A DNA stretch of 55,058 nt from Gemmatimonadota bacterium (lineage in GTDB: Bacteria > Gemmatimonadota > Gemmatimonadetes > Gemmatimonadales > Gemmatimonadaceae), in the NCBI GenBank assembly GCA_016874035.1, contig VGVM01000011.1:1-55058 (forward strand). Reading direction: 5' to 3'. The translations under genes were made by a program, and so were the position numbers. Shown one piece after another: positions 1 to 55,058 of this stretch. The notes beneath the pieces were generated by a model. That model made no database searches. It worked only from the letters and a program-made list of their open reading frames with translations, and was not told where the DNA came from. The stretch's first letter is position 1; every line of letters starts with the position of its first letter.

Positions 1-1
1 C

Positions 2-460
2 GTGTTGCGGACGTTCTCGAAGGTGTATGGCATGGCAGGCCTGCGGCTGGGCTATGTGGTCGGCCGACCGGAGACGCTGGCCCGGATGCGGCCGTGGATC
101 ATGGGGTCGAACGTGTCCCAGCTGACGCTCGTGGCGGCGACCGCGGCGCTCAATGATCCCGGGCACATCGCCGAGGAAGTCGCACGCAATCGCGAGGTGA
201 AGGCCTTCACCCGCAAGTTCTTTGCTGATGCCGGCTTCGCGATGTCGGCCGGTCAGGCCAACTTCATGATGGTGGACATCAAGCAGCCGGCGGCCGCGTT
301 CAAGGCCGCGGCGGTCAAGAAGGGGATCGCCGTCGGTCGGGCGTTCCCGCCGCTCACCAACCAGGCCCGGATCACGTTTGGCACCATGAAGGAGATGAAG
401 AAGGCGACCGAGGTCTTCAAGGAAATGCTGATGGAGCCCACGCGGGCGGCCGGGGGGTGA
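2..460 (+). CDS. hisC: histidinol-phosphate aminotransferase, C-terminal part (5' end outside window)
   Basis: The reading frame is open at the left edge, so the true start lies upstream and only about 152 C-terminal residues are seen. The fragment begins just before the pyridoxal-phosphate lysine motif TFSKVYGMAGLRLGY, typical of fold-type I class I/II aminotransferases and especially HisC. It ends with the small C-terminal domain, which contains the substrate-arginine region NQARITFGT. In the histidine pathway HisC converts imidazole-acetol phosphate and glutamate to histidinol phosphate and 2-oxoglutarate in the cytoplasm. A broader-specificity aromatic or cobyric-acid-type (CobD-like) aminotransferase is possible because the N-terminal half is missing. 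The stop codon at 458-460 lies 14 bases before the SRP RNA, whose promoter overlaps this gene end. Confidence 0.8.
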   Translation: MLRTFSKVYGMAGLRLGYVVGRPETLARMRPWIMGSNVSQLTLVAATAALNDPGHIAEEVARNREVKAFTRKFFADAGFAMSAGQANFMMVDIKQPAAAFKAAAVKKGIAVGRAFPPLTNQARITFGTMKEMKKATEVFKEMLMEPTRAAGG

Positions 461-463
461 CGC

Positions 464-469
464 TATATT
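464..469 (+). promoter_or_regulatory. -10 box (TATATT) of the SRP RNA gene
   Basis: TATATT lies 6 bases before the predicted 5' end of the SRP RNA, the spacing expected for a sigma-70-type -10 element. No good -35 hexamer is visible 16-18 bases upstream, in the hisC 3' end, which is pure GC. The AT-rich hexamer stands out in this region. Confidence 0.5.
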
Positions 470-474
470 GCCGT

Positions 475-573
475 TGCTCCAGGTCCCGGAGGGCGGCAGC
501 CCGCCAACTCCGCCAGGGCCGAAAGGCAGCAACGGCACGTGATGTCTGACGTCGCTTCGTCAGGCCTGGAGCA
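475..573 (+). ncRNA. ffs: signal recognition particle RNA, small bacterial (4.5S) type
   Basis: The segment TCCGCCAGGGCCGAAAGGCA followed by GCAACGGCA carries the SRP domain IV signature (symmetric and asymmetric loops closed by a GNRA-like tetraloop) that Ffh binds. The ends pair: TGCTCCAGG at 475-483 is the reverse complement of CCTGGAGCA at 565-573, giving a hairpin-like RNA of about 99 nt with no Alu domain. The RNA scaffolds Ffh for co-translational targeting of membrane proteins to FtsY and SecYEG. A -10 box sits directly upstream and a strong terminator directly downstream, so it looks like a one-gene transcription unit. The exact ends are estimated from base pairing. Confidence 0.88.
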
Positions 574-576
574 TTG

Positions 577-609
577 GCGCGGGGGGTCACCAACGGTGGC
601 CCCCCGCGC
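577..609 (+). terminator. intrinsic terminator of ffs
   Basis: A 15-bp stem (577-591 with 595-609) with one mismatch and an AAC loop is nearly all GC. It is followed by the short T-containing stretch TTCGTAATT. Its position 3 bases after the SRP RNA fits termination of that transcript. Confidence 0.75.
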
Positions 610-650
610 TTCGTAATTGCTCCGGTGACGACGTGACGCCGGCCCGCAGA

Positions 651-660
651 CCCCCCCCCC
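651..660. repeat. C10 homopolymer in the DUF1592 gene leader
   Basis: Ten consecutive C residues are followed by AGGGGGACCCCGGGG in the 208-base gap between the ffs terminator and the gene at 818. The rest of this gap (610-817) holds no gene I can support. It should contain the promoter of the 818-6870 operon, but no clear -35/-10 pair is visible. Confidence 0.8.
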
Positions 661-817
661 AGGGGGACCCCGGGGCTGGCGCAATGCGACCGATGCCATA
701 CATTAGAGCCCGAGGCGCTTTGCCCGCGGGTGACATTGGTTGGCGCAGGTTGCTGGACCACTCTGATGGCCGTGGCGGTTTGTCACGGCCTTTGGGCTAT
801 CGTGGAGGCAAGACAGT

Positions 818-3391
818 ATGGTGCGTGCGGGACTGCTCATCGTCGGTACGGCAGCCGGAATCACGGCCCTCAGCGCCACGCGCGTTGGCGCCCGTGCTGC
901 ACTCCCCACCCGCGAGATCGTGCACGCCGGAGCGCCTACGGCGCGGCCGGCCGCGCGGCCGGCACCCGCCCATGAGACGCGAACCCCGACGCGCGCTACC
1001 GGCGCTCGCGGGATCGAGGTCTCGGCGCTCAACGCCGTCATGAAGACCTACTGCCAGACCTGCCACAACGATCGGCGCGTCGCGATGAAGAACGGCATCG
1101 CGGCGTCGTTCGACAAGTACGCGGTGGAAGGCGCGGCGCAGGACGCGCAGATGACGGAGCAGATCATCCGGAAGCTGCGGACGCAGATGATGCCGCCGCC
1201 GACGGCGCGCAAACCCGGTGGCGACACGCTCGTCGCGCTCGCCGAGACGCTGGAAGACCTGGTCGAGAAGGGCAACAAGATCAATCCCGGGATGCGCACG
1301 TTCCAGCGCCTCAACCGGCCGGAGTACGAGGCGGTGATCCGCGACCTGCTCGGCGTCGAGATCCATGCTGCGGACTTCCTCCCGCTCGACACCAAGAGCG
1401 CCAACTTCGACAACATCGCCGACGTGCAGTCGCTTTCGCCGACGCTGCTCGAGGCCTACCTCACCGCAGCCGCCGCGGTCGCGCGCATGGCCGTCGGTGA
1501 CCGGTCGGTGCGGTCGATCCCGGTGACATATCGCGTTTCACCGTTCGTCTCGCAGCACCCGTGGAACCATGTCGAGGGTGCGCCGTTCGGCACGCGCGGA
1601 GGCATCGTCGCGACGCACACGTTCCCTGCCGACGGGTGGTACCGGCTCCGCGCGAATATCGGCGGCGGCGTCGGGACGAAACTCGAGGACGTGGACCTGT
1701 CGGTCGAAGGCGAGCGCGTGGCGCTGCTCCAGTACGAGCGGGGGGTCGAGCGCACGTTCGCCTCGGCGGATGCGCCGCAGGGCGCGGACTACCTGTGGTC
1801 CGACCGGATGTTCATCAAGGCGGGCCAGCGCAAGATCTCGGCTGCGTTCGTGCGCCGCTCCGACGGGCCGTACGAGGACCTGATCCGGCCGCACGAGTGG
1901 TCCATGGCCAGCAACGGCAACGCGAGTGCCGGCATCACGGCGCCGCCGCACGTGGTGGAGCTCTCGGTGCTCGGCCCGGATTCCGTGACCGGAATCTCGG
2001 ACGATTCGAAGAGCCGCAAGATCATCTTCTCCTGCAAGCCGTCGAAGACGCTTTCGGAGCGCGCGTGCGCCTCGCAGATCATCACGCGGTTGGGCACCCG
2101 GGCGTACCGGAGGCCGCTGACCCCGAAGGACCGCGAAGGCCTGATGCGGTTCTACACCGAAGGCGCCAAGCAGGGTGGGTTCGACGAGGGCGTGCGCCTC
2201 GCGATCCAGGCGATGCTCGCGAGCCCGCACTTCGTGTTCCGCTTCGAGCGCCAGCCGGCGACCGCGACCGAAGGCAGCGACTACGCGCTCAGTGACCTCG
2301 ACCTGGCCACGCGCCTGTCGTTCTTCCTCTGGGGCAGCATCCCGGACGACCGCCTGCTCTCGCTCGCGACGGCCGGCCAGCTCAAGAATCGCGTGGTCAT
2401 GAACGCCGAAGTGAAGCGGATGCTCGCGGATCCGCGGTCGGAAGCGCTCGCGACCCGGTTTGCGGCCCAGTGGCTCCGGCTGCAGGACCTCGACAAGGTG
2501 AAGCCGGACGCGTTCTGGTTCCCGGATTTCGACCAGCAGGTTGCGGACGCGATGGTGAAGGAAACGAAGGCGTTCTTCACGTACATCGTTCGCAATGACC
2601 GACCCATCCTGGAGTTGTTCACGGCCGATTACACGTTCGTGAACGAAGCGCTGGCCAGGCACTACGGATTCCCGGACGTCGCCGGTACGAACTTCCGGAA
2701 GGTCTCGTATCCGGACAGCACACGGCGCGGACTCTTCGGCCACGGCAGCATCCTGGTCCAGACGTCGCTCGCGAACCGCACATCGCCCGTCCTCCGCGGG
2801 AAGTGGGTGATGGAAGTGCTGCTCAACGCACCGCCGCCGCCACCGCCTCCGGGCGTGCCGGACCTCGAGGAGACCGCGGACAGCAAGGACGGCAAGCCGC
2901 TTACGACGCGCGAGCGCATGGAGCTGCATCGCAAGAATCCGACGTGCAACGCGTGCCACCAGTACATGGACCCGATCGGCCTCGCGCTCGACAACTTCGA
3001 CGTGACGGCGCGCTGGCGCTATCGCGAGAACGGCATGGAGCTGGACACGCGTGGCCGCATGTACGACGGCGTCGCGGTCAATGCGCCCGGTGACCTGGTC
3101 AAGTCGCTGATGTCCCGGCCGCTGCCGCTGGCCCGGACGTTTACGGAGAACCTCATGGCATACGCCCTCGGGCGACGCATGGAGGATCCCGACCAGCCGA
3201 CGGTCCGCCGGATTACGCGCGAGGCCGGAGCCGCCGGGTACAAGTTCTCCGCGCTCGTGTCCGGTGTCGTCAACAGCCCGGCGTTCCGGACGAAGCGCGC
3301 CGATGTCGTGGCCGATTCGGATGCCGGTGCGTCTCCATCGCATAGTGCATTTGCTGGTTCGTCCGCAGGTCCGTCGCACAATCCCCGCTAA
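818..3391 (+). CDS. secreted c-type cytochrome-like protein, DUF1587-DUF1595-DUF1592-DUF1588-DUF1585 (cassette A)
   Basis: 857 residues. The start is the ATG preceded by GGAGG (804-808), 9 bases upstream, and gives an N-terminal signal peptide of about 26 residues. A haem c motif CQTCH lies at residues 79-83. The order is then DUF1587 (about 161-225, starting FQRLNRPEYEAVIRDLLG), DUF1595 (about 415-478), DUF1592 (about 488-615), DUF1588 (about 632-732) and DUF1585 (C-terminus). DUF1588 contains a seven-proline run and a second CNACH motif at residues 710-714. This is the domain order of the planctomycete/acidobacterial large cytochrome family usually paired with DUF1552 proteins. The molecular function is unknown; a periplasmic redox role is suggested by the CxxCH motifs. 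It heads a three-gene unit with the DUF1552 gene 32 bases downstream. A 829-residue paralogue is at 12690-15179. Confidence 0.9.
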   Translation: MVRAGLLIVGTAAGITALSATRVGARAALPTREIVHAGAPTARPAARPAPAHETRTPTRATGARGIEVSALNAVMKTYCQTCHNDRRVAMKNGIAASFDKYAVEGAAQDAQMTEQIIRKLRTQMMPPPTARKPGGDTLVALAETLEDLVEKGNKINPGMRTFQRLNRPEYEAVIRDLLGVEIHAADFLPLDTKSANFDNIADVQSLSPTLLEAYLTAAAAVARMAVGDRSVRSIPVTYRVSPFVSQHPWNHVEGAPFGTRGGIVATHTFPADGWYRLRANIGGGVGTKLEDVDLSVEGERVALLQYERGVERTFASADAPQGADYLWSDRMFIKAGQRKISAAFVRRSDGPYEDLIRPHEWSMASNGNASAGITAPPHVVELSVLGPDSVTGISDDSKSRKIIFSCKPSKTLSERACASQIITRLGTRAYRRPLTPKDREGLMRFYTEGAKQGGFDEGVRLAIQAMLASPHFVFRFERQPATATEGSDYALSDLDLATRLSFFLWGSIPDDRLLSLATAGQLKNRVVMNAEVKRMLADPRSEALATRFAAQWLRLQDLDKVKPDAFWFPDFDQQVADAMVKETKAFFTYIVRNDRPILELFTADYTFVNEALARHYGFPDVAGTNFRKVSYPDSTRRGLFGHGSILVQTSLANRTSPVLRGKWVMEVLLNAPPPPPPPGVPDLEETADSKDGKPLTTRERMELHRKNPTCNACHQYMDPIGLALDNFDVTARWRYRENGMELDTRGRMYDGVAVNAPGDLVKSLMSRPLPLARTFTENLMAYALGRRMEDPDQPTVRRITREAGAAGYKFSALVSGVVNSPAFRTKRADVVADSDAGASPSHSAFAGSSAGPSHNPR

Positions 3392-3423
3392 CGATTTCCC
3401 CCGTCCCCCGAGGATTCCCCCCG

Positions 3424-4812
3424 ATGCAATTCCTCACCCGTCAGGCCATGCACCGTCGCCGCTTCCTCCAGGGCATGGGTGCCACCGTCGCGCTGCCCTA
3501 CCTCGACGCGATGGTCCCCGCGCTCAGTCGCTTCGGCGGCACGGCTCAAGCTGACAAGACGCGCCTGCTCGCAATCGAGATGGTGCACGGCGCCGCCGGC
3601 TCCAACAACTGGGGCGGGAGCAAGTACCTCTGGGCTCCCGAGAAAGTCGGCAGCGGCTTTGTCCTCTCGGGTGACAACGCACTGACGCCGCTCGACTCAT
3701 GGCGCCAGTACCTCACGATCGTCAGCAACACCGACGTCCGGATGGCCGAGGCCTTCGAGGGACCGGAGATCGGTGGCGACCACTTCCGGTCGAGCGCCGT
3801 GTTCCTTACCCAGGCGCACCCGAAGCAAACGAACGGCTCCGACCTGTATGTCGGGACGTCCATGGACCAGATGGTGGCCCAGCACGTCTCGACCGACACC
3901 ACGCTGCCGTCCATGCAGCTCTGCATCGAGAATCTCGACCAGGCCGGCGGCTGCTACTACAACTACGCCTGCGCGTACACGGATACGATCAGCTGGGCGA
4001 ATCCGAACGAGCCGCTGCCCATGATTCGCAACCCGCGCATCGCGTTCGACCTGCTGTTCGGGGCGGGAAACAGCAAGGAAGACCGCGTGTCGCGCCGGGC
4101 CGCGAACAAGAGCATCCTCGACTGGATCGTCGGCGAAGTCAGCGGCCTCAAGCGCGAACTCGGCGCCGCGGACCGCGATCGCGTCGAGAAGTACCTCGAG
4201 GATATCCGTGAACTCGAGCGCCGCATCCAGGCCGTCGAGAAGCGGAACTCGAGCGGCGAAGCGCGCGAGATTCCGGAAGCGCCGATCGGCGTGCCGGACT
4301 CGTACGAAGAGCACGTCAAGCTGATGTTCGACATCCAGGTGCTGGCCTTCCAGAGCGATACGACCCGGGTCATCTCGTTCAAGACGGGTCGTGACGCCTC
4401 GAGCCGCGCGTACCCGGAGAGCGGTACGAACAAGGGCTTCCACCCGGCTTCGCACCACGGTGGCCGCGAGTCGGCGATCCTGGAATTCAACATGATCAAC
4501 AAGTACCACGTCGCGATGCTGCCGTACCTGCTCCAGAAGCTCAATGATTCGAAGGAAGGCGATTCGAACCTGCTCGAGAAGACGGCGATCATGTACGGCT
4601 CGCCGATGGCCGACGGCAACATCCACAACCACCGTCGCTGCCCGCTGATCCTGCTCGGTCACGGCAACGGCGCGCTGAAGGGCAACCTGCACCTCAAGGC
4701 TCCCGATGGCACGCCGATGGCGAACGCATTCCTGTCGCTCATGCACAACATGGGCATGACGGACGTGAAGCACTTCGGTGACAGCACCGGCGGATTCGCC
4801 CTCAACGGCTAA
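3424..4812 (+). CDS. DUF1552 family protein, Tat-exported (cassette A)
   Basis: 462 residues. The N-terminus has a twin-arginine signal, RRRFLQGMGATVALP starting at residue 11, which predicts folded export to the periplasm. The remainder is one DUF1552 domain with recognisable blocks, including FRSSAVFLTQAHPKQT, an acidic helical stretch near 230-270 (LEDIRELERRIQAVEKR) and a C-terminal MADGNIHNHRRCPLILLGH block rich in His. DUF1552 proteins are related to the DUF1501 group and are almost always encoded beside DUF1592-type cytochromes. No enzymatic activity is established. The start is the first ATG after GAGG at about 3410; an internal ATG at residue 9 would also keep the Tat signal. The ankyrin gene follows after 18 bases, so the three genes are probably cotranscribed. 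Its paralogue is 11258-12634. Confidence 0.9.
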   Translation: MQFLTRQAMHRRRFLQGMGATVALPYLDAMVPALSRFGGTAQADKTRLLAIEMVHGAAGSNNWGGSKYLWAPEKVGSGFVLSGDNALTPLDSWRQYLTIVSNTDVRMAEAFEGPEIGGDHFRSSAVFLTQAHPKQTNGSDLYVGTSMDQMVAQHVSTDTTLPSMQLCIENLDQAGGCYYNYACAYTDTISWANPNEPLPMIRNPRIAFDLLFGAGNSKEDRVSRRAANKSILDWIVGEVSGLKRELGAADRDRVEKYLEDIRELERRIQAVEKRNSSGEAREIPEAPIGVPDSYEEHVKLMFDIQVLAFQSDTTRVISFKTGRDASSRAYPESGTNKGFHPASHHGGRESAILEFNMINKYHVAMLPYLLQKLNDSKEGDSNLLEKTAIMYGSPMADGNIHNHRRCPLILLGHGNGALKGNLHLKAPDGTPMANAFLSLMHNMGMTDVKHFGDSTGGFALNG

Positions 4813-4830
4813 GGCCCGGAGCAACGAACC

Positions 4831-6870
4831 ATGATGAACCGGATGCGTTGGGGACTCGCGCTCGCGGTGCCGGCGTTGGTGGCCGCCGCCTCGATCGCGG
4901 ATTCGCCGGTGGCCGATGCGGCCATGAAGGGTGACATCGCGGCCGTACGGGCGCTCATCGCCAAGGGCGCGGATGTCAGCGCCCCTCGGGGCGACGGCAT
5001 GACCGCACTTCACTGGGCCGCCGAGCGCGGGGACAGCGGGCTCGCGGCGACGCTGATTCGGGCCAAGGCCAGCGTGAAGGCGACCACGCGCGTGGGCGGC
5101 TACACGCCGCTGCACCTCGCGGCGCGTGGCGGTCACAACGAGATCGTGATCGCGCTGCTCAAGGCGGGAGCGGATCCCAACAGCCAGACGGCGAGCGGGG
5201 CGACGGCGGCGCATCTGGCCGCCGGGTCCGGTGCGTCGGACGCGTTGAACGCGCTGGCCGACAAGGGTGTAGACCTCAACCTTCGCGAACGGGAGTGGGG
5301 GCAGACCCCGCTCATCTTCGCTGCGGCCGGCAATCGTTCGGAAGCGGTCAGGATCCTGATCAAGCGCGGCGTGGATGTGAACGCCAAGTCGCGCATGATC
5401 AACATCCAGGAAGAGACGGCGAAGGATCAGGCGGCTGCGCGCCGGCGCAACGAAGTGCTGCTTGGGTTCGACTCGGCGCGCACCCGGGACTCGCTCCGGG
5501 CCCTGGCAGGCGGCGCTGACGTCCCGATGCGCGCGGTCGGTGGCTACACGCTCCGCGAACTCGGCTTTGCGGCGCTCGTTGGCGACACAGTGGTGCCCGG
5601 TGCCGGCGGACGCGGCGCGCAGGGTCCGCAGCCCAAGGGGCCGTTCACGCCGGCACAGATGCAGGCGGCCATCGCGGCCGGCCGGCAGGTGCTGCAGAAC
5701 CAGTCGTCCGGTCGCGGTCCCGTCGTTGAGGTCGTGGACACGATCAACGGTGGCGTCGCCGGATTCGGGAACCAGGTCGGCGGCGTCGGCGGATTGACGG
5801 CGCTGCATCACGCGGTGCGGCAGGGCAACCTGTCCTCGGTACGCGCGCTCCTCGATGGCGGCGCCGATGTCAACATGCCGAATGACGTGGACAACACGAC
5901 GCCGCTGCTGCAGGCGACGATCAACGGCAACTTTGACGTGGCGATGGAGCTCATCAAGCGCGGGGCGAACCCGAACATCGCGTCCCGGACCGGCCTGGCG
6001 CCGCTCTATGCGACGATCAACACGCGCTGGGCGCCGAAGTCGCGCTATCCCCAGCCGCAGGCCGTCCAGATCCAGAAGACCACACACCTGGAACTGATGG
6101 AAGCGCTGCTAACGGCCGGTGCGAACCCGAATCTCCGGCTGGCGCAGCAGTTCTGGTACTTCGCCTACAACAACTGCGGCAACGCCAACTGCGGCCTCGA
6201 GAACCTCGAGGGCAGCAGCCCCTTCTGGCGCGCGACGTACTCGCTTGATGTGGACGCCATGCGCCTGCTCGTGAAGCATGGCGCCGATCCCAAGGTCCCG
6301 TCACAGCGGAACCCGGCGGCCGCGGGTCGCGGTGGGCGCGCGGGTGGCCGTGGAGGGCCCCCTGGCGCCGACTCGGCGACGTTGGCAGCGTTCGCGCGCG
6401 GCGGTGGCGGTGGTGGTGGCGCGGGCGGCCCCGGTGGCGCCAACGCACGGCGCCTTGACCCGGCGATCGACTCGGCCTCGCGCGCGGTTCCGGCCGGTAT
6501 CGGCGTGTACCCGGTGCATGCGGCGGCAGGTGTCGGGTACGGCAATGGGTTCGCCGGCAACGCCCACATTCACGCCGCGGGCGGTTGGATGCCGACGCTC
6601 AAGTACCTCGTCGAGGAGCTCGGCGCCGATGTCAACGCGCGCGATGCGGGCGGTTACACGCCGATGCACCACGCGGCGGCCCGCGGAGACAATGAGATGA
6701 TCCTGTATCTCGTCTCGAAGGGTGCGGACCCGAAGGCGGTCGCGCGCAACGGTATGACGACCTTGGACATGGCGAACGGCCCGGTGTCGCGCATCAGCCC
6801 GATCCCGGAGACCATGAAGCTGCTCGAGTCGCTCGGCGCGATCAACACGCACCGGTGTGCGTCCTGCTGA
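4831..6870 (+). CDS. secreted ankyrin-repeat protein with C-terminal CxSC tail (cassette A)
   Basis: 679 residues. A Sec-type signal peptide covers about residues 1-24. An N-terminal block of about five ankyrin repeats follows, with TALHWAAERGD, TPLHLAARGGH and TPLIFAAAGN cores. Next come an irregular linker (about 190-325), a second ankyrin block (about 326-490), a Gly/Arg-rich linker (about 495-545) and a final repeat pair. That last pair is preceded by the motif GVGYGNGFAGNAHIHA. The last seven residues are THRCASC. Ankyrin arrays are protein-binding scaffolds; with a signal peptide this one should act in the periplasm or outside. Its position directly after DUF1592 and DUF1552 genes, repeated in cassette B, suggests it binds one of those products. 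A hairpin terminator follows at 6899-6925. Confidence 0.87.
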   Translation: MMNRMRWGLALAVPALVAAASIADSPVADAAMKGDIAAVRALIAKGADVSAPRGDGMTALHWAAERGDSGLAATLIRAKASVKATTRVGGYTPLHLAARGGHNEIVIALLKAGADPNSQTASGATAAHLAAGSGASDALNALADKGVDLNLREREWGQTPLIFAAAGNRSEAVRILIKRGVDVNAKSRMINIQEETAKDQAAARRRNEVLLGFDSARTRDSLRALAGGADVPMRAVGGYTLRELGFAALVGDTVVPGAGGRGAQGPQPKGPFTPAQMQAAIAAGRQVLQNQSSGRGPVVEVVDTINGGVAGFGNQVGGVGGLTALHHAVRQGNLSSVRALLDGGADVNMPNDVDNTTPLLQATINGNFDVAMELIKRGANPNIASRTGLAPLYATINTRWAPKSRYPQPQAVQIQKTTHLELMEALLTAGANPNLRLAQQFWYFAYNNCGNANCGLENLEGSSPFWRATYSLDVDAMRLLVKHGADPKVPSQRNPAAAGRGGRAGGRGGPPGADSATLAAFARGGGGGGGAGGPGGANARRLDPAIDSASRAVPAGIGVYPVHAAAGVGYGNGFAGNAHIHAAGGWMPTLKYLVEELGADVNARDAGGYTPMHHAAARGDNEMILYLVSKGADPKAVARNGMTTLDMANGPVSRISPIPETMKLLESLGAINTHRCASC

Positions 6871-6898
6871 CGCACGGGACTCCTGATGGAGTGTGGAC

Positions 6899-6925
6899 GG
6901 CCGCCGGCGAACCCTGCCGGCGGCC
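6899..6925 (+). terminator. hairpin terminator after cassette A
   Basis: A perfect 10-bp stem, GGCCGCCGGC (6899-6908) with GCCGGCGGCC (6916-6925), has a 7-base loop and is followed by GTTCC. It has no long T tract, so it is a GC-rich terminator candidate. Its presence argues that the next gene starts at 6947 and not at the in-frame GTG at 6893. Confidence 0.6.
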
Positions 6926-6946
6926 GTTCCGCATGTGGCCTGTCCA

Positions 6947-8227
6947 ATGAGGGTCGCCGAGGCGCTGGACTTGCTCGAAGGCTTCGTGCGCGGGCCGGCC
7001 CGCCGCGAGGCCGTTGAGCGATTTGCCGCAGCCGGGGACGCGTCGGCCGCCCTCCATGCGCTCCGCGGCGCCATGGCGACACACCGGTGGCCCGGCGTGG
7101 GCGGCGCCGTGCGGTCGCTGCGATCGTTCGTTGACGGGTTGGACGCCCGAACGCGGGCCGAGGGCCTGCATGTCCTGTTTGGCTGGGATTTCGCCGCCCA
7201 GCGGCGGCCAGCCGACATCGCACCCGTGCTCCTCGTGGACTACTGCGTGCGCCTCGGTGTCCCGGAGGAGCGGCTACGCACCGTGCTGGCGACCCTGGTG
7301 GACCACTACTGCGTCGGGGTGGTGTCGGTGATTGCCGTGCGGGCGTGGGACGACGGTGATGCCGAGTCGGTGCTCGGGCGGCTGGACCAAGTCGTGGCGA
7401 CGATCGAAGGGGCGGACGGAAGCGGCCGGCCGGTGGTCGGGGACGTCGAGACGGCGATCCTGCTGGGAGTCGCCTACTTCCATCCGGAGGAGGACGGCTA
7501 CTTCGCGCTGCTCGGCCGTCTCGCGACCCTTGGCGCCGATCGTGCGCTGCGATTCGCGATCCCGTGCGCCACGGTGTTCAGCAGTCACCTCCGGTGGGGC
7601 ATGCGGTTCATGTATCGGAGCGATGCCGGGGCGCTCCGGGCGGACAATGGCATGGATTACCCGTGGGTGCTACGGGCGTTGCTCACGCTGGCGACGCGCT
7701 ACGATGCCGTCACAACCGCCGGCGGAGCAAGCGGCAGCCGCGAGCGCTTGCGGGCCGCGGAAGGGATCCTGGGGGCCCTGGCGCCGGACCCATGGGCCTT
7801 CACCGGGGCACCTTTATCGGCGCTCAAGCGGTTCGCGGCTGAGCACGAGCTGGCACGCTCACTGCTCGTTCGCCACCGCGACGCGCTGCTCGCGGACTTC
7901 GACGCGGTCGCGCCCACGACCAAGCGGTATTCGCCCATGGCGTTCGGGTGCAACTTCGTCTCCAATGCGTCGGTCGCGCTGGCGACCCTCGCTGCCACCG
8001 ATGACGACCGCTATCCGGCGCTCAGCGCGCTCTGGTCAGCGGCCGGGGCGAGCGACGCCCAGTGCGCCGACGCCGAGCGATTGGCGAAGCGCCTGATGCA
8101 GTATTCGACCGAGGATCCATCACGGCTCGGGGCGCATGGGGCGCCGCTGGTGGTGTACGACGTACGCGACGGCGTACACCACACGAACGTCGTACGCCGG
8201 GTGCTGGGCGAACTCCCGGCGTCGTAG
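6947..8227 (+). CDS. conserved-looking protein of unknown function
   Basis: 426 residues from the ATG at 6947; an in-frame GTG at 6893 is rejected because it lies upstream of the terminator hairpin. I do not recognise the family. The protein has no signal peptide and no clear membrane segment. It looks mostly alpha-helical, is rich in Ala, Leu, Arg and Asp, and has segments such as TAILLGVAYFHPEEDGYFAL and LRFAIPCATVFSSHLRWGMR. It sits between the two convergent DUF1592/DUF1552/ankyrin cassettes, reads in the direction of cassette A, and ends 11 bases before the converging EF-hand gene. Its codon composition fits its neighbours, so it is probably a real cytoplasmic gene. Whether it belongs functionally to cassette A is unknown. 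Confidence 0.65.
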   Translation: MRVAEALDLLEGFVRGPARREAVERFAAAGDASAALHALRGAMATHRWPGVGGAVRSLRSFVDGLDARTRAEGLHVLFGWDFAAQRRPADIAPVLLVDYCVRLGVPEERLRTVLATLVDHYCVGVVSVIAVRAWDDGDAESVLGRLDQVVATIEGADGSGRPVVGDVETAILLGVAYFHPEEDGYFALLGRLATLGADRALRFAIPCATVFSSHLRWGMRFMYRSDAGALRADNGMDYPWVLRALLTLATRYDAVTTAGGASGSRERLRAAEGILGALAPDPWAFTGAPLSALKRFAAEHELARSLLVRHRDALLADFDAVAPTTKRYSPMAFGCNFVSNASVALATLAATDDDRYPALSALWSAAGASDAQCADAERLAKRLMQYSTEDPSRLGAHGAPLVVYDVRDGVHHTNVVRRVLGELPAS

Positions 8228-8238
8228 GGTCGGCGGTG

Positions 8239-9321
8239 CTAGCGGCCGCCCGCGGCGGCCAGCATCAGCTTCACATGGTCGTCGGCCTGCTGGAGGCCGC
8301 CTTCATTCTGCTCCCAGGTGATCCGGCCGTCGCTGTTCGCATCCGCGCCGGCCACCAGTTGGTTCGCGAGCGACGCCATCTGGTTCACGAGGGACGCGGC
8401 CTCGGTCGCCGACGTCGCGGCCTGCACCTTCTGCGCGAGCGCGATCAGTTGATCCGCGCGCGCCACCGTGTTCCGCGCCGACGTGGCGATGTGCGCGGAA
8501 TGGGTCACGATGTTCGGCGTGGCGCCCTGCGCGCCCGCGGCAAGCTCGATGTGGGCGGCGACCGCGGCGGCCGCCTTCTTGACGCCATAGCCCAGGCCGG
8601 GGCCCATCGGGACGAGCGACGGGTCCAGCGCGTGCAGCACGTGCGCGGCGTGGGTCTTCATGTAATCCAGGTTGGTCGGCTGGCGGCCGGCAAGCTGCGC
8701 GTGCTGGGCGGCGGTGTTCGCCTCGGCGATCGCGGTCGGAAGCAACCCGCGCCCCATGGGTGTGTCGCCGAAGGCCAGCACGACGTGGCCGATATGTACA
8801 CCGGCGGGCCCCGGCGGCATCGTCGGCACTGCCGCAGCGGCGACCGGGACCGGGGCGCCGGCAAGCGGCGAACCTGTGAGTGCGATGACGATGCTGTCGT
8901 ACGAGGTCCGGGCGGCGTTGTTCGTCGCGATCACGAACGTGCGGCGGCTGTATTCCTGTTCGGTCAGTCCGCCGGCCTTGATGACTTCGCCGGTCCGCTT
9001 GGCGAGCAGTTCGCGCAGCGCTTCCTGCATTTCGCGCGTCTTGTTGCGCTGCATCGCAAGCTGAAGGTTGACCGAGTCCCGGAGCTTCGAGATGCCGACC
9101 TCGACCTTCACCAGTGCGGTGATTTCCGGGAGGGCCAAGCTCGCCGTACTCGGCGCTGCGCCCTGTGCAGAACCCTGGGCCGCACCCTGCGCAGCACTTT
9201 GCGCGCGCGCGGGATTCGCCGCCGCGGCCGCGACGCCTGATGCGGCGACAAGCTGGAGGACGAAGCGCGGGAGCGTGGCGGCGGGAGCGAAGGATCGCGT
9301 CTGGGTCAGCATGACATGCAT
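8239..9321 (-). CDS. secreted protein with EF-hand-like calcium loop, coupled to ankyrin gene B
   Basis: 360 residues. The start ATG at 9321 overlaps the last 16 bases of the ankyrin gene, so translation is probably coupled; an ATG three codons later (9312) is an alternative. The N-terminus is a signal peptide ending near PARAQ, followed by a short Ala/Gln/Gly repeat (AQGAAQGSAQGAA). The middle has an amphipathic helix region (ALRELLAKRTGEVIKAGGLT) and conserved-looking blocks such as GDTPMGRGLLPTAIAEAN. Near the C-terminus, DANSDGRITWEQ matches the 12-residue EF-hand loop (D-x-N-x-D-G-x-I-x-x-x-E). I do not recognise the overall family. It is the fourth gene of cassette B; cassette A has no counterpart. 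A role in calcium-dependent binding outside the cytoplasm is inference. Confidence 0.7.
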   Translation of the reverse strand: MHVMLTQTRSFAPAATLPRFVLQLVAASGVAAAAANPARAQSAAQGAAQGSAQGAAPSTASLALPEITALVKVEVGISKLRDSVNLQLAMQRNKTREMQEALRELLAKRTGEVIKAGGLTEQEYSRRTFVIATNNAARTSYDSIVIALTGSPLAGAPVPVAAAAVPTMPPGPAGVHIGHVVLAFGDTPMGRGLLPTAIAEANTAAQHAQLAGRQPTNLDYMKTHAAHVLHALDPSLVPMGPGLGYGVKKAAAAVAAHIELAAGAQGATPNIVTHSAHIATSARNTVARADQLIALAQKVQAATSATEAASLVNQMASLANQLVAGADANSDGRITWEQNEGGLQQADDHVKLMLAAAGGR

Positions 9322-11261
9322 TTGTGGTTGTTTTTCGCGCCGAGCGACTCGAGGAGCGCTACGGTTTCGTGGTAGGGAGAAATGCGCTGGACGGGTCCGT
9401 TGGCCATATCCACCGTGGTCTGGCCGCTGCGCGCGACGGCCTTCACGTCGGCGCCCTTGGATACGAGATAGAGGATCAAAGTGTTGTCGCCGCGCGCCGC
9501 CGCGAAGTGTAGCGCGGTGTGACCGTTCGCATCGCGGGCGTTCACGTCCATGCGCAGTTCCTCGACCAGGAACTTCATCGTCGAGAGCCAGGCATCCGGG
9601 GCGTGACGATGGTCGTTTGCGGCGAAGCCCTGGCCGTAGCCGACGCCCGCTGCCGCGACGACCGCCGGGATCCCGACACCGCCTTCGGGTACCGGCGGGA
9701 GGCCAGACGGGTCGCGGCGAATCGGGACATCAGCGCCGCCTGCCATCGCAGCGGCCGCGCCGCCCCTGCCGCCGCGCGCCGGCGGCTTGATGGTTGAGAT
9801 CGCGGGGTCAGCGCCGTACTTGAGCAGCAGCTTCATCGCTGCGACATCCGTGGCGTAGGCCGCACGCCAGAACGGCGTCGCGCCTCGGAAGTCCACGCGG
9901 AGGTTGTCCCGGTTGTACGTCGTGTACCACAAACTCCGTTTCAGGCGCGCGTTCGGGTCCGCCTTCGCCTTGAGCAGGACCTCCATGATCTCGAGGTACG
10001 ACGTGCGCTGCTGGAGATTGAACGTGGGTTGCGGCGTGCGCGACGTTGGCGCCCACTCCTTGTTGATCACTGCGTAGAGCGGGGTGTTGCCCGGTTCGCT
10101 CGCGCGGTTCGGGTCAGCGCCGCGTTCGACCAGCAGCTTGGCGATGTCGTAGTGGCCGTTAATCGCGGCCATGATGAGCGGCGTGGTCTTGTCGGACCCG
10201 GCGGGCTGGTTGATGTCCGCACCGGCGTCGAGCAACGCGCGGGCAGCGTCCACCTGCCCGTCGCGAACCGCCAGCAGCAACGCGGTGAGTCCTCCCTGAT
10301 AGCCGACCGCCTCCGTGTACGCGGGTGGATCGTCGTCACCGCCGCCGCCACTGGTGTTGGCCGCGGCGGCGACTCGCGCTGCTTCCTCCGCTGAATCGGC
10401 GGCGTTCATCGGTGCGCCGGTCCCCCGGCGCTCAAGGGCGAGGGCGGCCCGCACGGCCGTCTGGACCTGCGTCGGTGATGGTCGCCAGCCCACGACCGTG
10501 TCGGCCCCCTGCGCGCGGCGGGCGCGGCCGAGTTCGAGGTTGCGGACCTGCCGGGTCGCGCGATCCTGCGCGGTGAGCTGCATCAGGTCCACGACCTTCG
10601 CGGTCGCGGCGACGTTGGCGCCCCTCGCAACCAGTACGCGGATCGCGTCCGCGTTCCCGCGCGAAGCCGCGAACATCAGCGGCGTGTGGTTCCACGCCGG
10701 CTCGGTGGCGTTGGCGTCCGCGCCGCGGTCGAGCAGCGCGGTCACGGCCCGCGCGTCGCCGGCCAGGGCCGCGAGGTGCAGGGCGGTCACGCCCGTGGCT
10801 GTCACGGCTCTCGCGTCCGCGCCCGCGCCGAGCAGCGCGCGTACGGCGCCGGCCGCGCCGGCCTCGCTTGCGAGGTGCAGCGGAGTCAGCGCGCCGATCC
10901 GCGTCACGGGTGTGGTGCGGGCCTTCGCGCGGAGCAGCGCCGTCACCATCGTGGAGTCTCCGCGCCGCGCAGCCCAGTGGAGCGCGGTCATCCCATCACC
11001 CTGCGCCGCGTTCACATCCGCACCGGCCGCGATCAGGCGACGAACCTCAGCCGCATCATTGCGCGCCGCGGCGTCGGCCAATGGAGCCGACGGCGGCGTC
11101 GGTGCGACTGCCACGGTGTGCGCGCCGGCTTGCGCAGGTGCTTGCACCGGCGTCTGCGCCGCCGGCAGGGCGAACGCCGGAGCCACCACGGCAAGGGACG
11201 CCATCGCGGCGACGAGCGGGACGCGCCGCATGGGATTGGTCGTGCGCGCCGGCGCCCTCAT
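9306..11261 (-). CDS. secreted ankyrin-repeat protein with C-terminal CxSC tail (cassette B)
   Basis: 651 residues, paralogous over its whole length to the ankyrin protein at 4831-6870. It has a signal peptide (about 1-32), an N-terminal ankyrin block (TALHWAARRGD, TPLHLASEAGA, TALHLAALAGD, TPLMFAASRGN), a linker and a second block with GGLTALLLAVRDGQ. A Gly-rich linker then precedes the motif GVGYGQGFAANDHRHA and a final repeat pair. The last seven residues are NHKCMSC, matching the THRCASC end of the other copy. The ATG overlaps the TGA of the upstream DUF1552 gene (ATGA, 11258-11261), so the genes are translationally coupled, and its 3' end overlaps the EF-hand gene. A periplasmic scaffold role is inferred from the repeats and signal peptide. 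Confidence 0.87.
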   Translation of the reverse strand: MRAPARTTNPMRRVPLVAAMASLAVVAPAFALPAAQTPVQAPAQAGAHTVAVAPTPPSAPLADAAARNDAAEVRRLIAAGADVNAAQGDGMTALHWAARRGDSTMVTALLRAKARTTPVTRIGALTPLHLASEAGAAGAVRALLGAGADARAVTATGVTALHLAALAGDARAVTALLDRGADANATEPAWNHTPLMFAASRGNADAIRVLVARGANVAATAKVVDLMQLTAQDRATRQVRNLELGRARRAQGADTVVGWRPSPTQVQTAVRAALALERRGTGAPMNAADSAEEAARVAAAANTSGGGGDDDPPAYTEAVGYQGGLTALLLAVRDGQVDAARALLDAGADINQPAGSDKTTPLIMAAINGHYDIAKLLVERGADPNRASEPGNTPLYAVINKEWAPTSRTPQPTFNLQQRTSYLEIMEVLLKAKADPNARLKRSLWYTTYNRDNLRVDFRGATPFWRAAYATDVAAMKLLLKYGADPAISTIKPPARGGRGGAAAAMAGGADVPIRRDPSGLPPVPEGGVGIPAVVAAAGVGYGQGFAANDHRHAPDAWLSTMKFLVEELRMDVNARDANGHTALHFAAARGDNTLILYLVSKGADVKAVARSGQTTVDMANGPVQRISPYHETVALLESLGAKNNHKCMSC

Positions 11262-12634
11262 AGCGCAAACGCCCCGGTGCTGTCGCCGAATCGCGTCAAG
11301 TCGTCATGGCCGAGCTTGTGCATGACACTGAGGAGCGCATTGGCCATCGGCGTCCCGTCGGGCGCGCGCAGGTGGGTGTTGCCGCGCAGCTGTCCGTTCG
11401 CGCCGCCGAGCAGGATCAGCGGGCAGCGGCGATGGTTGTGGACGTTTGAGTCGGCCATCGGCGAGCCGTACACGATCATCGTCTTGTCGAGCAGCGACGT
11501 GCCGGCGTCCGTGGTCTCCTTGAGCCGCTGCAGGAGGTACGGCAGCATCGAGACGTGGTACTTGTTGATCTCGTAGAACTCCGTCACGCGCTTCGGGCTG
11601 TTGCCGTGGTGCGACGCGTTATGGAACCCGGTTGACACGCCGCTCTCGGGGAAGACGCGCCCGGAGGCGTCGCGTCCGGTCTTCAGCGAGAAGATGCGGG
11701 TGACGTCCGCCTGGAAGGCGAGCACCTGCAAGTCGAACATCAGCTTGATGTGATCTTCGTACGAATCCGGCACGCCGGCCGGCGCGCCCGCCAGCTCGCG
11801 CGCCTCGCCCGTCGAGTTCCGGGCCTCGATGCGCTGGATGCGCCGTTCGATCTCGCGCACATGCTCGAGGTACTGGTCCATCCGCTCGCGATCGCCGGGA
11901 CCGAGCTCGCGCTTGAGTTCATTGACGCGCGACACGATGAAGTCGAGGATGCTGCCCGTGCTGCGTCGGCGGGCGGCGCGTTCCGCGGCGGTGCCACCGG
12001 CGCCGAACAGCTGGTCGAAGGCGACGCGCGGGTCGCGGATCATCGGAAGCGGCTCGGTCGGCGAGGCCCAGCTGATCGTATCGGTATACACGCAGGAGTA
12101 GCCGTAGGCGCAGCCACCGGCGCGGTCCACCGGCTCGATGCAGAGCTGCATGGACGGGATCGGCGACTCGTCCCCGAAGCGCTGCGCGTAGAGCTGGTCG
12201 AACGACGTGCCGACGTAGATGTCCGAGCTCTCGGTCTGCGTCGGGTGCGCCTGGGTCAGGAAGACGGCACTCGAGCGGAAATGGTCGCCACCGATTTCCT
12301 CGGACTTGTACGCCTCGGCCATCCGCACGTCGGTGTTGCTGACGATCGTGAGGTACTTCCGCCAAGGTTCGAGCGGGAGCAGGGCCGAGGGCGTGAGGTC
12401 AAACCCGCTGCCGGTGATCGCCGGCGCCCAGAAATGCTGCGTGGCACCGTAGGGGCTGCTGCCGGCGGCGCCGTGGACCGCCTCGATGCAGATCAGCCGC
12501 GTGGGATCCGCCGCGGCGGCGAATCGGGACAGCCCGCGCGCGGGGATCATCGCGTCGAGCATCGGGAGCGCGACGGTCGCGCCCATGCCTTGCAGGAAGG
12601 TGCGCCGCGGGAGGTGCTTGCCGGTAATGAGCAT
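11258..12634 (-). CDS. DUF1552 family protein, Tat-exported (cassette B)
   Basis: 458 residues. I place the start at the ATG at 12634, which gives a Tat signal (PRRTFLQGMGATVALP from residue 9) aligned with the cassette A copy; the open frame extends further upstream but that part is low-complexity shadow sequence. Shared blocks with the paralogue include FRSSAVFLTQAHPTQT, a helical stretch EHVREIERRIQRIEARN and a C-terminal MADSNVHNHRRCPLILLGG. The DUF1592 gene ends 55 bases upstream, and the ankyrin ATG overlaps this stop. No biochemical activity is known for the family. Tat export suggests the protein folds, perhaps with a cofactor, before crossing the membrane. Confidence 0.9.
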   Translation of the reverse strand: MLITGKHLPRRTFLQGMGATVALPMLDAMIPARGLSRFAAAADPTRLICIEAVHGAAGSSPYGATQHFWAPAITGSGFDLTPSALLPLEPWRKYLTIVSNTDVRMAEAYKSEEIGGDHFRSSAVFLTQAHPTQTESSDIYVGTSFDQLYAQRFGDESPIPSMQLCIEPVDRAGGCAYGYSCVYTDTISWASPTEPLPMIRDPRVAFDQLFGAGGTAAERAARRRSTGSILDFIVSRVNELKRELGPGDRERMDQYLEHVREIERRIQRIEARNSTGEARELAGAPAGVPDSYEDHIKLMFDLQVLAFQADVTRIFSLKTGRDASGRVFPESGVSTGFHNASHHGNSPKRVTEFYEINKYHVSMLPYLLQRLKETTDAGTSLLDKTMIVYGSPMADSNVHNHRRCPLILLGGANGQLRGNTHLRAPDGTPMANALLSVMHKLGHDDLTRFGDSTGAFAL

Positions 12635-12689
12635 GGTGAGTGGGGGGCTCGGAGCTCGGGTCAGCGTGCGGGGAAGTGGCGCGAAGGGA

Positions 12690-15179
12690 TCAGCGGGATG
12701 GTTCAGCGGCCGACTCGGCCGCCTGTTGCCGGAACGCAGGACTGTTGACCACGCCCAGGACGTAGGCCGACATCGCGTGGTGGCGCGACGCGGCGTTCCG
12801 GACGATGGTGCGAATGCTCGCCATGTCGAATGCCTCGACGCGGCGGCCGGTACCGTAGGCGAAGAGGTTCTGCGCGAACGTGCGGTACAGCGTCTCGCGG
12901 TAGCGCTCGAAGGCGGTGCGGAGTTCGGCGGCCGTTGACACCGGCCGTCCGTCCCAGAGTTCGCCGCGCGAGTCGATCTGCATCCCGTTGTCACGCAAGC
13001 GTCGTCGGCCGGTCACGTCGTAGTGTTCGAGCGCCAGGCCGATCGGGTCCATCATCTTGTGGCAGGACTGGCAGTTCGGACTCTTGCGGTGCAGTTCCAT
13101 CCGCTCGCGCACGGTGAGCAGGCGTCCGTCCTCGTTGTCGGCCGTGGCCTCGAGGTCCGGGACGCCGGGCGGTGGCGGCGGCGGCGGGCTGGCCAGCATG
13201 ACCTCCATCACCCACTTGCCGCGCTCGACCGCCGACGTGCGCGTCGCCTGCGAGGTCAACGTGAGGATGCTCGCGTGGGCGAGCACGCCACGGCGATCGG
13301 GGTCGGTCAGCGCGACCCGCCGGAAGGCGGGGCCGGCGACGCCCGGGATGCCGTAGTGCGCCGCGAGCCGGTCGTTGACGAACGTGTAGTCCGCGTCGAA
13401 AAGCGCCGAGACGCTGCGGTCGTTCCGCACGATATCCTCGACGAACACCTCGGTTTCGCGCCGCATCGCGGTGCGTAGCTGCTCGTCAAAGTCCGGGTAC
13501 TGCCGCACGTCCGGCTGGACCTTGTCGAGGTCGCTGAGGCGCAGCCATTGCGATACGAAGCGTGTGGAGAGCGTCGCGGCTCGCGGGTCGCGCAACATCC
13601 GCCGCACCTGTTCCTCCAACACGGCCGGCGTGGACAGGCGTCCGCGCGCGGCGAGCGCGACAAGCGTCGAATCGGGCGGTGCAGACCAGATGAAGAATGC
13701 CAGGCGGGAGGCGAGGTCCGAGTCGCGGATCCGCATCGCCGGCGCGGCGGTCGCGGACGCGGCAGCGGCTTCCGCCCGCTCGAAGCGGAACACGAAATCC
13801 GGGCTCGCGAGGATCGCCTCGAGCGCCGTTCGCACGCCGACCTCGAAACCCGCGTCGGCGGCCGCACGGTCGTAGATCGCGAGCAGCGGATCAATGTCGC
13901 GTGAATCCAACGTCCGGCGGTACGCCCGCGTCGCGAGGCGCGCCACGATTCCGCGCGCACATTCGCGGCCGGACGCGCCGGAGGTCGCCGTGCACGTGAA
14001 TACGCGGCGACGCAGCGGGGTGTCCGATACGCCCGTCGTCCCGTGGGGCCCCGCAATCACCAGGTCACGGAGGTGCGGGACGGACGAAAACCCGTAGGCG
14101 GTGGCGTTCGACGTACTCGCCAGCGACCAACGAAGCGGCGAGATCAGGTCCTCCGCGACGTCCTGCGAAGCCGGCGGGATGAACGCTGCGCTGACGCGGT
14201 GCGGGCCCGCTGTCACGCGCACCGGATCGGTGGCGAGCGACACGCCATTGGGGTCGGACGCCGTCATCCAGCGATCCATGTCGAGGACCGCAACGCGGAC
14301 GCCGTCAATCGAGATCTCGATTCGCTCGCCGCGCGCGAGCCCGCCGGCAAATGCGCCGGTGGTCTCGTGGAAGAACAGCGTGCGGAAGGCGTAAAGCCCG
14401 TCGGCCGGGAACGTGTGGATGACGGAGAGTCCGCCGCGCGTCCCGATTGGCGCGCCTTCCACGTGCGCGGTCTGGGAGGCGGTGCGCGGGACGGAGTACG
14501 TCGCTTCGGAAGCGGTGGCCGTCGCGTCGCCGATCACGAGGCGGCTGATCGCCCCCGCGGCTCGGAGGTATCCATCGAGCAACGTGGGGGACAGCGACTG
14601 GACGTCCGCGATGTTGTCGAAGTTCTCGCTCTTGGTATCGGGCGGCAGCCAGAGCCCGGCATCCACGTCGAGCCCGAGGATATCGTGGATCGCCGCCGCG
14701 TATTCCGCCCGGTTGAGCCGCTGGAACGTCCGGCGGCCGGGGTTTGGCCGCGCCCGCGCCTCGGCATCCATCTGCTGTTCCAGTGTCGTGAGCAACGCGG
14801 CCAGCGTGTCGCCGCCCGGCTTCGTCGAGCCCGGCGGGGGCATCATCCCGAGTTGCAGCTTCGCGATGACTTTCTCAGATGCCTCGGGAGACTTGGCGGC
14901 GGCGCCGACATCGAAGTCATCCAGCGAGAGGTTGCCGCGTCGCACCGAGTTGTTGTGGCAGCGGGCGCAGGAACGCCTGACGACGTCGTTGAGTGCGGCG
15001 GTCGAGACTTCGCTGGTGAAAGCGCCGCCGGGACCCGGTTGTCGCGCGTGCCCGATCGTCACCGGCGGCGCTGGTGACGCGTGCTGGGGCAGTGGGGCGG
15101 GCGTTCGCCGCGCGACGGCATCGGTCGCGCCGAGGCCAGCGAGGAGCAGGACAATTGTCGTCACGGCCGTCGTGCGCAT
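12690..15179 (-). CDS. secreted c-type cytochrome-like protein, DUF1587-DUF1595-DUF1592-DUF1588-DUF1585 (cassette B)
   Basis: 829 residues. The start is the ATG at 15179, preceded by GGGAGAG and giving a good Sec signal peptide (RTTAVTTIVLLLAGLGATDA); longer in-frame starts lack both. The haem motif CARCH is at residues 71-75. The domain order matches the 818-3391 protein: DUF1587 (FQRLNRAEYAAAIHDILG), DUF1595 (RLATRAYRRTLDSRD), DUF1592 (LASRLAFFIWSAPPDSTL), DUF1588 with a seven-proline run and CQSCH, then DUF1585. It is the first gene of cassette B, followed by DUF1552, ankyrin and EF-hand genes on the same strand. It differs clearly from the cassette A copy, so the duplication is not recent. 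A periplasmic haem or redox function is suggested, not shown. Confidence 0.9.
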   Translation of the reverse strand: MRTTAVTTIVLLLAGLGATDAVARRTPAPLPQHASPAPPVTIGHARQPGPGGAFTSEVSTAALNDVVRRSCARCHNNSVRRGNLSLDDFDVGAAAKSPEASEKVIAKLQLGMMPPPGSTKPGGDTLAALLTTLEQQMDAEARARPNPGRRTFQRLNRAEYAAAIHDILGLDVDAGLWLPPDTKSENFDNIADVQSLSPTLLDGYLRAAGAISRLVIGDATATASEATYSVPRTASQTAHVEGAPIGTRGGLSVIHTFPADGLYAFRTLFFHETTGAFAGGLARGERIEISIDGVRVAVLDMDRWMTASDPNGVSLATDPVRVTAGPHRVSAAFIPPASQDVAEDLISPLRWSLASTSNATAYGFSSVPHLRDLVIAGPHGTTGVSDTPLRRRVFTCTATSGASGRECARGIVARLATRAYRRTLDSRDIDPLLAIYDRAAADAGFEVGVRTALEAILASPDFVFRFERAEAAAASATAAPAMRIRDSDLASRLAFFIWSAPPDSTLVALAARGRLSTPAVLEEQVRRMLRDPRAATLSTRFVSQWLRLSDLDKVQPDVRQYPDFDEQLRTAMRRETEVFVEDIVRNDRSVSALFDADYTFVNDRLAAHYGIPGVAGPAFRRVALTDPDRRGVLAHASILTLTSQATRTSAVERGKWVMEVMLASPPPPPPPGVPDLEATADNEDGRLLTVRERMELHRKSPNCQSCHKMMDPIGLALEHYDVTGRRRLRDNGMQIDSRGELWDGRPVSTAAELRTAFERYRETLYRTFAQNLFAYGTGRRVEAFDMASIRTIVRNAASRHHAMSAYVLGVVNSPAFRQQAAESAAEPSR

Positions 15180-15205
15180 CTGAGGCTCTCCCGTCGCAAC
15201 TATTG

Positions 15206-15235
15206 ATATTGTGTGCGAGGTGGGGACTGGCGCAA
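15206..15235 (-). promoter_or_regulatory. possible sigma-70-type promoter of cassette B
   Basis: On the minus strand, TTGCGC (15235-15230) and CAATAT (15211-15206) are separated by 18 bases. The AT-rich patch TATTGATATT at 15201-15210 is unusual in this GC-rich DNA. It lies just upstream of the ATG at 15179. The match to consensus is weak. Confidence 0.35.
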
Positions 15236-15300
15236 GCTGACCGGCGCAATTGACACCCCGGCCGGGCATCGTACCTTCGCCCGTATGCGTGCCCTGCACG

Positions 15301-16920
15301 TCAGCCCGCTGGTCGGGCAAGCGCGCGCCGCAGGGCCGCGGCCAACGCCGCGACCTGCGCGCGCGGGAAGTCGCCCATGAACGCCGTCTGGATCCAGTTG
15401 CGGTCCATGAGGTACTGGCTGCGCCACCCGAGCTCGAACCCGTCGTGTTCGAGGGACTCGGCGACGTCGCTTGAGCGCCGCGAGGCCGGGACGACCCAGG
15501 TCGCCACGGCCGGTGACGCCGCGGGTCCGCCGACCAGCGGCGTGATGCCGTGTTCGGCGAGTGCGGAGCGGAGCAGGGCGTCTGCGCCTCGCACGGCGTC
15601 GTAGCGTCGTTCCCAGTCGGTCCCGGAGAGCGCTTCGGCCAGAGCCGCGATCAAGGGCGACGGCTGGGTGAACGGCACGGCATCCGTCCGCACGTGCGCC
15701 GCCAGGTCGAGATAGCGCGGACCGCCGGGTCGCAGTGCCATCGCCTCGTCCGTGGCTGCCACGATCGCGAGCCCCGGGGGTGCACCCAGCCCCTTGCCGC
15801 TCGACATGGCCGCGATCTGCACGCCGCGCAGGTCGAGCGGGATCGTGCCCACGCTGGACATCGCATCGAGCGCGATCCAGGCGCCCGTGGCACTCGCAGC
15901 TTCCCGGAGCGCGTCGAGGTCGTGCAGGACGCCCGTACTCGTCTCGCAGTGAACCCCCCAGACCCACTTGGCGCTTGCGGCCTTGAGGGCGTCCCGGAGT
16001 TCGGCCGGCGTGGGAGATTGCCCCCACGGCGCACGCAGCACGCGGTGCGGAAGCCGGTGCCGGTTCGCGTGATCGGCCAGGCGCTCACCAAACTCGCCGT
16101 CGGCGATCACGACACCCGGTGCTCCGGTGGCGCCGAGCTGCGCGGCGACCATGTCATTCGCTAGCGTGCCCGACCCTGCGAGGATCGCAGCGTGAGGCAT
16201 TCCCGTGATCGCGGCCAACCCCGCACGTGCGCGGTTCAGGTCGGCGAGGAACGCCTCGCTCCGATGTGAGACCAAGGGGCGCGCCATGGCGCGGGCGACG
16301 GCCGGCGCCTGCGCGACCGGGCCAGTCGAGAAGCAGTGCCTCGCCCCGTGGACGATGCCGAGTGAAGGGCCTGCGTGCTCGATCAGCCGTTCGCGAGTGA
16401 TGTACATCGGCTGGAAGAGCGCATCGGCCGTGCCGACAGGGTGCGCGAACGGCACGCAGCCCAGGTGCGAGTAGAGCTGGAGTTGTCGCGTCGTCGCGGA
16501 CATCACGGCGACGTCGAATCCACGACGGTCACACTCGTCCACGAGCTGCCGCAGGAGGCCGCGCAGGACCACGCCCCCGCGCCGGTTCGCTTCCACGGCA
16601 AGCAGCCGGATCTCGCACGGCTTGCGGCCGGCGGGCAGGTATTGGTCGAGGCGCTCAAGCTTTCCGTCGAGTGAAAACGGTCGTTCCGCGCGCAACGCCA
16701 GCATGCCGATGACGCTGTCGCCTTGGCGTGCGACGATGAACGTGCAGCCCGATTCCATCCGGTCCACCAGCCGACCGTCATCGCGCGGCGCGTGCTACGG
16801 GATTTCTTCCGCGAAGGTGCGGTGATTGAGGCGGCGAATCGCTTCCAGGTCGGCGTCGGTGGCAACGTCGAACCGCAAATCAACCTTGGCGGAGGCGCGC
16901 TCTGGCATGGGAGTGCTCAT
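15301..16920 (-). pseudogene. GNAT acetyltransferase-class V aminotransferase fusion interrupted by an in-frame TAG
   Basis: Reading from the ATG at 16920 (an in-frame ATG at 16944 is also possible), the frame encodes a GNAT N-terminus ending TFAEEIP, then TAG at 16797-16795. It continues in the same frame with HAPRDDGRLVDRMESG. A CAG-to-TAG change would restore a single protein of about 539 residues. The rest comprises the acetyl-CoA-binding part of GNAT (LLAVEANRRGGVVLRGLL) and a complete class V aminotransferase domain with the PLP-lysine motif SSGKGLGAPPG. Such GNAT-PLP fusions are annotated as aminotransferases of unknown substrate. The downstream part could be translated from the GTG at 16767, leaving a truncated GNAT. 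It could be a pseudogene, a suppressed amber, or a sequence error. Its neighbours give no pathway hint. Confidence 0.7.
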
Positions 16921-17029
16921 CCAACGTCGCAGGGGATTGGTCATACCGCCAGTGTACCGGTCACGGCGCCGCCGCCGTATACGTCAACCGACGTAGCCAC
17001 GCGCGCGCCATGCCCGGAAAGATTCTCCG

Positions 17030-17055
17030 GCGACCGGAAATACCCTGCCGGTCGC
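17030..17055. repeat. inverted repeat upstream of the FkbM gene
   Basis: Perfect 8-bp arms, GCGACCGG (17030-17037) and CCGGTCGC (17048-17055), are separated by 10 bases. It lies in the 228-base gap between the divergent GNAT-PLP and FkbM genes, about 70 bases upstream of the candidate sigma-54 promoter. It may be an operator or enhancer-type site. I see no coding sequence in 16945-17172. Confidence 0.45.
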
Positions 17056-17123
17056 TCGGCATTTCCAGGACTTCGGGGCAACGGTGCAGCTTCGTAACCC
17101 ATTGGCACACAACGAGATAAGCG

Positions 17124-17139
17124 TGGCACGCGGGCTGCG
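17124..17139 (+). promoter_or_regulatory. candidate sigma-54 (-24/-12) promoter of the FkbM methyltransferase gene
   Basis: TGGCACGCGGGCTGCG carries the -24 element TGGCACG and the -12 dinucleotide GC with the invariant 10-base GG-to-GC spacing of RpoN promoters. The expected transcription start near 17150 is 23 bases before the GTG start. No enhancer-binding protein gene is nearby. Confidence 0.4.
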
Positions 17140-17172
17140 TTAGGAACGGTCATCCCATCCGAGAGAACCCCC

Positions 17173-18015
17173 GTGACCGCAGCAGTTGCCGCGCTGGTGC
17201 CGCCGTATTCGCGGCTTTCCATTTGCCTCCATACGCCGTCGGGCGAATCGGAGTTGCAGTTCGAGTTCGACGAAACCAGCGAGGTCCAGCGGGCCATGCG
17301 CGATGCGCTCGCGAGCGGCGCGTTCTACGAGCCTGAAACGACCATGCTGCTGCTCACGATCCTCCGGCCCGGCGACACCTTCGTGGACGTCGGAGGGCAC
17401 GTGGGCTACTTCAGCGTCGTGGGATCCGCCGTGGTCGGCGAGCAGGGCAGGGTCATCACGTTCGAACCGGCGCCATCGAACCACGAGCGCCTCCTGCACC
17501 ACCTGGCGCTGAACGGCTGCTCCAACGTGCTACCGCTCCCGTTGGCGGTCGGCGAGCGACCGGGGCCGGTGACGCTGCACCTCAACAGCGACAACGACGG
17601 CGGGCACGCGTTGTGGGACGTGCGCGCGCACCCGCTGAACGACAAGAGTCGGGCGCGGCCGCGCAGCGCGAGCGTCTGGCTGACGCGGATCGCGGACGTC
17701 GTGGGCAACCGCCCGGTGCGTGCGATGAAGATGGATATCGAGGGCTCGGAGTTCGCGGCGCTGGCGGGCGCGCGAGCGCTGCTCGAGGGGGCCGAGGGCG
17801 TGCCGTTCGTGATCGCCGAGATCAACCGGGGTGCGTTGAATGCGCTGGGCGCGTCGGAGGAGCGGTTGCGCGCGATGATGGATGAGCTCGGATACGACAC
17901 GTGGGTGATCCGCCTGACCGAGCCACAGCTGCAGAAGATCGATCCGGGTGTGACGGTGACCTCGGATTTCGTGTTCAACGTGCTGTTCTGGAAGCGCGGG
18001 GTGCCGCTGCCGTAG
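17173..18015 (+). CDS. FkbM family SAM-dependent methyltransferase
   Basis: 280 residues. The start is the GTG preceded by GAGAGAA. The S-adenosylmethionine motif VDVGGHVGYFSVVGSA lies near residue 77, followed by an acidic strand end (FEPAPSN). The FkbM-type block MKMDIEGSEFAALAGA lies near residue 187. These features identify the FkbM family, which O-methylates sugars, polyketides or other small acceptors; the substrate cannot be read from sequence. It has no signal peptide and should be cytoplasmic. It is the first gene after a divergent intergenic region with a candidate sigma-54 promoter, and the next gene begins 42 bases downstream. No glycan or natural-product cluster is adjacent. Confidence 0.85.
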   Translation: MTAAVAALVPPYSRLSICLHTPSGESELQFEFDETSEVQRAMRDALASGAFYEPETTMLLLTILRPGDTFVDVGGHVGYFSVVGSAVVGEQGRVITFEPAPSNHERLLHHLALNGCSNVLPLPLAVGERPGPVTLHLNSDNDGGHALWDVRAHPLNDKSRARPRSASVWLTRIADVVGNRPVRAMKMDIEGSEFAALAGARALLEGAEGVPFVIAEINRGALNALGASEERLRAMMDELGYDTWVIRLTEPQLQKIDPGVTVTSDFVFNVLFWKRGVPLP

Positions 18016-18057
18016 CCGCGCCGGGGATGCGGCCCGGGTGACATCTTTCCGGGCCTC

Positions 18058-19017
18058 ATGGATCCCGTCTGCCACACGCTCGTCGGCGCCACGATTGCGC
18101 ACGCGATGGATGCGCGGCGCGCTCCGCGGCTTGTCCTGCTTGGCGTCATCGCCGCCAATGTCCCGGATGTGGACGGCTTCACGTACCTGATGTCCGATCC
18201 CGCGTTCGCCGTGTCGTTCCGGCGCGGGTGGACGCATGGGCTCCCGGCGCTCGCGCTCTGGGTCATCCTGCTCAGCGCGATCTGGGCGCGCCTGACGAAA
18301 CGCCCGTGGCGCGTGTTTGCGCCGCTGGCGGCCATCGCCGTCGTGAGCCATCCGCTGCTCGACCTGATGAACTCCTATGGGATCCGCCTGCTGATGCCGC
18401 TCAGCGACCGGTGGTTCTATGGCGACACCCTGTTCATCGTGGACCTGTCCCTGCTGGGCGTGCTTGGGCTGGGCGTGGCGGTGGCCGCATGGCGCGTACG
18501 GCAGTCGCATGCGCGGCCGGCGTTCCCGGCCCGCGTCGGCGCGGCGGTGGCGGCGAGTTACATCGCACTGATGGCCATCATGAGCGCCCAGACGCGCAGC
18601 GCTGCGGCCGCGGCGCTCGGGGTGGAAGCGCCCGATGCCCGAACGCTGATGATCACGCCACAGCCAGGTTCGCCCTGGACCCGCGGAGTGCTGCTGCGCG
18701 ACTCGACCCATGACACACACGCGATGGCGGAGTGGAGGGTGGGGGGCGTCACCCTCGTGGGCGACCGGTGGCGCGAGGCACACGGAGTAACGGAGCCAGG
18801 CTTGGCGGCGGTGAAGGCCACCCGCGACGGCGCGCTGTTCCTCCGGTGGTCGCGTTTCCCGTACGTAGTCGAGGGGAGCGGTGCGGACTCCGCGACGATC
18901 TTCGTCGGCGATGTGCGGTACAGCGAAGGCACGACCACTTCATGGGCCGGGATTCGCGTCGCGGCAAGCGCCGAGGCAAGCGCCGAGTCGCGCCTCGCGC
19001 CTCGCGAAGCGCGTTAG
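18058..19017 (+). CDS. YdjM/DUF457 family membrane-bound metal-dependent hydrolase-like protein
   Basis: 319 residues. The N-terminus has the family signature of a conserved His near the start (MDPVCHTLVGATIAHA) followed by APRLVLLGVIAANVPDVDGF, where the Asp pair and later His residues (RRGWTHGLPAL, SHPLLDLMNSYG) are the proposed metal ligands. About four hydrophobic segments fall in residues 60-180, and the C-terminal third is soluble. YdjM-type proteins are inner-membrane proteins, in some species LexA-regulated or linked to lipid remodelling, with no firm activity. The stop is 9 bases before dnaX, which may therefore be cotranscribed with it. Confidence 0.82.
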   Translation: MDPVCHTLVGATIAHAMDARRAPRLVLLGVIAANVPDVDGFTYLMSDPAFAVSFRRGWTHGLPALALWVILLSAIWARLTKRPWRVFAPLAAIAVVSHPLLDLMNSYGIRLLMPLSDRWFYGDTLFIVDLSLLGVLGLGVAVAAWRVRQSHARPAFPARVGAAVAASYIALMAIMSAQTRSAAAAALGVEAPDARTLMITPQPGSPWTRGVLLRDSTHDTHAMAEWRVGGVTLVGDRWREAHGVTEPGLAAVKATRDGALFLRWSRFPYVVEGSGADSATIFVGDVRYSEGTTTSWAGIRVAASAEASAESRLAPREAR

Positions 19018-19026
19018 TTTTTCCCC

Positions 19027-20709
19027 ATGGCCACCGCGCTCGCCCGTAAGTACCGTCCGCGCCGTTTTGCGGACGTCGCGGTGCAGACGCACGTGGCCAA
19101 CACGCTGCGAAACGCCGTGGAACACGACCGGGTCGCGCATGCGTACCTGCTGTGCGGACCGCGAGGCACGGGGAAGACGACGCTGGCCCGGGTGCTGGCG
19201 ATGTCGCTCAACTGTGAACAGCGGCGGAAGGACCGCGAGCCCTGCGGGACCTGTTCGAGTTGCGAGCGCATCTGGGGCGGCGCCGCCTCACTCGATGTCG
19301 TCGAGATTGACGCGGCGAGCAATCGCGGCGTGGATGACGCGCGGGAGCTGCGCGAGCGCGCGATGTATGCGCCGACCGGCGATGACCGGTACAAGGTGTA
19401 CATCATTGACGAAGCGCACATGCTCACGAAGGAAGCGTGGAACGCGCTGCTCAAGATCATCGAGGAACCGCCCCCGCGCGTGGTCTTCGTGTTCGCGACG
19501 ACGGAGCCGCAGCGTATCGCCAACCAGGCGGCGCCGATCCTCTCGCGTGTCCAGCGTTTCGACCTGCGGCGCATGGGCCCCGCCGACGTGCGGACCCGCC
19601 TGGCCGCCGTGCTCGAATCGGAGAAGGTGAAGGCGGAGCCGGACGCGCTGGGCATGCTGTCTCGCGCAGCCGACGGCTCCATGCGCGACTGCCTCTCGCT
19701 GACGGACCAGGTGCTCGCGATGTCGGGCGGCACGGTGACCGCGGCGGCCGTCCGCGACACGCTTGGCCTCGTGCACGACGACGAGGTGCTCGGGCTGCTC
19801 GACCTGATCGCGGGGCACCGGGCAAGCGAGGTGTTCTCGACGATCGCGCGCTTGTCGGATGCCGGCATTGACCTCGGCCTGCTGCTCGCGGCCATCGGCG
19901 ATGCGCTGCGGGCGGAACTGGCGATCACGCTGGGCGGGGATGCGGCCGATGTATCCGAGGGGATGCGCGCGTCGCTGGCGGCGTCTCGCGGCCGGTTCGG
20001 CGCGCCGGACCTGCTCCGGATGCTCAATCTTGTCGTCGAAATCGAGCCGCACTTCCGTCGGAGCGCGCAACAGCGGCTTTTGCTCGAGACCCTCTTGGTC
20101 CGTCTGGCGCTCTTGGACCGGACCGTCGCGCTCGAGGACGTGCTGCGCGGGCTCCCGGGGGCAGGCGAGGCGCCGATCGCCCGTACGCCCACGCGCGCGT
20201 CAGCCGTGAGCGAGGCGTCGGCGCCGAAGGCTTCCATGCAGGCAGCCCCGGCAACGCCGGCGCGCCCGGCGAAACCTCAGCCGACGGTCGTGGCCGACAG
20301 CCCCGTGGCCGCTGCAACCGCGGCGCCGAAGGTGCCACTCGACTCGAACCGTCTCGCCGAGCGCTGGGAATCCATCATTGATGCCGTGCGCGCTGCCGGG
20401 CGCGGCATTGTCGCGTCTTCGCTGGCCGAGGCGAAGGCCGCCGATGCGAAGGATGGCGTGGTCACGGTGCGCGTGGACAGCGATGCGCTCGAGACGGCGA
20501 TCTCGAAGGGGTCCGAGGCCGTGCTCGCGGCGCTTCAGGCCTCGTTCACGGGCGTGACCCGCGTCGCGATCCAGCGCATCGAGGCCGCCGCGCCGCAGAA
20601 GCGCATGACCGAGGGCGACATCATGGCCGCCAAGGTGGCGACGCTCCGCAAGGGAGCGCCGCTGCTCGACGCGGCGTTTGAATCGCTCGACCTGCGTTTG
20701 GTCGAGTAG
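19027..20709 (+). CDS. dnaX: DNA polymerase III subunit gamma/tau (clamp loader)
   Basis: 560 residues, starting MATALARKYRPRRFADV, the usual DnaX N-terminus. Walker A is GPRGTGKT at 44-51. Zinc-finger cysteines are C63, C73, C76 and C79. Walker B/DEAH is YIIDEAHML, and the sensor region follows (VVFVFATTEPQRI). A Pro/Ala-rich linker (about 385-440) separates the ATPase core from a tau-like C-terminal domain. DnaX loads the beta clamp and couples polymerase cores at the fork. I see no A-rich slippery site for the E. coli-type gamma frameshift. It opens the run dnaX-ybaB-recR, a widely conserved order. No good ribosome binding site precedes the ATG, which follows the ydjM-like stop by 9 bases. 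Confidence 0.95.
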   Translation: MATALARKYRPRRFADVAVQTHVANTLRNAVEHDRVAHAYLLCGPRGTGKTTLARVLAMSLNCEQRRKDREPCGTCSSCERIWGGAASLDVVEIDAASNRGVDDARELRERAMYAPTGDDRYKVYIIDEAHMLTKEAWNALLKIIEEPPPRVVFVFATTEPQRIANQAAPILSRVQRFDLRRMGPADVRTRLAAVLESEKVKAEPDALGMLSRAADGSMRDCLSLTDQVLAMSGGTVTAAAVRDTLGLVHDDEVLGLLDLIAGHRASEVFSTIARLSDAGIDLGLLLAAIGDALRAELAITLGGDAADVSEGMRASLAASRGRFGAPDLLRMLNLVVEIEPHFRRSAQQRLLLETLLVRLALLDRTVALEDVLRGLPGAGEAPIARTPTRASAVSEASAPKASMQAAPATPARPAKPQPTVVADSPVAAATAAPKVPLDSNRLAERWESIIDAVRAAGRGIVASSLAEAKAADAKDGVVTVRVDSDALETAISKGSEAVLAALQASFTGVTRVAIQRIEAAAPQKRMTEGDIMAAKVATLRKGAPLLDAAFESLDLRLVE

Positions 20710-20754
20710 GTCGCTTTGTTCGCTTCCCGATTCCGCCCCCAGGGCTGAACGCGC

Positions 20755-21069
20755 ATGGACCTGTTCAAGGTGATGCAGCAGGCGCAGCAGGTGCAGACCA
20801 AGCTGCAGGAGGTCCAGGAAGAACTCGCTCGGGTCACCGTCACCGGCGTCGCCGGCGGGGGATTGGTGCGGGTGGACGCCGACGGCAAAGGCACGATCAA
20901 GCGCGTGCGGATTGACCCGTCGGCGGTGAAGGCGGACGATGTCGAAGGTCTGGAAGACCTCGTGACGGCGGCCACGGCGGATGCGCAGCGGCGTGCGACG
21001 GAGTACGCCCAGGCCGAGGTGAAGAAGCTCACCGGCGGGCTCAACCTGCCGTTCCCGATGCCGTTCTGA
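20755..21069 (+). CDS. ybaB: YbaB/EbfC family nucleoid-associated protein
   Basis: 104 residues, beginning MDLFKVMQQAQQVQTKLQEV, the family's N-terminal helix. A beta-rich core follows (VAGGGLVRVDADGKGTIKRV) and then a C-terminal helix. The family forms dimers that bind DNA nonspecifically or at GTnAC-type sites. Its usual genomic place is between dnaX and recR, as here, which supports the call. It is normally about 100-110 residues, so this copy is full length. Downstream, a 216-base gap with an imperfect palindromic element separates it from recR. Confidence 0.93.
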   Translation: MDLFKVMQQAQQVQTKLQEVQEELARVTVTGVAGGGLVRVDADGKGTIKRVRIDPSAVKADDVEGLEDLVTAATADAQRRATEYAQAEVKKLTGGLNLPFPMPF

Positions 21070-21136
21070 TGAGCGCGCTCCACGAGGCTTGTCCGCTGCA
21101 GGCTTTCCCTGAGGTTCTCGGCTCCAGTGGTGGGAG

Positions 21137-21196
21137 AAACCAACGAGAACGAAAAGACCAACGAAGTCTTCGAAGTTCTTTCCGTTATCGTGGTTT
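21137..21196. repeat. large imperfect palindrome (REP/MITE-like intergenic element)
   Basis: The 60 bases from AAACCAACGAGAACG to TTATCGTGGTTT form an imperfect inverted repeat centred near 21167 on CGAAGTCTTCG. The left arm also has an internal direct repeat of ACCAACGA. It is far less GC-rich than its surroundings. It resembles the ACCACGAAG-type palindromic intergenic repeats found in many environmental genomes. No gene is present in 21070-21285. Confidence 0.65.
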
Positions 21197-21285
21197 TGAG
21201 TCTTCCCTTCGGCCGAGTGGCTTGTCTGGTGTCGCGTCGGAGTCAGCGGTGCAACGGCTCGCAATCATGACACGGAACGGGCCCG

Positions 21286-21876
21286 GTGTCCGCGATTGAC
21301 GACCTCGTCGCCGAGCTGTCGCGGCTTCCGACCATCGGGCGGAAGTCGGCCATGCGGCTCACCTATCACCTGCTCAAGCAGCCGCCGGAGCAGAGCAAGC
21401 GGCTCGCCGCGGCCCTCGACACGCTTACGGACCGGATCCGGAAGTGTGAGCGCTGTCACAACCTCACCGAAGAGCCGCTGTGTATCCCGTGTGCCGACGC
21501 GCGGCGGGATCAGGCGCTGATTTGCGTCGTGGAGGAGGCGGCGGACATCGCGGCGATCGAGCGGACGGGCGAGTACCGCGGGGTCTTCCACGTCCTGGGG
21601 GGCCGGCTGGCCCCGCTCGATGGCGTGGGGCCGGATGACCTCGCCGTGGCGAGTCTGGTGGCCCGAGTCAAGGGCGGGGGGGTCCGGGAAGTGATCGTGG
21701 CGACCAACCCAAAGCTCGAAGGTGAGGCGACAGCGCTGTATGTTCAGGAGCAGCTAACGGGCCTGCCGGTGACCGTCTCGCGGATTGCGCGGGGCCTGCC
21801 GGTCGGCGGGGATCTCGAATACGCAGACGGCGTCACGATCGCGCAGGCGATCGCCGCCAGGAGAGCCATGACGTGA
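21286..21876 (+). CDS. recR: recombination mediator protein RecR
   Basis: 196 residues from the GTG at 21286. It has the N-terminal helix-hairpin-helix (LSRLPTIGRKSAMRLTYHLL), a zinc finger with C54, C57, C66 and C69, and a Toprim domain (ICVVEEAADIAAIERTGEYRG, then HVLGGRLAPLDGVGPDDL). The length is standard. RecR acts with RecO and RecF to load RecA on single-stranded DNA gaps. The dnaX-ybaB-recR order is conserved across bacteria. The mglB-like gene starts 10 bases after the stop, so recR likely shares its transcript with the polarity GTPase genes. Confidence 0.95.
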   Translation: MSAIDDLVAELSRLPTIGRKSAMRLTYHLLKQPPEQSKRLAAALDTLTDRIRKCERCHNLTEEPLCIPCADARRDQALICVVEEAADIAAIERTGEYRGVFHVLGGRLAPLDGVGPDDLAVASLVARVKGGGVREVIVATNPKLEGEATALYVQEQLTGLPVTVSRIARGLPVGGDLEYADGVTIAQAIAARRAMT

Positions 21877-21886
21877 GGACGACCCA

Positions 21887-22372
21887 GTGAGCGGCTCGGC
21901 GAGCTGGTCATTTTCAGAGGAAGACGCGGGGCAGATGAATACGCTGCTCCAGAAATTCCTCTTCTCGAGCAACGCGCGGTGCGCGCTGCTCGTGGACCGT
22001 TCGGGACAGCTCGTCGCCACGGTGGGCGAGCAACCGAACTTCGATCCCACCGCGTTCGCTACGCTCACGGCGGCCGACTTCAGCGCCAACGACCAGCTCG
22101 CGCGCCTGATCGGCGAGACGGATTTCAACTCGTTGTTTCACCAGGGTGAAAAGGAGTCCATGTACCTCGCCGACGTAGCGCGGCGGGTCATCCTCGTCAC
22201 CCTGTTCGACAATCGCACGACGCTCGGGCTCGTGCGCCTCAAGATGAAGGATACAGTGGCCGATTTGACCAAGCTCTTCCATGAAGTGTTCGCGCGCGGC
22301 GCGCCGGGCAAGACGAAGCAGGCTGGCCTGCTGGCGGGCGCGGATTACGAAATCGACAAGCTGTTCGGTTAA
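21887..22372 (+). CDS. mglB: roadblock/LC7 domain protein, MglB-like GTPase-activating partner
   Basis: 161 residues, GTG start preceded by GAGGAC. A single roadblock/LC7 domain covers about residues 15-130, with the typical alternation of helix (MNTLLQKFLF) and strands (ARCALLVDRSGQLVATVGE; LARLIGETDFNSLF; RVILVTLFDNRTTLGLVRLK). The next gene encodes an MglA-type small GTPase, 12 bases downstream, matching the mglBA pair in which MglB is the GAP and polarity factor for MglA. The cellular process here (motility, polarity or another trafficking role) cannot be read from sequence. Confidence 0.85.
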   Translation: MSGSASWSFSEEDAGQMNTLLQKFLFSSNARCALLVDRSGQLVATVGEQPNFDPTAFATLTAADFSANDQLARLIGETDFNSLFHQGEKESMYLADVARRVILVTLFDNRTTLGLVRLKMKDTVADLTKLFHEVFARGAPGKTKQAGLLAGADYEIDKLFG

Positions 22373-22384
22373 GGAGACACAGCC

Positions 22385-23062
22385 ATGTCGATGATCAACT
22401 ACGCCTCGCGCGAGATCAACTGCAAACTCGTGTACTACGGCTCCGGGCTCGGCGGCAAGACCACCAACCTCGAGCACGTGTACGGCAAGACGAAGCCGGA
22501 TACGCGCGGCAAGCTCATCTCGCTCGCGACGGAAACCGAACGCACGCTGTTCTTTGACTTCCTCCCGGTGGACCTGGGCACGATTCGCGGCTTCAAGACG
22601 CGATTCCACCTCTATACGGTGCCCGGACAGGTGTACTACAACGCCTCGCGCAAGCTGATCCTGAAGGGCGTGGACGGCATCGTCTTCGTTGCGGACTCGC
22701 AGGTCGAGCGCATGGAGGCGAACCAGGAGGCCATGCAGAACCTGTACGACAACATGGCCGAGTACGGCTACGACCTCACGAAGATGCCGTTCGTGATCCA
22801 GTACAATAAGCGCGACCTCCCGAACGCCGCGCCGCTCGCGGACCTGCAGGCGGCCTGCAACCCCGGCTGGGAAGTGACCGACCCGGCGAAGCAGCGTGTG
22901 ACGCCGGATCCCTGGCACCCGGGCGAGAACATCGTGTCCCAGCTGGACACGGGTGAGTGGATCGAGCGCGCGCCGTACTTCGAGGCCGTCGCGGTGACCG
23001 GCGATGGCGTGTTCGAGACGCTCCGTGCCGTCAGCAAGCTGGTGCTGAAGACACTGTCCTGA
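22385..23062 (+). CDS. mglA: MglA-type Ras-like small GTPase
   Basis: 225 residues, with a strong ribosome binding site (AAGGAGA) before the ATG. The P-loop is [10 protein letters not shown] at residues 18-27. The switch II region is [16 protein letters not shown], with Pro-Gly-Gln in place of the Ras DxxG, as in MglA. The base-recognition motif is NKRDLP. The C-terminal part is longer than in Ras ([19 protein letters not shown]). MglA switches cell polarity in Myxococcus and also occurs in non-motile thermophiles. Pairing with the upstream mglB-like gene supports the assignment. Confidence 0.92.
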
Positions 23063-23099
23063 TCCCGGCTGCTCCGAGCGACCGCATGAGGCGCCCGAC

Positions 23100-23816
23100 G
23101 TGAACCTCCCAAACTGGCTCACGGTCGGGCGCATCCTTTTTACGCCACTGCTCAGCTGGTGGCCGCTCCGCGAGGATCCGGGCTACCGGATCGCGGCGTT
23201 CGTGCTGTTCCTCGCGCTGGCCGTGACCGACTACTACGACGGAATGCTCGCGCGCACACGCGGGCTCGTCACCGACCTGGGCAAGTGGCTCGATCCGCTG
23301 GCCGACAAGCTCCTCCTGGTCGGCGCGTTCGTCCCCATGTTCTGGCTGCAGTCGCCCGCGGATGATCCCATGCTGCGCTGGCTCACCGGGTGGAACTTTG
23401 ACCAATACCAGCACTCGCACTATCCCTTCGTGATCAGCCTTGCGGGGGCACACTGGACGGTGTCGCTCCCGTGGTGGGTCGTGCTGATCGTCCTTGGTCG
23501 CGAGGTCGCGATGACGATCATGCGGCAGGTGGCGATGCGACGCGGCACGGTGATCGCCGCGATCTTCGCCGCCAAGGTGAAGACTGTCTGCCAACTCTTC
23601 TGGATTGGCGCGTCGTTTTTCTGGTTCTTTGTCGCGACGGTTGATCGCGTGGACGTTCGCGACCGGATCGGTTGGGGCTTCTTCGCGAACTTCGCCGGGT
23701 TGGTGGGTGTCGCGGCGATGTTCCTCAGTGTCGCGCTGACGGTGTACACGATGGTGATCTACCTCGTGCGCTATGGGCGTTTGCTCCTGCCGTCGCGCGC
23801 CGGCGCGGCCGGGTGA
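23100..23816 (+). CDS. pgsA: CDP-alcohol phosphatidyltransferase, probably phosphatidylglycerophosphate synthase
   Basis: 238 residues, GTG start, beginning MNLPNWLTVGRILFTPLL, the usual PgsA N-terminus. The CDP-alcohol motif D-x2-DG-x2-AR-x8-G-x3-D-x3-D is intact from D44 to D69 (VTDYYDGMLARTRG, then GKWLDPLAD). Five to six membrane segments are apparent. It transfers a phosphatidyl group from CDP-diacylglycerol to glycerol-3-phosphate, the committed step to phosphatidylglycerol and cardiolipin. At 238 residues it is longer than E. coli PgsA, with extra sequence around 85-115. Another acceptor alcohol cannot be fully excluded. The stop overlaps the cinA GTG (GTGA), so the two are coupled. 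Confidence 0.87.
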   Translation: MNLPNWLTVGRILFTPLLSWWPLREDPGYRIAAFVLFLALAVTDYYDGMLARTRGLVTDLGKWLDPLADKLLLVGAFVPMFWLQSPADDPMLRWLTGWNFDQYQHSHYPFVISLAGAHWTVSLPWWVVLIVLGREVAMTIMRQVAMRRGTVIAAIFAAKVKTVCQLFWIGASFFWFFVATVDRVDVRDRIGWGFFANFAGLVGVAAMFLSVALTVYTMVIYLVRYGRLLLPSRAGAAG

Positions 23817-25102
23817 ACACGGCGGGTGTCGCGCTGAAGGTCGAACTGGTCACGATCGGCGATGAACTCCTGCTCGGGTTCACGCTCGACAGCAACGGCG
23901 CCCACCTCGCCCGTGAGCTTGCCGCGATCGGTGTGACGATCGCACGGCGCACCTCGGTCGGCGATGACGCGTCGGCGATTTCGGAGGCCGTACGTGACGC
24001 GCTGGACCGCACGGGCGCCGTCATCACCACCGGCGGCCTGGGGCCCACGAGTGACGACCTCACCAAGCCAAGCATCGCCGGGCTGTTCGGGCGCGAGATG
24101 CGCATGGATCACGCGATCCTGGAGGCGCTTCGCCAACGATGGCTCGCGCGCGGCTGGGGAAAGGAACTCCCGAAGGCCAACGAGCAGCAGGCGCTGATCC
24201 CCGAGGGCGCGACTGTCCTCACGAACCGGCACGGCTCCGCGCCCGGCATCCTGCTCGAGGACGATCGGGGACGGTGGGTGGCCATGCTTCCCGGTGTCCC
24301 GCGCGAAATGAAGGGGATGTTCGCGGAGGAACTCCTGCCGTGGATCCAGGCGCGCGCGGCGCGCGGCGTCCAGGGCGACGCCGCCGATGCTGCGGTGGTG
24401 GTCTCGCGAACGATCCGAACGACGGCCATCGCCGAGTCCGTGCTCGCCGAGCAGGTCGCGCCGGCGCTCGGCGATCTCGAGGGACTCTCGCTCGCCTACC
24501 TGCCGCACTGGCCCGGCGTGGATCTTCGGCTGACGTCGGCCGGCCGGCCCGGCGGGGAATCGCTCGCGCGGCTGGATCGCGCCGAGGCGGCACTGCGGCG
24601 CGCGATCGGCGCGGGCGTGTATGGGCGCGACAACGATGACCTCGCAGCCGTGGTGCTCGAACTGCTCAAGGTTCGCGGCTACACGATGGCCGTCGCCGAG
24701 AGCTGCACGGGAGGGCTGCTGGGCGGACGTATCACCGCGATTTCAGGGTCGAGCCACTTCTTCGTGGGCGGCGTGATCGCGTACTCGAACGAGGTGAAGG
24801 CCACCCACCTCGGAGTCGGCGACGACACGCTCATCCAGTACGGCGCGGTGAGCGAACAAACGGCGCGCGAGATGGCGATGGGCGTCCGGGCCCGCTACCG
24901 GGCCGACGTCGCGGCTTCGATCACGGGCATTGCCGGCCCGGGGGGCGGCTCGGCGGAGAAGCCCGTCGGGACGGTCTGCGCGGCGGTGGATGTGCGCGGT
25001 GAGGTCACGACTGCGCGACGCAACATGGTCGGCGATCGTGAGGAGGTCCGGCAGCGCAGCGCCCAGTGGGCGCTGGATCTCGTGCGGCGCCGGCTGGGCT
25101 GA
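23813..25102 (+). CDS. cinA: CinA family protein / nicotinamide-nucleotide amidohydrolase
   Basis: 429 residues from the GTG at 23813, which overlaps the pgsA stop; upstream in-frame starts lie inside pgsA. The N-terminal molybdopterin-binding-like domain (MoCF) shows VELVTIGDELLLGFTLDSN and TTGGLGPTSDDLTKP. The C-terminal PncC-type domain has VAESCTGGLLGGRI and SITGIAGPGGGSAEKPVGTV. CinA proteins hydrolyse ADP-ribose and deamidate nicotinamide mononucleotide, recycling NMN for NAD synthesis. The length and two-domain order are standard. It is followed by a 173-base gap and grpE. Confidence 0.93.
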   Translation: MNTAGVALKVELVTIGDELLLGFTLDSNGAHLARELAAIGVTIARRTSVGDDASAISEAVRDALDRTGAVITTGGLGPTSDDLTKPSIAGLFGREMRMDHAILEALRQRWLARGWGKELPKANEQQALIPEGATVLTNRHGSAPGILLEDDRGRWVAMLPGVPREMKGMFAEELLPWIQARAARGVQGDAADAAVVVSRTIRTTAIAESVLAEQVAPALGDLEGLSLAYLPHWPGVDLRLTSAGRPGGESLARLDRAEAALRRAIGAGVYGRDNDDLAAVVLELLKVRGYTMAVAESCTGGLLGGRITAISGSSHFFVGGVIAYSNEVKATHLGVGDDTLIQYGAVSEQTAREMAMGVRARYRADVAASITGIAGPGGGSAEKPVGTVCAAVDVRGEVTTARRNMVGDREEVRQRSAQWALDLVRRRLG

Positions 25103-25219
25103 GCGCCGCTCCACCGACGCCGCGGCTGCCGTGTCCCCGTCGCGGCCCGGAGCCGCCGAAACGGCCGCCCGCCCGTGTCCGTAGGGCAGGTGAGACCGAC
25201 AGCTTCGCCGATTCTTTCC

Positions 25220-25240
25220 CCCGGCACATTCGTTGCCGGG
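25220..25240. promoter_or_regulatory. hairpin in the cinA-grpE gap
   Basis: A 7-bp stem, CCCGGCA (25220-25226) with TGCCGGG (25234-25240), has a 7-base loop and lies 35 bases before the grpE start. There is no T tract, so it may be a leader structure. No CIRCE (HrcA) element is present in 25103-25275. Confidence 0.35.
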
Positions 25241-25275
25241 AACAGGCCCATTTGGCGAAATTCCGACCAACACCG

Positions 25276-25899
25276 ATGACCAAGCACGACGATCCCCTCT
25301 CGCCGCACGTCGGCGACGCCCACGACTCGGATTTCGAGGCGGGACTCGAGTCCGCGCCGCCGGCCGGAGCCGGCGACGCGACCGCGTTTGACGACCCGGA
25401 GGCCAGCGTATCCACCTCCGCATCCGCCGACGCCGAGATCGCCGCCCTGGCGCGCGAAGTTGGCCTTCAGAAGGACAAGTACCTGCGCGCGATGGCGGAG
25501 TTCGAGAACTTCAAGAAGCGCGCCGTACGGGAGCGGCAGGAAGCCGAGCACAAGGGCATGGGGATGCTGATCCGGGGAATCCTCGACTCGCTGGATGACC
25601 TCGGGCGTTTCGCGCACCTGGACCCGGCGTCCACGGACGCGAAGACCCTGGTGGACGGCGCAGCGATGGTGGAGAAAAAGATCCTCAAGTCGCTCGCGGG
25701 CCACGGCCTCGAGCTCGTCAATCCCGTGGACGCGATGTTCGATCCGGCATTCCACGAAGCACTCACGACCTTCCCGGCCGCGTCGAAGGACGAAGACAAC
25801 ATGGTCGCGCAGGTGTACCAGGTCGGGTACGTGTTCAACGGCCAGTTGGTGCGGCCGGCGCGCGTGGTCGTGAAGCAGTGGAACCCGCCGGCTGAGTAG
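25276..25899 (+). CDS. grpE: nucleotide exchange factor GrpE
   Basis: 207 residues from the ATG at 25276; the frame is open further upstream, but that part is GC-rich noise. An acidic, disordered N-terminus (about 1-55) is followed by the long coiled-coil helix (LAREVGLQKDKYLRAMAEFE, NFKKRAVRERQEAEHKG). The beta-wing domain carries the family signature (NPVDAMFDPAFHEAL, AQVYQVGYVFNGQLVRPARV). GrpE releases ADP from DnaK. dnaJ follows after 12 bases, so they form an operon; dnaK is not in the window. Confidence 0.95.
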   Translation: MTKHDDPLSPHVGDAHDSDFEAGLESAPPAGAGDATAFDDPEASVSTSASADAEIAALAREVGLQKDKYLRAMAEFENFKKRAVRERQEAEHKGMGMLIRGILDSLDDLGRFAHLDPASTDAKTLVDGAAMVEKKILKSLAGHGLELVNPVDAMFDPAFHEALTTFPAASKDEDNMVAQVYQVGYVFNGQLVRPARVVVKQWNPPAE

Positions 25900-25911
25900 C
25901 GCGGCGACTCC

Positions 25912-27060
25912 GTGGCGAAGAAAGATTTCTACGGGATCCTCGGTGTGCCTGAGAAGGCGACTGGCGAGGATATCAAGAAGCAGTATCGCCGGCTTGCGAA
26001 GCAGTATCACCCGGACGCGAACAAGAACGACCCAAAGGCCGCCGAGCGCTTCAAGGAAATCTCCGAGGCCTACCAGGTGCTCGGGGACGAGAAGAAGCGC
26101 AAGCAATACGACGAGATGCGCCGGCTCGGCGCGTTCGATTCGTTCACGCGTGGCGGCGCGCGCGGTGGCGGTGCGCCTGGGGCCGGTGCGCGAGGCGGGC
26201 AGCCGGGCGCGGGTGGTGCACCGGGCGGCACAGGCAACTATCGCTACGAAGAGTTCGACATCGGCGGGCTCGGTGGGCTCGGTGACCTGTTCGGTTCGAT
26301 CTTCGGTGGCAACAAGGGGCAGAAGCCGAGCGGGCCGGAGCAAGGCCAGAGCGTCGAGACGACGCTGGAGATTCCGTTTCGCGTTGCGGTGACGGGCGGG
26401 AAGGTCCCGATCGAGCTCGAAGTGAACGAGGAGTGCGGCGCCTGCAGCGGCTCGGGCGCCGCGAAGGGCGCGAAGGTGCAGACCTGCGCCGAGTGCGGCG
26501 GCCGTGGCGCGATTTCGTTCGGTCAGGGCGGCTTCGCCGTAAACCGTCCGTGCCCGGCGTGCCTCGGCAAGGGCAGCGTCGCTTCGCAGAAGTGCGACAC
26601 CTGCGGCGGCGCGGGCGAACAGCGTGTGAAGCGGAAAGTGAACATCGCGGTGCCGACCGGCGTCGAGACCGGCGCGAAGATCCGGTTGAAAGGACAGGGG
26701 GGGCGTGGTCAGCGCGGCGGCCCGCCCGGCGACGTCGTGCTGACGTTCCAGGTGAAGGATGACCCGGACTGGGAGCGCGACGGCCTGGACTTGATCGTGC
26801 GCAAGCCGGTCAACATCGCGCAGGCGACGCTGGGGTCGAAGGTCAGCGTCGAGACGCTCGACGAAAAGAAGGTCACGATCCGGATCCCGCCCGGAACGCC
26901 GAGCGGCAAGCGGTTTCGCGTGCGCGAGCAGGGGATCGCGAAGGACGGCAAGCACGGCGACCTGCTGGTCGAGATCGCGGTTACGGTACCCGAGAAACTC
27001 ACCGGCGAGCAGGAGCGGCTGATGAAGTCGTTCGCCCAGTCAGTGGGGATGGAGTACTAG
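25912..27060 (+). CDS. dnaJ: molecular chaperone DnaJ
   Basis: 382 residues, GTG start, beginning [20 protein letters not shown]. The J domain has HPD at 33-35. A Gly/Phe-type region (about 75-130) is unusually Gly/Ala-rich. Four zinc-binding repeats follow ([32 protein letters not shown]), then two beta-sandwich substrate-binding domains. It is full length and a true type I DnaJ. It delivers substrates to DnaK and stimulates its ATPase. The 3' end overlaps, on the opposite strand, the remnant of an ADOP permease. Confidence 0.95.
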
Positions 27061-27427
27061 GGGGCCGGTCGGCGGCGCCGAGCGCTGGCCGCCACGCCAG
27101 CCCGGCGATCGTCCCGACCGCCACCTCCGGCGCGCCACCGCTTCCGGCGGTGTACTGGGTTGTACGGAACCCTGCGATGCCCTCAAGGGCGGTTGCATCG
27201 CGCGCCAAGTCGCGGATTTCGAGTTGGGACAGCCGCCCCGTGGCACCGCCTCGGACCGTCTCGACCCGCACCAGACGGTCGGGATCACGGAACGGCGGGT
27301 CGGAGAAGAGCAGCGCCCGCGCGTAACTGTACGTCATCGCCGTCGCGCCCGTCCCGAGCGCGATGGAGAGGAGGACGGCGGCTGTGGCTACCGGCCGCGC
27401 GCCCAGTGATCGCCACACGCTCAGCAT
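26999..27427 (-). pseudogene. N-terminal remnant of an ADOP/MacB-type ABC permease
   Basis: From the ATG at 27427, 142 codons read MLSVWRSLGARPVATAAVLL and then SIALGTGATAMTYSYARALL. The rest includes FRDPDRLVRVETVRG and further residues resembling the periplasmic domain start of acidobacterial duplicated orphan permeases (usual pattern: transmembrane helix, ALGIGA-like motif, PDRLVR). A whole family member is about 800 residues. Recognisable similarity stops near 27065, and the frame then runs into the dnaJ antisense strand and ends at 26999. It is therefore a 5' fragment, truncated at the end of dnaJ. The frame stays open upstream to the ATG at 27496, overlapping the metal permease gene. 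It is probably non-functional. Confidence 0.6.
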
Positions 27428-27437
27428 GCGTGCGAGG

Positions 27438-29042
27438 TCAGAGCGCACTGGGTGCGCCGACGGCGGCAGAGCCGGTGTGGCGAGAGGGCGTTTCATGAGC
27501 GTGCGTACGCCCGTGGTCGCCGTGATGATCATGCGCGGCATCGTCAACACGCATACGAAGCTCGCCGATGAGTGCGCGGGGACCGCGTCGCAGCAGCTGC
27601 GAGGCGAGCAGCACGAGTAACAGCGCGATGGCGGCGTGTTGGAGCACGCTTGGGCGGTTCGCAACCACTGCGGTCGCGGAAGACGGGCCGATGCCAAGCG
27701 GCAGCCCGCCGAGGAGCAGACCGAGCGAGACGGCCGTGGCCGCTACCACCGCGACAAACACGACGGCGAGACGGCGGCCATAGAGACGGGCGACGAGTCC
27801 GAACGTGGTGACGTTCGCCGCCGGGCCCGTGATCAGGAACGCGATGCCGGCGCCCGGCGAGACGCCGCCGGCTATGAGGGTAGCGATCAGCGGTGTGGCC
27901 GCGGAGGCGCACACGTAGGCCGGGAGGCCGAGCAGGCTGAGCGCGACGACCTGCACGAAGACCGGGAGCGACGCCAGCCACGCCGCGGCTGGCGTGGGTC
28001 CCAACCACGCCGCGGCGAGCACACCGAGCGCGATCCACGGCGCGGTGTGACCGAACATCTCCTCGAAGCCCACGTGCCACGCGTGGCGCACGCGGGCCGG
28101 CCATGGTGTCGCGACCGCGGCCTCGGGCAGTGGCGCTGGGTAGTGACGTGCTGCGCCAAGGCGTCGCCGCACGAGGGCGTCCATCACCAAGGCCACCACC
28201 AGGGCCACCGCAATCGCCGCTGCGATGCGCGCGACGGCGACGTCCGTGCCGAGTGCAGGGAAGCTCAGCAGGATCGCGTCGAGACCGAGCTCCGGGCCCG
28301 CGATCAGGAACGCCATCGCGCCGGCGGTGGATCCGCCTTGCTGCGCGATGCGGCGGAACGGCGCGACGACCGAGCAGGAGCACAGCGGCAACGGGAGCCC
28401 GACGACCAGCCCTTTGGAGGCCTGTACCAACGGCGTGCCCCGCGCGAACCAGCGGAACAGATCCGATGGTGCGAACGCCGCGAGCACGCCGGTGATCACG
28501 TACGCGGCGAGCAGGGCCGGCGCGATCTCCACCAACAGGGCCAGGCTGCGAGAGGCCATCGCGCGAGTCGGCTCCGGGAGGGCACTCTGCGCGAACCACA
28601 GGCTGAGACCGGCGAGCCCCAGCAGCGCCCCGAGACCCTCCGCCCGCCTCGAGTATGCGGCGGACGCCTCGGCCGATCGCCTGCGCCGCAATTCCTGTGC
28701 AATCGCGAAGACGCCGACGACACTGGCTATCGAGACGACCGTGGCGTCGAGCCGCATCAGGCCAGACCACGACACAGCGAGGCAGCCGAGGAGCAGCAGC
28801 GTGCCCCAGGGTCCACTCCACCCCAAGAGACCGGCGTGCCACCGCGTCATGGGCGACAGTCGACGCGCCAGCACCGTTGCAAAAGCGATGGCGCCGACCG
28901 GCCACCAGGTACCGGTGCCGGCGAGCGCGAGGGCAGCGGGGACGAGCAGAAACATCACGATCGCGATCGCGATCGCAAGCGCGGCGCCGAAGAACGCCGC
29001 GGGGAATATCGCCGCGGGCGGCATCCGCAGGCCGTCGTTCAT
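27438..29042 (-). CDS. two-module permease of the YraQ/DUF318 (ArsP-like, SO_0444-type) family, probable Cu/Zn transporter
   Basis: 534 residues with about twelve or more membrane segments arranged as two halves. The first half carries LPLPLCSCSVVAPFRR, the CxC metal-contact motif of this permease family. The second half has LPAYVCASAATPLIATLI and the repeated GPAANVTTFG block. The C-terminus is a cytoplasmic His/Asp-rich tail (DDAAHDHHGDHGRTHAHE), a likely metal-sensing or buffering segment. Related proteins are annotated as arsenical or Cu/Zn efflux transporters. It is the last gene of a four-gene minus-strand operon (COG0523 GTPase, WD40, 2Fe-2S protein, permease), with its start 4 bases after the preceding stop. 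Zinc is the most likely substrate from context; the direction of transport is not shown. Confidence 0.8.
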   Translation of the reverse strand: MNDGLRMPPAAIFPAAFFGAALAIAIAIVMFLLVPAALALAGTGTWWPVGAIAFATVLARRLSPMTRWHAGLLGWSGPWGTLLLLGCLAVSWSGLMRLDATVVSIASVVGVFAIAQELRRRRSAEASAAYSRRAEGLGALLGLAGLSLWFAQSALPEPTRAMASRSLALLVEIAPALLAAYVITGVLAAFAPSDLFRWFARGTPLVQASKGLVVGLPLPLCSCSVVAPFRRIAQQGGSTAGAMAFLIAGPELGLDAILLSFPALGTDVAVARIAAAIAVALVVALVMDALVRRRLGAARHYPAPLPEAAVATPWPARVRHAWHVGFEEMFGHTAPWIALGVLAAAWLGPTPAAAWLASLPVFVQVVALSLLGLPAYVCASAATPLIATLIAGGVSPGAGIAFLITGPAANVTTFGLVARLYGRRLAVVFVAVVAATAVSLGLLLGGLPLGIGPSSATAVVANRPSVLQHAAIALLLVLLASQLLRRGPRALIGELRMRVDDAAHDHHGDHGRTHAHETPSRHTGSAAVGAPSAL

Positions 29043-29046
29043 CGCA

Positions 29047-29412
29047 TCATCGGGGTTTGGGTTTCCCGGGACGCGTCCCGCTCACTTGATGCATGCCTTG
29101 CGGTGTCGTGATGAAGCTCACGTGCTCGTGCATCGGGGTCCCTTCGCGAAGATGATCGCGCACGATCCGCCGTGCGACCTCGGGCGTGACCTCTCGATAC
29201 CAGACGCCATCCGGTTGGACCACGACCGTGCACCCATCGTCGCAGCGCCCCATGCACCGCGTGCGCGCCGTGTGGACGAGCGGATCGAGTCCCGCGTCCT
29301 TGAGCGCGCGGCGGAGCGTGAGCGTGACCGCATCCGCGCCGCGCTCACTGCACGAGTCGCCATTGCAGAGCAGGACGAGCCGAGTCGTGCCGCTGAGGTC
29401 CCAGGTCGTCAT
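29047..29412 (-). CDS. thioredoxin-like (2Fe-2S) ferredoxin domain protein
   Basis: 121 residues. Cysteines C16 and C21 (LLCNGDSC) and C53 and C57 (CMGRCDDGC, with an extra C61) have the spacing of thioredoxin-fold [2Fe-2S] ferredoxins such as the NuoE/shethna type. It has no signal peptide. It lies between the WD40 protein and the metal permease in one operon. A second protein of the same kind (33745-34140) ends the cobalt-transport operon, so this domain accompanies metal transporters twice here. A role in sensing or reducing metal or thiol state is inference. Confidence 0.75.
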   Translation of the reverse strand: MTTWDLSGTTRLVLLCNGDSCSERGADAVTLTLRRALKDAGLDPLVHTARTRCMGRCDDGCTVVVQPDGVWYREVTPEVARRIVRDHLREGTPMHEHVSFITTPQGMHQVSGTRPGKPKPR

Positions 29413-29440
29413 GCGAGCGCGCCAGCGCGCTGAGGGAGGT

Positions 29441-30490
29441 TCATGCGTCCGCTGCGTTGCGATCGTAGGCTTGTACCGACCCGTCTTCCTGGGCGATGAC
29501 GAATCCGCGTCCGTCCGGGCGCCACGCGACCGAAGAGACCGCGACCGTGCTGTCGATCCGCGCGAACGTCCTCACGATCTTGTCGGTGATGCGCGAGAGA
29601 TTGGTGCCCCCTGCCGCGTCGGCGGTCACGATCAACGACTCCGTCGGCGCCCACGCCAGCGCAGTCAGCAAGTCCTCGTGCCCGACAACCGATAGCGGGC
29701 GACTCCCCTTCGGGCCCTTGCCGGAGAAGTCCCAGATTGTCGCGCCGGGGCCCCCTGCCGTCGCGAGATAGCGACCCGTCTGGCTCCAGGCGATCGACGT
29801 GAGCTTGGTGTTGTATCCCGACATGTAGAGGTGATCGCTCTTCCGCATGTTCCACACCTGCACCGCTTGATCCTGGCAACCCGCCGCGAGGTGTCGGCCG
29901 TGCGGATGCCAGGCGACCGAGAGGATCGAGCCCTTCCGCTCGAGCCGCCTGATCGGGCGTTCATCGACAGGGGCCCGGAGTGTCACGCCGCCATAGTGTC
30001 CGACCGCGAGCTGTGCAGAGTCGGGCCGCCAGGCCAGCGAGGAGATCGTGCTCGGGTGATCGCCCCACGTGGCTGCGACGGTCCCGGCCTTCGTACAAAG
30101 AGTGACGACGCGTCCGGCGGCGACCGCGATCCATTCGCCGTTCGGCGCCCACGCGGCGTGTTCCACCCAGCCTTTCAGCGCGATCTCGGCGAGCTGTTCC
30201 CCCTGATCGGCGTCCCACAGGCGGGCGTATCCGTCCTGTCCGCCGGAGGCAAGAGTGCTGCCGTCGGGCGAAGCCTGAACGGTGCAGGCGCCGCCCTTGT
30301 GTGCCTGCACGCGCCAGAGTCCGTCACCGTCCACGGTCTCGATCGACGCCAGTGTGCCTTCGGCACTGATCATCGCGAGGCGGTCGCCGGCGCGGTCGGT
30401 CCACGTGAGGGCGAGAGGGTACTCCGGGATCCGCACGGCCCAGCGGCCGCGCACCAGGGTCGCCGGCGCGCCGGTGTCCGAGCGACTCAT
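29441..30490 (-). CDS. WD40-repeat beta-propeller protein
   Basis: 349 residues with about seven WD40-type blades, for example [50 protein letters not shown] and [17 protein letters not shown]. It has no signal peptide, so it should be a cytoplasmic propeller. The ATG overlaps the stop of the COG0523 GTPase gene (ATGA, 30487-30490), which suggests coupled synthesis and perhaps direct interaction. Comparative-genomic studies have noted WD40 genes near zinc-linked COG0523 genes. An adaptor for delivering the GTPase to its metalloprotein client is inference. Confidence 0.85.
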
Positions 30491-31836
30491 GCGAGGCAGT
30501 TGCGGAATCCGCTCTCAAGTTCGGCCCGGTTGAGGTTGCGGCCGATGAACACCAACTGATTGTGCCGGGTCTCATTCACGCGCCACGCGCCACCGGGCCG
30601 CGCGTCGAACAGCATGTGGACGCCTTGGAACACGAACCGCTCTGCCTCGCCCTTGAGAGACAGGATGCCCTTCATGCGGAAGATGTCCACGCCCTTCTCC
30701 ATGAGCAGGGCGGAGAACCACGCGTTCAGCTTCTTCCCGTCGAGGCTCCCGGGCGTGGCGATGCCCACCGAGGTGACTTCATCGTCGTGCTCGTGTTCGG
30801 GATTGTAGGTGTGCTCGCTGATCGGTGACACCGTCGCACCGTCCTTCGCCATGAGCGTGGCGGCGAACTCCTCCGGGCGATGTTCCGTGTAGAGCACGTA
30901 GGTACCGTCCGCCGGAATCTCGACCAGGAACTGCGACGCGCCGCGACTCGCGAGTTGCAGCGACGACGGGACGTCGCCGGGGGTAAGGATACCGCCGGGC
31001 CCGTACGGCACGGCCTCATACGAAAAGCGACGCGCGGCATGTTCCGTCTGCTCGCGGACCGCGTTGTCGGCACCGTCGTGCCGAACGAGCAGGAGGTCCA
31101 TGGTGGGATCCGGCCCCTCCTGCATGGTGAGGGTGTACGTTCCGGCCCTGAGCGCGTATGCACCACCCCACTCGAACGGATACTCCGGCTCGAGAAACGT
31201 TGGCTTGGTCTCCAGCGCGCGCGCCAGATCGAATCCGCCGACATCGAGGATCGCCGGGATCCCGACGTTCGCGTTCTCCGCGCGGATGATGCGCGCCATG
31301 GCGTTCATGCTGCGGATCCGCGCTTCGAGTGTGTCCACCTGGTCCGCCGGGACGAGGTCGATCTTGTTGAGCACGATCACGTCCGCGAACGCAATCTGCT
31401 CCTGGCACTCGCTCGACTCATCAATGTGCAGCCACACATGCTTCGCGTCGACGAGCGTGACCACCCCGTCGAGTCGCAGCTTCGACCGGATGTCGTCGTC
31501 GACGAAAAAGGTCTGCGCGACGGGCGCCGGATCGGCGAGTCCGGTGGTCTCGATGAGGATGTAGTCGAACCGTTCCCGACGCTTCATCAGGCTGCCGAGG
31601 ATGCGGATCAGGTCGCCGCGGACGGTGCAGCAGATGCAGCCATTGTTCATCTCGAACACTTCTTCCTCGGCGTTGATCACCAGGCTGTTGTCGATACCGA
31701 TCTCGCCGAATTCGTTCTCAATGACCGCGATCCGCTTGCCGTGCTGTTCGGTGAGAATGCGATTGAGGAGCGTGGTCTTGCCGGCGCCGAGGAAACCGGT
31801 GAGGACGGTGACCGGAACGAGAGATTCAGTGCTCAT
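30487..31836 (-). CDS. COG0523/CobW-family GTP-dependent metal chaperone with an inserted domain
   Basis: 449 residues from the ATG at 31836. Walker A is GFLGAGKTT (14-22). The metal-binding CICC motif is at 67-70, switch region [10 protein letters not shown], and base recognition NKIDL. Between the GTPase domain and the CobW C-terminal domain lies about 120 extra residues (about 215-335), beta-rich, opening [20 protein letters not shown] and including [21 protein letters not shown] metal-binding stretch [13 protein letters not shown] follows. Usual members are about 320-400 residues. The protein likely uses GTP hydrolysis to hand Zn, or another divalent metal, to a client enzyme. It starts the operon with WD40, 2Fe-2S and permease genes. 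Confidence 0.9.
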
Positions 31837-32118
31837 GGGCGGTCGCGGTGAGAGGCGGTGGGGGGGGAGGAGCAGTCGGATACCGGAGCCCCAAGTTCTC
31901 ACCGACCCGACTTCACGTGCCGCCTGGACCAGCCCAGTGGACGGAATTGCCCACCCAACGGGCGTCGCACGAGGGCGGTCGGGCCGGGTCCGATACTGCC
32001 GCGATCGCGGGGCACGCACGGACGTTCGACTGGAGTCGGAGGCCGTTCACCCGCTCGGAACGGTCGTCGGGCCGGTTCACTGGCGCAGAGACGTACACCG
32101 CGGATGCATACTGGCCGG
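31837..32118. other. divergent intergenic region with GC palindrome
   Basis: This 282-base gap separates the COG0523 operon from the PepSY gene. It is very GC-rich, with a run of eight G (31860-31867) and a perfect 12-bp palindrome CCGCGATCGCGG at 31999-32010. I find no AT-rich Zur- or Fur-like box, no riboswitch and no credible small gene. Two divergent promoters are expected here, but none is obvious. Confidence 0.5.
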
Positions 32119-33711
32119 ATGCCGCGACACGATATCACCGCAGGCGATCGCTCGTTCCCGAGGAGATCGCCGCTATCCTCCGCCCGTCTCAAGCGTTGGA
32201 CTATCCTCGTGCACCTGTGGCTCGGGGTCGGGCTTTGCGCCCTCTTTCTCGTATGGTTCGGTTCCGGCATCGTCATGATGTATGCGGGATACCCGAACCT
32301 CACCGCGCGCGAGCGCCTCGATACGATCCCGCCGCTGCGGTGCGCAGCATGCACCGCCGCCGCCACGTACGCGGCCCTGGCGCGTCCGGCACCCGGTGAC
32401 GCGCCGAGCACGTTGCGGTTGGGTATGGCGCGCGGCGAGCCGGTTTGGCGATGGACCGATGCCGCGGGCCGTCAACTCGCCTTCCGCGCGGACGACGGGC
32501 GACCGATCGCGCCGCTCGATACCACGGGGACCGCCGCGCTCGCGCGCGAGTTCCTGCGCGATTCCACCGTCCCCATGGCATTCCGCGGGGCGCTGTATGA
32601 CAGCGACCAGTGGACGCTCACGCGCACGGTCCGGAACCAGATGCCGCTGCATCGCTGGGATATCGCGGATGGCAAAGGCACGCGACTCTACGTGTCGCCG
32701 CGTGCCGTCGATGTAGTCCATCACTCCACGCGCGCCGAACGGCTGGCCGCGTGGTTCGGCGCGATTCCACATTGGATCTACCCGACGATGCTCCGCCGGC
32801 ACGCGAGCGTGTGGGCCTGGCTTGTGATCGTGGTGTCGGCGCTCGGTACGGTGATGTGCGTGGCCGGGCTGGCGATCGGCGTGTGGCAGTTCCGGTGGCG
32901 TCTGATCCGTCGGCGGAGCGGGTCACTCGCCGGTACGGCGCTGCCGCGCACGCCGTATCGCAGCTTCTGGATGCGCTGGCACCACGTGCTCGGCCTGGTG
33001 TTCGGTGCGACCGCCTGTACCTGGGTCTTCAGTGGCATGATGTCGATGAACCCGCTCGACTGGAGTCCGAGCACGGGTCCGTCGCGAGCTGATCGTCTCG
33101 CGTGGAGCGGAGGGGCGATCGATCCCGCCGCCTTCCGCGTCGACGCGGCCGCGGCCGTCGTAGCGCTGGGTGAGACCGCTGCCGCGCGCGAGCTGCAGCC
33201 AGTGGCGGTCGATGGCATCCCCTATTGGCTGGCCTACATCGACGCGGACCGTACGCAACTTGTGCGCGCCGACTCCGCTGGCCCACAGGTCCTGGCGGCA
33301 CTCCCGCTGGAGGGGCTCGTGGCGCACATCGCCAGCCTGTCGCCGGGTACACGTCTCGTGGCGGTGGACACGCTGCATCGGTACGACGCCTACTACTATG
33401 ACACCGAAGGACGCCTGCCACTTCCGGTCCTGCGCGGCCGATTCGACGATGCCGGGTCCACGGCGTTCTATCTGGATCCGCGCACAGGGCAGGTGGCGCG
33501 CAAGATGGTCACACGCAGTCGCTGGAATCGCTGGTTGTACGTCGGACTACACGATTTCGACTTCCCTTGGTTCGGGTCTCAACGTCCGCTGTGGGACATC
33601 GTGCTCATCGTGCTGTCGCTCGGCGGCATGGCGCTGAGTTGGACCGGCCTTGTGATCGGCTATTGCTGGAGCGTCGCGGTCGCGACGGGCGCGCGGGCAC
33701 ACCGGAGGTGA
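32119..33711 (+). CDS. PepSY-associated transmembrane protein
   Basis: 530 residues from the ATG at 32119; an ATG at 32104 is equally possible and neither has a clear ribosome binding site. Four membrane segments are visible: near residues 27-50 (TILVHLWLGVGLCALFLVWF), then WLVIVVSALGTVMCVAGLAI, VLGLVFGATACTWVFSGMMS and IVLIVLSLGGMALSWTGLVI. Two long periplasmic regions between them contain PepSY-like alpha-beta units. Family members (PepSY_TM) are often Fur- or metal-regulated and found with TonB receptors, and some act as ferric reductases. Placement between two metal operons supports a metal role, with the substrate unknown. It converges on the 2Fe-2S gene downstream. Confidence 0.8.
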   Translation: MPRHDITAGDRSFPRRSPLSSARLKRWTILVHLWLGVGLCALFLVWFGSGIVMMYAGYPNLTARERLDTIPPLRCAACTAAATYAALARPAPGDAPSTLRLGMARGEPVWRWTDAAGRQLAFRADDGRPIAPLDTTGTAALAREFLRDSTVPMAFRGALYDSDQWTLTRTVRNQMPLHRWDIADGKGTRLYVSPRAVDVVHHSTRAERLAAWFGAIPHWIYPTMLRRHASVWAWLVIVVSALGTVMCVAGLAIGVWQFRWRLIRRRSGSLAGTALPRTPYRSFWMRWHHVLGLVFGATACTWVFSGMMSMNPLDWSPSTGPSRADRLAWSGGAIDPAAFRVDAAAAVVALGETAAARELQPVAVDGIPYWLAYIDADRTQLVRADSAGPQVLAALPLEGLVAHIASLSPGTRLVAVDTLHRYDAYYYDTEGRLPLPVLRGRFDDAGSTAFYLDPRTGQVARKMVTRSRWNRWLYVGLHDFDFPWFGSQRPLWDIVLIVLSLGGMALSWTGLVIGYCWSVAVATGARAHRR

Positions 33712-33744
33712 TGAACGGCTCTCGGCGCGGCAGGTCGCAGGTGG

Positions 33745-34140
33745 CTAAGCCCCGAGCGGCGTACCGGAGACCGACGGCGTCGCGAAGCGCTCGAATACCT
33801 GCGAGGCGAGCGACGCCGGGAGCGGAAGCAGCGTCCCGGCGGCCCACGAGGCGGTCGCCCATTCGACGAGGGCTTCGAAGTGGCTGAACTGGGTGAGGTT
33901 GCCAAGGTACGTGGTGCCTTCTTCGGTGGCGATCGCAACCACGTTGGGTACATCACACGGTCCCAGACAGCCCGAGATCGTCAGGTGGACACGGTGCAAC
34001 AGTTTGCGGGACTTGAACTCGGCCTTGAGGTAGTCAACGGGTACGGCGGGGCGGCCGCGGTCGACGCGACCGCAGCAACACCCGACGCACACGATGATCG
34101 ACGCGAGCGAGCGGCGTTTCGTCTCGAGGCCGTCGGTCAA
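33745..34140 (-). CDS. (2Fe-2S) ferredoxin-like protein linked to the cobalt transporter
   Basis: 131 residues from a TTG at 34140 that overlaps the cbiO stop (TTGA). Upstream in-frame starts lie within cbiO. The cysteine pattern is C18-x2-C21-C22-C23 (VCVGCCCG) and C58-x3-C62 (GCLGPC), the [2Fe-2S] thioredoxin-like arrangement with two additional cysteines. The rest (NVVAIATEEGTTYLGNL) matches metal-gene-associated ferredoxin-like proteins. It is the last gene of the cbiMNQO operon. It may sense intracellular cobalt, or serve cobalamin synthesis; neither is shown. Confidence 0.75.
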   Translation of the reverse strand: MTDGLETKRRSLASIIVCVGCCCGRVDRGRPAVPVDYLKAEFKSRKLLHRVHLTISGCLGPCDVPNVVAIATEEGTTYLGNLTQFSHFEALVEWATASWAAGTLLPLPASLASQVFERFATPSVSGTPLGA

Positions 34141-35003
34141 GCCGAGACCCCGTCGGGATGAGTCGTTGGCGGTGCAACGAGGCGCAGTGCGTCGGACAGA
34201 GTGCGCGGCGAGCGCATGCCACGCGGCATGAGTCCGATCGCCGCGAGACGATCGCATACCGCAACTGCGCTCGGCGTACGGACACCGATGCAGGCGCAGG
34301 CGGCCCCGCTGCCAAGGACATGGGAAATCGATCCCTGCGCCACAGTGCGTCCGCGATCGAGCACCGCGACTGCATCCGCGATCCGCCACGCGAGATCGAC
34401 ATCGTGCGTGCTGAGCACGATGGTGCGACCGTCGCGCCGCAGGCGCAGGAGCAGCACCTCGAACGCCTCAGCGGAGGACGCATCAAGACCGCTCGTCGGT
34501 TCATCGAACAACAGGACGCTCGGCTGCATCGCGACGATCCCGGCGATCACCGTCCGAAGCTTCTGGCCGTGGCTCAGGACGTGCGGAGCGGCGTCGTGCA
34601 GTTCGTCGAGATCGAGCGCCGCGGACGCTTCATCCACGCGTCGGCCGACTTCATCGTGCGACAATCCGAGATTCACCGGCCCGAACCCGATGTCTTCGCA
34701 GACCGAGCTCCCGAAGAGCTGATCGTCCGGATCGTGCATCACGAACCCGACGCGCGCACGCCACGCGGTGCGGCTCGGGCCGGTGGCGGTGAGCGTGTGA
34801 TCGCCGGCGCGTACGGCGCCACGCCGCGGTGCCAGCAGCCCGGCCGCGACATGCAGGGCGGTAGACTTCCCGGAGCCGTTCTCGCCGAGGATCGCCGTGA
34901 TGGTGCCCGGCGCACAATGCAGCGTAAGGTCGCGCACCGCGTCGTCGCCACCGTAGCCGGCCGCGACGTGCTCGAGTGCGAGGTCGCATGCCGGCATGGT
35001 CAT
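34137..35003 (-). CDS. cbiO: cobalt ECF transporter ATPase
   Basis: 288 residues. Walker A is GENGSGKST. The signature is LSHGQKLR, an LSGGQ variant with His at the third position. Walker B is SVLLFDEPTSGLD, and a switch His follows (LSTHD). The C-terminal 60 residues extend beyond a minimal ABC domain. CbiO energises cobalt uptake with CbiQ, CbiM and CbiN. Its ATG overlaps the cbiQ stop (ATGA), and its own stop overlaps the 2Fe-2S TTG start, so the whole unit is translationally coupled. Confidence 0.9.
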   Translation of the reverse strand: MTMPACDLALEHVAAGYGGDDAVRDLTLHCAPGTITAILGENGSGKSTALHVAAGLLAPRRGAVRAGDHTLTATGPSRTAWRARVGFVMHDPDDQLFGSSVCEDIGFGPVNLGLSHDEVGRRVDEASAALDLDELHDAAPHVLSHGQKLRTVIAGIVAMQPSVLLFDEPTSGLDASSAEAFEVLLLRLRRDGRTIVLSTHDVDLAWRIADAVAVLDRGRTVAQGSISHVLGSGAACACIGVRTPSAVAVCDRLAAIGLMPRGMRSPRTLSDALRLVAPPTTHPDGVSA

Positions 35004-35734
35004 CGCAGCGCCCAGAGGGCCACCGGGACGATCGCGACGATCGCACCGGCGGCGACCAGACCCTCCGCGCTCAGCGGCGCGTGTTGCGGCACCACCGCCA
35101 GCAGGCCCGCCGGACTGCGCAGCTGGAGGGCGCGATCCATCCGATCAGCGCGCGCGAGCGCCCGGCCGAGCAGCCCGACCGTCAGCGCGACCACGCCACG
35201 CCAACGGGAACGGAGGTCGCGTGTCCCGCCGCGCAGGGTGAGCGCGGTCTGCATCCGACGCCGTTCACTCGCGAGCACGAACAGCATGCGGAACATGCCG
35301 AGTCCGATATCGCACACAGCGGCGGGGAGGCCGAGCGAGCGCAGCACGCGCAGGAGCTCCGGCAGCCGCGCGGTGAGCGCGAGCAGCAGCATTGCGGCCG
35401 TGCCTCCGAGTCCGCGCTGGAACGCGACCAGAGCGGTCGAAGGATCCGTCGCCCACCACGTGAGGCTGCTGCGATCGACGCGGATCTGCAGCACCAGCGT
35501 CAACGACGCCAGTATCAGAAACACGAGCGGAGGCATCAATGCGCGCAGCACCCGCGCCGGTGGCACGCGCGCTGGGCCGAGGAGGCAGACCAACGCCATT
35601 ACGGCGGCGAGCCAGCCACCCGGCGGCGGCGCCAACACGGCGCCCAGCGCCAGTCCGCCGGAGAGCAGGAGCAGCTCACCGGGATGACGCTGGCTCCATC
35701 CTCCACGCCGCGTGAACTGATCACTCCGATGCAC
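35000..35734 (-). CDS. cbiQ: cobalt ECF transporter transmembrane T component
   Basis: 244 residues from the GTG at 35734, which overlaps the end of cbiN by 14 bases. There are five to six membrane segments. The EcfT-type motif containing Ala-Arg-Gly near the C-terminal half is represented by LTLRGGTRDLRSRWRG, and the second coupling helix by ALARADRMDRALQLRS. CbiQ couples CbiO to the CbiMN core. The order M-N-Q-O matches the classic cobalt operon. Confidence 0.88.
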   Translation of the reverse strand: MHRSDQFTRRGGWSQRHPGELLLLSGGLALGAVLAPPPGGWLAAVMALVCLLGPARVPPARVLRALMPPLVFLILASLTLVLQIRVDRSSLTWWATDPSTALVAFQRGLGGTAAMLLLALTARLPELLRVLRSLGLPAAVCDIGLGMFRMLFVLASERRRMQTALTLRGGTRDLRSRWRGVVALTVGLLGRALARADRMDRALQLRSPAGLLAVVPQHAPLSAEGLVAAGAIVAIVPVALWALR

Positions 35735-36011
35735 GCGATCCGCCCCGACGGAGGTGATGTACGGCCACGGCGAACACCGTCGCGCCTAACGCCCCCTGCA
35801 GAAGGAACAGCCAGCGTTCCTGCGCGGGCGTGTTCTTGCGCACCGGTTCCACCCAGCGCTCGTAGGTGGGCGCCACCGCATCGACGGTCTCCCGGGCGCG
35901 ATCATCGGTGCCTTGGCGACCCGCGCTCCACTGCTGCAGCATCGCTGCCACGGCCACACCGCCGATGGCCGCGCCAAGCGCGACCGGCGGGGTTGTCCGA
36001 CGCCTGCTCAC
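35721..36011 (-). CDS. cbiN: cobalt transport protein CbiN
   Basis: 96 residues from the GTG at 36011 (GTGA overlap with the cbiM stop). There are two membrane helices, at about 10-27 and 67-85 (WLFLLQGALGATVFAVAVHH). The intervening periplasmic loop ends APTYERWVEPVRKNTPAQER, aligned with the CbiN loop preceding LLFALQAALG. CbiN is the auxiliary subunit that promotes metal loading of CbiM; its presence favours cobalt over nickel (NikM systems usually carry other small subunits). Confidence 0.82.
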   Translation of the reverse strand: MSRRRTTPPVALGAAIGGVAVAAMLQQWSAGRQGTDDRARETVDAVAPTYERWVEPVRKNTPAQERWLFLLQGALGATVFAVAVHHLRRGGSRASE

Positions 36012-36658
36012 GCCGACCTCGGTGCAGGCGTGGTCTCCACGCCGTGAAGTGCGCGCCAGACGAGCGAGGTAAACACGCCCTCAAGCGCGGCCAGCGGGAG
36101 CTGCGTGAACGCGAAGACGGCAGCGAACTTGAGGAAGGCGGCGGTCACACCACCCTGCGACTGAGGAAATGCCAGCGCGAGCTGCAGCGAGGTCGTGGCG
36201 TAGGTCGCAAGATCGGCGAGGGTCGCGGCGCACCCTGCAGCGACCACCGCCGAGCATCGCACGCGGACCATAAGCCGATAGGTCCCGACGGCCATCCACG
36301 GACCGACCACGCCCAACGAGAAGAGATTGGCACCCAGCGTGGTCAGCCCGCCGTGCGCCAACAGGATCGCCTGGAACAAGAGGACAAGGCCGGCGAGCGT
36401 CGGCATCGCGGCTGCGCCTACCAGCACACTTCCCAATCCCGTGCCGGTCGGATGCGAACTGCTGCCGGCGACCGACGGGAGCTTGAGCGACGAAAGCAGC
36501 AACACGAAGGCACCGCTGGCGGCGAGCCGCATACGCATGACGCGCGACGTGTCCACCGCCTGACGGACGGCGCGCGCGGAGTGCACGGCGAACGGCGCGG
36601 AAATCGCGGTCCATGCAACAGCGTGGGAGAACGGGAGGTACCCTTCGACGATGTGCAT
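36008..36658 (-). CDS. cbiM: cobalt ECF transporter substrate-binding component
   Basis: 216 residues starting MHIVEGYLPFSHAVAW at the ATG at 36658. The N-terminal Met-His places His2 for metal coordination, as in CbiM/NikM, which fixes this start although longer frames exist. The HPTGTGLG motif carries a further conserved His. There are about six to seven membrane helices. CbiM alone binds Co(II) and, with CbiN, can transport it; CbiQO energise uptake. It is the first gene of the operon. Confidence 0.9.
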   Translation of the reverse strand: MHIVEGYLPFSHAVAWTAISAPFAVHSARAVRQAVDTSRVMRMRLAASGAFVLLLSSLKLPSVAGSSSHPTGTGLGSVLVGAAAMPTLAGLVLLFQAILLAHGGLTTLGANLFSLGVVGPWMAVGTYRLMVRVRCSAVVAAGCAATLADLATYATTSLQLALAFPQSQGGVTAAFLKFAAVFAFTQLPLAALEGVFTSLVWRALHGVETTPAPRSA

Positions 36659-36872
36659 TGGTGAGGGGTGGACAATCGCACGGAATCCGCGCGGACCGCC
36701 TGCCTGGTCGGTCAACCGGCCATTAGGCGCACGAGAACGGCCTTTCGGACGCGTCGAACGGCTGGACCGCTTGCGCCGGATCACGATCCAGCAGGGGAGC
36801 GATCAGCGGCTCTTGGCGTACAGTGCGCGGTATGGGCGGGTCGCGGCCGACACCGCGCGATCGGCTACCGCC
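36659..36872. other. leader region of the cbiMNQO operon
   Basis: This 214-base gap lies between the COG0523 gene end and cbiM. On the minus strand I looked for cobalamin- or NiCo-riboswitch signatures and found none convincing. No ribosome binding site precedes the cbiM ATG, and no small gene is supported. Confidence 0.5.
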
Positions 36873-38066
36873 TCACCACGGCCGGTCCGCCTCCTCCTCA
36901 TCCGCCTCGCCGTCCTCGTCCGCGTGCTCGTGCTCTTCGTCGATCACTGGCCACGCCGGGAACGGATCCGCGAACACCGTCCACACCGCCGGTCCCGCCG
37001 CGAACTCCTCGTCCGTGAGCAAGGCTTCGTTCAGCGCCGCCGTGATCGCCGACTCGTTCATGCCGATACCGATGAACACCAGCGTCTGCCCGCGCGGCGC
37101 ATCCTCGGTCCAGAACCCGGCTGGCGTGATATCGAGTGACCCTCCCGCGAGCGACCAATTGCCGACGAGGTCCGGGCGCGTGGCGAACCAGAGCCATCCC
37201 TTGGATCGCACGACACCTGGGAACCCTAAAACCACCGTCGGCATCAGGCGACCGGGATGGAAGGGGCGCGGCGCCTGGTAGACGAAGCTGGAAATGCCGT
37301 ACTCCAGTGTCTCGGGAATGTGCTCCCCGCGCAGCTCCTTGCTCCACCCTGGCATCGCGGCGGCGGCTTCGACGTCGTACAGGCCTGTGCCCAGGACCTG
37401 CGCGGAGGGGACACGTCCGTGTACAGATCTTACGATGGTGGCGTCCGGATTCAGGTGGTGGATGATGGCCTCGAGTTCCGCCAGTGCCTCGGGCGTCACG
37501 AGGTCGGACTTGTTGAGCACGATGACGTTGGCGAACTCGACTTGGTCCACGAGCAGGTCGGCGATCGTGCGTTCGTCTCCCTCGCCCGCAGCCAGTCCGC
37601 GTGCCGCGAGGTCCGCCGCTTCGTCGAGGTCTCGGCGGAACGCCGAGGCATCGACCACCGTCACCATGGTGTCGAGCGCCGCGACGTCCTCCAAGGCCCG
37701 GCCCTCTTCGTCACGGAAGGAAAACGTCGCGGCCACAGGCATCGGTTCGCCGATCCCGGTGCTCTCGATCAGCAGGTAGTCGAACCGCCCTTCCTCGGCG
37801 AGGCGGCGCACCTCGACGAGGAGATCATCGCGTAGCGTGCAGCAGATGCAGCCATTTGTCATTTCGACGAGGCGTTCCTCGACGCGATCCAGCGCCGCGC
37901 CGCCGTCGCGTACCAGCTGGGCGTCGATGTTGATCTCACTCATATCGTTCACGATGACCGCCACGCGAAGCCCCTCGCGATTGGACAGCACGTGATTGAG
38001 CAGCGTGGTCTTGCCGGCGCCGAGGAACCCGCTCAGCACGGTCACAGGCAGCGTTTTGGTAGCCAT
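36873..38066 (-). CDS. COG0523-family GTP-dependent metal chaperone (YciC/ZigA-like)
   Basis: 397 residues from the ATG at 38066. Walker A is GFLGAGKTT (13-21), the metal motif CICC is at 73-76, the switch region is [12 protein letters not shown], and base recognition is NKSDL. A CobW C-terminal domain ([25 protein letters not shown]) is followed by an acidic/His tail ([20 protein letters not shown]), a likely metal-buffering segment. The domain arrangement and the [20 protein letters not shown] block resemble YciC/ZigA zinc-responsive members. It is the last gene of a long minus-strand operon, 2 bases after the stop of the unknown 217-residue protein. Confidence 0.9.
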
Positions 38067-38068
38067 CG

Positions 38069-38722
38069 TCAGGCACTCAGGGCGAGAGGGGAATCGTGGG
38101 GCGACGCCGGCGAAGGCGTCGCGGGAGACGGTCGAGCATGGTGGTTGCTGCACAGGCTCGACCAGGACTCGGCGAGGAAGGCGGGGGCACGTGGCGTCCG
38201 CAAGCGCTTCGCCCGTGGCATGCGCGCGTAGCAGGTCAGGCGCCAGTCGGGCCCGGCTTGCAGATGCACCCACCGTTCATAGTCGGCCAATCGCGCGGCC
38301 AACGCCTCCATGCCGTGCGCAACCGTGCGACGCTGTGCCTCCTCGCGCGCGGCGACGCCACGCGGCAGGTCGGTCGCCCGCCACACCTCCGGTGGGTGGA
38401 ACCCGGATGTCAACAGGCGTGCGCTGAACTGATGGCGTCGCAGCATGGTCGGTGGCCCATCGCCGGCGCGCAGGACGAACGCGAATCCCCAGATGAAGAG
38501 GGCGCTCGTGTCCGGCCCGATGATCGTATAGCGGGAACTTCCCTCGATGCCGGCGGGCGGCCGCTCCCGCTCGGCACCGTACGACAGAAGAAGGTTGCCG
38601 TCGCCGTACCTGATGTCCTGCCCCAGGCACCAGAGATGGAAATCGACCAGCACAGCCAAGTCGCGACCGCCAAACCCGATTGACGCCCGCGCGCTCTGAC
38701 CCTCGTACGGCCAACCCGTCAC
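38069..38722 (-). CDS. unknown protein between ABC permease and COG0523 genes
   Basis: 217 residues from a GTG at 38722 that overlaps the permease stop (GTGA); the frame continues upstream inside the permease gene, but that part is a shadow. I do not recognise the family. The sequence includes [39 protein letters not shown], and a His/Pro-rich C-terminus. It has no signal peptide or clear membrane helix. The alternation of aromatic-rich strands in the first 120 residues suggests a beta-rich fold. Stop-start overlaps on both sides suggest it works with the exporter or with the COG0523 GTPase. Confidence 0.65.
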
Positions 38723-40164
38723 CGCGCCTGCGCGGCGGCAGTCAGTCCGCGCCGCCCGAGTGCCGCCAAGGCCATCGCGAGCAGCAGCGTCATCCCCAGC
38801 CCCGGCGCGAGGCGACGCCACAGGGCGCTCGCGGACTCCTCAGCGAACCGAAACATCGGTATGGCATCCCAGTCGGTCGGCGACAATGATCGGCGACTCA
38901 GCGTGCGCGAGAAAAAGAAATCGCGCCACTCGGCGTGGTACGTGTCGAACTGCCGCTCGTAGGCCCGGAAGCGCGCTTCGCCGGCTCCAGCGAGATCGAG
39001 CAGCGCGGCCTGCGTAACCAAGGCCGGGCTCAGGAAGCGGAAGGATGCCGCGGCGTCGCGCTGGGCGTCCAGCGCGGCGTCGAAGGCGGCGTACTCGGGC
39101 GCCATCACGCGTTCGGCGGCGTCCTGCAACGCCATCGAGACGACGTTGGGATCCGGTGCGCCTCCCGACGCATCGGCGATGTACGCGGGGTGATCGAGGA
39201 GGAAGGACGCCATCGCGTCCTCGCGCTTGGCGGACGCGGCGTCCGTCGCCTCCCGCAAGCGTGTAGTCAGCGCGATGCGCGACGGCGACGGGTGCGTCAC
39301 GGTCACCACAGCAGCGGCGACAGCGGGCAGCACCACGACGACGCCCAACCATGCGGCAAGGAGCGACACCGCACTCGCCGCGGCGCTCATCCGCGCGGCG
39401 TTCACCGCCATCGAGATGCCGAACCAGAATGCACCGTAAACCACGATCACCGCGCACCACAGCGCGAGGCGGAGCCACGTATCCGGGTCGCCGAGCGACA
39501 CACCGGTCAGAAGCACCGCGACGAAGGTCAGCCCGAGCGCGAGCGCCAACGCGAGCAGGGCGCGGGCGGCAAGCTTTGCCCCGAGCACGCGTCGGGGATC
39601 CACGGGTTGCGCCAGCACGATGGCCAGTGTGCCGCGTTCGCGCTCACCCGCGACCGCGTCGAAGGTCAGGGCGAGGATGATCAGCGGGTACACCACGAGG
39701 ATCACGAACGCGAGGTCGAGGCGGCCGCTGACCAGCACGGCGGGGTTCTCGATCTCGTCGTTCACGAAGAACGTCTGCTTGGTCCGCGTGCTGGCCTGAG
39801 CCCAGAACGGCTGCACGTCGCGCTGGCCGATGGCCAGGGGCGCCAGCGCGGCCGGCGGGAGGATCGTGTAGGGAGCACCAAGCCCGCGCCCGACGACGGC
39901 CGGACTGCGTGGATCGGCGAAGGCGGAGACCCTGCGTGAGGTGTCGCCCGCGTGCAGGCGCCCGAGCAACTGCCCGAGGCTGTCGCGCCGCTGAGCGTGT
40001 GCTTGCTCCAGTTCGGCAATGGTCAGCCGCTGCTGCGCCGTGAAGCGCGCGCCGGAGGACGCGGCGTAGAGGCCGAGGGCGCCGAAAAAGACCACGGCGA
40101 CCCACAGCAATCGCTCGCGCCGCAGCACACGCCATTCGAAGCGGAGCATCGTCAGGAACGACAT
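38719..40164 (-). CDS. ABC-2-type transporter permease with DUF3526-like periplasmic domain (second)
   Basis: 481 residues. It begins with a membrane helix (LLWVAVVFFGALGLYAAS), then a large periplasmic domain (about 35-170), a core of four to five membrane helices (FVILVVYPLIILALTFDAV followed by AGERERGTLAIVLAQP), a second periplasmic segment and a final C-terminal helix. The GERERGTL motif after the second helix is typical of ABC-2 permeases of the GldF/NosY group. It forms a pair with the neighbouring permease (40168-41577) and the ATPase. The substrate is unknown; context suggests metal or lipoprotein-related export. Confidence 0.8.
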   Translation of the reverse strand: MSFLTMLRFEWRVLRRERLLWVAVVFFGALGLYAASSGARFTAQQRLTIAELEQAHAQRRDSLGQLLGRLHAGDTSRRVSAFADPRSPAVVGRGLGAPYTILPPAALAPLAIGQRDVQPFWAQASTRTKQTFFVNDEIENPAVLVSGRLDLAFVILVVYPLIILALTFDAVAGERERGTLAIVLAQPVDPRRVLGAKLAARALLALALALGLTFVAVLLTGVSLGDPDTWLRLALWCAVIVVYGAFWFGISMAVNAARMSAAASAVSLLAAWLGVVVVLPAVAAAVVTVTHPSPSRIALTTRLREATDAASAKREDAMASFLLDHPAYIADASGGAPDPNVVSMALQDAAERVMAPEYAAFDAALDAQRDAAASFRFLSPALVTQAALLDLAGAGEARFRAYERQFDTYHAEWRDFFFSRTLSRRSLSPTDWDAIPMFRFAEESASALWRRLAPGLGMTLLLAMALAALGRRGLTAAAQAR

Positions 40165-40167
40165 CGT

Positions 40168-41577
40168 TCAGAGGACCGAAAGGCGGCGTTCGCGGCGCAC
40201 GGTGACCACGAGGGCGAACAGCCACGCCGTGACGAAGAGCAGGCTCGGGGCCTGCGCCACCAGCACGCGTCCGAGACCCGGCGCCTCGTACTCGAATGGT
40301 CCGACACCGGCCCAAAGCGTGGAATCTCCCAGGTAGGAGAACCCCTGGCCCGGGGCGGCGTGGTCGGCGATCGCATCATTCATCGCCTTGTTGAGCAGGC
40401 GCCGGTACGATTCGGCGGCGTCGGCGAATGCGCGGTGCTGCGCGAAGTCGGTGCCGGCGATCGCCATCGAGAGTTGCCGCACGGCGACCAGCGGCGCGAC
40501 GACGGCGCCAGCGAGTTGCGCGCGATCCTGCGCCGCATACTGTGCCCAGAGTTCGCCGAAGTGGTGATCAAAGACCCCGTTGGCGTGCTCCTCGCCGCGC
40601 TGCATCGAGTAGCCGGAGTAGTTGAACGGCAGGGAATCCACGTGACTGACGCCGTGCGCCGCAAGCAGGGAATCCTGCAGCAGGCGATTGCGGGTGCTCG
40701 CCGGCGAGTGCCCATCCACCCCGTTCGCCAACGAGCGTTGCACGTCCGCGCTGAACGCGCGCGCGGTCGGCGTGGGCGCGACGCCGCGCGCCATGTCCGC
40801 CGCGAGGCGCGGCGCGACCAGACCGTTCCACGCCCACAGCGACAGCAGCACGATGAGTGCCCCGCGCGCGCTGGCGGCCCGCGCGGACACGAAGAGGGTC
40901 AGCACAAGGAACAGCGTGAAGTACGCGAAGTACACGCCGCCGAGCGCGAACAACCGGAAGAGTCCATCGGCACCGGAGTCGCGCATCACCAGGGCCGCCC
41001 CCACGGCGGCGACAGGCACGAGGAGCAGGCCCATCGCGCCGCCAATGCCAACCGCCTTGCCGATCAGCAGGGTCCGCGCCGGCACGCCCAACGACGCGAG
41101 CTGGCGCAGGGTACCGCGCTCACGCTCGCCGGCGAAGGCCCCGTGCGCCAGCAGGATGATGAGCAAGGGCACCAGCAGCTGCAGCACGCCGGCGGTTGTC
41201 CACTCGCCGAACCGCTGCGCAGCGGTGGCGTCCATCGCGGGGCGGAAGCGGAACTCGTTCTGCCGATGCGCCTCGAGCCACGACGCCGTGCCGGTGTACG
41301 GATCGACGCCGCGGTCGATGAAGCCCAGCGGCATCTGCGGCTTGAACGCCCAGAGGCCATAGTGCGCCGCCGAGTGCGGATTCTTCGCGGGCTGGTTGAA
41401 CCACATCGCCTGCATCGTGGATTGCGCCGCATCGCGGGTCTGCGCCTGCGTGCGCCAGGCTGTCCAGCCGGCCAGCGCGGCGACGATGAGCAGGCTGCCC
41501 ACCACGACCGCCGCCCACCGGAACCGCCCATCGCGCACCAGCTCGCGGAACTCTTTTGCTGCAATCGTCGCAATCAT
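40168..41577 (-). CDS. ABC-2-type transporter permease with DUF3526-like periplasmic domain (first)
   Basis: 469 residues from the ATG at 41577, preceded by GAGGTG; a GTG two codons upstream (41583) is possible. The layout matches the next gene: an N-terminal helix, a long periplasmic domain (HSAAHYGLWAFKPQMPLGF), core helices with GERERGTLRQLASLGVPA, and a second periplasmic segment before the last helix. Two such permeases with one ATPase make a heterodimeric exporter. Its stop is 3 bases before the next permease ATG, and the ATPase stop is 7 bases upstream of its own start. Confidence 0.8.
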   Translation of the reverse strand: MIATIAAKEFRELVRDGRFRWAAVVVGSLLIVAALAGWTAWRTQAQTRDAAQSTMQAMWFNQPAKNPHSAAHYGLWAFKPQMPLGFIDRGVDPYTGTASWLEAHRQNEFRFRPAMDATAAQRFGEWTTAGVLQLLVPLLIILLAHGAFAGERERGTLRQLASLGVPARTLLIGKAVGIGGAMGLLLVPVAAVGAALVMRDSGADGLFRLFALGGVYFAYFTLFLVLTLFVSARAASARGALIVLLSLWAWNGLVAPRLAADMARGVAPTPTARAFSADVQRSLANGVDGHSPASTRNRLLQDSLLAAHGVSHVDSLPFNYSGYSMQRGEEHANGVFDHHFGELWAQYAAQDRAQLAGAVVAPLVAVRQLSMAIAGTDFAQHRAFADAAESYRRLLNKAMNDAIADHAAPGQGFSYLGDSTLWAGVGPFEYEAPGLGRVLVAQAPSLLFVTAWLFALVVTVRRERRLSVL

Positions 41578-41584
41578 CGGCACC

Positions 41585-42304
41585 TCAGTCGTGCATGTGT
41601 TGGAGGTAGAGCTGCTCGAGGTCGGCGTGGCCGATCTCGTCCGTCCGGAGTTCGGCGACCTTGCGTCCGCGCTTCATGATTCCGACGCGCGTGCCGGACT
41701 CCTTGGCGCGAAACAGGTCGTGCGTGGCCATCAGCACCGCGGCACCGTGTGCCCGCAGCATCCCAAGCAGGCCATGGAACTCGTTTGAAGCTTTCGGGTC
41801 CAGCCCGGAGGTGGGCTCATCCAGCAGCAGCACGTCCGCGCCCTTGGCCAGCGCGATGGCGATGCCGACCTTCTGCCGCATTCCCTTCGAAAAGCCGCCC
41901 ACCCGCTGGTCCGCCTGCACCTCCGTGAGCCCGGCCGTGATCAGGTGCTTGAGAAGGTCCGGGCGCGCCGGTCGCGTGCCCGTCGCCAACGTGGCGAAGT
42001 ACTCGAGGTTTTCGACGGCCGAAAGATTCCCGTAGAGCATCACGGTCTCGGGGATGTACGCGAGTCGCTGCTTCGTGCCGATGGGATCGTCGGCGACGAC
42101 GCTGCCCCCGATCAGCGCTGAGCCGGTGTCCGGGCGCACGAAATCGAGGAAGCAGTTGATGGCCGTGGATTTCCCCGCGCCATTGGCGCCGAGGAGGCAG
42201 TAGACCTCGCCCGAGTTCACGCCGAGGTCGAGGGCGTCGAGTGCAACGGTGTCGCCGTAGCGCTTGGTCAAGCCACGGGCTTCGAGCAGGGGAGAGTAGG
42301 CCAT
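41585..42304 (-). CDS. ABC transporter ATP-binding protein (exporter type)
   Basis: 239 residues from the ATG at 42304. Walker A is GANGAGKST, the signature is GGFSKGMRQKVGIA, Walker B is VLLLDEPTSGLDP and the switch His is ATHDL. It belongs to the CcmA/NosF-like group that drives ABC-2 permeases, and it pairs with the two DUF3526-type permeases downstream. A 119-base gap separates it from the response regulator. It may be transcribed from its own promoter there, controlled by the upstream LytTR regulator. Confidence 0.88.
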   Translation of the reverse strand: MAYSPLLEARGLTKRYGDTVALDALDLGVNSGEVYCLLGANGAGKSTAINCFLDFVRPDTGSALIGGSVVADDPIGTKQRLAYIPETVMLYGNLSAVENLEYFATLATGTRPARPDLLKHLITAGLTEVQADQRVGGFSKGMRQKVGIAIALAKGADVLLLDEPTSGLDPKASNEFHGLLGMLRAHGAAVLMATHDLFRAKESGTRVGIMKRGRKVAELRTDEIGHADLEQLYLQHMHD

Positions 42305-42423
42305 CCGGGAAATCTCTGACCCGGTCGCTGGCCGTGCTTGCGGTGAAAGGCGAGCGGCTCGCGGCGGCGGTTGAGTGGCGGCCACGGGGCGTCGGCTGGC
42401 ACCGTCCGACGCCGAGCGTCATC

Positions 42424-43200
42424 CTAGAGGTCCAGCAATTGCCCCCGCAATTTCCGCGACTGCATTCGGCTCGCGGTCAGGCGCAGTCCGCTCGCCAGCG
42501 TGAACTGCAGCAACCCGCCATCCAGCGGCGTGACGCGCGCGATGAGGTCGCTGTTGCAGATCACGCTGCGCGAGAGGCGCACGAAGCGCTCCTGGTCGAG
42601 TCGCGCCTCCAGGTCCTTCAGGCGCACGTGCGCAGTGAAGCGTTCGTTCGCGGCAGTCGTGACGCGCACCGTGTCGTCTCGTGCTTCCAGGGCGGCGATG
42701 CGTTCGACCGGCAGCAGCACCACGTCGTCCCCGTGCCGCACCGGCAGGCGCCGCAGGAACCCGCGGCTGCCCGCCGCCTCGATGCTCGCAACGGCTTTCG
42801 CCACCCGCGCGCTCGCCCGTACGTCGTCGCGTTCGAGCCGGTCCTGCGCACGCTGCAACGCACGGGCCAGTCGCATCGGCTCGACCGGCTTCAGGAGGTA
42901 GTCCACCGCATGCGCCTCGAACGCCTGCACCGCGTACTGCTCGTAGGCTGTCACAAATACGATAAGCGGCATCGCCGCGGGCTTGAGCAAGCGGACGACC
43001 TCGAGACCATCGAGTTCGGGCATCTGCAGGTCGAGGAACACGAGGTCCGGCCTGAGTTGCTCCACCAGGCGGACGGCACTCGCGCCGTCCGCGGCCTCGC
43101 CGACGATCTCCACTTCCTTATGATGCCGCAGCAAGGCCGCGAGGAAGGACCGCGCTGGTCGTTCGTCATCGGCGAGTACCACCTTCAGCGGCCCGCTCAC
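42424..43200 (-). CDS. LytTR family response regulator
   Basis: 258 residues from the GTG at 43200, overlapping the kinase stop (GTGA). The receiver domain has acidic residues D11-D12, phospho-acceptor D57 (VFLDLQMPELDG) and the conserved Lys in YLLKPVEP. The C-terminal LytTR DNA-binding domain includes RFVRLSRSVICNSDLIARV. LytTR regulators bind paired direct repeats near promoters; the most likely targets are the ABC exporter genes immediately downstream and its own operon. Confidence 0.9.
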   Translation of the reverse strand: MSGPLKVVLADDERPARSFLAALLRHHKEVEIVGEAADGASAVRLVEQLRPDLVFLDLQMPELDGLEVVRLLKPAAMPLIVFVTAYEQYAVQAFEAHAVDYLLKPVEPMRLARALQRAQDRLERDDVRASARVAKAVASIEAAGSRGFLRRLPVRHGDDVVLLPVERIAALEARDDTVRVTTAANERFTAHVRLKDLEARLDQERFVRLSRSVICNSDLIARVTPLDGGLLQFTLASGLRLTASRMQSRKLRGQLLDL

Positions 43201-45077
43201 GAGGCGGCCCGCCACGACTCAGGTGCGAGATGGTTCGCCGGCATGTGGATGCTGACCGTCGTGCCCGTCTCCGGACCGCTCGAGAAGCGCAATGCGGCCT
43301 CGCTTCCGTAGAGTCGCTCCAAGCGACGGGCGAGGTTGCTCAACCCGACGCCGGCACGGCTCGGCACCTGCGCTGTTGCCGTCGGCGTGCCCCGACCGGT
43401 GTCGCGAACGGTGAGCACCAACTGGCCGCCATCGAGCCGCGCCGACACGCTCAGCGTGCCGCCGCGCGCCAGCGGCGAGATGCCGTGCTTGATCGCGTTC
43501 TCGACCAAGGTCTGGAGCACGAGCGGCGGCACCCTGACTTCACGTAGCGCGGTCGGCACATCGAGGAGCACCGTCAGGCGTTCCTCGAAGCGTTCCTGCT
43601 CGATGCCAAGATAGTCCTCAACCAACGCCAGTTCGTCGCCCAACATGCTCTGCCGTTCGTCGGAGCGCCGCAGCACCGCGCGCAACAATGAGGTCAGGCG
43701 GTACAGGGTGCGTCGGGCCCGGTCGGGCGCGACCTGCATCAGGTGGCCGAGCGTGTTCAGCGCATTGAACAGGAAGTGCGGATGCAGCTGGGCGCGCAGC
43801 GCCTCGAGCTCCGCCTCCGACGTGAGGCGTCGCAGGCTCTCTTCGCGGATGTCGCGGGCCACACGCTCGTCCGCGGCATGCAGCGCTTCGATGCGTCGGC
43901 CGAGCTGCGCCGCGATGGTCGCCAGCAGCGCCCGGTCTTCCGAGAGCACACGCCGCCCGCCCGCCGGGAGCTCGGCGCTGATGACATAGTGCGGCCCCGC
44001 GTCCACCTGGATCCATACGCGCGCACGCGTGCCCCGCTCCTCGATGACCACGTCGGGCTGCGGCGCGGTCGTCGCCGATGCGGTCCACCGGCTCTCGCGC
44101 GCCGACAGTGCGGCCCCGATCGCCCGCGTGCCCGCGGCCAGCACGGCGCCGACATCGTCCGCGCCGCGGATCTCCACTGCGAGCGCCTCGAGGAGTTCCT
44201 GCGGCTCGCGACGCCGCAGCAGCGTCCGCTCCACAAAGGTCTCGATGCCGCGCAGCAGCCGCGGGGTCAGCAGCGCGGTCGCAACCCAGAGCGTGAGCAC
44301 CAGCACCACCGGCAATGTCTGGTCGTTGCCGCTCGCGATCCCTGCGGACAACACCGGGAGCACGACCGTCGCCAGTAACGTCGCGGCCACCGCCGTTACG
44401 GCCAGCAGGGACAAGGCCCGCTTGAGGAACACGTCCGCCAACGCGAATCGATAGTCCTGATACAGGATCGCCAACGCCAGCGGCAGCGATGCGTGGTGTC
44501 CGAGCAAAGCCGACCACCAGGCTTCGTCCGCGTCGGCGTGCGCGCTCAGGTGCAGGGCCATTACCGCGAAGATGGCCAAGGCGACCGTCGAGAGTTGGCG
44601 GCCCCAGGTGCGACTTCGCGGCGCGAGCAGAAGCGACCCGACGAGCGCCACGTTCCCGATGGTCAGCACCAGCATCGCCGCCGGCACGGGTACAGTCGCT
44701 CCCTGCAACGGCGCCACCAGCTGCCAGGCGGCGGCCAGCAGCGAGATCGCGTACGCCGCGATGACGTGCACCCCGGACAGCCTGAGCGGTTGTGCCGCGA
44801 CGGCCGCGTGCACCGCAACCGCCGGAAGGAAGCCGAGGGCCGCGTAAGAGACCGGCGCCAGCCACAGAGGGGCGGCGACCGCCGCCAAGTCTCGCACGCC
44901 GAAGAGCGCCATTGCGCCCGAGTTCCACGTGAGACCGAGCATCGCGGTGGCGAAGGACAGCCGCTCGCCGCCGGGCCGCGACGACGGGCGTGCCATCACG
45001 GCCAGGAGCCCATAGAGGGCGATGCCGGCGCCGAAGCCCGTCAGGTGGATGATCGCGTTGAGCGAACTCGGAGTCAC
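43197..45077 (-). CDS. membrane-bound LytS-type sensor histidine kinase
   Basis: 626 residues from the GTG at 45077 (a TTG at 45119 would add 14 residues). The first about 220 residues form seven to eight membrane helices. A short helix pair and a GAF-like linker (about 310-415) follow. The phospho-acceptor block is LHPHFLFNALNTLGHL with His432 and His434. The ATPase domain has the N box LVENAIKHG and G boxes (VRDTGRGTP; GVGLSNLARRL). This is the LytS/YehU-type architecture of kinases paired with LytTR regulators. The sensed signal is unknown; metal or envelope stress is a reasonable guess from the adjacent genes. The gene is divergent from the DUF5916 gene. Confidence 0.88.
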   Translation of the reverse strand: MTPSSLNAIIHLTGFGAGIALYGLLAVMARPSSRPGGERLSFATAMLGLTWNSGAMALFGVRDLAAVAAPLWLAPVSYAALGFLPAVAVHAAVAAQPLRLSGVHVIAAYAISLLAAAWQLVAPLQGATVPVPAAMLVLTIGNVALVGSLLLAPRSRTWGRQLSTVALAIFAVMALHLSAHADADEAWWSALLGHHASLPLALAILYQDYRFALADVFLKRALSLLAVTAVAATLLATVVLPVLSAGIASGNDQTLPVVLVLTLWVATALLTPRLLRGIETFVERTLLRRREPQELLEALAVEIRGADDVGAVLAAGTRAIGAALSARESRWTASATTAPQPDVVIEERGTRARVWIQVDAGPHYVISAELPAGGRRVLSEDRALLATIAAQLGRRIEALHAADERVARDIREESLRRLTSEAELEALRAQLHPHFLFNALNTLGHLMQVAPDRARRTLYRLTSLLRAVLRRSDERQSMLGDELALVEDYLGIEQERFEERLTVLLDVPTALREVRVPPLVLQTLVENAIKHGISPLARGGTLSVSARLDGGQLVLTVRDTGRGTPTATAQVPSRAGVGLSNLARRLERLYGSEAALRFSSGPETGTTVSIHMPANHLAPESWRAAS

Positions 45078-45255
45078 GGTCGAAAGATACGACAGGTCGG
45101 GTTGCTCGCCTCGCGCCAACGCGAGGCGGTCGCCATGAAGGGCCAGGCGGTCGTCGCGCTCTGGTGAACAGCATCCGATGGCTGTTCACCGGCCCGCACG
45201 AGCCGTTCGCTGCCCGCCGAGCGGCTTCGTCGCATCCGAGGCCTATCCTCCCGCT

Positions 45256-48233
45256 ATGCGATTCGTGTCCACGACGGTCTTCGGTGCCGCCCTTTCGCTG
45301 TCCACGCCGGCTGCGGCGCAGCAGCGCTGCTTCGATTTCGCGGCGCTCGCGGCACCCACGCGCAGTACGGCCGAAGCGATGCTGCTCGCGGCCAGTGACG
45401 GCGAAGGACTCTACACACTCGCCGGCGGACTCAAGCCCGTCAGCAGCGATCTCGGCGGCGTCACGATTCCGATGGATTCCACCGCGCGCGCGTCGGCCCT
45501 CGACTCGCTCTCGCGGCTGCGCGCGGCGGCCTCCGCCCTGCGCTGCGGCGAGCTTGAAGCGCACGTCCTGGAGTACGCGGCGACCTTTGCGCGTCCCGAC
45601 GGTACGCGCTACCGCTCGGCCGACACCTATATCGTCCACCGCGCCAGTCTTCGCCGCGAGATCCAACGCCAGCGCGTGTTCTGGGATTCGATCGGCGTGA
45701 CGGCCGAGACGCCCGCCGCGGATGTTATCGACCGGGTGGAACGTGCACCGCGCGCACAGCGCTGGCGTGGCTACGGCTACCTGTTCGGCTATCCGAAGGA
45801 AGCGGTCGACTTCTTCGTCGAGGCCGGCGAGCAGCAGGCGCGCGGCGGCGAGTTTGTGCGTCGGGACTTCCGTCGCATCGAGACGTTCCGCAAGTACCCC
45901 GAACGCGAGGGAGCCCCGCCGACGCTTTCGAGTTTCGTCTATGCGGTGCCGCTCAACGCGCCGGAGTCCGATGCCGATCGCGCGTTGCGCGCCGCCGCGG
46001 CGCCGATCCATCAAGCGTACGTCGAGCGCCGCGCGCGCTTCCTCGGCCCTCAGGGAAGCGGGATCGCGGCACTCTGGCGCGAGGCGCTTGCGCGAGGATC
46101 GGAAGGCGCGACGAACAATGCCGCCGACCCTTTCGCCGCGCCGCGCCCGACTCTGGCGGCGCTGCGGGCGGCCAGCGCGCCCCGCATCGACGGTCGGCTC
46201 GACGACGCGGTCTGGCAGACCGCCACGCCTGTCACCGACTTTCACGTCGTCCGGCCCGACTACGCGCGCGAGTCGAGGCATACCACGCGCGTGCGATTGC
46301 TGTATGACGAGGAATACCTGTACGTCGCCGCCGAGATGCGGTTGCCGCAGGGTCGTGGCGCCATTCGCGTCAGGGACCTCCGCCGTGAGTTCGATTTCTC
46401 TGAGAACGAGAACTTCTCGGTCACTATCGGCCCACTCGGCGACCGCCGCACCGCGTATCAGTTCTCGGCCACGCCCTACGGCGCCCAGCGCGACGTGCAG
46501 GCCTTCGACGGCGGTGACAAGGAGAACGAGAATTGGGATGCGCTTTGGCACGTCCGCACCGAGGTCACCGATTCAGCGTGGACCGCGGAGTTCGCGCTTC
46601 CCTGGGCGACCATGCGCTATGCGCCGGCCGGGACCACCTGGGACGTGAACTTCCTCCGCAACGCCCGGCACGCACTCGAGACCTCCGCCTGGGCCCCGTT
46701 CCCGCGCCAGTTATCGTCGTATCGCCTCACGTTCGCCGGCGCGGTCGCGGGTATCCAACCGCCGCCGGCGCGGCCGTCGGTGCGCGTGCGGCCGTACACG
46801 CTCGCGAGTTCCGCGCAGCTGGGTCGCGCAACGATCGCCACGCGCGGTGCCGTCGGCGGCGAGGTCATCTGGGCGCCCAACGCCAACAGCGCCGTCGACT
46901 TCACTGTGCGCACGGACTTCGCCCAGGCGGACGCTGACCGTCAGGTCGTAAACCTCGAACGCTTCTCGGTGTTCTTTCCGGAACGTCGGCAGTTCTTCCT
47001 CCAGAACGCCGATGTGTTGGGCGTGTGGGCGCCCCCCGGGGCGCTTCGCCGTGCAGCCATTCTTCTCGCGGACGATCGGGCTCGCCTCCGACGGGACGCC
47101 GGTCCCTGTCGACGCCGGGGCGCGGTACGCGTACCGCAGTGCGACGACCACGCTCGGCGCGATGACGATGCGACAGGCGGCGTACAAGGGCGATGGTGCG
47201 GCGACCTTCGGCGCGCTGCGCGGCAGCCGATTCATGGGCGGATCCGCGCGCCTTGGCGGCATGATGACCGTGCGCCACGATGAGCCTGGCACAGGCAGCG
47301 ACGCCGGGACCAACGTCGTTCTCGCCGCGGACGGCGTCGGCCGAATCAGCGAGCAGATCCAGCTCAACGGCATGATCTCCACCTCGCATGATCGCGGGAA
47401 GACCGGTGTGGCGGCCGCGTACTTCGCGGGCCGCGACGCACCGTCGCTCTACACCGGAATACTCGGCGCACTCGTCACTGCCGACTACAACCCGCGCACG
47501 GGCTTCGTTTCGCGGCCGGATGTGCTCGTCACCAGTCCAGCCGTCTCCGGCAAGTTGCAGCCCGACTGGCGGCCCAAGGGCGTGGTCTGGTTCAAGCCAA
47601 CGGTGATCACGTACTTCTACAACGATCCGAAGGACTTCACGCTGCAGGAGGGCTGGATCCAGGCCTTCGTCGACGTGCTGCATCGTAGCGGCGCCCTGTG
47701 GTATTCCTACGTCGAACGGCACCTCCAGCGGCCGACCGCCGACTTCGCGCCGTTGCCCGGCGTGACCATCGCCGCCGGCCGCAACGACTATTGGCGCTAC
47801 GGTTGGTACGGGAGCACCGACAGGAGTGCGAAGTGGACGCTCAGCACCAACGTCTCCACCGGTGGCTACTTCGACGGCCGTCGTGATCGCGTGACGGCAT
47901 CCGCGCGCCTGGCGCCGTCGCCGTACGTCGCGTTTAACGTAGATCTGGATATCAACGCCCTGCACGACCTTGGCATGGCCGACACCTCGCTCACGACGCG
48001 GCTTATCGCCCCGGAGTTGCGGGTCGCGCTCTCGCCGCAGGTCCAGCTGGCAACGTTCTACCAATACAACACCGCTGCCAGGCGAGGAGCCTTGAACGCG
48101 CGATTCAGCTGGGAGTTCGCGCCCCTCTCGTACTTGTATGTGGTCTACAAACGACTCACGCGCCATCCTCGACGCCGTCACGCCGACGGACCGCGCGCTG
48201 GTCGTGAAGCTCGTCTGGTTCAGGCAGCGGTAG
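45256..48233 (+). pseudogene. DUF5916 / carbohydrate-binding-9-like outer-membrane-type protein, split by two +1 frameshifts
   Basis: The ATG at 45256 starts a signal peptide (VFGAALSLSTPAAAQQ). A family-specific N-terminal region and a CBM9-like domain follow (IDGRLDDAVWQTATPVTDF; SENENFSVTIGPLGDRRTAY). The DUF5916 beta-barrel part then begins (FSVFFPERRQFFLQNADVLG). The frame breaks at the C6/G4 run 47032-47041 and resumes one base later as GRFAVQPFFSRTIGLASD. It continues to FAPLSYLYVVY and breaks again at the AAA at 48149-48151. It resumes in the third frame as NDSRAILDAVTP and ends at the TAG at 48231 (LVVKLVWFRQR). Removing one base at each site gives an intact protein of about 991 residues. 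Either a recent pseudogene or homopolymer errors in the assembly. Confidence 0.8.
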
Positions 48234-48293
48234 GGCGGGTGGTTCGTCACTCGACCAGGCTTCGGCGGGCCGACGACTGCGCAGCGAGGTGGG

Positions 48294-48299
48294 TATATT
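48294..48299 (+). promoter_or_regulatory. possible -10 box before the small Cys/His protein gene
   Basis: TATATT lies 9 bases before the ATG at 48308, the same hexamer as in front of ffs. With transcription starting near 48306 the mRNA would be almost leaderless. A GGAAGAA stretch also overlaps this spacing and could be the ribosome binding site of a longer transcript. No good -35 is seen. Confidence 0.35.
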
Positions 48300-48307
48300 C
48301 GGAAGAA

Positions 48308-48643
48308 ATGCGCCGGCTGACCTTCCGGATGCGCGCCCTTGCGGCGCTATTCGCCCTTTTCCAGGCGGGCGCTCCGGCGTTGGTCATCGCGGCGGACTCG
48401 ACCTATGTGGAAAGCCGCGACGCCGGCGCGCACATCGAGGATCAGGCCAGGCGCAACTGCGCCCCCGCTCATCAGGGCGACTGCGATCTCTGTCGCGTGC
48501 TGACCACCGCGGCAGCGCCGCAGCCGCCGGCGGCGGCGTCTCCCGTCCTGGGCGGGCCCGATGCACCTCTCGACGCGCGTCGTGCCTGCGCTGACGGCAG
48601 TGCGACGGTCGTCTCGCAGTCGCGCGCACCGCCGACCCGCTGA
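48308..48643 (+). CDS. small secreted Cys/His protein upstream of the TonB receptor
   Basis: 111 residues. The signal peptide is MRRLTFRMRALAALFALF plus about 10 residues, with cleavage likely after VIAADS or nearby. The mature part has clustered potential ligands (HIEDQARRNCAPAHQGDCDL, then C), followed by an Ala/Pro-rich tail. It resembles small proteins often encoded just before metal-related TonB receptors, though I cannot name the family. The receptor gene starts 117 bases downstream. A periplasmic metal-binding role is inference. Confidence 0.6.
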   Translation: MRRLTFRMRALAALFALFQAGAPALVIAADSTYVESRDAGAHIEDQARRNCAPAHQGDCDLCRVLTTAAAPQPPAAASPVLGGPDAPLDARRACADGSATVVSQSRAPPTR

Positions 48644-48760
48644 GTTCCGGCCGGGCGCGGCATCGCGCGCGCCTGGCCGTGCGCGCGCGCACGGGCGCGC
48701 GTTTCGAATCACCCCGGATCCCTCAAGGGATTCGCCGTCATCACTCTCAGTCTCCGGTTC

Positions 48761-51025
48761 ATGTCGTCCTCTTGCGCTGCCGCCATCCGCGCGGTCCTTG
48801 CCTCCGTTTCAATCGCATTCTGCGCCAATGCGCAGGCGGCCATGCTGCGGGGCGTTGTAAAGGATGCCGGTACGGGCAATCCTTTGGCGGTGGCACGGGT
48901 GCGACTCATCGAGGTCCATCGCGAAGCCCAGACGCACGAAGACGGGCAATTCGCGTTCGGGCAGATCCCTGCCGGCCGATACCAACTCGTGGTCCAGCGC
49001 ATCGGGTATGCGTCGCAGACCGTTGCCGTCAGCGCGTCGCCAGCGGACACCCTGATCGTCGTCGCGATGCGCCCGTCACCCCTGCAACTCGCGGCGACGG
49101 TCGTAACCGGCACGACGCATGAGCGCGCGGCCGCGGACGCGACTGTTCCCACCACGGTTCTCTCGGCCGCCGCGCTTGACCGCGCGCTTTCCGCGACCGT
49201 TGCGTCTACGCTCTCCGGCCAACCTGGTGTTGCGGTGACTTCCATGGGTCCGGCGACCTCGCGACCGGTCTTGCGCGGGTTGAGTGGCGATCGCGTGCTC
49301 GTACTGGAGGACGGCACGCGGCCGGGCGATTTGTCGTCAACGTCGAGCGACCACGCCGTCGCCGTGGACCCGGTCACGGCCCGCCAGATGGAGGTGGTGC
49401 GCGGCCCGATGTCCCTTCTCTATGGAAGCAGCGCGCTCGGCGGGGTGGTGAACGTCATTCGGGAGGAGGTCCCGGTTTCGAGGCCCGATGGCGTGCATGG
49501 AACGTTCAGCGCGCAGGCGGCGTCCGCCGCGGCGGGAGGAACGCTGGGAGCGCAGATCAGCGCGCCGCTGGGCTCGTTTGCGGTTCGCGCGGATGGAAGC
49601 GCACGGTCCACCGGCGACCTGCGCACGCCGGCAGGCACGCTCGTGAACACGAAGGCGCGGACCCTCGGCGCCGGCCTTGGGGCGGCGATCGCGGGTCCCT
49701 GGGGTCACTTCGGCGCAGCCGCTCGCGGTTACAGCAACGAATACGGCCTGCCCGGAGGATTTGTCGGCGCGCATCCGACCGGTGTCGACATCAACATGGC
49801 GAGGCAGTCGGTACGCAGCGAGGGCGAGTGGCACCGCGACGGCGAGTTCCTTGAGAGTCTGCGCGGCAGCGCATCGTACACGAGCTATGGGCACGACGAG
49901 ATCACCGCCGGGGGAACAGTCGGAACGTCGTTTGACCAGCGCACGACGACGCTGGATCTTGTCGCGCGGTTTGCCGCGATGGGCCTCTTCACCGAAGGCG
50001 CGGCGGGGCTGCGCGGGCAGTTCCGGAACGTAGCCACCGGCGGAGCTCTCCGCACTCCGTCAACCCGCGATTGGACGATCGCCGGATTCCTGATCGGGCA
50101 GTACGACGGTGAGCGGGCCCATGCCGAGATCGGCCTGCGGTACGATGTCGCCCGCTACGAGCCGAAGGAACCCGGCGTGGTCGTGGTGCAGGGGGAGCGC
50201 ATTCCGACTGCCCCCCGGACCTTCGGCGCGCTCTCCGGCGCGCTGGGTGGCTACTGGAAGTTCGCCCCCTCGATCCGCGCGGGAGTGAACGTGAGTCGCT
50301 CATATCGCGCGCCGGATTTCAACGAACTGTATTCCGATGGCCCGCACCTCGCGGCGTATTCGTACGACGTCGGCAACCCGCGCCTCAAGCAGGAGACCGG
50401 CCTCGGTATCGATGGCTACGTTCGCGTCGACCGCACACGACTGCGGGTCGAGTTCGCCCTCTTCGACAATGCGTTCGAGAACTACATCTTCCCGCGGAAC
50501 ACCAACGAGCTTGGACGGCAAGGGGAACGCTGGAAGTTTCAGTTCACCGGCCGAGACGTCAGGATGACGGGGGGGGAAGCGCAGGTTTCATGGGAGCCGG
50601 CGGCACGTTGGGCGGTCGAAGGTACGCTGTCCTACGTGACCAGCCGAATCGCCGGGAAACTCGACACGATTCCCGCGCTCGGCGGGCAGCCCGAAACGGT
50701 GACGTCGCGTTACCTCCCGCTTCAGCCCCCGCTGAACGGCCGTTTCGGCCTGCGGTACGAAGCGCCTCGCTGGTTTGCCGGTGCGGCGTCCCGTTTCTCG
50801 GGCAGCCAGACAGATCTCGGCGACTTCGAGACGCCCACCGCGGGGTACGCCTTGATCGAGGCCGAGCTGGGCATGCGACTGCTGGTCGGACGTCGGTTCC
50901 ACACAATCACCCTGCGCGTCGAGAATGCGGCGGATATCGTCTACCGCAACCACCTGTCGCGCACGAAAGACCTCCTTCCCGAATCGGGACGGGACATCGC
51001 GCTGCTGTACCGTTTGATGTTCTAA
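48761..51025 (+). CDS. TonB-dependent outer-membrane receptor, ZnuD-like
   Basis: 754 residues. The signal peptide ends near CANAQA. A carboxypeptidase-regulatory-like domain (about 28-105; MLRGVVKDAGTGNPLAVARV) precedes the plug (PVLRGLSGDRVLVLEDGTRP; SSDHAVAVDPVTARQMEVVR; GPMSLLYGSSALGGVVNVI). A 22-strand-type barrel ends in a C-terminal aromatic residue (ALLYRLMF), the usual outer-membrane protein signal. The plug sequence SSDHAVAVDP with RQMEVVRGP is close to that of zinc receptors of the ZnuD group. Uptake of zinc or another metal chelate driven by TonB-ExbBD, which are not in the window, is likely. A lipoprotein gene follows 51 bases downstream. Confidence 0.85.
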   Translation: MSSSCAAAIRAVLASVSIAFCANAQAAMLRGVVKDAGTGNPLAVARVRLIEVHREAQTHEDGQFAFGQIPAGRYQLVVQRIGYASQTVAVSASPADTLIVVAMRPSPLQLAATVVTGTTHERAAADATVPTTVLSAAALDRALSATVASTLSGQPGVAVTSMGPATSRPVLRGLSGDRVLVLEDGTRPGDLSSTSSDHAVAVDPVTARQMEVVRGPMSLLYGSSALGGVVNVIREEVPVSRPDGVHGTFSAQAASAAAGGTLGAQISAPLGSFAVRADGSARSTGDLRTPAGTLVNTKARTLGAGLGAAIAGPWGHFGAAARGYSNEYGLPGGFVGAHPTGVDINMARQSVRSEGEWHRDGEFLESLRGSASYTSYGHDEITAGGTVGTSFDQRTTTLDLVARFAAMGLFTEGAAGLRGQFRNVATGGALRTPSTRDWTIAGFLIGQYDGERAHAEIGLRYDVARYEPKEPGVVVVQGERIPTAPRTFGALSGALGGYWKFAPSIRAGVNVSRSYRAPDFNELYSDGPHLAAYSYDVGNPRLKQETGLGIDGYVRVDRTRLRVEFALFDNAFENYIFPRNTNELGRQGERWKFQFTGRDVRMTGGEAQVSWEPAARWAVEGTLSYVTSRIAGKLDTIPALGGQPETVTSRYLPLQPPLNGRFGLRYEAPRWFAGAASRFSGSQTDLGDFETPTAGYALIEAELGMRLLVGRRFHTITLRVENAADIVYRNHLSRTKDLLPESGRDIALLYRLMF

Positions 51026-51076
51026 ACGGCCCGCGCCTGGCGGTCGCCAGTGCGCATTCACTTCACGGAGGCAACA

Positions 51077-51556
51077 ATGCAGTCAGTACTCAGACAACGT
51101 TGGCGTCACGCCACGGCGGCCGTGCTCGCCCTTTCCCTCTTTGCCGGCGGGTGCAAGAAGGATGCGACGGCCCCCGAGGAAGAGGAGCCGGAAGTGGCCA
51201 CGATGCGCCTGACGATCAACGGGACAACCGTCGTGAACGTGTCGGAGAACGGCACGGTCACCGGCACGTTCAGGATTCCCGTCGGGACGTCAACGGTGGT
51301 CGCAACCTGGCTCAAGGCCGACGGCTCCGCTGATCCGATCGCGAGCGATGCCTCCGCGTTCCGGCTCGCGGTCGTGGTTCCGAGCAACGCGAACGGCGTA
51401 GCGTTCGCCCTCAGCGCGACGAACAACTTCACCGGCACCTTCACAGCAACATCGAACACGATGACCGCGGTCCCGGTTACGTTCGGGCTCTTCCATATCG
51501 CCGAACAGCACACCGACTTCGGGCCTTTCACGGTTCCGGTTACCGTCGGCCCATAA
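51077..51556 (+). CDS. small lipoprotein of unknown function after the receptor
   Basis: 159 residues, with GGAGG 6 bases before the ATG. The signal peptide has a lipobox LFAGGC with Cys26, so it should be an outer-membrane or periplasmic lipoprotein. The mature part starts KKDATAPEEEEPEVATMRL and then looks like a single all-beta domain with many Thr and Val, and a late FHIAEQHTDFGPF segment with two His. I do not recognise the family. Its place immediately after the TonB receptor suggests a surface partner. Confidence 0.7.
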   Translation: MQSVLRQRWRHATAAVLALSLFAGGCKKDATAPEEEEPEVATMRLTINGTTVVNVSENGTVTGTFRIPVGTSTVVATWLKADGSADPIASDASAFRLAVVVPSNANGVAFALSATNNFTGTFTATSNTMTAVPVTFGLFHIAEQHTDFGPFTVPVTVGP

Positions 51557-51823
51557 CCGCCGCGCCTGCCGCTGCCGGATCGCCTTGGTTTGTCAGTGGG
51601 AAGTCCTCCACCGATCCAGGGCGAGACGGCAGTCGCGGGCCGGCAGCTCCCATGGCGCCGCACGTCGTGCGGCTTGAGTGGCCGACGGAGTCCTGACCAG
51701 CGACACCGGTTGGCATCAGGGGGTCGATCCCCCCGCCGACGGCCGCTGTTCTCCAGCTCAGCCGGGGCCTTGCCTTGGCGGATATCTTTCTCAAAGATCG
51801 ACCCTTCATTGGACAGAGGATTT
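51557..51823. other. intergenic region before the MerC-like gene
   Basis: This 267-base gap contains a 7-bp hairpin with perfect arms (GCCGCAC 51657-51663, GTGCGGC 51667-51673) that may end the receptor-lipoprotein transcript. A second hairpin, ATCTTT-CTC-AAAGAT at 51784-51798, lies 25 bases before the MerC-like start. It is the only AT-rich inverted repeat in the stretch and could be an operator. No gene is supported here. Confidence 0.45.
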
Positions 51824-52282
51824 GTGAGTAATCGTACCGGTCAGGCCCGCTTCGCCTTCGCGGGAGACGGCGCGCTGGACCGACTTGGCGGCTTTACGTC
51901 TATCGCTTGCGCGATTCACTGCGCCCTGGCGCCGATCATCCTACCCCTGCTTCCGCTCGCCGCGGGCGCGTGGTTTGAAGATGGGCTGGAAACCGTGTTC
52001 TTCATCGCGACTCTCGCCATCGGTACGACGAGTCTCGCCTACTCGTATCGCGCAGTGCATGGTGACTGGCGCGCCGCGATTTTGTTTGCCTCAGGTTGCG
52101 GCATGCTGGTCGCCGTGCGCGTGGCGCAGGCCGAGGGCGTGGCGGAAGTGGCCGGCGTCGCCGCCGGTGCCGGTATGGTTGCCGCGGCGCATCTGCTCAA
52201 TATCCGTCTCTCGCGTTCGAATCGTCGCGCCGCGATCGACGCCGCAGTATGTCCCTGCTCCTGCCACGACGAGCAGCGCTGA
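51824..52282 (+). CDS. MerC-domain membrane protein
   Basis: 152 residues from the GTG at 51824, with AGAGGA just upstream. It has four membrane helices. The first contains the family motif ACAIHCALAPIILPLLP with Cys29 and Cys33, the metal-contacting pair in MerC. The C-terminus is CPCSCHDEQR, a second Cys/His cluster facing the cytoplasm. MerC proteins are inner-membrane metal carriers, best known for Hg(II); in zinc-regulated settings they are thought to import other soft metals. No mer genes are nearby, so mercury resistance is unlikely. It converges on the His-rich lipoprotein gene. Confidence 0.82.
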   Translation: MSNRTGQARFAFAGDGALDRLGGFTSIACAIHCALAPIILPLLPLAAGAWFEDGLETVFFIATLAIGTTSLAYSYRAVHGDWRAAILFASGCGMLVAVRVAQAEGVAEVAGVAAGAGMVAAAHLLNIRLSRSNRRAAIDAAVCPCSCHDEQR

Positions 52283-52345
52283 TCGCAACTGCGCTGTCCG
52301 CGGCAGCGGTGATGGAGGAGCAGCGGAACGAACGGCCGAGCGTTC

Positions 52346-53065
52346 CTACTTGTCGGCGCAGACGAGCGAGCCCGAGGGCACCGCTTCCGCGCACGAGAGT
52401 TGCGATCCGGCGCGCGCCGCGGAGAGCGAGAAGGGCACGTTCCGGAACGTTTGTCCACGAATCGCGACCGCTTCAATCGTTCCCGCGACGGATGCGGCGC
52501 CCGCGAGTGAGCTGCTCGTACCCTTATACATCGATGAGCGATCAGCCGTCTCGCCCGTAAGGGGGTTCGGCACGGGCTCGAGATCGAGCCGTCCGGCACC
52601 GGGCAGCGACGCGATCCGTAGCCCAATCGTTGGCTGCGACAACTGCACCGCGCGCTCGGCCTCGCCATCCAGCGCATACAGCGTCACGGTTCCGGAGGCA
52701 CTGTCGAGCAGCATCTCCAAGTGCGCAAACTCGTTTCCGAGTTCGATGAGCGTGCCGCCATGTGGTGCGGGGTGCTCGTGCGCGTGCCCGGGCTTGGGGG
52801 CAGCAGGGTTCGGCACGGCTGAGGGCGGACCGCTGTCACGCGCAGGCGGCTGGGCAGCCAAAGCCGGGCTGGTCGCCGCCGCGGTGTCCGCCACGGCGTC
52901 CGCCACGGCGTCCGCCACGGCGTCCGCCACAGCGTTCGCCGCCCTGCCGCGAGCCGCTCCGCCGTCTCCGCAACCACCGAAGACCAAGACGGTCACGGCA
53001 AGCGGCAGGTGCCGGAGCAGGCCTGGCATGCTCGCGCATCGCGCCAACTGCATGGACCCGCTCAT
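52346..53065 (-). CDS. His-rich lipoprotein, probable periplasmic metal-binding component of the adjacent ABC system
   Basis: 239 residues from the ATG at 53065, which overlaps the permease stop (ATGA). The lipobox is LVFGGC with Cys32; starting at Met13 would give a standard 19-residue lipoprotein signal. A tandem ADAV repeat (about 45-60) and a Pro-rich linker lead to HAHEHPAPHGG (93-103), followed by an alternating strand region (TLIELGNEFAHLEMLL; GTVTLYALDG). The HxHxH cluster beside GG-x-L-x-E-L-G resembles metal-binding modules at the start of RND-type periplasmic adaptors. It is the last gene of the LolD-FtsX operon and should capture a divalent cation, probably zinc. Confidence 0.72.
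   Translation of the reverse strand: MSGSMQLARCASMPGLLRHLPLAVTVLVFGGCGDGGAARGRAANAVADAVADAVADAVADTAAATSPALAAQPPARDSGPPSAVPNPAAPKPGHAHEHPAPHGGTLIELGNEFAHLEMLLDSASGTVTLYALDGEAERAVQLSQPTIGLRIASLPGAGRLDLEPVPNPLTGETADRSSMYKGTSSSLAGAASVAGTIEAVAIRGQTFRNVPFSLSAARAGSQLSCAEAVPSGSLVCADK
52886..52933. repeat. 4 x 12-bp tandem repeat (VNTR) in the His-rich lipoprotein gene
   Basis: The unit GTCCGCCACGGC occurs three times exactly and a fourth time with one change. On the coding (minus) strand it gives the AVADAVADAVADAVAD segment. Because the unit is a multiple of 3, copy-number changes would keep the frame and only alter the linker length. Confidence 0.9.
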
Positions 53066-54321
53066 GACGCCGGCACCAGGTTCGAGGCCACGTCTGTGCG
53101 ATACGCCTTGAATGCCGGAATGAGGCCCGCAAGCGCTCCGAGGCCGACCATAACGGCTGGAGTCACGACCAGCACGGAATCGAACCGCAACGGATCGAGC
53201 ACCACGCCGGTCTGCGCGCGAACCGCGACCACCGTCCCCGAGAGAATCGCGGCGTAGACGGCGTACCCGCACAACGCGCCCAACGCCGTGATCGTCGTCG
53301 ACTCCAGGACGATCGCGGAGAGTACGGTCGAACGCCGGGCGCCGAGGGATCGGAGAATAGCGAACTCGCGCCGCCGCTCGTTCATCGTATTGTAGATGCT
53401 CGCGACGATCGACCCGGCCGCGACGACCACGACGAGGTACGCCACAAGCGCGAGCACTTGGTTGACCCAGCCGATCTTGCCGAAGAGGTCGGCCATGACC
53501 CTGCCGATGGGCCATGCCAGGGTCGCGACCTTGCCCTGGCGGTTAATTGTCTGATCCAGGTACATACCCGCCTGCGGATCGTTGAGCTTCAGCATCACGG
53601 CGCTGACCTCCTTCGCTTCGTCCGGAATGGTCTCACCTTCGCGCGCCACCGTCGCCTTGCCGGTGCCCCGGAGGACATGGCCCGACATCCGGTAGATCCC
53701 TTCGATCGGGATCCACACCACGCGATCCGACGGACTGTTGCTCGGCTCGAGCACGCCGACAACGGTATACTCGTCGTTGTGCCGCCGCGTGGCGTCATAC
53801 TGCAGGCCGTGGTAGGGATTAATCGTCGCGCCGACGGTCACCCCGGTCATTTGGGCCACGTAGCTTCCGATGACCGCCTCGTGCCTTGCCGGATCGAAGA
53901 TGCGTCCGCCGTCTCGCGGCGTGAGGCGCCGCCCCTGCTGATACTCGAACTTCGTGAAGAGTTCGGGCGTGGTGCCGACGATCCGGAACCCCTGGAAGTT
54001 GTCGCCGACGGCATAGGGCACGGCCAGCTCGACGCCGGGATCGCGACCGATCGCCTGGTACATCGACCACGGGATGTTCCCCGGTGAGGTCTCCAGATGA
54101 AAGACGCTGTTCAGTACGAGTTGGAGCTGGCTTCCCCGCGCTCCAAGCACCGCATCGAAGCCAACCGGTCCGCCCGTAAACGCTTCGTACGTCTGTTCCT
54201 TGATGCTGAACACCGACATGACGAGTCCGCTGGCGAGTGCGACGGACGTTACCGTGATTGCGGTTGACAGCGCGTGCTGGCGCAGGCTGCGCCGCACGAT
54301 CATCATGAGTCCGGGCCGCAT
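53062..54321 (-). CDS. FtsX/MacB-family ABC transporter permease (Zrg-like)
   Basis: 419 residues. It has an N-terminal helix (ALSTAITVTSVALASGLVMS), a large periplasmic domain of about 220 residues and three C-terminal helices (LVAYLVVVVAAGSIVASIYN; AILSGTVVAVRA; VTPAVMVGLGALAGLIPAF), the MacB/LolC layout. The motifs FDAVLGARGSQLQLVLNSVF, NIPWSMYQAI, VPYAVGDNFQGFRIVG and PSDRVVWIPIEGI match a subgroup that in gammaproteobacteria sits in zinc-responsive operons. The ATG overlaps the ATPase stop (TGATG) and its stop overlaps the lipoprotein start, so the three are made together. Confidence 0.82.
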   Translation of the reverse strand: MRPGLMMIVRRSLRQHALSTAITVTSVALASGLVMSVFSIKEQTYEAFTGGPVGFDAVLGARGSQLQLVLNSVFHLETSPGNIPWSMYQAIGRDPGVELAVPYAVGDNFQGFRIVGTTPELFTKFEYQQGRRLTPRDGGRIFDPARHEAVIGSYVAQMTGVTVGATINPYHGLQYDATRRHNDEYTVVGVLEPSNSPSDRVVWIPIEGIYRMSGHVLRGTGKATVAREGETIPDEAKEVSAVMLKLNDPQAGMYLDQTINRQGKVATLAWPIGRVMADLFGKIGWVNQVLALVAYLVVVVAAGSIVASIYNTMNERRREFAILRSLGARRSTVLSAIVLESTTITALGALCGYAVYAAILSGTVVAVRAQTGVVLDPLRFDSVLVVTPAVMVGLGALAGLIPAFKAYRTDVASNLVPAS

Positions 54322-55055
54322 CAGGGCACCCCGGCGACCGGCGGTCGCATCGCCGACGCGGGCGTTGCTGCGGCGAACTCGGACGAGCCGTGAGCGTCGG
54401 CGGCGTGGTTGAGCTTCCCGAGCTCCTCCACCCGCTCGAACCGGTTCAGCACGTCAGGGTCGTGGCTCACGAGGAGGAGGGCCGCGTTGTGCTCGCGGCA
54501 CACCTCGCGGATAAGCTCCAGCGCGGCATGCGAATGGCGTCGGTCGAGGTTTCCCGTGGGCTCATCGGCAAGCACGAGGCGAGGCCGGTTCGCCAAGGCG
54601 CGCGCCACGGCCACGCGCTGCTGCTGGCCCACCGAGAGCTGGGGAGGCCGGTAGTTGAGGCGCTCGCCCAGGCCGACGCGCGAGAGCAGTGTCCGCGCGT
54701 GATCGCGGTTCACGCCGGCACCGAACATCATACCGAGCTCGACGTTCTCCAGCGCGGTGTACCCCTGCATGAGGTTGAACGTCTGGAAGACGTACCCCAT
54801 GCGTAGCGCGCGAAGGCGATCACGTCCCGATTCGTCGAGCGCGGTGAGCTCTTCGCCGGCGACGTGAATGGTCCCGCTGTCGGACTGCAGGATGCCGGCG
54901 ATGAGGTGCAGGAACGTCGTCTTCCCCGATCCGCTGGCGCCGTGCAACGCCACCTGCTCCCCTTCGTGCATGCCGAACGCCGGCACATCCACCACGCACG
55001 TGGGTTCGCCGTCGGGCGAGGTGAATGTCTTTACCAGATTGCGGACATTCAGCAC
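54321..55055 (-). CDS. LolD/MacB-type ABC transporter ATP-binding protein
   Basis: 244 residues. The GTG at 55055 gives VLNVRNLVKTF, a plausible natural N-terminus, but the window ends 3 bases upstream, so a longer start cannot be excluded. Walker A is GASGSGKTT, the signature is LSVGQQQRVAVARALAN, Walker B is LVLADEPTGNLD and the switch His is VSHDP. This is the LolD/MacB subgroup, which powers mechanotransmission permeases of the FtsX type. It is the first visible gene of the minus-strand operon with the permease and the His-rich lipoprotein. Confidence 0.88.
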   Translation of the reverse strand: MLNVRNLVKTFTSPDGEPTCVVDVPAFGMHEGEQVALHGASGSGKTTFLHLIAGILQSDSGTIHVAGEELTALDESGRDRLRALRMGYVFQTFNLMQGYTALENVELGMMFGAGVNRDHARTLLSRVGLGERLNYRPPQLSVGQQQRVAVARALANRPRLVLADEPTGNLDRRHSHAALELIREVCREHNAALLLVSHDPDVLNRFERVEELGKLNHAADAHGSSEFAAATPASAMRPPVAGVP

Positions 55056-55058
55056 GAC

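Follow-up and report, generated by a model that had tools for sequence, protein, structure and literature searches.

Genes for DUF1592/PSCyt3 and DUF1552 proteins stand side by side in Planctomycetota and Verrucomicrobia, in many copies, with haem motifs and carbohydrate-binding parts and without an assigned function (PMC5615132); in Verrucomicrobia, CBMs are also fused to PSCyt proteins. Proteins of these two families abound in the genomes of planctomycetes, Verrucomicrobia, acidobacteria and gemmatimonads. In Cellvibrio, Cbp2D is needed for growth on insoluble cellulose, as seen upon cbp2D deletion, and a direct role in cutting is suspected by the authors of that study (PMC12542752). In vitro, the Cbp2D X183 domain acts as a reductant of an AA10 LPMO (PMC8981238), whereas the X183 domains of Teredinibacter did not reduce their LPMO, and isolated Teredinibacter X122 jelly rolls showed no significant binding to any tested plant polysaccharide (PMC10916295). 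Ankyrin proteins that serve haem enzymes have also been described: Cj1386 of Campylobacter is a haem-binding protein that supplies KatA with haem, and AnkB-type proteins of Pseudomonas and Xanthomonas promote catalase activity.

The DUF1592 and DUF1552 families are already known, with no function assigned to them in the literature, and what is new here is the trio that they form with an ankyrin protein. The initial annotation of this locus knew of no experimental function for the trio. We likewise did not find the trio, its CxxC tail, the DUF1552 subfamily signature or the copy-number tracking described in the literature; genetics does exist for Cbp2D, which has the same cytochrome/DUF1587/cytochrome arrangement (PMC12542752, PMC8981238).

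We analysed a window of 55,058 nucleotides, one entire contig of a 3.08 Mb genome (191 contigs, 99.5% complete) whose relatives recovered by search are Gemmatimonadota. The genome contains exactly two DUF1552 and two DUF1592 genes, all inside the window. They belong to cassette A (818-6870, forward strand) and cassette B (15179-9306, reverse strand), which are convergent, and Pfam matches, reading frames and strands agree with the annotated order in both: a protein with DUF1587/1595/1592/1588/1585 and weak cytochrome matches, then DUF1552 (E=3e-79 and 1e-84 in the two cassettes), then ankyrin repeats. The annotated Sec and Tat export signals were both found.

Cassette A consists of D1592A (818..3391), a secreted, predicted di-haem protein identified by Pfam and its reading frame, D1552A (3424..4812), a DUF1552 (HXXSHH) protein with the twin-arginine N-terminus MQFLTRQAMHRRRFLQ, and ANKA (4831..6870), a secreted ankyrin protein ending in HRCASC, whose CxxC codons lie at 6856..6867. 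The intergenic gaps are 32, 18 and 22 bp. Cassette B consists, on the reverse strand, of D1592B (12690..15179), also secreted and a predicted di-haem protein, D1552B (11258..12634), with the Tat signal PRRTFLQ, and ANKB (9306..11261), which is secreted and ends in HKCMSC, with its CxxC codons at 9309..9320. Coupled translation in cassette B was borne out, as the ANKB start overlaps the D1552B stop as ATGA.

The cassettes do face each other, but not around a single gene as had been thought: U444 (6893..8227, forward strand, 444 aa, without Pfam match) lies downstream of cassette A and EF360 (8239..9321, reverse strand) downstream of cassette B. EF360 is a secreted-looking protein of 360 aa with one EF-hand-like loop (DANSDGRITWEQ). 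Because ANKB overlaps the EF360 gene by 16 bp, cassette B looks like a four-gene operon including EF360. At 9306-9321 the EF360 start codon overlaps the codons of the ANKB CxxC tail, and the tail and the next gene constrain each other. Elsewhere in the window, positions 27441-38273 hold a metal-related cluster with an ArsP-type permease, two CobW GTPases, a WD40 protein, CbiM, CbiQ, an ABC ATPase and a PepSY-TM protein.

Co-occurrence of the three genes in this order, counted across genomes, supports the annotated conservation of the trio and shows ankyrin genes to be enriched beside DUF1592 and DUF1552. All 18 DUF1552 copies in 40 relatives stand in trio order. One of these genomes, G002, keeps the convergent A/B pair as in the window, in agreement with the claim that both copies are maintained; in G010 the two cassettes lie on two short contigs with breaks between the EF360 and U444 genes, as would fit an identical layout. 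Scanning named genomes with an alignment of DUF1552 yielded 74 loci, and the linkage count covered 113 DUF1552 genes after removal of duplicates. DUF1592 lies directly upstream of every DUF1552 gene with upstream room (112/112), and an ankyrin family gene lies directly downstream of 99 of the 102 with downstream room, on the same strand and mostly within less than 200 bases. The three DUF1552 genes without a direct ankyrin neighbour are members of 1592-1552-1592-1552-ANK arrays. Such arrays, with one ankyrin gene for two DUF pairs, were seen at L063, L065, L071 and L070, and tandem arrays of whole trios are frequent. At L035 (7164-13079), one stop-free frame joins the DUF1592 and ankyrin reading frames, with DUF1552 between them in another frame; GC-rich DNA has probably produced this by chance, or else the assembly is in error.

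Since the scan of named genomes keeps the closest relatives, we searched separately an even sample of 121 Gemmatimonadota genomes, with the ankyrin family counted at E<=1e-25. DUF1552 is present in 47 of these genomes and the ankyrin family in exactly the same 47 (Fisher P about 1e-34, phylogeny ignored). Copy totals are 211 for DUF1552 and 204 for the ankyrin family, correlated at r=0.96, and both reach a maximum of 12 per genome. Gain, loss and amplification run in parallel across 17 genera, and chance is thus untenable. We regard it as almost certain that the three genes make up a single functional unit.

For 89 full trios, FastTree trees built from each of the three proteins give the same picture. 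Pairwise tree correlations are 0.86, 0.75 and 0.78, against a maximum of 0.125 in 999 permutations, and only 4-6 among 41-51 strongly supported splits are in conflict. In all three trees cassette A groups with L032, the minus-strand trio of L039, L024, L027, L082, L035 and L034, while cassette B groups with L038, the plus-strand trio of L039 and L023, next to other Gemmatimonadaceae. As each cassette has its own relatives, A and B appear to belong to separate old clades that split as units before the genus arose; transfer between lineages is a possible alternative. The largely concordant trees uphold the view that the three genes duplicated together and that the split is old.

We then consider the proteins themselves. 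In both DUF1592 proteins all five domains (DUF1587, DUF1595, DUF1592, DUF1588 and DUF1585) score above the Pfam cut-offs. Two CxxCH motifs and one Met are kept in 99-100% of the 89 trios; Met113, His697 and a Cys pair are conserved in essentially all of them, and the haem residues (both CxxCH and Met113) in every distant homologue compared. In D1592B the first haem site is C71-H75 (14955..14969), with M113 as the distal Met candidate, and the second is C703-H707 (13059..13073), accompanied by the invariant H697. From its motifs, the protein is predicted to be a di-haem c-type cytochrome, and it shares the domain order cytochrome/DUF1587/CxxCH domain with Cbp2D. In the structural model of D1592B (pLDDT 77), residues 219-381 (14037..14525) form a beta-jelly-roll whose best structural matches are CBM36, CBM6 and CBM35 modules (Z 9.0-9.4), practically tied between xylanase J (Z 9.4, rmsd 3.5 over 110 aligned residues), CBM36 (9.3) and CBM6 (9.2). 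The model suggests a CBM6/35-like domain for putative carbohydrate docking. This jelly roll fills the Foldseek and VIA match lists, so the protein fold is named in part. Searches of solved structures with the DUF1592 sequence returned chance matches only and no match to solved X183 domains.

The family assignment of both DUF1552 copies includes a PF07586 match and the HxxSHH motif (H338-H343 in D1552B, 11606..11623), and 83 of 89 trio DUF1552 proteins carry a twin-arginine motif. All 50 listed structural matches of the D1552B model (pTM 0.82, mean pLDDT 70) belong to the alkaline-phosphatase superfamily, including ENPP, sulfatases and phosphoethanolamine transferases, with Z 12.1-13.8; the best is ENPP6 (Z 13.8, rmsd 4.1 over 250 residues), and the best Foldseek E is 8.8e-4. 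DUF1552 thus has, as judged from the model, an alkaline-phosphatase-superfamily core fold; sequence searches of solved structures with DUF1552 gave chance matches only. The initial annotation had placed haem or catalysis in these two proteins together. Predicted haem attachment falls to the DUF1592 protein, with its two invariant CxxCH motifs, and DUF1552 takes the phosphatase-like fold.

Near-universal DUF1552 residues include H118, D146, D231, D248, H338, H342 and H399 (D1552B numbering, here and below). Because the likely active-site loops 104-141 and 170-196 have low confidence in the model, metal ligands are not placeable in it. Going by its distance from the L-T motif that sulfatases and ENPPs carry, H118 would presumably occupy the nucleophile position, a placement made by comparing motifs rather than by computed alignment. 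The ankyrin-linked subfamily is marked by the signature E51/H54/D102/C165. E51 and H54 stand at the end of the first core strand, at a position that is mostly Tyr/Asn elsewhere and at which the alkaline phosphatase superfamily holds a metal-binding Asp, suggesting a putative role in metal binding.

All 89 trio ankyrin proteins have C-x-x-C at the C-terminus, followed by no more than one residue and often in the form HxCxxC, and in 61 of the 89 these cysteines are the only two in the aligned part. Two loops and a MANGPxxR...LG stretch before the tail are also conserved. We considered a pairing of the tail with Cys404 of DUF1552 and rejected it as not strict, given that 76% of the CxxC trios have Cys404 and the others lack it. 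NCBIfam matches of the ankyrin proteins to Legionella effectors were set aside, as they score far below cut-offs and reflect generic repeats.

Outside Gemmatimonadota, the expectation of ankyrin genes beside DUF1592-DUF1552 pairs holds in part: the association is strict in Gemmatimonadota and part of Acidobacteriota, and partial or absent in more distant pairs. Among 119 Acidobacteriota genomes, DUF1552 occurs in 17 and the ankyrin family in 5 of those, and in none of the 119 does the ankyrin family occur without DUF1552. A shorter ankyrin gene that lacks the CxxC tail lies beside the pair on a Novosphingobium plasmid (L120) and at L124, L127, L131, L132 and L141; at L122, L123 and L125 it is divergent. 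No ankyrin gene lies beside the pair at L126, L128, L129, L130, L133, L134 and L139. Since some partners outside the core clade have no CxxC, the tail is not essential to every version of the ankyrin protein. On a Planctomyces plasmid (L121, 8428-9081), DUF1080 follows the pair in the place of the ankyrin gene.

In the flanks of 23 trios, which hold 126 genes, creatininase (6/126) and amidase (4/126) were the most frequent and no CAZyme or glycoside-hydrolase enrichment was found, and we rejected on this basis a carbohydrate-utilisation locus around the trio. U444 follows the ankyrin gene of cassette A in the window and in three related genomes; the only places where it was found are A-type cassettes in a small number of genomes from the same genus, with 48-50% identity. 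The EF360 family, which has no Pfam match, adjoins trios of many Gemmatimonadota and often lies downstream of the ankyrin gene in convergent orientation (in the window at 8239-9321; L082, 13837-15075; L066, L060, L068 and L100). Its 'matches' of 40-80 bits antisense to DUF1592 were judged to be frame artefacts.

The gene content, conservation and co-inheritance of the trio, the folds of DUF1552 and in part of DUF1592, the haem motifs and the CxxC tail are our starting points for a mechanism. We propose, with a probability of about 0.4 for the mechanism in full, a secreted, glycan-binding redox-metalloenzyme complex organised by the ankyrin protein. Each cassette would encode one extracytoplasmic three-protein module acting on glycan-like material. 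The DUF1592 protein would dock on carbohydrate through its jelly roll and pass electrons through its two c-type haems. The DUF1552 protein, exported folded by the Tat system, would be a divergent alkaline-phosphatase-superfamily metalloenzyme with a His-rich presumed metal site, to which the ankyrin-linked form would add acidic and His residues where the superfamily binds its first metal. The ankyrin protein would be a dedicated assembly partner, and its tail may be a redox or metal-binding clasp working with the other two. We infer here the formation of the complex, the glycan substrate, the role of the CxxC and the chemistry. The genetics of Cbp2D and its X183 haem domain, DUF1080 beside the Planctomyces pair, the CBM-PSCyt fusions of Verrucomicrobia and PQQ dehydrogenases beside two Acidobacteriota pairs count for this mechanism; the flanks of the trios without CAZyme enrichment, the non-binding X122 jelly rolls (PMC10916295), the low-confidence DUF1552 loops and the ankyrin partners outside the core clade that have no CxxC count against it.

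The ankyrin protein might instead serve chiefly to mature the cytochrome or to supply it with haem, in the manner of AnkB and Cj1386, and not be a structural scaffold, a reading that we consider improbable though the strongest of the alternatives. Ankyrin genes beside haem-enzyme genes are a known arrangement (AnkB, Cj1386-KatA), the trio ankyrin gene adjoins a c-type cytochrome gene, and its tail is often HxCxxC. However, attaching c-type haem is the task of the general cytochrome c maturation machinery, DUF1592-DUF1552 pairs without an ankyrin gene keep both CxxCH sites, and the copy number of the ankyrin gene follows that of DUF1552 almost one to one, a match that a shared factor would not require.

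Somewhat less probable still is that the DUF1592 protein accepts electrons from periplasmic PQQ dehydrogenases, while DUF1552 and the ankyrin protein have accessory roles. Genes for PQQ dehydrogenases (PF01011, E about 1e-175) flank the distant Acidobacteriota pairs L133 (6387-9449 and 13362-15485) and L134 (7241-9277), one lies about 2 kb downstream of a trio in genome G131, and they occur in 45/47 trio genomes as against 53/74 others, in a frequency test that ignores phylogeny. On the other hand, the gene families that recur in the flanks of 23 trios do not include PQQ genes, and the trio genomes G016 and G060 have no PQQ dehydrogenase at E<=1e-30. That the conserved order merely reflects a shared neighbourhood of independently acting secreted genes is very unlikely in view of the near-perfect linkage, gaps of tens of bases, the ATGA overlap, joint tandem duplication, near 1:1 copies up to 12 per genome and the matching trees. 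A trio cytochrome feeding LPMOs, as proposed for Cbp2D from its reduction of an AA10 LPMO (PMC8981238) and the growth defect of the deletion (PMC12542752), is refuted for AA10 in Gemmatimonadota and hardly credible, as PF03067 occurs in 0/121 genomes, including all 47 with the trio, and the X183 domains from Teredinibacter failed to reduce their LPMO (PMC10916295). Because AA10 LPMOs are absent from the 121 genomes, the electron partner in Gemmatimonadota is something other than an AA10 LPMO, and PQQ dehydrogenases are a candidate partner of the trio cytochrome.

Returning to the ankyrin-organised complex, the case for conservation is overall strong and that for the mechanism weak but testable. 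More speculatively, and with a low probability of being right, the trio could represent an unrecognised class of secreted oxidoreductase-metalloenzyme machinery whose targets are glycans or comparable polymers and which does its work without an LPMO. Some Gemmatimonadota would then have expanded it to about a dozen versions, each specific for a substrate, and the CxxC tail would take part in catalysis or electron transfer. For two abundant families, one phylum now offers a near-obligatory third protein with an invariant two-cysteine tail and a DUF1552 subfamily separable by its residues. The testable handles gained are three proteins, one tail, two haems and one His cluster. The same kind of redox protein is suspected of a new cellulose-cutting mechanism in Cellvibrio, and the idea of an LPMO donor (AA10) is now removed for Gemmatimonadota.

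Finally, we compared the trio with the known systems. Cbp2D of Cellvibrio japonicus and TERTU_2913 of Teredinibacter turnerae resemble the predicted make-up of the DUF1592 protein in having a c-type cytochrome domain (X183 in their case) and a second CxxCH domain (X132 in their case), with DUF1587 in Cbp2D and a jelly roll in TERTU_2913; they differ in that no ankyrin or DUF1552 partner is described for either (PMC8981238, PMC10916295), and Cbp2D has CBM2, FN3 and YceI-like parts and the partner Cbp2E. In AnkB-KatB and Cj1386-KatA, an ankyrin gene (with a periplasmic product in the case of AnkB) lies beside the gene of the haem protein that it serves, as one lies beside a predicted cytochrome gene in the trio. 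The haem proteins of these pairs, however, are catalases and not c-type cytochromes, and there is no third DUF1552 gene; Pfam found no catalase gene in either cassette. DUF1552 shares with the alkaline phosphatase/sulfatase/ENPP superfamily the overall fold, an HxxxH motif and other conserved His and Asp residues, but a His would take the usual Ser/Thr/Cys nucleophile position, judging by motif spacing. The pairs of Planctomycetota and Verrucomicrobia have no reported ankyrin partner (PMC5615132), and the Planctomyces pair seen in this analysis has DUF1080, whereas the DUF1552 subfamily of Gemmatimonadota has its own residues, E51/H54/D102/C165.
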